A stretch of 35,319 bases of DNA from Bryobacterales bacterium (GTDB taxonomy: Bacteria > Acidobacteriota > Terriglobia > Bryobacterales > Bryobacteraceae). Shown here one piece after another: positions 1 through 35,319 of this stretch. The translations under genes were made by a program, and so were the position numbers. The stretch is taken from the NCBI GenBank assembly GCA_019261985.1, contig JAFAQY010000004.1, positions 1-35,319 on the forward strand. The letters are read 5' to 3'. The notes beneath the pieces were generated by a model. It had not been told where the DNA came from. It searched no databases and saw only the letters and a list, made by a program, of their open reading frames with translations. How positions within the stretch are numbered: the first letter of the stretch is position 1; the number at the start of each line of letters is the position of its first letter.

Positions 1-3
1 ACT

Positions 4-68
4 CCCGAAAGTCGGCTCGCGAAGTTTCTGTCTTCGCGGCTCTTCTGTTTTAACGCAGGATTTTCGGG
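4..68 (+). other. Possible structured RNA leader element upstream of cbiM
   Basis: A nested inverted repeat is visible. The outer arms CCCGAAA (4-10) and TTTCGGG (62-68) enclose a perfect 7-bp hairpin, CGCGAAG (18-24) and CTTCGCG (32-38), with a 7-nt loop. It lies about 170 nt before the cobalt/nickel importer genes and could be the tail of an upstream transcription unit or part of the cbiM leader. No T-run follows, so a classic intrinsic terminator is not supported. I looked for cobalamin-riboswitch hallmarks and could not identify them. Confidence 0.25.
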
Positions 69-129
69 GTCACCAAATGGCGAGGCAGTCAGACCTCCGT
101 CAGTGCTCTTCTATTACGTGCATAATTTA

Positions 130-163
130 GGTGGCAAGCCGCCGCAGTAGCATCCTGCCCCAC
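130..163. repeat. Partial copy of the palindromic intergenic repeat
   Basis: The stretch ends in GCATCCTGCCCCAC, the same terminus as the two full 109-bp repeats at 3022-3130 and 14318-14426. It also retains a shortened version of the preceding CCGCCGCAG module. It looks like a truncated or decayed member of the same family, located in the cbiM leader region. Confidence 0.5.
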
Positions 164-241
164 ACGTTTTCCATCGAGATCCGATGCGCCCCGAAATCCG
201 TATCCATAGTAGCCGTGTTCCATAATGACTGAAGGGACTTC

Positions 242-1165
242 ATGCACATCCCCGACGGATTTCTAAGCCCTCCCGTGTGGGCCACGCTCGATGTCTTGAG
301 CGTACCGGCCGCCGCTTGGATCGCGCATCGAGCGCAACGCGGCGCCGAGGACCGGAAAATTCCTCTGATGGGAGTCATGGGCGCGTTTGTGTTCGCGGCT
401 CAGATGATCAATTTCCCCATCCCCCTTGGAACCAGCGGCCACCTGGTGGGCGGCGCGCTGCTGACCATCGTGTTAGGTCCCGCCGCGGCGTCGGTGGCAA
501 TGATGGCAATCCTGGCAATTCAGGCATTGGTGTTTCAAGACGGCGGGATTATGGCGCTGGGCGCGAATGTCACGAACATGGCGCTGGCAGGAGTGCTGGC
601 CGCCTACATCCCGTATTGGGCCTGGGGCGCGCGATGGCGCTCGGCCGCGATTTTCACTAGCGGCTTCCTCAGTGTGCTGGTAAGCGCGTGCCTGGCTCTC
701 TCGGAACTGTCGATTTCGGGCGTCCCGATGCCAAAGCGGCTGTTGCTCCTCTCGTTCGGCCTGTTCCTGATTAGCGGAATTTTGGAAGGCGCGATCACGC
801 TTGCCGCCGTCCGCGCGATCGAGCGTCTGAATCCTCGCTGGGTTTCTACTCCTTTTCAGTCCGGCTCCCGGATGATTGGCGCGGTGGGGACGGCGGCGGT
901 TATTCTGGCAACGGTTGGAATCCTGATCGGATCGGCCGCGCCGGAGGTTATCGAGCATCTCGCGGCAAGTTTCGGAATCGCCGCGCACGCCCCGGCATGG
1001 ATGCATGCTCCGCTGGCGGATTACGAGTGGAAAGGCATTGAATCGGGCTGGCTGCGGCGGGCTTCGGCCGCGCTCACCGGCCTGGCATTGATCTACGGCG
1101 CTTGCGTGATCATGGGCCGCTTCCTCGCGCGGCGCCGATTTCTAATGCGGCAGGGGAGCGCCTGA
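242..1165 (+). CDS. cbiM: ECF cobalt/nickel transporter substrate-binding component, CbiM/NikM with fused PDGLE-like tail
   Basis: This is the membrane substrate-capture (S) component of an energy-coupling-factor importer for Co2+ or Ni2+. The 307-residue protein begins with the diagnostic MHIPDGF, in which the amino group and His2 bind the metal in this family. A second conserved His lies in GTSGHLVGG (His67), and there are about seven hydrophobic segments. After residue 230 comes a segment beginning PEVIEHLAASFG and ending in another membrane helix. It resembles the PDGLE/NikN accessory domain, so CbiM and the small N component seem fused in one chain. The start is fixed by the family N-terminus and by a purine-rich GAAGGGA 4-5 nt upstream. 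It is followed at once by cbiQ and cbiO, forming a complete importer. Whether the metal is cobalt or nickel cannot be decided from sequence alone. Confidence 0.9.
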   Translation: MHIPDGFLSPPVWATLDVLSVPAAAWIAHRAQRGAEDRKIPLMGVMGAFVFAAQMINFPIPLGTSGHLVGGALLTIVLGPAAASVAMMAILAIQALVFQDGGIMALGANVTNMALAGVLAAYIPYWAWGARWRSAAIFTSGFLSVLVSACLALSELSISGVPMPKRLLLLSFGLFLISGILEGAITLAAVRAIERLNPRWVSTPFQSGSRMIGAVGTAAVILATVGILIGSAAPEVIEHLAASFGIAAHAPAWMHAPLADYEWKGIESGWLRRASAALTGLALIYGACVIMGRFLARRRFLMRQGSA

Positions 1166-1166
1166 T

Positions 1167-1877
1167 TTGCACCATGTTGTGGTGGAGCGCTGGAGCCGCG
1201 GCTCCGGCCCCTTACATGCGCTGGACGCACGCGCCAAGCTGGGCGCTCTCCTTGCTTTCCTGGTAGCTGTATCCACAACTCCCGCGCGCTCGCAAATCGC
1301 GTTCGGCGCTTATGCCGCTCTCATGGTCGCGGCAATGGGGGCATCGCGTCTTCCCTTAGGAGGCCTGCTTCGGCGGGCCGCGTTGGTCCTGCCGTTCTCA
1401 ACGACCTTTGCTCTTATTACCTGGTGGTCCGGCGATCCGTTGCGGGCCTTGGCTCTCGCCGAAAAAAGCCTCCTTTCCGGACTTGCCGCGTTGCTGCTTA
1501 TCGCCACTACTCCGCTGACGGCCGTGCTAGCCGGATTCGAGACCACCGGCGCCCCACGCGCGGTGATTCTGGCCATCCAGTTTTTATACCGATATCTTTT
1601 CGTCATTTCGGAGCAAGCGCAGCACATGCGCCTAGCGGCTCGTTCGCGGCACGGCGGGTCGTCCGCCCGCGCGCTATTGTTCAGCGCCTCCGCCGGAGCT
1701 CTCGGCGTGCTCTTCGCCCGATCGTGGGAGCGCGCCGACGGAATTTATCAAGCGATGCTTGCGCGTGGGTTTTCCGGACGTTTCGCAGTATCCGTCCACC
1801 CTCATTTTCATGCCGCCGATCTAATGTTTTTCAGCGCCGTACTCGCCACGTGCACCGGTATCCGGCTGGCGGCGTAA
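1167..1877 (+). CDS. cbiQ: ECF transporter transmembrane coupling component CbiQ (EcfT)
   Basis: The 236-residue EcfT-type membrane protein couples the CbiO ATPase to CbiM. N-terminal HALDARAKLGALL (about 17-29) matches the family's cytoplasmic entry motif. Several hydrophobic helices follow. The two Ala-Arg-Gly-type coupling-helix motifs are visible as AARSRHG (157-163) and LARGFSG (198-204). The start is probably the TTG at 1167, one base after the cbiM stop. A GTG a few codons later is possible, and no ATG is available near the start. The gene ends directly against the GTG of cbiO, which implies translational coupling in a cbiM-cbiQ-cbiO operon. Confidence 0.88.
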   Translation: MHHVVVERWSRGSGPLHALDARAKLGALLAFLVAVSTTPARSQIAFGAYAALMVAAMGASRLPLGGLLRRAALVLPFSTTFALITWWSGDPLRALALAEKSLLSGLAALLLIATTPLTAVLAGFETTGAPRAVILAIQFLYRYLFVISEQAQHMRLAARSRHGGSSARALLFSASAGALGVLFARSWERADGIYQAMLARGFSGRFAVSVHPHFHAADLMFFSAVLATCTGIRLAA

Positions 1878-2579
1878 GTGTCGCACGCGATCGAAGTTCG
1901 GGACCTGCATTACCGGTATCCGGACGGTACCCAAGCCCTTGATGGAATCGACTTCCATCTTGACGCGGGCGAATGCGTGGCGCTGCTGGGCGCTAACGGC
2001 AGCGGCAAGACGACCTTTGTTCTCCATCTCAACGGGCTTCTGGAAGGCGAGGGCTTCATCGAAGTCTGCGGAATACCGGTTCGCAAGGATACGCTCGGGC
2101 AGGTTCGCGCCAAGGTCGGCTTAGTGTTCCAGGACTCCGACGAGCAGCTTTTCATGCCGAGTGTGCTTGAAGATGTCGCGTTCGGCCCTATAAACCTAGG
2201 CCTAACTCCCCAGCAGGCTGCCGAGCGGGCGAAGGTGATGCTTGCGCAGGTCGGCATGACCGGCGCGCTACACAAAGCGCCTTATCATTTAAGCGCCGGC
2301 GAGAAACGTCGCGTGGCGATCGCGGGCGTACTGGCAATGCAGCCGGAAATCCTGGTCTTGGACGAGCCGACAACATATCTCGATCCGCCCGCGCAGCGGG
2401 CGCTTGCGCAGCTACTTTCAAACTTGCCGCAAGCCAAAATTCTGGTAACGCATGACGTGCAATTCGCGCGAACTCTCGCCAGGCGTGCGATTTTTTTCGA
2501 TAAAGGACGAGTGGTTGGAGAAGGCAGCGTGGATGAAATTATCCAGCGGTTTGATTGGCTGCCGCACTTTCCACGATGA
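1878..2579 (+). CDS. cbiO: ECF cobalt/nickel transporter ATPase CbiO
   Basis: This 233-residue ABC ATPase energises the CbiM/CbiQ importer. Visible motifs are Walker A GANGSGKT (38-45), Q-loop Gln85 in [10 protein letters not shown] (the DSDEQLF form is typical of ECF ATPases), signature LSAGEKRR (138-145), Walker B ILVLDEPT with Glu163, and the switch His192 in LVTHD. The start is GTG immediately after the cbiQ TAA, so expression depends on the upstream gene. The last 41 bp overlap the convergent dtd gene on the opposite strand. Length is slightly short of the usual EcfA (about 270 residues), but all catalytic motifs are present. Confidence 0.93.
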
Positions 2580-3000
2580 ACGTGACCGGCCCGTCATTGA
2601 TAAGCGACACAGCCATGTGCGCCTGAAAAACTCCGGTCTGGACGGGGGCTCCGCTTCGCCGCGCCGCTTCGACAAAATGTTCGTAAAGCGCGCGCGCTTG
2701 CTCCGGTGGCGCCGCCTGCTCGAAGCCGGGACGCCGGCCCTTGCGCGTATCGCCGTAAATAGTAAACTGCGAAACCACCAGCAGGGACCCGCCCGCCTCA
2801 ATTACACTTCGGTTCATCTTCCCGGCTTCATCCCCAAAAATTCGCAGATTGACAATTTTCGCGGCCAGAAATTCGGCGCCGGCGGCGGTATCGGTTTTGG
2901 CGACGCCAAGCAGCACCAGCATCCCCGAACCGATCTGACCCACCACGGCCCCGTCCACTTCGACACGGGCTTGAGTGACCCGTTGCACGATGGCGCGCAT
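2539..3000 (-). CDS. dtd: D-aminoacyl-tRNA deacylase
   Basis: Dtd hydrolyses D-amino acids (and Gly from tRNA-Ala) off mischarged tRNAs in the cytoplasm, acting as a homodimer. The 153-residue product starts MRAIVQRV, the family N-terminus. It contains SQFTIYGD (77-84) and NDGPVT (135-140), the latter carrying the cross-subunit Gly-cisPro motif. Length matches the family (about 145-150). I chose the ATG at 3000; a TTG one codon upstream would add a single residue. No strong Shine-Dalgarno is visible. The 3' end overlaps convergent cbiO by 41 bp. A 109-bp palindromic repeat begins 21 bp upstream of the start, so the promoter may lie within or beyond it. Confidence 0.95.
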
Positions 3001-3021
3001 CAAAGCAGTCTAACGCAAGCC

Positions 3022-3130
3022 GTGGGGCAGGTTGCCAACCTGCGCGCGATTGCCAATCGCGCTGTTCGGGGCTAGTGAAACCTCAGCAAGCGGGTTGGCA
3101 AACCCGCCGCAGGATGGCATCCTGCCCCAC
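3022..3130. repeat. 109-bp composite palindromic repeat, copy bracketing the permease operon (downstream side)
   Basis: The element begins GTGGGGCAGG and ends CCTGCCCCAC, a perfect 10-bp terminal inverted repeat. Inside are four consecutive palindromes: 3027-3043 (8-bp arms, 1-nt centre), 3044-3062 (9-bp arms), 3090-3107 (7-bp arms) and 3109-3125 (8-bp arms). Three are centred on TTGCCAA-like or TGGCA cores. An equally long relative sits at 14318-14426. It has no coding appearance and ends 10 bp from the stop of the last permease gene, where it could also act as a transcript-end structure. Confidence 0.85.
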
Positions 3131-3140
3131 TGGCCGAGAT

Positions 3141-5870
3141 CTACTCGTGCCGCAGCGCGGCCATGGGATCGATCCTCGATGCTCTCCACGCAGGCGCGTA
3201 TGCAGCCGCGGCCGCGGCAACTACCAGCGTGAGAACTGCAACCGTCACCGCAAGCGGATCGTTGGGCTTCGTCCCGTAAAGAAAAGACTGGATCGACTTC
3301 GAACTCGCGAGTGCTATCGGAAGCCCGATCGCCAACCCCGCGGTTACGGTCCCGAACACTTCTAAGAGAACCATCTGCACCACGCGCCGCCGCTGCGCGC
3401 CCAAAGCCATCCGGATGCCGATCTCGTTCGTGCGCCGGGTCACGTTGTAGACAATCGTGCCGTACAGCCCGACCGATGCAATCGCTAGTGCGAGGATCGC
3501 AAAGGCGGTGCACAGCCGTGCGAATGTGATCTCCTGAACGTTAGTTCTGTCGATCTGCGCTTTCTGCGTCTGGAGATAAGAAATCGGAACACGCGAATCG
3601 GCCTGCCGGACGATTTCGCGGACGGTATTGGCATACTTGAGCGGATCCCCGGCGGTGCGAAGTACATAATCCATCTGCGTCGTCATCGGGAACGAGCCTT
3701 GATTGAACGGAAGATACACGACCGGCACAAAATCCCGCCTTGCGAGTCCGTATTTGGCATTACCCGATACGCCGATAATCTGCATCTCGCGCGGGTTCTG
3801 TCCTCTTGGCGTGAGGACAATATGCTGACCCAAGGGATTGCGGTTCCCGAAAGCCTGCTTCGCGAACAACTCGTTCACTACGGCCACCTGTGAAGCGCCG
3901 GGTTGATCGTGCTCGTTAATCTCCCGGCCGGTCAGGATGGGTATTTGCATCGTCGTAAAGAAGGAAGGGCCCACCGTCAAAAAATACGTTCCATTAAAGA
4001 CTTGGCTGCCCGCGCCAACCGGCATAGTCGAAGTTCCCCCGGCAACCAGCGGTAGGCCCGACGCGCTCGCGCTCACAATGCCGGGAATGTCGCGGAAGCG
4101 CTTCAGTAAATCGCTATAGAACCGGCCGATCTCAGGGTCTCGATGCCCCGCCTGCCGCGCGTTCAATTCGAACAGCAGCAGATTTTCGCGATTGAAACCC
4201 AGCGCCACCGATTGCAGGTTCGAGAGCGTACGCAGGAACAGTCCGGCTGCAACCAAAATCAGCAATGAGATTGCGATCTGGGAAGCGACCAAAACGCGCC
4301 TGAGGCCAAATAACCCCGACCACCGGCTCTTGTACTCCGTGGTCGAACTCTCTTTGAGCGCCGGCAGGAGATCCACACGGGTTGCTTGAATCGCGGGAGC
4401 CAGCCCGAACAATACGCCTGTCAGAAACGAAAGGCAGGCCGTCACGGCGAGAACGCGCCAGTTCAGGTCCGCGCGCAAGGTGAAGTTTTCGCGGCCATTC
4501 GCAAGCAGCAAAGTAAGGAAACGGATACCCCAAAGCGCCAGCCCAATCCCAAAAGCACCACCTAAACACGCGAGCAGAACGCTTTCTGTCAGAAGCTGCC
4601 GGACAACGCGCCATCGGCCCGCGCCCATACTAAGCCGCATGGCCATTTCGCGCCGTCGCGCCGCGGCTCGCGCCAGCAGAAGATTCGCAACGTTCGCGGA
4701 GGCGATTGCCAGAATCAAGCCCACCAGCGTGATCAGCACATAGAGCGGTTTCGAATATTGGCGGCGCAAAGTATCCAATCCAATGCGGCCATCGTTAACC
4801 ACCAGCACAGGTAAACCGGCTCTTTCAAAATCGTTGGATGCGGTGCCGGCCACCCATTCGTGAAATATCGGGGCAAGCGCAGCCTGGGCTTGCGGAATGC
4901 GCATGCCTGGACGCAGGCGCGCCATCACTTCAATCCAATAGAAGTTCGGGTCAAGATATCTCTCCGGAGTGCCGGTGATTCCAACGGAGGGCTCGATTAA
5001 CAGATTCGCGTGGAGCGGGAAATAGATATCCGGCGGCGCCGCAGGGTCGACCCCGAAGAAATCGGGCGGAGCAACGCCGATTACGGTGAACGGAACGTTG
5101 TCGACCAAAACTGCTTGTCCGAGAGCGCCGGCGGCATTCCCAAATCGCCGTTCCGCAAACCCAAAGTTTAAGACAGCGACGGCCTGAGCTCCGGCATGGT
5201 CGTCCTCCGGCGCAATCAGACGGCCGGCAGCCGGAGGGACACCGAGGCCGGGGAAAAACTCGCCTGAAACGTACTCCCCGTTCACCAGCGCGGCTTGTCC
5301 GCCGATCAGTAGATTCAGGTTGCGCGCGGCGTAATAGCCAAACACGCTGGTGAAAATCGAATCGCTCCGGCGAAAAAGCTCAAACGCGGGAAACGGGAAG
5401 GCTCCGCCGGTGAATCCTGTCTTGGGGTCCGTATAGGTGCTGCCGCTAGTGATCATCCCCGTATGCATCACACCGAGCGTTTTATTCCCTCCCGTGCCAC
5501 GAACCTGCGCATGGACGTTCAGCGTCACAAGAGACTCGGGCTCCCTCACGGGTAGCGAACGCAAAAGAATCGCGTCCATAAAACTGAAAATTGCGGTATT
5601 CGCCCCAATCCCCAAGGCGAGTGATAACACTGCCAACGCCGTGAACGCGCGGTTATTTTTCATGGTCCGCAGCGCGTAGCGCAAATCCTGGCCTAGTTGT
5701 TCAAAGAACCTCCAGCTCCACATGGCCCGGCTCTCCTCCTTCCATCGCGTCATGTTCCCGAACCGCGCGGCCCCCGAAAGCGACATGTGATGCCGCATCT
5801 CTTCATCCAGGTCCCGCTCAAAGTGACGCCGGCGGAAATAGTAAGCGAGTCGCCGCAAGAGTTCACTCAT
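3141..5870 (-). CDS. ADOP-type FtsX/MacB permease (fourth and last of tandem)
   Basis: The 909-residue product is an orphan ABC-type permease of the acidobacterial duplicated type: permease-like with no nucleotide-binding domain. It has an N-terminal cytoplasmic prefix (about 1-60, MSELLRRLAYYFRRRHFERD, WKEESRAMW) and a first membrane helix around residues 75-97. A long MacB-type periplasmic domain follows, then a FtsX core near 380-500, a second periplasmic domain and a second FtsX core to the C-terminus. It ends in the family signature SRIDPMAALRHE. The ATG overlaps the stop of the preceding permease by 8 nt (ATGAGTGA), so it is translationally coupled to the operon. No ATPase partner is encoded nearby. 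Substrate and role are unknown; export or mechanotransmission as in MacB is an inference. Confidence 0.9.
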   Translation of the reverse strand: MSELLRRLAYYFRRRHFERDLDEEMRHHMSLSGAARFGNMTRWKEESRAMWSWRFFEQLGQDLRYALRTMKNNRAFTALAVLSLALGIGANTAIFSFMDAILLRSLPVREPESLVTLNVHAQVRGTGGNKTLGVMHTGMITSGSTYTDPKTGFTGGAFPFPAFELFRRSDSIFTSVFGYYAARNLNLLIGGQAALVNGEYVSGEFFPGLGVPPAAGRLIAPEDDHAGAQAVAVLNFGFAERRFGNAAGALGQAVLVDNVPFTVIGVAPPDFFGVDPAAPPDIYFPLHANLLIEPSVGITGTPERYLDPNFYWIEVMARLRPGMRIPQAQAALAPIFHEWVAGTASNDFERAGLPVLVVNDGRIGLDTLRRQYSKPLYVLITLVGLILAIASANVANLLLARAAARRREMAMRLSMGAGRWRVVRQLLTESVLLACLGGAFGIGLALWGIRFLTLLLANGRENFTLRADLNWRVLAVTACLSFLTGVLFGLAPAIQATRVDLLPALKESSTTEYKSRWSGLFGLRRVLVASQIAISLLILVAAGLFLRTLSNLQSVALGFNRENLLLFELNARQAGHRDPEIGRFYSDLLKRFRDIPGIVSASASGLPLVAGGTSTMPVGAGSQVFNGTYFLTVGPSFFTTMQIPILTGREINEHDQPGASQVAVVNELFAKQAFGNRNPLGQHIVLTPRGQNPREMQIIGVSGNAKYGLARRDFVPVVYLPFNQGSFPMTTQMDYVLRTAGDPLKYANTVREIVRQADSRVPISYLQTQKAQIDRTNVQEITFARLCTAFAILALAIASVGLYGTIVYNVTRRTNEIGIRMALGAQRRRVVQMVLLEVFGTVTAGLAIGLPIALASSKSIQSFLYGTKPNDPLAVTVAVLTLVVAAAAAAYAPAWRASRIDPMAALRHE

Positions 5871-8550
5871 GTCTCAAAGCCGTCATGGGATCGATCCGCG
5901 AGGCCCTGCGCGCCGGAGCGTAACCGGCCAGCAACGCGGCCCCAAGCATAGCGGTAGCTGCTGTGGTTATCGCCAACGGATCGCTCGGTCTCATCGCGTA
6001 CAGAAACGAGCTGACGAATTTCGATGTCGCAAGTGCGACCGGCACTCCGATCGCCAGCCCGAGCAGGACCATCGTCACCACATCCCGCAGAATCATCCCG
6101 ATCACGCCGGTTCGCTGCGCGCCCAGAGCCATACGGATGCCGATCTCGTTCGTCCTCCGCGCGACGTTGTAGCTGAGCGTCCCGTAAAGACCGACGCAGG
6201 CGATCGCCAGAGCCAGAATCGCGAACACGGCCCCTAGTTTCGCAAAGGCAATCTCCTGGGCGATCGTGCGATCGAGCTGCGCCGTTTGGCTTGTGACGTT
6301 GGTCACGGGTACGCGGGCATCAGCGCGGTGGACGATTTCGCGAACAGTGGTCACGTAAGTGAGAGGATCGCCGGAGGTTCGCAATTCGTACACCATTTGG
6401 GCCACGATTTTTTGCGATCCCTGGTTGAACGGAAGGTACACTACAGGCGGTACTTGCCGTTTCAGGCCGCCATAGTGTGCCTCTTTCGCGATCCCGACAA
6501 TCTCGAGATCCCGCGGATCTTCGCTCCCTACAACCAGCCGCCGGCCAATGGGATTCGCATCGCCGAAATTTTTCTTGGCGAACCGCTCGCTGACCACCGC
6601 GGCTCCTGGCGAGCCGGCCTGATCTCGTTCGCCAATTTCGCGGCCCGCGAGTAGCGGAATCTGCATAGCAGTGAAAAAATCGGGCCCGACGTACAAAAGA
6701 CGAGTGGAAGGGTCGGGTGGCGCTCCCGGCACATTGACTGGTCTACTGGTGCCGACGATAAGCAGAGGACGATGCGAAAGAGTCGCGGCCCGGACTCCGG
6801 GAATCGCGCTGAACTGTTTCTGGAGATCCAAGTAAAACCGCGCGATATCCGCGTCTCCATGCCCGGCCTGGCGGGCGTTCACCTCGAACAGCAAGAGGTT
6901 TTCGCGATTGAACCCAAGCTCAACGGATTGTAGATTCGAGAGCGTCCGTATGAAGAGTCCCGCCGCGGCCAGAATGAGAAACGACAGCGCAACCTGAAAC
7001 GCGACCAACGGCGCAGACCATCGGTTTTTGCGGCCTGCCCGACGGGTTTCCTTCAGAGCCGGCACGATATCCGCCCGCGTCGATTGAAGCGCCGGCGCGA
7101 GGCCGAACAGCACGCCTGTGAAAAGCGAAAGCGCTCCGGCCATACGCATGACGCGCCAGTCCAAACTCGCGTGGACGGATGTGTTGTCCACAAGGAGCGC
7201 GAGGAAATGGATGCTCCATTCCGCTACGACCAATCCCAAGATGCCGCCCAGCGAGGCGAGCAGAACGCTTTCCGTCAAAAGCTGCCGCACCACGCGCCAA
7301 CGGCCCGCCCCCATGCTTAGCCGGACTGCCATTTCGCGCCTTCGCGCCGTGGCGCGCGCCAGCAGCAGATTCGCGATGTTCGCGCAGGCGATCGCGAGAA
7401 TAAATCCCACCAGAGCCAGCAAGACGTAGAGCGGCTTCGAGTATTGCCGCCGGAGCGCATCCAGGCCGCCCGCGCCTTCCACGAGCCTCAGTTCCGGTAA
7501 ATCCGCGCGCTGACGGTCGGTGGTGGCCGTACTGGCTACCCATTGATGAAAGGGGCCGGCCAGCGCCGCCTGCGCCTGCGCGAGGCCGACCCCTGCCCGC
7601 AGCCTCGCCATGATCTCGATCCAATACAAGTTTTGATCCAGATACATCGCTTGCGGACCCCCGAACGGATAATCCTCCAGCAGCAGATTCGCGTGCATGG
7701 GCAAATAAACATCGGGAGCCTGGCCGGGCTCTGTGCCGAAAAATTCCGGCGGCGCGACGCCTACCACCGTAAACGGAACATTGTTGACCAGGATCGAGCT
7801 CCCCGCGGCATTCGTTGCCCCTCCGAAACGAGCCTGCGCGAGTGCGAAGCTCACGACGGCCACCGCGGGCGCGCCCGCGCGATCGTCATCCGCAATGAGC
7901 AGCCTTCCCGCCGCCGGCGGCACATCCAGGCCGCGGAAATAATCGCCGGATACATACTCGCCGGCGCCGAGATCGGCTTGTCCTTTGACCGACAGATTCA
8001 GCTTTCCCGCCGTGCGGAAGCCGAATACGTTCGAGAAGACCGGGGAACTGCCGGTTTGCAAAAGTTCGAAGGCCGGGTAGGGAAGAATGGCGGCGGTCGA
8101 TCCTGACCCCGGCTCTTGGTAAATATCGCCCTCTATCCCGTTTACGACGGTTATGGCTTCCGGTCCTGTTCCGAACGGCGGCCCTTTCATGTGCCAATTC
8201 ACCATCGCAAGCGACTCGGGGTCCTTCACCGGCAGCGAACGCAGCAGAATCGCGTCCATGAAACTGAAAATTGCCGTATTCGCCCCGATCCCCAACGCGA
8301 GTGATAACACCGCCAAAGCCGTGAACGCGCGGTTATTCTTAATCGCCCGCAACGCGTAACGCAAGTCCTGGCCTAGTTGTTCAAAGAACGTCCAGCCCCA
8401 CATCGCCCGGCTCTCCTCCTTCCATCGCGTGATGTTGCCGAACTGCGAGGCGCCCGAAAGCGCCGCATGATGCCGCATCTCTTCATCCAGGTCCCGTTCG
8501 AATTGGCGCCGGCGGAAATAGTAAGCCAGTCTGCGAAGGAATTCAGTCAT
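5863..8550 (-). CDS. ADOP-type FtsX/MacB permease (third of tandem)
   Basis: The 895-residue paralogue has the same order of parts: prefix domain (1-60), helix 75-97 with ALAVLSLALGIGANTAIFSF, a MacB-like periplasmic domain, FtsX core, second periplasmic domain and second FtsX core. It ends ASRIDPMTALRHE. Its C-terminal third (VARRTNEIGIRMALGAQRTG) is closest by eye to the next upstream copy (8543-11230), while its first periplasmic domain differs strongly. Its start overlaps the upstream copy's stop by 8 nt (ATGACTGA), and its own stop overlaps the downstream start by 8 nt. No signal peptide cleavage is apparent; it should sit in the cytoplasmic membrane. Function beyond 'permease-like' is not assignable. 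Confidence 0.9.
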   Translation of the reverse strand: MTEFLRRLAYYFRRRQFERDLDEEMRHHAALSGASQFGNITRWKEESRAMWGWTFFEQLGQDLRYALRAIKNNRAFTALAVLSLALGIGANTAIFSFMDAILLRSLPVKDPESLAMVNWHMKGPPFGTGPEAITVVNGIEGDIYQEPGSGSTAAILPYPAFELLQTGSSPVFSNVFGFRTAGKLNLSVKGQADLGAGEYVSGDYFRGLDVPPAAGRLLIADDDRAGAPAVAVVSFALAQARFGGATNAAGSSILVNNVPFTVVGVAPPEFFGTEPGQAPDVYLPMHANLLLEDYPFGGPQAMYLDQNLYWIEIMARLRAGVGLAQAQAALAGPFHQWVASTATTDRQRADLPELRLVEGAGGLDALRRQYSKPLYVLLALVGFILAIACANIANLLLARATARRREMAVRLSMGAGRWRVVRQLLTESVLLASLGGILGLVVAEWSIHFLALLVDNTSVHASLDWRVMRMAGALSLFTGVLFGLAPALQSTRADIVPALKETRRAGRKNRWSAPLVAFQVALSFLILAAAGLFIRTLSNLQSVELGFNRENLLLFEVNARQAGHGDADIARFYLDLQKQFSAIPGVRAATLSHRPLLIVGTSRPVNVPGAPPDPSTRLLYVGPDFFTAMQIPLLAGREIGERDQAGSPGAAVVSERFAKKNFGDANPIGRRLVVGSEDPRDLEIVGIAKEAHYGGLKRQVPPVVYLPFNQGSQKIVAQMVYELRTSGDPLTYVTTVREIVHRADARVPVTNVTSQTAQLDRTIAQEIAFAKLGAVFAILALAIACVGLYGTLSYNVARRTNEIGIRMALGAQRTGVIGMILRDVVTMVLLGLAIGVPVALATSKFVSSFLYAMRPSDPLAITTAATAMLGAALLAGYAPARRASRIDPMTALRHE

Positions 8551-11230
8551 GTCTTAAGGCCGCCATGGGATCGATCCGCGAGGCCCTGCGCGCCGGAGCG
8601 TAACCGGCCAGCAACGCCGCAGTCAGCATCGCGGCTCCTGCCGCAGCCAGCGCCAACGGATCGTTGGGCTTCGTTCCATATAAGAAAGACGTAACGAATT
8701 TCGAAGTCGCGAGCGCGATCGGGAGACCGATCGCCAGTCCGATGAAGGCCATCGCCAGTACATCCCGCAGAATCATCCGGATCACGCCTGTCCGTTGCGC
8801 TCCCAGAGCCATCCGAATCCCGATCTCATTCGTCCGTCGAGCGACGTTGTAGCTCACCGTCCCATACAAGCCAACGCAAGTGATTGCCAATGCCAGAATC
8901 GCGAACAAGCTCGAGAGCCGTGCGAAAATCCTCTCCTGGTTCGTTCGCTCGTCAATCTCCGCGGCTTCGGTCTTGATATTGGAAACCGGCACGCCGGGAT
9001 CGGCTTTGCGAACAATTTCGCGCACCGCGTTGGCATAGGTCAACGGATTGCCCGCCGTACGCAGCTCGAAGACCATTTGGCCCAGCGGTGGCCATTCGGC
9101 GCGGCTGTACAGGTAATAGATCACTGGCCCGGCATCGCGCGTCACGTCGCCATAACGCGCATCGCCGCTGATTCCGCTAATCTCCATATCCTGATCCGGG
9201 ATATTGAGGTGCTGCCCAATGGGGTTCTCGCCGGGGAAGTACGTCTTCGCGAACCGCTCATCGACCACGGCCACGGGCTGTCCGCGGTCTTCAATGTCGC
9301 GGCCGGCGAGGACCGGGATTTGCATTGTGGCCAAGAATCGTGGGCCAGCCGCCATTAGCCCAATAGAAGGCGTTTCCTTACCGCGAACCCGCAGGCTGAA
9401 ACTGGTTCTCCCGCCCCGCATCAACGACATGTTCGAGAGGCTCGCGTCGCGCACTCCGGGAATGCCTTGAAATTGGCGTTGAAGGTTCCGGTAGAAATCG
9501 GCCAACTCCGTGCCGCGATGTCCGGCCAGCCGCGCGTTGACCTCGAATAGAAGCAGATTCTCGCGATTGAAGCCAAGCTGAATGGAATTGAGGTTCGACA
9601 GCGTTCTGATGAACAGCCCTGCCGCAACCAGGACAAGCATAGCGATCGCGAGCTGCGCGGCCACCAGGAACCGAAGCGGCGCGGCTTGCCCCGCCGATTG
9701 CCTAAGGTCGCTTTTGAGCGCAGGGACCGCATTCACGCGCGTTGATTGAATCGCCGGGGCCAGCCCAAAGAGAATTCCCGTAAGCACCGAAAGTCCCGCC
9801 GCTACTCCAAGCACATGCCAATTCAACCCAGCCCGAAGAGTGAAACCTTCCTGCCCATTCGCAAGCAGCAGCGTAAGGAATCGAATACCCCACACCGCCA
9901 CCGCGATCCCAAACGTTCCACCCAGGCTGGCGAGCAAAACGCTCTCCGTCAAAAGTTGCCGGACCACGCGCCACCGCCCCGCGCCCATGCTCAGCCGCAC
10001 CGCCATTTCCCGCCGCCGCACAGTCGCCCGCGCCAAAAGCAGGTTCGCGACATTCGCGCAGGCGATCGCCAGGATCAGTGCCACAAGTATCAATAACAAG
10101 AACAGCGGCTTCGAATAGGAAAGACGAAGGCTGTCGACGCCCGTGGCTCCCGGCATCAATGCCAACTCGGGTAGGTGGGCCCGCTCATAATCGTTCGCGG
10201 CAGTGCTCAGGACCCATTCGTGGAATGCCGGCGCGAGCGCCGCTTGAGCCTGGGCCAAGCTCACGCCCGGCCGCAGTCTCGCCATCATCTCGAATCCATA
10301 GAAGTTGCGATCGAGATATTGTTGAGGCGTCCGGTACGGGTGGCCGGGAGGTTGAATCACAAGGCTCGCCCGCATCGGAACGTACAGGTCCGGCGACCCG
10401 GCCGAATCTACTCCGTAGAATTCTGGCGGTGCGACGCCCAGGATAGTGAACGGCGCGTTGTTGATCGAGATCGCGCTTCCGACCGCATTAAACGGGTCGC
10501 CGAACCGTTTCTGTGCATATCCAAAGCTGATTACCGCGCCTGTGGACGCGCGGTCGTCCTCATCGGTGAGTAGTCGTCCGGCTGCTGGAGGCACACCCAA
10601 CCCGCGAAAATATGAGCCGGAGACATATTCGATTCGGCCCATGTCCGCCTGCCCGCGAACCATCACGTTATACGGACTGAAGTCCCGGCAATAGGCGAAC
10701 AAACTTGAGAAAACGGAATTGTTCATGCCGAGAAGCTCGAACGCCGGATAAGGAAACGCGCCGCTGATGATTCCACCGCGCGGATCGGCATCGATGCGGC
10801 CGGCGGCTCCTCGAACGACCGACATGTGCACCTGGCCTACTCCGCTCGCCGGGTGGCCAAATCCCTGCCCGCGCCAATTCAGCACAACTAGTTCGCGGGG
10901 GTCCTTCACCGGCAGCGAACGCAGCAGAATCGCGTCCATGAAGCTAAAAATTGCAGTATTCGCCCCAATCCCCAACGCGAGTGATAACACCGCCAAAGCC
11001 GTGAACGCGCGGTTATTCTTAATCGCCCGCAGCGCGTAACGCAAGTCCTGGCCTAGTTGCTCAAAGAACATCCAGCCCCACATGGCGCGGCTCTCCTCCT
11101 TCCATCGCGTGATGTTGCCGAATTGCGCGGCGCCTGAAAGCGACATGTGATGCCGCATTTCTTCATCCAGGTCCCGCTCAAAGTGGCGCCGGCGGAAATA
11201 ATACGCGAGTCTTCTGAACAATTCACTCAT
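8543..11230 (-). CDS. ADOP-type FtsX/MacB permease (second of tandem)
   Basis: The 895-residue paralogue has the full two-FtsX architecture. Its first 60 residues are nearly identical to the last copy (3141-5870). Its first periplasmic segment (NWRGQGFGHPASGVGQVHMS) is instead shared with the first copy (11223-13922), and its C-terminal FtsX core resembles the third copy (5863-8550). This makes it a visible mosaic. It ends SRIDPMAALRHD. Start and stop overlap both neighbours by 8 nt. As in the other copies, no Walker motifs exist, so it cannot hydrolyse ATP alone. Any energy coupling must come from a distant ATPase or be absent. Confidence 0.9.
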   Translation of the reverse strand: MSELFRRLAYYFRRRHFERDLDEEMRHHMSLSGAAQFGNITRWKEESRAMWGWMFFEQLGQDLRYALRAIKNNRAFTALAVLSLALGIGANTAIFSFMDAILLRSLPVKDPRELVVLNWRGQGFGHPASGVGQVHMSVVRGAAGRIDADPRGGIISGAFPYPAFELLGMNNSVFSSLFAYCRDFSPYNVMVRGQADMGRIEYVSGSYFRGLGVPPAAGRLLTDEDDRASTGAVISFGYAQKRFGDPFNAVGSAISINNAPFTILGVAPPEFYGVDSAGSPDLYVPMRASLVIQPPGHPYRTPQQYLDRNFYGFEMMARLRPGVSLAQAQAALAPAFHEWVLSTAANDYERAHLPELALMPGATGVDSLRLSYSKPLFLLLILVALILAIACANVANLLLARATVRRREMAVRLSMGAGRWRVVRQLLTESVLLASLGGTFGIAVAVWGIRFLTLLLANGQEGFTLRAGLNWHVLGVAAGLSVLTGILFGLAPAIQSTRVNAVPALKSDLRQSAGQAAPLRFLVAAQLAIAMLVLVAAGLFIRTLSNLNSIQLGFNRENLLLFEVNARLAGHRGTELADFYRNLQRQFQGIPGVRDASLSNMSLMRGGRTSFSLRVRGKETPSIGLMAAGPRFLATMQIPVLAGRDIEDRGQPVAVVDERFAKTYFPGENPIGQHLNIPDQDMEISGISGDARYGDVTRDAGPVIYYLYSRAEWPPLGQMVFELRTAGNPLTYANAVREIVRKADPGVPVSNIKTEAAEIDERTNQERIFARLSSLFAILALAITCVGLYGTVSYNVARRTNEIGIRMALGAQRTGVIRMILRDVLAMAFIGLAIGLPIALATSKFVTSFLYGTKPNDPLALAAAGAAMLTAALLAGYAPARRASRIDPMAALRHD

Positions 11231-13922
11231 GTCTTAAGGCCGCCATGGGATCGATCCGCGAGGCCTTCCGCGCAGGAGCGTAACCGGCCAGAATCGCCGC
11301 GCCCAGCAGAATTACCCCGGCGGCGGTCAGCGCGCGCGGATCGTTGGGTTTCATCCCATAAAGAAACGATCCAACGAATTTTGAGGTGGCAAGGGCGGTG
11401 GGAATGCCGGCGGCGAGTCCCGCGAAGATGAGCAACAGCACCTCTCGCACGACCATCCACATCACCAGCTCCCGCTGTGCGCCCAAAGCCATTCGAATGC
11501 CGATCTCATTCGTGCGCCTGGCGACGTTGTAGCTTACCGTACCGTACAAGCCCACACACGTGATGGCGAGAGCGAGGAACGCAAATACGGTGGAAAGGCG
11601 CGCGAAGACGTTTTCTTGATTCGTCAGCTCGCCTATTTCCGCAGCCTGAGTCTTGACGTCCGATACGGGTACGCCCGGATCGGCATTGCGGACAATCTCT
11701 CGCACGCTTTGGACATACGCCAAAGGATTCCCCGTGGTCCGCAATTCGAAGGTCATTTCCACGATCGGGGGGAAACTAGACCTGTTATACAGGTAATAGA
11801 TAACCGGCGAAGAGTTGGGCCTTACATTCCCGTAGAGCGCCTTGCCGCTCACGCCAACGATCTCCAAATCGTTGTCAATAAGCTTGAGATGCTGCCCAAT
11901 AGGATTCTCGTTTGGGAAGTAAGTCTTTGCGAAGTCCTCATCCACCACAGCGACAGCTTGCCCCCGGTCCTCGATGTCGCGGCCTGCGAGAATCGGAATC
12001 TGCATGGTTTCTAGAAAGGATGGACCAACTGCCAAAAGTCCGATCACCGGCGTCGGCTTGCCGCGGACAGAAAGTGTAAAAGCCATCCGGCCGCGCATCA
12101 TCATCGAAAGGTTCGACAGGCTCGCGCTTCGAATGCCGGGAATGGATTGAAATTGCCGCCGGAGACTTGCATAGAACTGCGCGATCTCGGGATCGCTATG
12201 CCCGGCGAGCCTCGCGTTCAGCTGGAATAGGAGCAAATTCTCCCGGTTGAAGCCAACCTGGATCGATTCCAGGTTCGAGAGGGTTCGTACAAATAAGCCC
12301 GCTGCCACCAGCACCAGCGCAGAAATGGCTATTTGCGCGGCGACCAGCAACCGGGGCATCACACGGCTGCGTCCCGATTTGGAGGCGGCTCCATCCTTCA
12401 GCGCGGGCATTGCGTCCACGCGCGTGCATTGAATCGCGGGAGCGAGGCCGAATAAAATCCCTGTCAGCATCGAAAGACCGGCGGCGGCCATTAGGACGTG
12501 CCAATTCAACTCCGCGCGCAGCGTGAATCCGTCCTGGCCGTTCGCCAGGAGCAGCGTGAGAAACCGAATGCCCCAAACCGCGACTAAAATCCCGAGGAAA
12601 CCGCCTATCGAGGACAGCAGAACACTCTCGGTCAAAAGCTGGCGGATCACTCGTAGCCGGCTCGCGCCCACGCTCAGCCGCACGGCCATCTCGCGTGTTC
12701 GAGCTGTCGCGCGGGCGAGCATAAGGTTCGCAATGTTGGCGCAAGCGATCGCCAGTATCAGCCCCACCAAAGCCAGCAGGAGGAAAAGCGGTTCGGAGAA
12801 TTGGCGCCGAAGGCTATCAATGCCTGTGCGTCCCGGCTGGAGCACGAGCTCGGGAAGATTGGCTCGCTCTTCGTCGTTGGCGGCGGTGCCCGCAACCCAC
12901 TCATGAAAGACCGGCGCGAGCGCCGCCTGAGCCTGAACCAGGCTCACACCCGGGCGCAATCGCGCAACGACATGCAGCCAATAGGAGTTCTTATCCAAAT
13001 AGCGCTTCGGAGTGCTGAGGAGAGATCCCTTCGGCTCCAGTAAAAGGCTGGCGTGTATCGGCACGAATAGATCGGGAAATCCCGCCGGATCGACGCCGAA
13101 AAATTCCGGCGGTGCGACGCCGACCACCATCGCGGCGACGTTGTTGATCGAAATCTCGGCGCCGATAGCTTTCAGGGGATCGCCGAAGCGCCTTCGAGCA
13201 TACGCGAAGCCGATGACCGCGGCCACGGGGGCTCCTGTGCGATCGTCTTCGTCAAGCAGCGGCCGCCCGGCCGGTGGAACTACGCCGAGGCCGCGGAAGT
13301 AATCGCCCGAAACAAGATCGACGCGCGCCATCTCGGCTTGTCCGCGGACCTTCACATTGAAGGAACCGAATTCGCGATAGTAGCCGAACATGGTGGAGAA
13401 AGGAGAGCCGTTTGCCCGGAGCGTCTCGAATGCCGCGTAAGGGAAAATGCCGCTGACGATGCCGCCACGAGGGTCAGGCTCGATTGAACCGGCGGCGACC
13501 CGAACCACTGACATGTTCACTTGGCCAACTCCGCCGGCGGGATGGCCAAATGCGAGACCGCGCCAGTTCAGCACCACCAGCGACCCCGGATCTTGCACCG
13601 GCAACGATCGCAACAGAATCGCGTCCATAAAGCTGAAAATTGCAGTATTCGCCCCAATTCCCAACGCGAGTGATAACACCGCCAGAGCCGTAAACGAGCG
13701 GTTATTGTTCATCGCCCGGACGGCATAGCGCAAATCCAGGCCTAGCTGTTCAAAGAACGTCCATCCCCACACGGCCCGGCTCTCCTCCTTCCATCGGGTT
13801 ACGTTCCCGAATCGCGCTGCGCCGGAGAGCTCCAGATGTTGCCGCATCTCTTCGTCCAGCTCCGCTTCGAACTGGCGGCGGCGGAAATAATAAACCATCC
13901 GGCGCAGCGTTTCGCGGATCAT
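11223..13922 (-). CDS. ADOP-type FtsX/MacB permease (first of tandem, directly after padR)
   Basis: The 899-residue product begins MIRETLRRMVYYFRRRQFEA, the most divergent prefix of the four, but keeps RWKEESRAVWGW and the helix ALAVLSLALGIGANTAIFSF. It then follows the same MacB periplasmic-FtsX-periplasmic-FtsX order and ends ASRIDPMAALRHE. Its ATG overlaps the padR TGA in the classic ATGA arrangement (13919-13922), which ties translation of the whole permease series to the regulator. The copy is closest to the second one in the first periplasmic domain. It belongs in the inner membrane with large periplasmic domains. The ligand is unknown. Confidence 0.9.
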   Translation of the reverse strand: MIRETLRRMVYYFRRRQFEAELDEEMRQHLELSGAARFGNVTRWKEESRAVWGWTFFEQLGLDLRYAVRAMNNNRSFTALAVLSLALGIGANTAIFSFMDAILLRSLPVQDPGSLVVLNWRGLAFGHPAGGVGQVNMSVVRVAAGSIEPDPRGGIVSGIFPYAAFETLRANGSPFSTMFGYYREFGSFNVKVRGQAEMARVDLVSGDYFRGLGVVPPAGRPLLDEDDRTGAPVAAVIGFAYARRRFGDPLKAIGAEISINNVAAMVVGVAPPEFFGVDPAGFPDLFVPIHASLLLEPKGSLLSTPKRYLDKNSYWLHVVARLRPGVSLVQAQAALAPVFHEWVAGTAANDEERANLPELVLQPGRTGIDSLRRQFSEPLFLLLALVGLILAIACANIANLMLARATARTREMAVRLSVGASRLRVIRQLLTESVLLSSIGGFLGILVAVWGIRFLTLLLANGQDGFTLRAELNWHVLMAAAGLSMLTGILFGLAPAIQCTRVDAMPALKDGAASKSGRSRVMPRLLVAAQIAISALVLVAAGLFVRTLSNLESIQVGFNRENLLLFQLNARLAGHSDPEIAQFYASLRRQFQSIPGIRSASLSNLSMMMRGRMAFTLSVRGKPTPVIGLLAVGPSFLETMQIPILAGRDIEDRGQAVAVVDEDFAKTYFPNENPIGQHLKLIDNDLEIVGVSGKALYGNVRPNSSPVIYYLYNRSSFPPIVEMTFELRTTGNPLAYVQSVREIVRNADPGVPVSDVKTQAAEIGELTNQENVFARLSTVFAFLALAITCVGLYGTVSYNVARRTNEIGIRMALGAQRELVMWMVVREVLLLIFAGLAAGIPTALATSKFVGSFLYGMKPNDPRALTAAGVILLGAAILAGYAPARKASRIDPMAALRHE

Positions 13923-14251
13923 GCGGGTTGAATTACGCGTGCGATGGCACCCATCACGCGCTCGAACTCGGCCAATTCCGCTGCAAGCTGTTTCCGCCCC
14001 GCCGGCGTCAACTTATAAAACCGCGCGCGGCGATTGTTCTCCGATTGCTTCCACTCGCCGCTAACCCATCCCTTTATCAGCATGCGTTGCAAGGCCGGGT
14101 AAAGCGACCCTTCTTCCACCCGCAACACATCGCCGGAAGTCTGTTGTATATGCTGCGCGATTCCATAACCATGCAGAGGTCCCATCCGCATCAGGGTTTT
14201 GAGAATCAGCATGTACAGCGTCCCCGGAGGTATTTCGGCTCGCACTTCCAT
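13919..14251 (-). CDS. PadR-family transcriptional regulator
   Basis: This 110-residue winged-helix repressor of the small PadR type starts MEVRAEIPPGTLYMLILKTL. It shows the family hallmark GPLHGYGIAQHIQ (about 24-36) and the wing/helix motif EEGSLYPALQRMLIKGW (about 46-62), followed by ARFYKLTPAGRKQL and a short C-terminal dimerisation helix. The frame stays open to about 14539, but the upstream part reads through a palindromic repeat and does not look like protein. The ATG at 14251 gives the normal family length. A promoter sits directly before it with only 6 nt between the -10 and the ATG, so a leaderless mRNA is likely. The stop overlaps the first permease start. It probably represses its own operon in response to an unknown ligand. 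Confidence 0.92.
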   Translation of the reverse strand: MEVRAEIPPGTLYMLILKTLMRMGPLHGYGIAQHIQQTSGDVLRVEEGSLYPALQRMLIKGWVSGEWKQSENNRRARFYKLTPAGRKQLAAELAEFERVMGAIARVIQPA

Positions 14252-14286
14252 AGGAAGACTATACAATAGCCTACCTATGGAAGCAA
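14246..14286 (-). promoter_or_regulatory. padR operon promoter with nested 37-bp dyad (candidate PadR operator)
   Basis: On the minus strand, TTGCTT (14286-14281) and TATAGT (14263-14258) are separated by exactly 17 nt, a good sigma70-type promoter. The start codon follows 6 nt after the -10. The same stretch is a dyad centred on 14264: outer arms TTCCATAGG (14246-14254) and CCTATGGAA (14274-14282), and inner arms CTAT (14259-14262) and ATAG (14266-14269). The dyad covers the -10, part of the spacer and the start codon, the expected place for an autorepressor. Binding by this PadR is inferred. Confidence 0.6.
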
Positions 14287-14317
14287 TCCCTATCTTGAAA
14301 AAAGGCGGAGCATCGAA

Positions 14318-14426
14318 GTGGGGCAGGTTGCCAACCTGCGGCGGGTTGCTTAACCCGCCCGGCAGGGTGTGCGCAAAGCCGGCCAGCCCGATTAGCAATC
14401 GCGCGCAGGATAGCATCCTGCCCCAC
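14318..14426. repeat. 109-bp composite palindromic repeat, copy bracketing the permease operon (upstream side)
   Basis: This copy has the same length and the same perfect terminal arms (GTGGGGCAGG and CCTGCCCCAC) as the copy at 3022-3130. Its end palindromes match that copy in direct orientation. The inner modules (a GCGGGTT-type palindrome and a GCGCGATT-type palindrome) are in the opposite order and align better after reverse-complementing. It lies 32 bp beyond the padR promoter's -35. The remaining bases up to 14477 contain no gene; GAGGAGG is present but no ORF follows. Confidence 0.85.
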
Positions 14427-14477
14427 ATATTAGACCTGGGGTGAGGAGGTAAACTTCGCTCCCTGACTGATTGCCGA

Positions 14478-15869
14478 CTATCTCTCGGCCGGTTCGCCCG
14501 CCGTCTCCAGCACGATCTGCCAGAGCAGCTCGACTCCATCGTCGAGGGACTTCGTCGCGATGCGTTCGTCAGTGCCGTGGATGCGGCTCTCGCCAGGTTC
14601 GCGGAGCATCAGCGGAACGCCGTACACGGGCATGCCGCGGGAGCGAAGGTAATTGCTATCGGTGGCGGCGCGAGACATGAAAGGCAGCACCACGGCGTCG
14701 CGGGGATAGATCCGGGCGATCACTTTTTCCATAGCCCGGTACAGCGTAGTCATGACCGGGCTGGGGTCTGCTGATGGTAATTGCGGAGCCGGCGCGAATG
14801 TTATCTCGACGGAATTGTCGTTCACAACTTGCCGCAAGCGCGCCAATACGTCTTCGCGAGTGTCCGAAGGCATCCGCCGCACATCCAGCAGCGCTGGAGC
14901 AACACTGGGAATCACGTTTGCATTGTTGCCGGTTCCGGGCAGGACGGTGGGTGAAATGGTGGTGCGGAGCATCGCATCCAAGTCCGGGTCAGTTTTACGA
15001 ATCTGGGCCGCGGCATCCTTCGCAGTGGCCGGATTTTCGAGACGCGGCAGCAGCGGCGCGAGCCAATCGTAATCCGAAAGTTTCGATAGGCCTCGGAAGT
15101 AACGCCGGGTTGTCCCGTTCAAGTGCACCGGCTCCTCGGCGTGCGCAATGCGGCTGATCGCATCCGATAAGTGCTCGATCGCGTTGTTGCCGCTCGGCAA
15201 AGCGCTATGGCCAGCCGTTCCGCGAGCGGTTAGCACCACCCGCGTGGGTAGTTTTTCGAGGGTCTGGATCTGGAACACGTGCGTTCCGTCCTTGGTGTCA
15301 AAAATCGAGCCGCCTTCGTTCAACGCGAACTCCGCATCGATCTTAGGCCAGGCGTTTTGAACCAGCCACTGGATGCCCGTCGATCCGTTCTCTTCATCGG
15401 CTTCCGAGACCAGAATCAGATCGCGTCCCAACTTGAGGTTGCGCCGCTTGATCTCTACCATCACGGCCATTTCGGCCGCCAGCAGGCTCTTCGCATCCAA
15501 CGAGCCGCGCCCATATATATAACCATTGCGGAGTTCGGCGCCAAACGGGTTCACGGTCCACTGTTTATCCGCTGGAACGACATCGCTGTGGGCGATCAGC
15601 ATCAGCGGCCGTCCTTTGCCGCTTCCTTTCAGCCGGGCCACGAAGTTCAAGCGTTTGGGGTCGCCGCCCAGCAACTCGCCGGATATGCCGAAAGCCTCTA
15701 CGGTTTGCTTAAGATATTGCGCTACTTGGGTTTCGTTACCCGGAGGGTTGGACGTGTCGAGCCGTACCAAGTCGGTCAGGTACTGGCGAGTCCGGTCGCT
15801 CAGAGAACGATTGTCCTCCGCTGCAATGGCAGGCAGGAGGAAACACAACAGCGCGCAGACAATGCGCAT
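14478..15869 (-). CDS. Secreted M20-family metallopeptidase (carboxypeptidase/deacylase-like)
   Basis: The 463-residue zinc hydrolase of the M20/M25/M40 clan has a signal peptide (about 1-17, ending AIAA), so it acts outside the cytoplasm. Metal and catalytic residues are in place: His94 and Asp96 in LIAHSDVVPAD, bridging Asp125 in GRGSLDAKS, catalytic Glu159 and metal Glu160 in SEADEENGS, Glu185 in NEGG, and a C-terminal His in ESRIHGTDE. His221 in TAGHSALP marks the lid/dimer domain. Length is normal for carboxypeptidase-PS-like M20 members. It likely cleaves peptides or N-acyl amino acids; the exact substrate is not readable. It stands alone on this strand, divergent from the response regulator. 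Confidence 0.92.
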   Translation of the reverse strand: MRIVCALLCFLLPAIAAEDNRSLSDRTRQYLTDLVRLDTSNPPGNETQVAQYLKQTVEAFGISGELLGGDPKRLNFVARLKGSGKGRPLMLIAHSDVVPADKQWTVNPFGAELRNGYIYGRGSLDAKSLLAAEMAVMVEIKRRNLKLGRDLILVSEADEENGSTGIQWLVQNAWPKIDAEFALNEGGSIFDTKDGTHVFQIQTLEKLPTRVVLTARGTAGHSALPSGNNAIEHLSDAISRIAHAEEPVHLNGTTRRYFRGLSKLSDYDWLAPLLPRLENPATAKDAAAQIRKTDPDLDAMLRTTISPTVLPGTGNNANVIPSVAPALLDVRRMPSDTREDVLARLRQVVNDNSVEITFAPAPQLPSADPSPVMTTLYRAMEKVIARIYPRDAVVLPFMSRAATDSNYLRSRGMPVYGVPLMLREPGESRIHGTDERIATKSLDDGVELLWQIVLETAGEPAER

Positions 15870-15942
15870 CTCGACTCAAATCTTAGCATGCGCAATTTGG
15901 ATGAAGGAGTCTGAAGACGCCAGCGGTATCATAGGTTCAAAA

Positions 15943-16566
15943 ATGGCGGAAACCGCGCAGGACATCCTCGCCGATATTGCGATTCTCGACGACGATTTCG
16001 ATTTTCGGAATTATCTCGAAGACTTTCTGAAAGACGAGGAAACTTACAACGTGCGGGCCTTTGCGCGCCCGGCCGAATTGTTTGCCGCTTGCGAGGAACG
16101 CCTTCCCGATATCGTGCTTCTCGATATGAAGATGGGGGACGTGACCGGGGACCGCGTGCTGGAGCAACTTCTGACGCGCTGGCCGGGTCTCTGCGTGATC
16201 ATCATTACGGGATATCCGTCCCTTGAGGACATGCGGGCCACCTTCAAACTGAAGGTCTTCGACTATATCGCGAAACCGTTTTCGCTCGCCCAATTGCGGC
16301 AGGTCCTTAAAAACGCGGCGGGAGCCTTCGGCTTGGGCCGCACTCCTCAGGACCGGCTGAGAGAGCGGCTCGGTCACAGCATCAAAATGCTACGGGTGGC
16401 GCGCGATTGGTCATTGAAGGATCTGGCGACCCACACGCGCCTGAGCGTATCCCAGATCAGCGCGATCGAACGCGGAGCGAATCTCCCGAGCATTGAAAGC
16501 TTCCTCGCGATTGCGCGGGCATTCGACAAGAAACCTTCGGAGATTTTGTCGTCGATCGATTTCTAG
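15943..16566 (+). CDS. Response regulator with REC receiver and XRE-type HTH output domain
   Basis: The 207-residue protein has an N-terminal receiver domain (about 10-125): acidic pocket Asp16-Asp18, phospho-acceptor Asp61 in IVLLDMKMGD, Thr89 in IIITGYP and Lys111 in AKPF. A short linker leads to a Cro/CI-type helix-turn-helix (about 140-203, MLRVARDWSLKDLATHTRLS, QISAIERGANLPSIESFLAIA). XRE output domains are uncommon in response regulators; Fis, NarL or OmpR-type ones are the norm. No histidine kinase lies in the window, so it is an orphan here. I chose the ATG at 15943 because the receiver fold begins just after it. An ATG at 15901 adds 14 residues. Neither has a convincing Shine-Dalgarno. 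Confidence 0.88.
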   Translation: MAETAQDILADIAILDDDFDFRNYLEDFLKDEETYNVRAFARPAELFAACEERLPDIVLLDMKMGDVTGDRVLEQLLTRWPGLCVIIITGYPSLEDMRATFKLKVFDYIAKPFSLAQLRQVLKNAAGAFGLGRTPQDRLRERLGHSIKMLRVARDWSLKDLATHTRLSVSQISAIERGANLPSIESFLAIARAFDKKPSEILSSIDF

Positions 16567-16592
16567 AGGACGTGCTGTCCGAACAGATTCAC

Positions 16593-16668
16593 TGGAGCCA
16601 CGAGTCGGACTTGAACCGACGACCTGCGGTTTACGAAACCGCTGCTCTACCAACTGAGCTATCGTGGC
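16593..16668 (-). tRNA. tRNA-Thr (anticodon CGT)
   Basis: On the minus strand the 76-nt gene folds as a standard cloverleaf. The acceptor stem is GCCACGA with TCGTGGC. The D arm is AGCTCAGTTGGTAGAGC, and the anticodon stem is GCGGT with ACCGC around the loop TTCGTAA, giving anticodon CGT (reads ACG, Thr). The T arm contains GGTTCGAGTCC. The 3' CCA is encoded (16593-16595) after discriminator T. It lies 26 bp from the 3' end of the response regulator gene, in convergent orientation. Confidence 0.97.
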
Positions 16669-16742
16669 TTCTCGTTTCATTATAATCATCCGCCGCTAAG
16701 AGCGGTCTGCTTCGCTTGAATGTGTCTGACACAATGGGTCGC

Positions 16743-16916
16743 ATGAAGAGCATCACCATCCGCGAGCTCCACGCGTCCGCGGGAGAGGTGTATCTCACCG
16801 AAGGTGGGCGCCTGATCGCAAACATTGTGCGGCGTTCCATCGCAAACTGCGCGAGGCTGCCATCCCGCCGGCAGCGCTCGCCTCTTTCGTTGCGTCCGGC
16901 GGGACAAGTCCGGGGT
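16743..16916 (+). pseudogene. Decayed Phd-like antitoxin remnant
   Basis: From the ATG at 16743 the product reads MKSITIRELHASAGE followed by VYLTEGGRLIANIVRR. This resembles the start of Phd/prevent-host-death antitoxins (a TIRELH-type N-terminus and a G-R-pho-A-x-IV strand) with the middle 10 or so residues missing. After codon 32 the frame turns into an Arg/Ser-rich shadow, while the next frame gives FHRKLREAAIPPAALASF and then stops. This suggests a deletion plus a frameshift. No intact toxin follows. The family call rests on a short N-terminal match, so it is tentative. Confidence 0.35.
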
Positions 16917-17339
16917 AGTCCTCGTCATACCGCAAAATGCGCCGGTCCGTGATATCGTCGAAGCGCTGATTTGGATTTTGGCAGATGACTATCTACCAAC
17001 TGGGCGAATCTGCTAGCGAAATTCCGTTCTAATGCTCTGACCTACAGATGAAACCTAATGAAGTGCTCGCTCAGCGCACGCTTGTCATGCGCAATTGGCA
17101 CGTCTGGGAAAGCGCCTGGAAATCGCTTTAATGGCGGTATTCGTCTCGGCCATCCGTGGATTCCGCACCCGCGAATTGAATCCGATTGAATCCAACTTCG
17201 CCGGGGAATGATCGCTATCTGATTTAAAAACTGGAGCTACCTCTTGTTGATCGAACGAATCCAGCTCATACATTAGGTGCGTTAACCCAGCGCACATAGC
17301 CCGCGATAAAGAGCATAGTACAATCACGCTCAGTCATTC
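16917..17339. other. Intergenic stretch without an intact gene; possible gene debris
   Basis: No convincing full-length gene is seen. Two short starts look like fragments. At 16985 MTIYQLGESASEIPF is followed by a stop. At 17048 MKPNEVLAQRTLVMR continues as NWHVWESAW and then stops; it faintly recalls MNT-type nucleotidyltransferase antitoxins (MxPSEVL then RVFGSA) with a frameshift, but this is weak. The region precedes the alpha/beta hydrolase at 17340 and probably also holds its promoter, which I could not define. Confidence 0.3.
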
Positions 17340-18083
17340 ATGCCCCGGCTGAGCGTTCGAGGAATCGAATTTCATTTTGAAGATTGTGGCGGCGGACCGC
17401 CGCTGCTGTGCATTCCTGGAGCGCTCGGCTCAGGCGCTACGGACTTTGGTCCTCATTTAGAGGGGTTCTCGCGGCATTTCAGAGTGATCGCTCCAGACCC
17501 TCGTGGATATGGGCAATCGCGTCCGCCCGAACGCGATTTTCCGCGCGATTTCTTCGAGCGGGATGCCCACGATATGGCGGCTTTAATGTCTGCTTGTGGC
17601 TGTGAGGTATTCAACGTCGCCGGATGGAGCGATGGCGCCAACGTGGCGATGTTGCTGGCCGCGCTTTATCCTTCCCGTGTCCGCAAGCTCGCGATTTGGG
17701 GCGGCAATTCATACATCAGCGCGGAGGATGACGACCGGCTGCAGAGGATCCGGTTGGTTCACAATTGGTCCCGGAGGATCAGGGAACCGCTTGAGGCCAC
17801 ATATGGGGATCGCTTGCAGGAGCTTTGGTCGCGGTACTGCGATGGATTGCACGACCTCTATTTAGCGGGCGGCGAGATCTGCCGGGATAAGCTGCACCTC
17901 ATCCGCTGCCCGACACTTATCCTCCATGGAGCTCTGGATCCACTGGTTCCGGAATTCCACCCGCGTCTGCTGGCACAGCGGATCGCCAAGTCGAGTCTCA
18001 AAACTTTTCCCGATGGCGGCCACAACTTTCATCTGTTGCTTGCCGACGAATTTAGCGCCGCCGTGAAGACATTTCTCCAATAG
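17340..18083 (+). CDS. Alpha/beta hydrolase, BPHL/valacyclovir-hydrolase-like
   Basis: The 247-residue serine hydrolase has nucleophile Ser97 in the elbow GWSDGA, acid Asp200 in HGALDPLVP and His228 in DGGHNFHL. The oxyanion region is IPGALGSG (25-32). The C-terminal third (LILHGALDPLVPEFH, then GGHNFHLLLADEF) strongly recalls biphenyl-hydrolase-like/valacyclovirase enzymes, which cleave alpha-amino-acid esters. A cytoplasmic location is likely, as no signal peptide is present. It is followed, after a 259-bp gap with its own promoter, by the LodA-HDO gene on the same strand. A role in amino-acyl ester or amide cleavage next to an amino-acid-oxidase-like protein is an attractive inference without direct proof. 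Confidence 0.88.
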   Translation: MPRLSVRGIEFHFEDCGGGPPLLCIPGALGSGATDFGPHLEGFSRHFRVIAPDPRGYGQSRPPERDFPRDFFERDAHDMAALMSACGCEVFNVAGWSDGANVAMLLAALYPSRVRKLAIWGGNSYISAEDDDRLQRIRLVHNWSRRIREPLEATYGDRLQELWSRYCDGLHDLYLAGGEICRDKLHLIRCPTLILHGALDPLVPEFHPRLLAQRIAKSSLKTFPDGGHNFHLLLADEFSAAVKTFLQ

Positions 18084-18138
18084 CTCGTTTTTTAGTCGCC
18101 ATATTTAACAAACCGGGCACAAGAACTGACAAATAATT

Positions 18139-18176
18139 GGCGTCAAGCGTCACTCGCCCACGATTCGAGTAACGCC
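18139..18176 (+). terminator. Hairpin downstream of the alpha/beta hydrolase gene
   Basis: The arms GGCGT (18139-18143) and ACGCC (18172-18176) enclose a second pair, ACTCG (18152-18156) and CGAGT (18166-18170). The two-tier hairpin lies 56 bp after the hydrolase stop and is followed by ATTTC rather than a full T-run. It could end the hydrolase transcript before the separate LodA-HDO promoter. Support is structural only. Confidence 0.3.
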
Positions 18177-18232
18177 ATTTCATTGAGGATGCACGACAGA
18201 GAACACATGCAATAACTTCCGATATAAATCTG

Positions 18233-18260
18233 TTGCAGCGCTTAACTTTTCTGATATAAT
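18233..18260 (+). promoter_or_regulatory. Sigma70-type promoter for the LodA-HDO gene
   Basis: TTGCAG (18233-18238) and a perfect TATAAT (18255-18260) are separated by 16 nt. Transcription would begin near 18267, giving a leader of about 76 nt. A good Shine-Dalgarno, GGAG (18332-18335), stands 7 nt before the ATG at 18343. Two imperfect direct repeats of the form AACTT-(3-5 nt)-ATATAA (18214-18229 and 18244-18261) lie 30 bp apart, and the second overlaps the -10. Confidence 0.6.
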
Positions 18261-18342
18261 TGACCTGCTTATTTTCCTGTGTGAGGGTGGGAGATAAGCG
18301 TCCTCAAGATAACCTATCCTCGTTAGCGTTCGGAGACGGAAG

Positions 18343-21300
18343 ATGCAAAGTGCTCTGGCGTATTGCAGGATTCACCCCGCGATCGGAATCGCACGTATTG
18401 GAAATAGTCCCGCGGAATATTTTCTCGGACCAGAATCCGTAGACTATAATTCAATTCCAGCAGGGGGTTACAAGGATCCAGGCGAGGCGGCTGCGCCGTG
18501 CCTGCCGCGAATAAAACGTCAGGCTGTACGGTTCCGAGTCTACGGCTTTGACTCCGCCGGTGCCTGCCTCGGCGAGATTACTACGGAATCGGCTAAATCC
18601 ATGGAATGGACGGTCGAACTCGCTAACACCAAGGCTTCGTACCGCCGCACGGCACTTGCCGACAATCGCGACCCAGAACCCCGGCGCGCGCGCCTGCGGA
18701 ACAAAGGCATCCCTGCGGATCAACGGTGGAAATTGAACATAACCCCACATGCGCGCACTCTAATTGGACCAAGTCAAACGGCTCGATTTGACGATGGCCG
18801 GTTCATGGATATTCCGGTGAGCCTGGGCGAGATTCAAACCGACGCGCAAGGACGGCTGATCGTGTTGGGCGGGTCCGGGAAGGCCGGCGCCTACGATGCG
18901 GCAAAGCGGTTAAAGACTTCCACGGACAACGATGGTTGGTACGACGACGTTTCCGATGGGCCTCTCACGGCTACGGTAACCTTGGCCGATGGACGCATCA
19001 TAATGGCCGCTCCCGCTTGGGTAGTCGTCGCGCATCCGGATTTTGCACCCGCTCTACGGCATACTGTCACTGAGTACGATGTATTCCTGGATTTAGCGCG
19101 CCGCAGAGGTGTGGCGCGGCCGAGTGCACGGCCTTCTTTCGCGCGTGAAATTTATCCGCTTCTCGACCGGATCGCTGGAAAGCAGTGGCTTGACCGGCGG
19201 GCACTGATGAGCTTCGGAAATATTCAAACGCAATGGAGGACTCTGTCGCAAAATGTCGCCGGTGCCAGGCAACAGCGTGAGGCCGTGTTTGCCGACGTGT
19301 CAAGACATTACATGCATGGCAAAGACGATGCTGCACAAGATAGTTGGCTCCAACTGACCCCGACCCAATACCAAATCCTAAAGCGGTGGTCGGAGGGTGA
19401 ATTTGAGTCCGACTGGCAGCCGGACGCGTCTGAGCGGTCTGAGTCCATTCCTTTCACGCCCCTACCAGACGATCTCGACCGGGCCGCGCTGGACTCGTAC
19501 GCGGGCGGCATTCTTTCCGCGCATCTCCTGGACGGCCAGGCTCCCGATATCTTCCTGCCAGGCGAACTTTTGCGGCTGGATCACGGCAAACTAGCCGCCG
19601 GCGATCTCACGAAAGGTATGCCTTGTCCGTGGCAAGCCGGTTTTTTGAACGACGCCGCGGCGTGCCCGAAAGAGGTTCTTGGCCCAAAAACGTATAAGGA
19701 CTTATGCGCCATAGAAAATCAGATCGCGGCGCTGCCCAAGGACGGAACCGGCGAAGAAGTATCGCGTGTTTTGAGGGAACGGCGGGACTCGCTGTGGCTG
19801 ACGCGCGAGACATGGGCCCGGGGATTGGGCGACGAGTTTCCGGCCCGCGCGGAAAGGCTTGTCCACGAGTGGCCACACCTCGGATTCGTTGCGTGCGGGA
19901 ATCGCGAGGGACGGAGGTTTCGGTGGGCTGAGAGGCCGTGTTTTGTTGAAACCGAGCGCAGCGAGTACCTCGGCACGATGGCGGAGTACTTCCACCGGCT
20001 GGTGAATATCGAATGTAATCGCGATTTTACGGCGAAGGCTATGGAGCTGGCTCTGCAGATGCTTGGCGATGCCAAATTCAGCTCGGATCCGAAGTATGCC
20101 CCATTCCGCTACACGCCCGAGGACTTCGACGCTCGCTTGGACCAAATCTACGCCGATCTGGTGGAGAACACGATGTTCAAGCCGGTACGGTGGGAATCGG
20201 GGGAAATTACCTGGGATGCGATCGTCGATTATGACGAGGACGACGACCCCGTTTGGCGGGAGCGCGTTTTTCACATCGGCCGCGCCTCCGACCGGGCCAT
20301 CGCCGAACGTTTCCGGCAGATGGCGCCCCTAAATTTAACCGACGGCGCTTGGTTGCAAAATACAGTCACCGCCGGCACAATGGACGGCGTCAAATCCCGT
20401 CTAGCCGCAATATGGTTTGACGAAGCCGGCAACGGCCGCGCCGAATTAAATCACAGTAACGTCTATGACACGCTGCTCCGGAGCCTGAACATATACATGC
20501 CTCCGGTCACATCGCGGGATTTTATCGAGCAGGATTTTGTTCCCTCGGCATTTGAAAGTCCGGTATTCCAGCTCTGCGTGGGGTTGTTCCCGCAGCGGTT
20601 CCTGCCGGAACTGCTTGGCTTGACGTTGTATGTCGAGTGGGAAGCCACGCCGACTATGGAACCGATCGCGTTCATGATGGCGGCCCGGCATATCGACCCG
20701 CAGTACTACCGTATGCACGCCGCAATCGATAACATAAACGTCGGCCATGGCGCCCAGGCGAAAGAGGCGATTAAGCTTTACCTCCACCAAAAGCGCGAAG
20801 AAGGCGGGGATTCCGTCCAGCAGGAGCACTGGCAGCGGATTTGGCGCGGCTATGTAGCATGGGCAACGCTAGGCAACGGCGCCAATGAAGTCATCGAGCG
20901 CTTGATGACGGTCGATAGGAAGCAGATTCATTTGCGCTCCTCGCTGCTTCTCGCCTCCGACATTCTGCCGCCGTTTCTAATGGCGCTTCGCGCCGGCAAA
21001 GACGCTATCTCGACGTTCTTGAATGAAAAGCTGAGCTCCCACACGCAGTCCTGGCTCAAAGCCTGGCATGTTCATGAACCTCCTTCCGCCGAATTGCTCC
21101 AGGGGGTCCGCGCCGACCTGAACGTCTGGCTTAAAGCCGGCATTGATGAAAAGGACCGTTTCAAGAACGTCTCGCTGTCGGCTGAAACTCGGAAGCTGCT
21201 AAAGCTCAAACCGAAGCATGGCGTCGATCTTATCGACCTGAATCGAAGCCTGCTGGAGGACGCGTATCCCAAGGGAATTGCGCGCCGGGCCGCTTTCCCC

Positions 21301-22077
21301 GACATCAAGGCGCATTATGCCGCAAAATTCGCCGACTTGGTCCGGAAGAAGGCGCCGCTCGCGCTGCAATCGCACCGCCGCGTGCCTTGGGTAATGAAAG
21401 CCTTTCACGGAAAACCCGAGGACATGCTGCAAACGCTTATCGATCGCGGTCTGATCGATATTGAGCATCCGGCCCACAGTCCTTTTTTCACGAAACTCGA
21501 GTTCAGCGGTCCGATGTATAAAGCCTTCACCGAAGAAGAAAAGAACGTCATGATGGATTCGATCGAAGCGCTGCGCACGGGCGGAATACACATCGTGCAA
21601 GCGGAACCGGAAACATCGGCGGATGCGGAAAATGCCATGCTCGATCTGGTAAAGCGGCGTTCCAATGAGATGGCGTACGTCTGGGTTCAAACCGTAGCGC
21701 CACATCAAAACGGCGCTCCGGCGAGTATGCCGGAATGGGTGGAAGGCCGACCTATTAAGCTGATGGAAGTGTTTGCCCGCACGCCGTCGCTGGTGAACCC
21801 CGGCGATCCCAGCCACTCCCGGTTTTTCGAGATGATCTCTCCCTCGGGCCGGATGGCGGATCTCTTCGCCGCGGAGGAGGTGGCGACCGTCGAGGCATGG
21901 ATCGCACAAGGAGCGAGAGTTCCGGACGGCGCGGCGCATGAAAAGGCGATCCCGATCGCCGCCGCTGCCGCCGCCGGGGCCGACAAAAACGTTGGGGCGG
22001 TTTCGGAGCATAGCGATCCACCTCAGGGAAGCTTCGGAGATAAGCGCTGGCGCATCGGAATGGGAGCGGTTCACTGA
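18343..22077 (+). CDS. LodA/GoxA-like oxidase fused to a heme-oxygenase-like diiron oxidase (HDO) domain
   Basis: The protein has 1244 residues in at least three parts. Residues 1-545 match the LodA/GoxA (CTQ amino-acid oxidase) family: IHPAIGIARIGNSPAEYFLGPE at 10-31, PAWVVVAHPDFAP, LDRAALDSYAGG (379-389), MPCPWQAGF with Trp430, and FVETERSEY near 535-542. Typical LodA proteins end about here. Residues about 545-830 look like an iron-containing redox enzyme (PF14518-like HDO): WFDEAGNG (Glu694), His704 ten residues on, YVEWE (Glu765), and His792-x3-Asp796 with His802. Residues about 955-1190 form a tail with a twice-repeated motif. The Cys expected in the family's ALExCxGG motif reads Tyr386 here, so a normal Cys-Trp cofactor is doubtful. 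No lodB maturase gene is adjacent. No signal peptide is seen. The start has a good Shine-Dalgarno; family alignments are from memory. Confidence 0.8.
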   Translation: MQSALAYCRIHPAIGIARIGNSPAEYFLGPESVDYNSIPAGGYKDPGEAAAPCLPRIKRQAVRFRVYGFDSAGACLGEITTESAKSMEWTVELANTKASYRRTALADNRDPEPRRARLRNKGIPADQRWKLNITPHARTLIGPSQTARFDDGRFMDIPVSLGEIQTDAQGRLIVLGGSGKAGAYDAAKRLKTSTDNDGWYDDVSDGPLTATVTLADGRIIMAAPAWVVVAHPDFAPALRHTVTEYDVFLDLARRRGVARPSARPSFAREIYPLLDRIAGKQWLDRRALMSFGNIQTQWRTLSQNVAGARQQREAVFADVSRHYMHGKDDAAQDSWLQLTPTQYQILKRWSEGEFESDWQPDASERSESIPFTPLPDDLDRAALDSYAGGILSAHLLDGQAPDIFLPGELLRLDHGKLAAGDLTKGMPCPWQAGFLNDAAACPKEVLGPKTYKDLCAIENQIAALPKDGTGEEVSRVLRERRDSLWLTRETWARGLGDEFPARAERLVHEWPHLGFVACGNREGRRFRWAERPCFVETERSEYLGTMAEYFHRLVNIECNRDFTAKAMELALQMLGDAKFSSDPKYAPFRYTPEDFDARLDQIYADLVENTMFKPVRWESGEITWDAIVDYDEDDDPVWRERVFHIGRASDRAIAERFRQMAPLNLTDGAWLQNTVTAGTMDGVKSRLAAIWFDEAGNGRAELNHSNVYDTLLRSLNIYMPPVTSRDFIEQDFVPSAFESPVFQLCVGLFPQRFLPELLGLTLYVEWEATPTMEPIAFMMAARHIDPQYYRMHAAIDNINVGHGAQAKEAIKLYLHQKREEGGDSVQQEHWQRIWRGYVAWATLGNGANEVIERLMTVDRKQIHLRSSLLLASDILPPFLMALRAGKDAISTFLNEKLSSHTQSWLKAWHVHEPPSAELLQGVRADLNVWLKAGIDEKDRFKNVSLSAETRKLLKLKPKHGVDLIDLNRSLLEDAYPKGIARRAAFPDIKAHYAAKFADLVRKKAPLALQSHRRVPWVMKAFHGKPEDMLQTLIDRGLIDIEHPAHSPFFTKLEFSGPMYKAFTEEEKNVMMDSIEALRTGGIHIVQAEPETSADAENAMLDLVKRRSNEMAYVWVQTVAPHQNGAPASMPEWVEGRPIKLMEVFARTPSLVNPGDPSHSRFFEMISPSGRMADLFAAEEVATVEAWIAQGARVPDGAAHEKAIPIAAAAAAGADKNVGAVSEHSDPPQGSFGDKRWRIGMGAVH

Positions 22078-22092
22078 CACCCCCGCCGACGC

Positions 22093-23301
22093 ATGGACAT
22101 CTGCTACGTATCACATTGTGTTCCGTGGCCGCCCGACAAAGGCGAGCGAATCCGCGCATTTAATTCAGTAAACCAGCTGGTGCGGCGCCATCGGGTTCAT
22201 GTAGCCTGTTTGGCGCGAGACCCCAAGGAGGCCCACGCGGATTCGGAGCTGCGACGCCGGTGCGCATCCGTTCATGTGGAAGTATTGAACGCTCCCCGGG
22301 CATTTGCGCGCGCCCTGGTCCGGTTTGCGTCAGGACGTTGCTTCTCTACCGCCTTTTATTGGAATCCGGCGCTCGACCGGCACATTCGGAAGGTCGCGGC
22401 CGATTGTCCCATAGCCGCGGTAATCCTGCTCTCTTCAGGAATGGCTGTATACGCTCCGGAAGCAATTCCCTTCATTGCCGATTGGGGAGATGTCGATTCG
22501 GAGAAGTGGCTTCAATACTCCCGCACCCGCTTTCCTGGATTTCTCTACGCAGCCGAGAGCCGGCGCGTGCGCAAAACCGAGTGCGAGTACGCATTCCGGT
22601 CCAGGCGCGCTTTCTTTACAACACCCAACGAGCTTAACCTTTTTCGCGAGATCGCGCCGGAGGCGCCCGCCGGCTGCGCCGGTAACGGCGTGGATTTCGA
22701 ATTTTTCGATCCACGCCTGCCATTCAATCTTGCGAACCTTCGTAACCGGCAGTTTCTGGTATTTGTGGGAGTGCTCAATTATTTTCCGAACAGCGACGGA
22801 GTCTGCCGGTTCGCGGAAACCGTATTTCCCGAACTGCGGCGGAGGAATCCTCAACTTGAGCTTTTCTTGGTTGGCCGAAATCCGGCGGAAAACGTACTAC
22901 GGCTGGCAAGCAAACCCGGTATAACAGTCACGGGTACTGTCGCGGACGTCCGCCCTTATCTGGCGGCTGCGCGCGGCGTTATAGCGCCGCTGCAGATCGC
23001 CCGAGGGATTCAGAACAAGGTGCTGGAGGCGCTGGCCATGGGCAAAACGGTTCTAGCTTCGAAGCAAGTATGCGCGACATTTGCGCCGCAGCTTCCGGCA
23101 GGTATCGTGCCCTGCGAATCCGTAGAAAGCTACGTTCGATCTGTCGAGGCGCTGCCATCACCGGCTTCGTCGAATGCGAATATTCGCGACGCCGCCCAAG
23201 CGCGTTTTTCCTGGTCCGAAAACCTGGCGCCGATCATGGCGGAACTGGATGCCATTGAGCAGTCGGGCAAAAGGCCACGCGTAACCGGCGCCTGGATTTA
23301 G
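22093..23301 (+). CDS. Glycosyltransferase, PEP-CTERM/XrtA-associated type (GT4-like)
   Basis: The 402-residue GT-B enzyme begins MDICYVSHCVPWPPDKGERIRAFN, which closely follows the N-terminus of the sugar transferases (TIGR03087-like) found in exosortase/EPS loci. Later features are FVGVLNYFPNSDGVCRFAE (acceptor/donor domain boundary), ELFLVGRNP, GTVADVRPYLAAARGVIAPLQIARGIQNKVLEALAMGK (donor-binding helix with the Glu of the family) and a C-terminal helix. It probably transfers a nucleotide-sugar to a polysaccharide precursor in the cytoplasm. It starts 15 nt after the LodA-HDO stop with no promoter between, so the two are likely co-transcribed. Its stop overlaps that of the convergent A-T-GNAT gene by 4 nt. 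No exosortase or other EPS genes are in view. Confidence 0.85.
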   Translation: MDICYVSHCVPWPPDKGERIRAFNSVNQLVRRHRVHVACLARDPKEAHADSELRRRCASVHVEVLNAPRAFARALVRFASGRCFSTAFYWNPALDRHIRKVAADCPIAAVILLSSGMAVYAPEAIPFIADWGDVDSEKWLQYSRTRFPGFLYAAESRRVRKTECEYAFRSRRAFFTTPNELNLFREIAPEAPAGCAGNGVDFEFFDPRLPFNLANLRNRQFLVFVGVLNYFPNSDGVCRFAETVFPELRRRNPQLELFLVGRNPAENVLRLASKPGITVTGTVADVRPYLAAARGVIAPLQIARGIQNKVLEALAMGKTVLASKQVCATFAPQLPAGIVPCESVESYVRSVEALPSPASSNANIRDAAQARFSWSENLAPIMAELDAIEQSGKRPRVTGAWI

Positions 23302-26300
23302 AGGTTCAGATCGCCGTCCACTCCGGACGGCCACCAGGACCCCGCGGAACAGATGGCTTCCAGCTCTGAGTTCGGCGCGTGGTACCAATACGTCGAACTG
23401 TGCGTCTTGCGGGTGCGCGGGTCGAGGACTCTCGCCATACCGGCAAACGATACCGTGCGCCCCAGATGCTCCAACTGCGAGCGGCGCAATACATAGGGGT
23501 TTTGCGTTTTTAGCTGGCGATTCAGCGAGGGGTGAAACCCGAACACCTCTAGGACCGAAGCCTTCCTTGCGGAAACAAACTCGAACGCGCCGTTCATCAA
23601 TGTAGGGAACACCTCAGGGTTTTCGCGATCGTAGAAGAGATCGGTCAGAATGAAATGCCCCGGAGCAGTGTTAATGGGCTCGCGCAGCGCGGCGTAGCCC
23701 GTTAATTTGCCCTTGTCCCGGCAAGCCAGCATATACGACTTTCCGAGAAGACGCGGCGAGTTCCCGTGTCGCCACTGCAAGAACGACAAGGTCCGCTCCG
23801 TGGTGACTGCGTAGCGGCCCTTTAGCCGCTCCCATAGCTCGTCGAACTCGGCGCCACATCGGTCCACTTGCGTAATTTGGAGCGGCCGGCATTTGAAGCG
23901 AATCTCCATGCGGCGGAAGCCCCCTCGCAGGGCCGCCGATGCGCCACCTGAAATTCCGAACGCCAAAGGCGCGGAAACCGCCAGGATGCTTTGGGCCGGC
24001 CAGGAGGCGACAATACGACGCCATAGTTCGGGCGCTGCGCTTTGCGCCGTCTTCCATTGGACCAAGGCTTTGAAATCGAGGATCCAAAGCAAACGCTGGT
24101 CGAAATCCTGGAGCGGGATGGGCTTCATACCGATGCTGCTGCTGCTATGCAGCGCGCTGGTAACCGCGTTAGCCGTAGTGTTCAAGAGAAAACGGTCTTG
24201 GCCCCAGTTCAAGAATTCAGAAAGTAAACCTAAACCGGCCCTTCCGTAACCGGGATCGACTGCCCATGTAGTGGGCGCGCTTGCCGGGTAGCTCTGGCCA
24301 CCGATCCAGAGCCGCACCGGGACAAGCCCGTGAAACCCCACGATCTCTCCGGATTCATTCTCCAACACCCAACCAAAAGGATCATCCGCTTTGCGGAACG
24401 GGTTCTTCAACCAGCGGTGGGCGCAAAGCTTCTCAAAATCCTCGAATGAGCAATCGGCGTAGCCCGGAAATGCGCGCGAGCACACTTGGAAAATACCGCG
24501 GATGTCATCGAAAGACGCAACCCGGCATCCTTCCGTCAGGTGTCGTGTTGAAGCGCCAGGACTGCCGGACGGCCGCGGCCGTAGAATTCTGGCGATCTCC
24601 TCGATCGTGAAAGCTCCTAGCAACCGGTCGAGGGGTATCCGGATTTTGAAATCCCGCTCCAACCGGATCAGTACCTGCGTGGCGAGTAAAGAGTCGCCGC
24701 CGCAGTCGAAGAAATCGTCGTCAATTCCAAAGCGCCTCTCTTTGAGGACCTCCGCCCAAAGATCGGCAATGCGCCGTTCGAGGGCGTCGCGCGGCTCTGT
24801 GAATGACCTCTGCTCCGGAGCCGGCCGTAGCGAAGCCAGCTTCTTGCGATCGACCTTGCCGTTCGGCGAGAGCGGCAGACCCTCCACGAAAATGAATTCC
24901 GTTGGGATCATCGATGGCGGGAGTTTCAGCCGCAGGAACGCGCGTAACTCGCGATCGGTCACCTGGCTTCCCGAAATAGGAACCACATATGCGGCGAGGA
25001 TGGTATCTCCGCCTCTGTCTTCGGCGGCTGCGGCCGCGGCTTCCACCGACGAGTGTCCCGCAATGGCCTTTTCAACCTCCGCGAGTTCGATTCTGACTCC
25101 ATGAACCTTAACCTGGTCGTCTCTGCGTCCGATGAAATCGATATTTCCATCGTGCAGAAAGCGGCACAGATCGCCTGTCCGGTACATGCGGGCTTCGTAG
25201 GCTGAATTGAAAGGATTGGGCAGGAACCGTTCCGCCGTCAGATCCGGCCGGTTGAGATAGCCGCGGCCCAGACAGATTCCGCCAATGTAGAGCTCACCCG
25301 GCACACCAGGAGGAACAGGGTTCAGATCAGGATCGAGAATGTAAAGTTCGGTGTTGTCGACCGGTCCCCCAATCGGAACCGTATCGCGGCTGTCGCCCCG
25401 GCGGCATGGCCACCGGGTGACGCCGATCGAGGCCTCGGTGGGCCCGTAGGAGTTGCAGACTTCCGACGAAAGCCGTTCCAGAAAGCGATCTTGAAGCTTG
25501 GGCGTTAGAATTTCCCCGCCGCACATCACATGCCGGAGAGCGCTTAAATCGGGCATTTCCTCGAGATCGAGAAACGAACGCATTAAAGAGGGCACAAACT
25601 GCGCGATTGTGACCCGTTGCGATGCCATCAGGCTGGCAAGATAAGCGGGATCGTATTGACGGTCGCCATCGGCCAGGACGAGGCGCGCGCCGCTGATCAA
25701 AGGAAGAAATAGCTCCCACGCCGAGACATCGAAGGTAAGCGGCGCCTTTTTCAATACGACATCGCGCGGCGTGGCTTCAAAGGTGTTGCGCATCCACACG
25801 AGCCAGTTCACCACTCCGCGATGGGGCACCATCACACCCTTCGGCTGTCCCGTGGATCCCGAAGTGTAGATCACATAGACCAAGTCCGCGTTCGTGACGG
25901 CGGCCTGGAGGTCGCCGTCTTCTTCGCCGGCGCCCGCTTCGGCTTTAACATCGAGGACCAAAGCGCCACCGGCCTGCAACCGCTGGCTTCGCGTCAGAAC
26001 CACCGCGATCGGGCCGTCGGAAATGAGGAAAGACAGCCGCTCTTGTGGAAGGCGCGGGTCAAGAGGAACATACGCTGCTCCCGCCTTCAGAATGGCGAGG
26101 ATTCCCACGATCATCTCGAGCGACCGCGCCATGGAGACCCCCACAAGAGATCCCACTCCGATGCCACGCCGCTGAAGCACGCGAGCCAGGCGGTTTGCTC
26201 GCCGATTCAACTCGCCGTAGGTAAGAGTTTCGCCTTCATAAAACACGGCGACGGACTGAGGGGTGCGGGCAGCCCAGGCTTCTATGATCTGGTGAAGACA

Positions 26301-26384
26301 GAGGTTTCGGTCCTGCTCCCTGGAGCCGGGGAGCGATGCGGCCGACAGGCGGTCCGGAGCAATCCGATTACTGGCAGTGCTCAA
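23298..26384 (-). CDS. Single-module NRPS-like protein: adenylation - carrier - GNAT-like domain
   Basis: The protein has 1028 residues. The adenylation domain (about 30-520) shows A3 YTSGSTGQPKG (173-183), A4 FDVSAWE with Asp219, A5 NSYGPTEAS, A7 YRTGDL, A8 GRRDDQVKVHGVRIEL and A10 NGKVDRKKL with Lys510. The carrier domain (about 530-602) has the phosphopantetheine Ser565 in DCGGDSLLA. Residues about 618-1028 form a GNAT-like acyltransferase region, possibly two repeats (IVGFHGLVPV; LTGYAALREP). No condensation or thioesterase domain exists. By alignment to GrsA the specificity code reads D-V-W-Q-V-C-S-I-G-K; I know no exact match. The start is TTG at 26384, supported by GGAGG 6-10 nt upstream. 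Likely role: activate an amino acid, load it on the carrier and pass it to an amine or hydroxyl acceptor. Confidence 0.88.
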   Translation of the reverse strand: MSTASNRIAPDRLSAASLPGSREQDRNLCLHQIIEAWAARTPQSVAVFYEGETLTYGELNRRANRLARVLQRRGIGVGSLVGVSMARSLEMIVGILAILKAGAAYVPLDPRLPQERLSFLISDGPIAVVLTRSQRLQAGGALVLDVKAEAGAGEEDGDLQAAVTNADLVYVIYTSGSTGQPKGVMVPHRGVVNWLVWMRNTFEATPRDVVLKKAPLTFDVSAWELFLPLISGARLVLADGDRQYDPAYLASLMASQRVTIAQFVPSLMRSFLDLEEMPDLSALRHVMCGGEILTPKLQDRFLERLSSEVCNSYGPTEASIGVTRWPCRRGDSRDTVPIGGPVDNTELYILDPDLNPVPPGVPGELYIGGICLGRGYLNRPDLTAERFLPNPFNSAYEARMYRTGDLCRFLHDGNIDFIGRRDDQVKVHGVRIELAEVEKAIAGHSSVEAAAAAAEDRGGDTILAAYVVPISGSQVTDRELRAFLRLKLPPSMIPTEFIFVEGLPLSPNGKVDRKKLASLRPAPEQRSFTEPRDALERRIADLWAEVLKERRFGIDDDFFDCGGDSLLATQVLIRLERDFKIRIPLDRLLGAFTIEEIARILRPRPSGSPGASTRHLTEGCRVASFDDIRGIFQVCSRAFPGYADCSFEDFEKLCAHRWLKNPFRKADDPFGWVLENESGEIVGFHGLVPVRLWIGGQSYPASAPTTWAVDPGYGRAGLGLLSEFLNWGQDRFLLNTTANAVTSALHSSSSIGMKPIPLQDFDQRLLWILDFKALVQWKTAQSAAPELWRRIVASWPAQSILAVSAPLAFGISGGASAALRGGFRRMEIRFKCRPLQITQVDRCGAEFDELWERLKGRYAVTTERTLSFLQWRHGNSPRLLGKSYMLACRDKGKLTGYAALREPINTAPGHFILTDLFYDRENPEVFPTLMNGAFEFVSARKASVLEVFGFHPSLNRQLKTQNPYVLRRSQLEHLGRTVSFAGMARVLDPRTRKTHSSTYWYHAPNSELEAICSAGSWWPSGVDGDLNL

Positions 26385-26428
26385 CCCGTCCCTCCGACGC
26401 GCGAGCGAAAACGGTCGCGTTAGATTCA

Positions 26429-26457
26429 GGTATAGTAAACGATCGCCAGTTCGTCAA
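26429..26457 (-). promoter_or_regulatory. Sigma70-type promoter for the A-T-GNAT gene
   Basis: On the minus strand TTGACG (26457-26452) and TATACC (26434-26429) are separated by exactly 17 nt. Transcription would start near 26422, about 38 nt before the TTG start codon, leaving room for the GGAGG ribosome-binding site at about 26391-26396. Confidence 0.6.
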
Positions 26458-26542
26458 CCGGCGCGGTCAGCTTCTAATCATACCCCTTAGGAGGGCCACG
26501 CGGTCCGTGCCGTCGCCGACGCGTCGGCCGCGCAAGTCTGCA

Positions 26543-27007
26543 TTAACTGGCCGCTTCTTTCGCCGCCAGCATGGCGCGGACGCGGTCGCTGAGCGCCTTC
26601 CCGTCCACCCGCTTTCCCGCGAGCTTCGCTTGCGTCGCCTTCATGACCACTCCCATTTGCTTCAGCGAGGTCACGCCGGTTTCAGCCATCGCTGCGTTCA
26701 CGGCGGCATCGATTTCTTGCTCCGAAGGAGCGGCGGGCATATAGGACTCGATGAGCTTCAGCTCCGCTTCTTCCTTGTCGGCGAGCTCCGGGCGTCCGCC
26801 CTTGCGGAACATGTCGGCGGACTCCCGCCGCTGCTTGATGAGCATATTCAGCACCTGAAGCTCGCTTTGCGTATCCAACGGCTTCATCGTATCCACTTGA
26901 TGCTTTTGGAGCGCTGCCTTGACCATCCGCAGCGCGTCCAGCCGCACTTCTTCACGGCCCTTCATCGCAGAAACCATGTCTTTTTGGATTTGATCGAGAA
27001 GCGCCAT
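26543..27007 (-). CDS. yqeY: GatB/YqeY domain-containing protein
   Basis: The 154-residue cytoplasmic protein is of the YqeY family, related to the tRNA-binding tail of the GatB amidotransferase subunit. It begins MALLDQIQKDMVSAMKGREEVRLDALRMVKAAL. It has the central LNMLIKQRRESADMFRKGGRPELADKEEAELKLIESYMP motif and the closing GVVMKATQAKLAGKRVDGKALSDRVRAML, all family hallmarks. Length is exact for the family (about 150). The biochemical role of free-standing YqeY is not settled; tRNA-dependent amidation is a suggestion from homology. It sits 22 bp downstream of the DUF4159 gene on the same strand, so the two may be co-transcribed. Confidence 0.95.
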   Translation of the reverse strand: MALLDQIQKDMVSAMKGREEVRLDALRMVKAALQKHQVDTMKPLDTQSELQVLNMLIKQRRESADMFRKGGRPELADKEEAELKLIESYMPAAPSEQEIDAAVNAAMAETGVTSLKQMGVVMKATQAKLAGKRVDGKALSDRVRAMLAAKEAAS

Positions 27008-27029
27008 ATCGGGAGGGTTCGCTCGAGAC

Positions 27030-27884
27030 CTAGTGGGTCAGCGAATACATGACGTAGTTCACCCCAAGCCGGATGCCCAGCTCGGAATACTTCTCCGGGT
27101 AGTTCGGCTCGTCGGCCCACTCCCAGGAATCGCCTACGTCGTTATTGAACGTCATCGCGACCATCAAGCGATTGTGATCATCGTAGATTCCGCGCCAGTG
27201 GGGCACGGATCCGTCGTTGCGGTAGGTGCCTCCGCTTCGCAGCGCCCATTCGCCGGGAACTTGATAGCGGTCATTCAAATCGTACACGGTGTGAAAAATC
27301 GCATCCGGATCTTCTATCTCCACGATGGCGCGATCGGGGAACACCGCCTTCATGCTTTCATCGAACCGCTCCCATTCCTGCGTGCCCCAAAAGTCGTCGA
27401 GGTAGAGGAAGCCGCCCCGCAAAAGATAATCGCGCAGCTTCGCGGCCTGCGATTCGGTGAGCTTCCAATCGCCCAATTCGCCGGCGGCGAGAAAAGGCCA
27501 GTTGAAAACGTCGTCGTCATCGTCGAGATTGATGGGTTGCTCAACGGAGCGGACGTTAATGCGCGTGAGCCTGCGCAGCGCTTGCGCGAAGTGCCGGTCG
27601 GCGCGCGGATAATCCTGGCTCCAGCTTGTTCCGCCCTCGCGCCAATCGATTCGCCTCCAGCGCCCTCCGCCGAATCGCGCATAGGGATGCGGCGGATACA
27701 TCAGGCGGGCGAAAATCCATTCGCTTTTTTCTTGATAATCCGCCGGCAGAGGAATATCGTCATATGCCTCCATGCTGCGGTAGACGCGAAAAGGTTTCTG
27801 AAACGCGGCGAGACTGGCGGCGAACACAAGCACGGCAGCGGAGGCCCAAAGCACCTTTTCCGCAGTGACCCGCCGGAGAGTCAT
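27030..27884 (-). CDS. DUF4159 domain-containing protein with N-terminal membrane anchor
   Basis: The 284-residue protein has an N-terminal hydrophobic segment (about 10-28) that serves as a signal or anchor. It then has a DUF4159 domain: FIFARLMYPP-like opening (WIFARLMYPPHPYARFGG), WSQDYPRADRHFAQALRRLT, LLRGGFLYLDDFWGTQEWERF, and the closing NDVGDSWEWADEPNYPEKYSELGIRLGVNYVMYSLTH. The fold is class-I glutamine-amidotransferase-like in related proteins, and the domain is common in Acidobacteria and Planctomycetes next to MoxR/vWA genes, none of which is here. It probably faces the periplasm. Function is unknown. It starts 99 bp from the divergent glycosyltransferase gene. Confidence 0.85.
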   Translation of the reverse strand: MTLRRVTAEKVLWASAAVLVFAASLAAFQKPFRVYRSMEAYDDIPLPADYQEKSEWIFARLMYPPHPYARFGGGRWRRIDWREGGTSWSQDYPRADRHFAQALRRLTRINVRSVEQPINLDDDDDVFNWPFLAAGELGDWKLTESQAAKLRDYLLRGGFLYLDDFWGTQEWERFDESMKAVFPDRAIVEIEDPDAIFHTVYDLNDRYQVPGEWALRSGGTYRNDGSVPHWRGIYDDHNRLMVAMTFNNDVGDSWEWADEPNYPEKYSELGIRLGVNYVMYSLTH

Positions 27885-27983
27885 AACTTACCTGAGCATA
27901 CCACCAGACACATGAAACTGTAATACGGTCTCGGCCCTCTAAGTTGGAAGCGGCCGCTAATCGCAATACAGACTCGACGCGTG

Positions 27984-29651
27984 ATGGTCAGATTCGAAGC
28001 TCTTTACCTTCGGCGTTACGTTAAGTACGGATGTGTATTTTTCATCGCTCTCGTCTTGCTTGGCGTTGGCCTCGGCAAAAGCGGACTGGCGAGCCCCTTT
28101 ACAGATCCCATAGGTGGAATCCGAGCCCAGGATGAAACCACTTGGGCGAGCATGGCGGCGGATGTGGCTAGTCGCGGAGACTGGATGAATCCCCTGCTTA
28201 TCGGCCGCTATTTCATGCAGAAGCCGCCGCTTTTGATTTGGCTTGCCGGGGCGTCCATGAAAATCTTCGGGATCTCCGCATTTGCTCTGCGACTTCCCGT
28301 CTTGTTGGCGGCCTGCGCTGCCACGACAATTCTTTTCGCTTGGTGGCAATCGGAAAAGTCGTTCTGGCCGGCGTGTGTTGCCGTTTTCCTGCTTTTGTCA
28401 AATCCGCTCTGGCACACGCTGGCGCGGCTATGCTACACGGACATCCTGCTACAGGCCGGCGTGTTAGCCGCTGTTGTCGCTGTCGCGCGAGATCCAAAAT
28501 TAGAACGGAAGCGGACGGTAGCGCTTGCCGGAGCAGCGATTGCTTTCGGCATCATGGTGAAAAACGTCGCGGGCGTTTTGCCGTTACCGATTCTTGTTAT
28601 TTTTTACTTCCTGAACGGGTGGCGTTTGCCATGGGCCGCCCTTCTCAAAATATGCGTTCTAGCGTTGCTTCTCGCCGCTCCTTGGCACATTTATCAGATA
28701 ATCCAACATCCCCGCTGGCTCTTTGCCGATTATGTTCAGGTGCAGCTCTTCGAGTTCGGACGCAACCCGCCCAGCCAATCCTCGTCGGAAGGCGCCGCGT
28801 GGTTTTATCTGAAGCGGCTCGCGCTTACGGATCCCATTCTTTGTTTACTGTCTACGCTTGCCCTGCCGTTTCTGCTGCGATCGGTTAGGGAGAAAAAAGC
28901 TAACTCAGTGCTGCTACTGTCCTGGCTGGTTGTGATGGCGATCGCCCCCCTGCTTTTCAAATACCGGAATCTGCCGTATGTTTTGGGCGTTATCCCGCCG
29001 CTGTGCCTGCTCGCGACCGGTTTTGGGCCGCTGACGTCCTGGAACAAAAAAATGATTGCGGCCGCCGCCGTTGCGCTTTTCTGTTGCAAAGCGGGCTTCA
29101 GCCGCCAGCCCTGGGGTCTTCCGTATCATGAGATCGCTCCGATCCCGGCGGAACGATCGCTCGAATGGTACGCGGGGCTGCGGCGGTCAAACGAGTTGAT
29201 CGTGGTCAACTCCGACGACGAGTTCTATTCCATGGCGCTGCCGCTTGCGAAGGTTCGCTATTGCTTCATCGATGCCGCGGGCGTGACTCTAAGGTACGCG
29301 CCACACTATGCGTTCCTGGGGATCACCGTCACTGCATCCCAGTTTGAACAGTTGGAACGTTGGAGACCGCAGTTCCGCCGGCGTCTGCACGAATGGGGGT
29401 TGGATGCCACCGACCCGATTGCAACCAGCATCATCGCCGCATCGGCCCCGGAGGTTATTCAGCTTATAGAATCCCACCCGTCCAGCGATTTCTATATCCC
29501 TGCGAACGTACTTGCGGGCATTGGGAGCGGTACGGTGACCACTCACCGCGTCCTCGCAATTTCATCTGACCGTTTCTTTTTGCTGGCAGCGGGCGCTTCG
29601 ACGCCTTTACGCGGTCCCTCGGACGGTTCTCAACCGTATTGGGCTTGGTGA
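27984..29651 (+). CDS. GT39/ArnT-like membrane glycosyltransferase
   Basis: The polytopic GT-C enzyme of about 555 residues uses a polyprenyl-phosphate sugar on the periplasmic side. The first hydrophobic helix (about 16-35) is followed by the catalytic acidic pair Asp50-Glu51 in AQDETTWASMA. The ArnT/PMT hallmark YFMQKPPLLIWLAG (about 77-90) follows, then about ten more hydrophobic segments and a soluble C-terminal domain (about 390-555). I prefer the ATG at 27984; a GTG one codon before it is in frame. It faces DUF4159 divergently. The acceptor (lipid, protein or polysaccharide) cannot be told from sequence. Confidence 0.88.
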   Translation: MVRFEALYLRRYVKYGCVFFIALVLLGVGLGKSGLASPFTDPIGGIRAQDETTWASMAADVASRGDWMNPLLIGRYFMQKPPLLIWLAGASMKIFGISAFALRLPVLLAACAATTILFAWWQSEKSFWPACVAVFLLLSNPLWHTLARLCYTDILLQAGVLAAVVAVARDPKLERKRTVALAGAAIAFGIMVKNVAGVLPLPILVIFYFLNGWRLPWAALLKICVLALLLAAPWHIYQIIQHPRWLFADYVQVQLFEFGRNPPSQSSSEGAAWFYLKRLALTDPILCLLSTLALPFLLRSVREKKANSVLLLSWLVVMAIAPLLFKYRNLPYVLGVIPPLCLLATGFGPLTSWNKKMIAAAAVALFCCKAGFSRQPWGLPYHEIAPIPAERSLEWYAGLRRSNELIVVNSDDEFYSMALPLAKVRYCFIDAAGVTLRYAPHYAFLGITVTASQFEQLERWRPQFRRRLHEWGLDATDPIATSIIAASAPEVIQLIESHPSSDFYIPANVLAGIGSGTVTTHRVLAISSDRFFLLAAGASTPLRGPSDGSQPYWAW

Positions 29652-29660
29652 AGGCGCGCG

Positions 29661-32321
29661 TCACCGGACAGGAATCAGGCTCTTGTTGGAATACACGGGC
29701 TGTCCATCCACAACGGCAGCTATCGATAAATTGATGTCGTTGCCGGAGGGAGTTTCAAGCGGCACCTGAAATGCGATCTCCGTCACGCCCACCATTCCCG
29801 CCGCGTATTTCGCCGATAGCATCGGAGCTGCCCTGCCCGCGACGCCAACGATGAGCGCTAGCGCGGGTTCTGCAACGGCAAGCGATGTTCCGGTTTCGCC
29901 GGTCCGCACGGGAGGCTTAAATCCCCCAATGCCATTTACGAAATACCGCAGAATCTCGCCGCGATGCGCGGGATGCTCCAAATCCACAAAGCTGCCGTCC
30001 GGCCGCAGCACGATTCCGCGAAGCTTGGAATCAGACATCCGCATCTGAAAAACGCCCGGCGCTAAAGGCAACACGCGAACTTTCTTGGGCCACATCAAGT
30101 CTCCCCGGCGAAGCTTCACCGTCACCAAACCCGGCTGCGTTTCGAACGGCACCTGGAGAGTGATGGCTTCCTGATTCCCAAAATGCGATACGCCCAGAAT
30201 GGGGGCAAAGTAATCGCCGAATTGGACTGAGATGTCGGCGGGCGGTTCCGCCTTCGCGACGCTGGTACCGGGAGAAAACTCATCGCCAAATTCCGCCGAG
30301 ATGCCGCTGAGGTGAACCGGCAATAGGCCGAGGGTATGCGAAATCGTGCTCGCATGCAAATCTGGAGCTAAATTGCCGCCGAAAAGAACTGCGATTCCCC
30401 CGGGGCACAAGCCATCGCGGGGGTCGTCGCGGCGGCCCGCCCCATCCACTGCCGCGCTAAAGTACGGCTGGCCGGTCATGGGCGCCAAGGCATCGGGAGC
30501 CAGGTCGGGATTGTACTGCCAAAACTGCCGGTCGCGATAGTAATGTTTGATTTCTTTGTTTGCCGCGTCACCCAAATCCCTCGCCCAAACGATTCGCGAC
30601 GCATCGATATCCGCATCGTTGAAGACCACCCCGTAATGAAATGAGTGGTCGGCGCTATAGCGAACCATGACGACGTGCTTTCCAGCTTTGAGTTGCTCGA
30701 CAACCTTGCTTCTGGGTGTGTTCGTCGCCGTCACAACCCAGGGCGTGAGGCTCCCTCCGGCTACTGCGCATACCCCGCTCAGGCCCGCCAAAAGGATCAA
30801 TCCGCGGGAGGCGGGCAGGCCAATCGCGTGCGAGCCGGCTCTAACTACGCGCAAACTGCGCAGGCCCTGGATCACGAACAGAATCATCAAGCCGCACACA
30901 GGCGCCGCGTAATGAGGAAAAAAGAAGGGGTAAAGCCGGTTGCCGGCCAGGAGCAAAACGGTCGCGAGCAGCAGAATGCGCAAGCGCGAATCCCGCCACA
31001 AAAACGGAAGAAACAGCAGCGGTATCGTATACAGCGGGCCAAGATAAAAGCGCCAAAACACCAGCAGGCGGCTTAATTCATCATTTTCCGGGAGCCGCCC
31101 TTCGTGCGCATCCAGTTGCCACTGGAAAACGTCAGCTAGGTCCTTCTGCCGGTGTGTCGCCGGCGCGTCTTGGATGGCGGGTTGAAAGTAGAAATGCTGG
31201 GGCGTGCCGTATACGCGTTGATGAAGCACGTACGGCATCATCAGCGGATCACCCGTGACCCGCCAGTTGTAGTAGGCCGTGCCCGCGGCCAACAGAATTA
31301 ACACCGCCGAGACCGGAACAACTACGCGCCTTAACCGGAGATCGAACGGAATATGCCGCTCCCGTATTACCCAAATTGCCAGCCATACCAGCATCGGGAT
31401 GGAAAACAATAAACCTTCGTACGGACGGCTATGGCAAAGGATGACGACGCCCATTCCGAAGAGCACGCTATCGCGCAGGCGGCAATATTTCATGATGCGC
31501 GGCGCGGCGCCGACGAGTAAGGCTCCTCCGATTGCGGCCGTCGTGCCTCCCCAATATGTATTCATCCACGGATTAATGATGGAGAACCGAGCTACCGCCA
31601 ATACACCACCCAGGAGAGCCCATTTCGGCGGGACCCAGCCTTGCAGCATCCAGCAGATCAGTCCGCACATTATTCCAATGCCAAGGCAGACACCGAGCCA
31701 TGGATTGGCCCCGAAAATCTCGGGGACCGCGAGCAGGATGGCCGGTGCGATTGGATAAATGGACGTGTACGTAGGCTGGTGGAGAACGTAGATGGCTTCG
31801 AAGAACTTCCACAACGCATGAGCGGGATTCGTGAGACGGCCCGAAGCCAAAGTATTGGCTACGAGGAGATAACCAAATTCATCCGCTATCACCGGCTCAG
31901 GGATTCCAAAGATCGGCAATAGCGCCACGCGGGCAAGCACGGGAAGCACCGCGCAAAATAAAACCGCTTGTCGGCGGTGCACAGCGAAGCGGGAAATTGC
32001 GCCCTCCAGATGCTGCAGTTTCTTCGCGCCCAGCTTGGGCGCAACCAATGCGACGACAAAGCACAACGCCAGCGCCAGCCATTTGGAAATTTCGTTCGGG
32101 AACGGGCTGCCCACGGGATCGGCAATCGCCATCAGACGGGGGATATTCACTGGGTCGTGTATGTACGGCGCCGCGACGAGCGCTGTCAAATAAAGTGCAA
32201 GGAAAAAAACGGACCCGCAAATCAGCGATATCGCGAGCGGGGACTTGAACCGGGCAGCCTTCGCCTCGGTCCGCGGGCCTTGAACAGGCTGTGGAGCTAG
32301 GCCTGTGGCTTGCATGGCCAT
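29661..32321 (-). CDS. GT-C-like polytopic membrane protein with Solibacter-type (TIGR03437-like) C-terminal domain
   Basis: The protein has 886 residues. The first part (about 1-540) is a multi-helix membrane protein with an acidic pair in PVIADEFGYLLVANTLASGR (Asp147-Glu148) and YWGGTTAAIGGALLVG. This resembles a PMT/GT39-type glycosyltransferase scaffold, although the catalytic assignment is by position only. After a linker domain (SRIVWARDLG, YYRDRQFWQY), residues about 640-886 form two beta-rich units with CPGGIAVLFGGNLAP, LQVPFETQPGLVTV, LAPGVFQM, RYFVNGIGG and IAFQVPLETPSG. These recall the C-terminal domain abundant in Solibacter secreted proteins. Such a domain on a membrane glycosyltransferase is unusual. 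The start ATG is at 32321, with a second ATG two codons on. Confidence 0.8.
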   Translation of the reverse strand: MAMQATGLAPQPVQGPRTEAKAARFKSPLAISLICGSVFFLALYLTALVAAPYIHDPVNIPRLMAIADPVGSPFPNEISKWLALALCFVVALVAPKLGAKKLQHLEGAISRFAVHRRQAVLFCAVLPVLARVALLPIFGIPEPVIADEFGYLLVANTLASGRLTNPAHALWKFFEAIYVLHQPTYTSIYPIAPAILLAVPEIFGANPWLGVCLGIGIMCGLICWMLQGWVPPKWALLGGVLAVARFSIINPWMNTYWGGTTAAIGGALLVGAAPRIMKYCRLRDSVLFGMGVVILCHSRPYEGLLFSIPMLVWLAIWVIRERHIPFDLRLRRVVVPVSAVLILLAAGTAYYNWRVTGDPLMMPYVLHQRVYGTPQHFYFQPAIQDAPATHRQKDLADVFQWQLDAHEGRLPENDELSRLLVFWRFYLGPLYTIPLLFLPFLWRDSRLRILLLATVLLLAGNRLYPFFFPHYAAPVCGLMILFVIQGLRSLRVVRAGSHAIGLPASRGLILLAGLSGVCAVAGGSLTPWVVTATNTPRSKVVEQLKAGKHVVMVRYSADHSFHYGVVFNDADIDASRIVWARDLGDAANKEIKHYYRDRQFWQYNPDLAPDALAPMTGQPYFSAAVDGAGRRDDPRDGLCPGGIAVLFGGNLAPDLHASTISHTLGLLPVHLSGISAEFGDEFSPGTSVAKAEPPADISVQFGDYFAPILGVSHFGNQEAITLQVPFETQPGLVTVKLRRGDLMWPKKVRVLPLAPGVFQMRMSDSKLRGIVLRPDGSFVDLEHPAHRGEILRYFVNGIGGFKPPVRTGETGTSLAVAEPALALIVGVAGRAAPMLSAKYAAGMVGVTEIAFQVPLETPSGNDINLSIAAVVDGQPVYSNKSLIPVR

Positions 32322-32421
32322 TGGTACTGATTATAAAGGTGAGCCGAAAGCGGGAAACGTATAGCGGTTACGTGAAGTTACTCAATTAAGCCGAGGCGGC
32401 CTGTAAGCGGATTATGTACAA

Positions 32422-34035
32422 CTATTTCGGTACAGAGATTAGAGGCAGGGTAACATTCGTGACCGAGCCTTCTTCGATCTTCACGCTGGTTCCCCTTGCC
32501 GGCACAAGACTAAGCATCGCAGGAGTTGGGGCAAGGCCGAATCCGAGCGATCCGAGGTTGGGGGGCGACTCGAACGCCGCGATGTAGTAATCGCCGGGCG
32601 AGACTTCGCTCAGCTCGAACGAACCGTCCGCCGCGCACTGGACTGTTAGCCCGATTACCCCGCGTTGAGCTCCTTGCGGAATCAATACGATCGTGGCGCC
32701 GCCTCCCTGCTCTACCATTCCCCTGATTCGTCCGGAAACAGCCTGAAGGATTACGCGCAACGGCGGTCCTCCAGCGATGGCGGGGAAGACCTGATTGGTC
32801 ACTTCGGCGTTACCGAGTAAAACTTGCGCAGAAAGACCCGATCCCACGATGATCCGATATTGACCGGGCAGGACGTTTTCGAACAGGAGCGAGCCCGATT
32901 CCTCAATTCCCGAACGAACAAATTCGCCCTCTGAATTCACCATGGTCACAGCACCGAGAATCCGGGCGCTGTGCGGCCGCGGGTCCTCGCCTTTCCATTC
33001 GACAGCCGCAGTCAGGTTGAATCGGGGCGCGAGGCGGATTTCGAGATCGTCGACATCGCTGCGCCGTACGCGAACCGTCGTGGCCCCGCGCTCGCGCATG
33101 GAACTGGATTCGGCGCTAATCCGCCAATCGCCAGGGCGCACGGCCGACAAGTCGAATCGCCCGTCTGGTCCCGTAGCGGTTGTTGCCTCCGGCATACCGA
33201 TGGGCGGCGGACGCACGCCAATTGCAAAAGACGAGGGCTGCCCCGCGCGCATCGATAGCCCCATAACACCGGTAGCTGATTCGGAATTCGGGAGCAGCGA
33301 GACTTCCGCTCCGGACGAAGGCGTTCCATCCTCATTCAGGACAATGCCACGCACGCGAAGGACAGGAGCAGTCTGCATCCGGATCTCGTAACCGCTCAAA
33401 TCTCCGTCGCCGCGGAACTCGATTTTTTGGGATAGCGACGGATCGGTGACGGAAGGATAGTACGTTGTGACCATTGCGACCCTGGTCCCGTCCGAGAATT
33501 CCAGCGGCTTGGCATTTACAGCCGGCCTGGCGGCCAGTCTGTAAGATCCGGGCCTGACCTCCTCAATCGTGAAACGGCCGTCGTGATCGCTAGTCACGCT
33601 TCCCAGCAGGTTAGGGACGAAGCTGACCTCCACGCCGGCGAGTGGCTTTCCGTCGGGATCCACTACCCTGCCGCGAAGATTACTTAATGGGGCAAGCTTT
33701 AGGACCACTTTCACCGGATCGGCATCGGAGCCGATCCGTGTTCCGGAGTCCGTAAAGAAATTCAAATCCACTGGCGCGAAGCCATCCTTCCGCGCGGAAG
33801 AGCGGTAGTTCCCGGGAGCCATGCCGGCGATCTGGAAGCGTCCCGTTGCGTCCGATGTAGTCTCGTAACGGTTAGCCTGCGCAAAGAACGTAACCACCGC
33901 TCCGCCGACACCTGCGCCGGTGGCGCTGTTGACCACCGTGCCTTCCACGCCGCCGCCGGTCTGTGGGTTCTGCGCGAGCGAGAGAGCGGTGAACGCGCCA
34001 GAGGCGATCAGAACCGCGGCATAGACGCCGTTCAT
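32422..34035 (-). CDS. Secreted protein with carboxypeptidase-regulatory-like repeats
   Basis: The 537-residue protein has a signal peptide (about 1-21, ending LSLA). It then carries several transthyretin/CarboxypepD_reg-like beta-sandwich repeats: GGGVEGTVVNSATGAGVGGAVVTFF with DATGRFQIAGMAPGNYRSSARKDGF, LRGRVVDPDGKPLAGVEVSFV with DHDGRFTIEEVRPGSYRLAA, LRVRGIVLNEDGTPSSGAEVSLL with GPDGRFDLSAVRPGDWRISAE, and a last one near 440-537 ending in DGSFELSEVSPGDYYIAAF. No TonB-barrel follows, unlike the large acidobacterial receptors that use these domains. It is probably a periplasmic or surface binding/scaffold protein. It is divergent from the HELGH protein gene, with a 155-bp shared leader. Confidence 0.85.
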   Translation of the reverse strand: MNGVYAAVLIASGAFTALSLAQNPQTGGGVEGTVVNSATGAGVGGAVVTFFAQANRYETTSDATGRFQIAGMAPGNYRSSARKDGFAPVDLNFFTDSGTRIGSDADPVKVVLKLAPLSNLRGRVVDPDGKPLAGVEVSFVPNLLGSVTSDHDGRFTIEEVRPGSYRLAARPAVNAKPLEFSDGTRVAMVTTYYPSVTDPSLSQKIEFRGDGDLSGYEIRMQTAPVLRVRGIVLNEDGTPSSGAEVSLLPNSESATGVMGLSMRAGQPSSFAIGVRPPPIGMPEATTATGPDGRFDLSAVRPGDWRISAESSSMRERGATTVRVRRSDVDDLEIRLAPRFNLTAAVEWKGEDPRPHSARILGAVTMVNSEGEFVRSGIEESGSLLFENVLPGQYRIIVGSGLSAQVLLGNAEVTNQVFPAIAGGPPLRVILQAVSGRIRGMVEQGGGATIVLIPQGAQRGVIGLTVQCAADGSFELSEVSPGDYYIAAFESPPNLGSLGFGLAPTPAMLSLVPARGTSVKIEEGSVTNVTLPLISVPK

Positions 34036-34190
34036 GCGAGTCTCAGTCTACCAAACAGAGGCGTAAGGGCACGCTATCTTGCGCTTTCGCGGACATAGGT
34101 AAGGAGTGTTCGGACCCCGCCGCGCACCGTCTCGCGTTTCGCGCGCCCACGGCCGTGTAACCGGGTGAACAATCCGGCGTCTAATCGGCA

Positions 34191-34751
34191 ATGAAGGTGC
34201 TGTTTGCAACACTGTTTGCCGCCCTATGTTCAATGCACTGCATGGCCCAGGCGAAGGGCTTACGAATTGTGTTCCAACCGGAGTCAGCTCAGTTTTCCGT
34301 TGCCGCCCACGAATACGAAGATATCTGGGCTCGCGAGGGCCAGAAAATTACGGCGGCCATGGAAGCTGCTTCGGGTCTGAAGTTCGAGAATCGAACGGTT
34401 AAAGCGATCGTCCTCGAAGCCGTAAGCAGTTCCGGATACAAAAACCTGCCAATGCGGCTTCGCGCCAGCTACTCGCTGGAAACAAAAAAAGCCACGTTAA
34501 TCCACGAACTCGGGCATCGTCTGCAATCGGATCTCTTTCATCGCGATGAAGACGACCATAAGTACCTCTTTCTGTGGCTATATGACGTGTGGGTCACGCT
34601 TTACGGGCGAGAGTTCGCCGACGAGCAGGTTGCGGTTGAAAAGAGTCGAGGGCGAATGTACCCCGCTGCGTGGGACTTCGCGTTGTCGTTTACCGCGGAA
34701 CAGCGCGCCGCCAAGTGGAAGGAAACGATGGCGGAGCGAACGCACCGTTAG
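34191..34751 (+). CDS. Small secreted metallopeptidase candidate (HELGH motif)
   Basis: The 186-residue protein has an N-terminal signal peptide (about 1-19, LFATLFAALCSMHCMAQA). It contains a zinc-binding HExxH motif, LIHELGHRL (His105, Glu106, His109). Acidic residues Glu141, Glu145 and Glu150 in REFADEQVAVE are candidates for the third ligand. The family is not one I can name, and it is much shorter than typical thermolysin-like enzymes. The motif sits in a helix after ETKKATLI, as expected for a gluzincin active-site helix. The start ATG lacks a clear Shine-Dalgarno. Peptidase activity is inferred from the motif and secretion signal alone. Confidence 0.7.
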   Translation: MKVLFATLFAALCSMHCMAQAKGLRIVFQPESAQFSVAAHEYEDIWAREGQKITAAMEAASGLKFENRTVKAIVLEAVSSSGYKNLPMRLRASYSLETKKATLIHELGHRLQSDLFHRDEDDHKYLFLWLYDVWVTLYGREFADEQVAVEKSRGRMYPAAWDFALSFTAEQRAAKWKETMAERTHR

Positions 34752-35105
34752 CGTGGCGAACTCCGGCGGTCGTTTCTCGAAGGCGCGGTAGCGTCACAGG
34801 CAGCGGCGTTCATGGCGCAGGGGCTTACCGAAGCGGCGCTGCGGCCGTGAATTGCGCCTCGATCTCTTTCGCCATGTCGAACGTCACGCTCATGCCTTCA
34901 GACTACGGGAGCTCTTTGGCCTATGCGCAAAAGCCGAGCCAAGGTCGCTTGCCTGAAAAAGGAAAAAAGGGCGGCCATCCCACTAGGTGACGACAAGCAG
35001 GCTGCCACTGAGCGTTCGCCGCCGCCCTTAGCCGGGGTCTCCGCGATAGCCTGCTTTACTTTCTGTTCAGTCGCTCGCGCATGACGATCGTCAAGCTTCA
35101 GCTTC
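34752..35105. other. Intergenic stretch without a recognisable gene
   Basis: No gene is supported. A 22-codon minus-strand ORF (MSVTFDMAKEIEAQFTAAAP) lies near 34830-34895 and is preceded by an in-frame stop; it may be debris. A run of T on the minus strand (complement of 34957-34970) follows a weak GGG-to-CCC stem and could end transcription of the AHSA1-like gene. Confidence 0.3.
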
Positions 35106-35319
35106 TTATTTCTCCTGCGCCATCCCCTCGACAACTGCAGCAAGCTTATCGAGTATCTGGTTCCAGCCCTCCAATTGACCGCTATTTTTCGCGCTCTCCA
35201 TGGGTTCATTTCCAATGAAGGTGAGTTTCGTCTGGCCGTTTCCTAGATCCTCAAAGATGGTCACGTCGTACGCACCCTCTATGGCCTCATGTTCTATTCC
35301 TAGCTGCGCAGGATCAATC
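35106..35319 (-). CDS. SRPBCC/AHSA1-like domain protein, 3' portion (cut by window edge)
   Basis: The C-terminal 70 residues are visible, from beyond the window edge to a TAA at 35106: YDVTIFEDLGNGQTKLTFIG, then QLEGWNQILDKLAAVVEGM. The pattern of a beta-strand carrying TxLTF followed by a G-W-x-x-x-L-D-K-L helix is the C-terminus of START-like AHSA1 (activator of Hsp90 ATPase homologue) domains. The N-terminal part and start lie outside the window. Many relatives are paired with an ArsR-type regulator, which cannot be checked here. It is likely a cytoplasmic small-ligand-binding protein of unknown ligand. Confidence 0.75.
   Translation of the reverse strand, partial: IDPAQLGIEHEAIEGAYDVTIFEDLGNGQTKLTFIGNEPMESAKNSGQLEGWNQILDKLAAVVEGMAQEK

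Follow-up and report, generated by a model that had tools for sequence, protein, structure and literature searches.

A LodA/GoxA-type domain that, judging from its sequence, lacks the Cys and the Trp of the Cys-Trp quinone cofactor (CTQ), the cofactor-adjacent Asp and, seemingly, a lodB gene is joined in one chain to a heme-oxygenase-like diiron oxidase (HDO) domain in which all predicted metal ligand residues are kept. The protein is encoded by a soil Bryobacterales bacterium (GenBank assembly GCA_019261985.1, contig JAFAQY010000004.1), in the stretch of 35,319 nt (positions 1 to 35,319, forward strand) analyzed here and referred to as the window. We favor, with somewhat better than even confidence, the reading that this window fusion consists of a LodA pseudo-oxidase scaffold and a probably active, N-oxygenase-like diiron domain. 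Fusion enzymes of this kind are poorly understood, and the window copy uncouples their two parts: it could be used to test the diiron half without quinone chemistry, and its intact, lodB-bearing relatives to test both halves jointly. The original prediction, made from the nucleotide sequence, was borne out in part in what it had observed and supported in part in how it had interpreted the protein.

The open reading frame at positions 18343..22077 (+) is a genuine gene, with 1244 codons in a single frame without a stop and a normal codon usage that resembles the neighboring genes over its entire length. As predicted, a LodA/GoxA-type domain (residues 1-545) and an HDO module (residues 546-865) lie in one 1244-aa chain, followed by a C-terminal region. 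The LodA_N domain (residues 11-229; 18373..19029, +) matches PF17990 with 218.8 bits (E 1.1e-64) and the eroded catalytic half, LodA_C (residues 330-545; 19330..19977, +), partially matches PF18417 with 42.5 bits, both above the cut-off. The HDO module, comprising a linker and the diiron domain, spans 19978..20937 (+), with the PF14518 match at 20311-20850. It is followed by a window-specific insertion at about residues 866-984 (20938..21294, +), a region that is nearly all gaps in 11 other fusion rows, and by a C-terminal domain (residues 985-1244; 21295..22074, +) without a Pfam match, which ends in GMGAVH; no Pfam family was found in residues 871-1244 at E 0.01. The model of the C-terminal domain is of low confidence (pLDDT 64.5), and Foldseek searches with that model returned HDO matches as well as weak ones. 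The GMGxxH tail is present in 10 of 12 fusions and the terminal His in all 12, versus none of six standalone HDO proteins.

Of the columns conserved to 95% or more across 98 other LodA rows, the LodA half retains 30/30 in residues 11-240 and 10/18 in residues 331-520, around the active site. The PF18417 score of 42.5 bits compares with 103-108 bits in the four other fusions scanned, and the GoxA model, with a cut-off of 750 bits, scores the protein at 231 bits. Cofactor columns were set by alignment to the LodA structures 3weu/2ymw, which places CTQ Cys516 of LodA at the Cys of PWQADFxxC and CTQ Trp581 within WWPxQRP. The cofactor-adjacent Asp (LodA Asp512, GoxA Asp678), present in 102 of 103 rows, is replaced by Gly433 (19639..19641, +). 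At the CTQ Cys site, Asp437 in two alignments, or a gap in the 98-row comparison, is followed by a deletion that takes the WWPAQ segment and thus the CTQ Trp (19651..19665, +). By fixed spacing from PWQ, the Cys is found in 102 of 103 rows, with the window fusion as the sole exception, and the CTQ Trp motif in 101 of 103, the exceptions being the window fusion and L117, a protein truncated by the end of its locus. The PGIE motif of the LodA half has been lost as well. A compensated frameshift was considered as the cause of this last loss but not borne out: frame +1 of the gene reads AAFFPRISW opposite GGPFYPGIE of the family, yet a frameshift-aware profile alignment gained 2.0 bits only, a gain matched by 5 of 60 synonymous recodings.

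Loss of the Asp alone would be insufficient to argue against CTQ, because changes of GoxA Asp678 do not abolish the cofactor, according to the available text of PMC7876137, and the case therefore lies with the Cys and the Trp. With Gly433 in place of Asp512, Asp437 in place of Cys516 and Trp581 deleted, CTQ cannot form at this site. The CTQ Cys is indeed lost, although not at Tyr386 (19498..19500, +), which occupies the LodA Cys442 column and is not a cofactor position. That column holds C in 90 of 105 LodA rows, A/T/S/G/M/L in 12, Y in the window fusion and a gap in 2; most of the dozen LodA proteins with another residue there have lodB nearby. Likewise, Trp430 (19630..19632, +), taken in the original prediction for the CTQ Trp, aligns with LodA Trp509, a column occupied by W in 103/103 of the rows that have it (105 in total), whereas the true CTQ Trp column is deleted.

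The HDO half presents the opposite picture. Residues 545-830 match the folds of RohS, SznF and HrmI, in agreement with the predicted HDO fold. All six residues proposed as ligands fall at SznF ligand columns in a sequence alignment: Glu694 (20422..20424; SznF Glu215), His704 (20452..20454; SznF His225), Glu765 (20635..20637; SznF Glu281), His792 (20716..20718; SznF His311), Asp796 (20728..20730; SznF Asp315) and His802 (20746..20748; SznF His318), all on the forward strand. To these we add Asp667 (20341..20343, +), at the column of SznF Glu189, which we take to be a metal ligand. The predicted set hence comprises 7/7 residues (3 His and 4 carboxylates), and the seven columns are invariant in 18/18 aligned HDO rows. 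The domain is probably an active, N-oxygenase-like diiron domain. For HrmI, which is close in fold, a 3H/3C ligand set is described (PMC13108848), so that fold and ligand set are not coupled.

The following scenario would account for these features. We presume that the gene descends from a typical bifunctional LodA-HDO fusion accompanied by lodB. The LodA half lost the cofactor-adjacent Asp, both CTQ residues (Cys and Trp) and the PGIE motif, so that the present protein would make no tryptophylquinone and perform no CTQ amine oxidation. The HDO domain would bind two irons, activate O2 directly and oxidize a small substrate; the likeliest reaction is the N-oxygenation of an amine or an amino acid, because the closest solved folds are N-oxygenases, which serves as a lead only; none of the neighboring genes hints at the substrate. 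The dead LodA domain has probably been retained in a scaffolding role, which might lie in dimer contacts or substrate presentation. Of the three options put forward originally, a non-catalytic LodA part is best supported, on grounds other than those first given, because Asp512, Cys516, Trp581 and PGIE are lost and the conserved N-terminal residues are kept. Another of these options, a two-step oxidation of amino acids, is possible for the intact fusions of other genomes, whereas the window copy could not carry it out through CTQ.

The strongest competing explanation, which we nevertheless regard as unlikely, is that the entire fusion is a relic under relaxed constraint, the intact HDO ligands meaning only that decay is recent. 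A search of 236 further genomes from the source's family with the HDO half (residues 520-1244) gave no relative at E 1e-15, and the mean identity of the window fusion to nine other fusions is below that of the nine to each other in 6/6 segments, including LodA_N (0.46 versus 0.48), LodA_C (0.31 versus 0.44), HDO (0.42 versus 0.51) and the C-terminal domain (0.23 versus 0.33). Furthermore, its end branch in the LodA tree is long (1.49 versus a median of 0.48), and a nearly invariant Cys close to the C-terminus is missing. One Bradyrhizobium fusion is nearly equally divergent in LodA_C (0.32), with its CTQ residues retained. However, a stop-free frame of this length with normal codon usage, the retention of every predicted ligand residue together with the GMGxxH tail, and the fully conserved LodA_N columns all speak against general decay.

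Less probable still is the reading that, in the LodA-HDO family at large, the diiron site uses or removes H2O2 that LodA produces next to it, and that the window copy kept only the peroxide- or O2-using half. Other published LodA fusions bear a catalase-like domain (PMC4417212, Table 3), and LodA and HDO occur in single chains in Actinomycetota, Pseudomonadota and Acidobacteriota, consistent with such a coupling. SznF, however, reaches its peroxo state with O2 and does not need substrate to do so (PMC13108848).

No LodB/GoxB flavoprotein was found in the 35,319-nt window, as predicted, nor in the genome, which is 98.8% complete. This result, together with an O2-activating diiron domain in the same chain, would suit the original proposal that the HDO domain is an in-chain maturase that takes over from LodB and modifies Trp430 together with either Tyr386 or Cys428, and there are known HDOs with a protein-derived Tyr or Trp as their target (CtCADD/NePabS; reviewed in PMC13108848). 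We consider this proposal very improbable: the Trp in question is the Trp509 equivalent, the CTQ Trp, Cys and the cofactor-adjacent Asp are all lost, and lodB, whose co-occurrence with the family was named at the outset as counting against the proposal, is a neighbor of 12 of the 13 fusion genes elsewhere whose downstream side is not cut by a contig end. Because the other fusions keep the Asp, Cys and Trp and mostly have a neighboring lodB, we conclude that LodB was not supplanted by the diiron domain in the LodA-HDO family, and the window fusion itself argues against the evolution of this domain as a LodB stand-in. We give similarly little credence to a rebuilt LodA pocket, in which the diiron domain would oxidize or cross-link Tyr386, Cys428, Trp430 and Cys441 into a non-CTQ cofactor without any flavoprotein.

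In the LodA tree, the window fusion pairs with a standalone LodA (G259) that adjoins lodB (support 94/82 and 88/84 in two trees); holding it with the main fusions was not rejected (AU p 0.064 and 0.116). In the HDO tree, the fusions form one group versus six standalone proteins (89/97 and 96/97). The LodA part of one Bradyrhizobium fusion pairs with a standalone LodA (100/100), and forcing it into the window-plus-main group was rejected (AU p 1e-44). By these trees, the LodA parts have been joined or swapped at least twice.

LodA-HDO fusions as such are already known, contrary to the initial impression that no system of this form had been described: Campillo-Brocal et al. listed five LodA-pfam14518 fusions of 985-1413 aa in 2015 (PMC4417212, Table 3), which combine LodA and Haem_oxygenas_2 in one chain, the Pfam pair of the window fusion. 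The extra domain is N-terminal according to the available text of that paper, whereas it follows LodA in the window fusion and in the 15 other fusions collected here (L023, L024, L027-L033, L035, L045, L071 twice, L121 and L134), from Streptomyces, Massilia, Bradyrhizobium, Paraburkholderia and other Acidobacteriota. Among the literature titles searched, a set outside of which lie most subscription journals and bioRxiv, none dealt with fusions of LodA to HDO or with LodA proteins lacking the CTQ residues. The window fusion shares the HDO fold with the N-oxygenases SznF, RohS and HrmI, although its sequence match to this group is weak (E 0.003). Compared with SznF, it carries Asp667 instead of Glu at the first ligand column, has three more residues between Asp796 and His802, and gives no Pfam match for the cupin domain of SznF. 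LodA and GoxA possess the CTQ residues and a LodB partner, unlike the window fusion, which lacks these residues and for which no LodB was found. The 15 other fusions retain Asp512, Cys516 and Trp581, all three of which the window fusion has lost, and have in common with it the domain order, the HDO ligand columns and the terminal His, mostly within GMGxxH where checked.

The cofactor residues of the window copy, the 1244-residue fusion encoded at window positions 18343-22077 of the forward strand, were located using the intact Massilia fusion L031 aligned to LodA (3weu, 726 aa). In this alignment, LodA Asp512 and Cys516 fall within PWQAD(512)FFNC(516), while the second W in YWWPPQSP corresponds to Trp581; GoxA structures with the titles D678A, N and E agree with the same Asp, and Cys516 and Trp581 are the published residues of the Cys-Trp quinone (CTQ) in LodA (PMC4417212, section 7). 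These columns differ from those of the original prediction, which had assigned the CTQ Cys to ALExCxGG and the Trp to CPWQ. Across the cofactor stretch the window copy reads PWQAGFLNDAAACPKEV, with Gly433 at the Asp512 position, Asp437 at the Cys516 position (a gap in the larger alignment) and the WWPAQ segment deleted, leaving no Trp at the Trp581 position. Of the 105 LodA rows tabulated, which are non-independent, many coming from a single genus, 103 contain the PWQ column; Asp and Cys, placed by fixed spacing from PWQ, are kept in 102 of these, the sole exception being the window copy, and the Trp motif in 101, the others being the window copy and L117, a relative that ends too early. Because the Asp, Cys and Trp positions are all lost, CTQ, judging from the sequence, cannot form at its usual site. 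Loss of the Asp by itself would be insufficient proof, since changes of GoxA Asp678 are described as not abolishing CTQ (PMC7876137).

The LodA part has eroded unevenly. Among columns at least 95% conserved in 98 other complete LodA rows, the window copy keeps all 30 that lie in LodA_N, one of the two in the middle segment and 10 of the 18 in LodA_C (Fisher p 1.2e-4 for LodA_N versus LodA_C); the minimum LodA_C retention among the other 98 rows is 0.79. The eight lost LodA_C positions are F, P, G and E of an FxPGxE block and Asp, Cys, Trp and Pro around the cofactor. The pattern points to a pseudo-oxidase rather than an evenly decaying gene. The divergence of the entire window chain from other fusions speaks against this: mean identity to nine of these, compared with identity among the nine themselves, is 0.46 versus 0.48 in LodA_N, 0.30 versus 0.35 in the middle segment, 0.31 versus 0.44 in LodA_C, 0.29 versus 0.35 in the linker, 0.42 versus 0.51 in the heme-oxygenase-like diiron (HDO) module and 0.23 versus 0.33 in the C-terminal domain. 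The first L071 copy (Bradyrhizobium campsiandrae), one of the nine, is about equally divergent in LodA_C (0.32), and its cofactor residues are kept.

Third-position GC in the LodA_N part (window 18343-19062) is 0.58, compared with 0.64-0.75 in the remainder of the gene and 0.62-0.72 in the neighbouring genes measured, possibly reflecting a separate history. Frame +1 of window 19497-19640 reads AAFFPRISW at the family's GGPFYPGIE, a possible but not significant sign of a past compensated frameshift. An insertion of ~120 residues (866-984) between the HDO and C-terminal domains is present in the window copy only.

A profile of the HDO module aligned weakly with SznF (E 0.003), pairing Asp667, Glu694, His704, Glu765, His792, Asp796 and His802 with SznF residues 189, 215, 225, 281, 311, 315 and 318, of which 189 is presumably the remaining ligand. 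None of the seven columns varies across the 12 fusions and 6 standalone HDO proteins compared, and the six residues already named in the original prediction (all except Asp667) are conserved in 14 of 14 fusion rows. In SznF, alanine at 215, 225, 281, 311, 315 or 318 is reported to abolish activity (PMC11705231). The seven-ligand set, named 3H/4C and first seen in SznF, is estimated to occur in about one quarter of HDOs; the nearest folds do not all have it, since HrmI is classed as 3H/3C in the same 2026 review (PMC13108848). The six standalone HDO relatives contain a second, weaker HDO copy, and the genes adjoining the three with annotated surroundings (e.g. monooxygenase, ketoacyl synthase, acyl-CoA dehydrogenase and carbamoyltransferase genes) suggest small-molecule biosynthesis. 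A C-terminal GMGxxH is found in 10 of 12 fusions (for example L023 7669-11484, L031 9950-13669 and L121 9968-13378) and its terminal His in all 12, against none of the six standalone HDO proteins.

At least 16 LodA-HDO fusions were identified, including the window copy: L023 and L024, both in genome G286; L027, L028, L029, L030, L032, L035 and L045 from Streptomyces; L031 from Massilia frigida; L033 from an Acidobacteriaceae MAG; two in L071; L121 on a Paraburkholderia caribensis plasmid; and L134 in genome G839. The sample comprised 80 of 125 relatives matching two peptide patterns, and because both patterns derive from the LodA part, fusions with the LodA motif broken as in the window may be missed. 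The HDO-module profile matched 4 of 396 sampled genomes of the phylum, three of which carry fusions. With L032 and L033 left out, their contigs ending on the downstream side, lodB adjoins the fusion gene in 12 of the 13 other fusions (173-412 bits with a profile from two LodB proteins). One Bradyrhizobium fusion has a single small gene in between, L134 has lodB upstream, and the stretch covered around L023 contains no lodB, the same genome having one beside its second fusion. Asp512, Cys516 and Trp581 are kept in all 15 other fusions, L134 and L121 likewise being intact. The possibility raised in the original prediction, that the diiron domain stands in for LodB, thus does not hold for this family. 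Nor is the window protein a LodB-free route to CTQ.

Several relatives have further arrangements. L071 4821-15332 carries two different tandem fusions, each followed by lodB, with LodA parts in distant branches; L067 9740-16837 (Saccharothrix) has two consecutive LodA genes, then a single lodB. Three fusions are preceded by a gene for a very large protein of 1774-1927 aa (L024 61-5385, L031 2573-8086, L033 2260-8043), two of these proteins with a weak multicopper-oxidase match, one just above and one under the cut-off, and the third with no Pfam match. In L076 6557-11560 (Planctomycetota), a 1668-residue open frame joins ferritin-like, sorbosone-dehydrogenase-like and LodA parts, a further case of an iron protein fused with LodA.

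LodA_N is present once in the source genome. No lodB was found in the 35,319-nt window, in agreement with the original prediction, and genome-wide the best LodB protein match reached 29 bits, whereas in eight genomes with LodA proteins the top match of each scored between 166 and 329 bits. An eight-row LodB profile gave partial matches only (up to 52 bits) in the source genome; the three genomes used as controls scored 301, 368 and 561 bits, the last being G839, itself in the profile. In the HDO tree all fusion modules cluster together (96/97). The LodA tree places the window copy, with weak support, beside a standalone LodA (88/84), but the AU test does not reject its sharing one origin with the main fusions (p 0.116). 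Because 236 other genomes of the source family yielded no relative of residues 520-1244 at E 1e-15, the window gene may have been gained horizontally.

Downstream, 15 bases from the fusion and on the same strand, lies a PEP-CTERM/XrtA-type glycosyltransferase gene, and upstream an alpha/beta hydrolase gene; neither suggests a substrate. Convergent with the glycosyltransferase gene is the gene for a stand-alone adenylation-plus-carrier protein (23298-26384, reverse strand, 1028 aa), followed by a weak acetyltransferase-like match. Further away are four consecutive genes (3141-13922, reverse strand, 895-909 aa), the one tested encoding a MacB/FtsX-like permease, and a PadR-type regulator (padR_acidobact; 13919-14539).

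In the window copy, the CTQ residues are lost, no LodB was found, and the HDO ligand columns and fold are intact; from these features the protein is apparently a LodA pseudo-oxidase joined to an apparently intact diiron oxygenase. It would perform no quinone chemistry; O2 would be activated by the HDO domain, the LodA part being retained as a scaffold, and the substrate would contain an amine, since the closest folds are N-oxygenases. The literature searched yielded no study of the function of LodA-pfam14518 fusions. The architecture itself is already known, as five LodA proteins with pfam14518 (985-1413 aa) were listed in 2015 (PMC4417212, Table 3). The window protein is real and unusual, a variant of this known, uncharacterised fusion.
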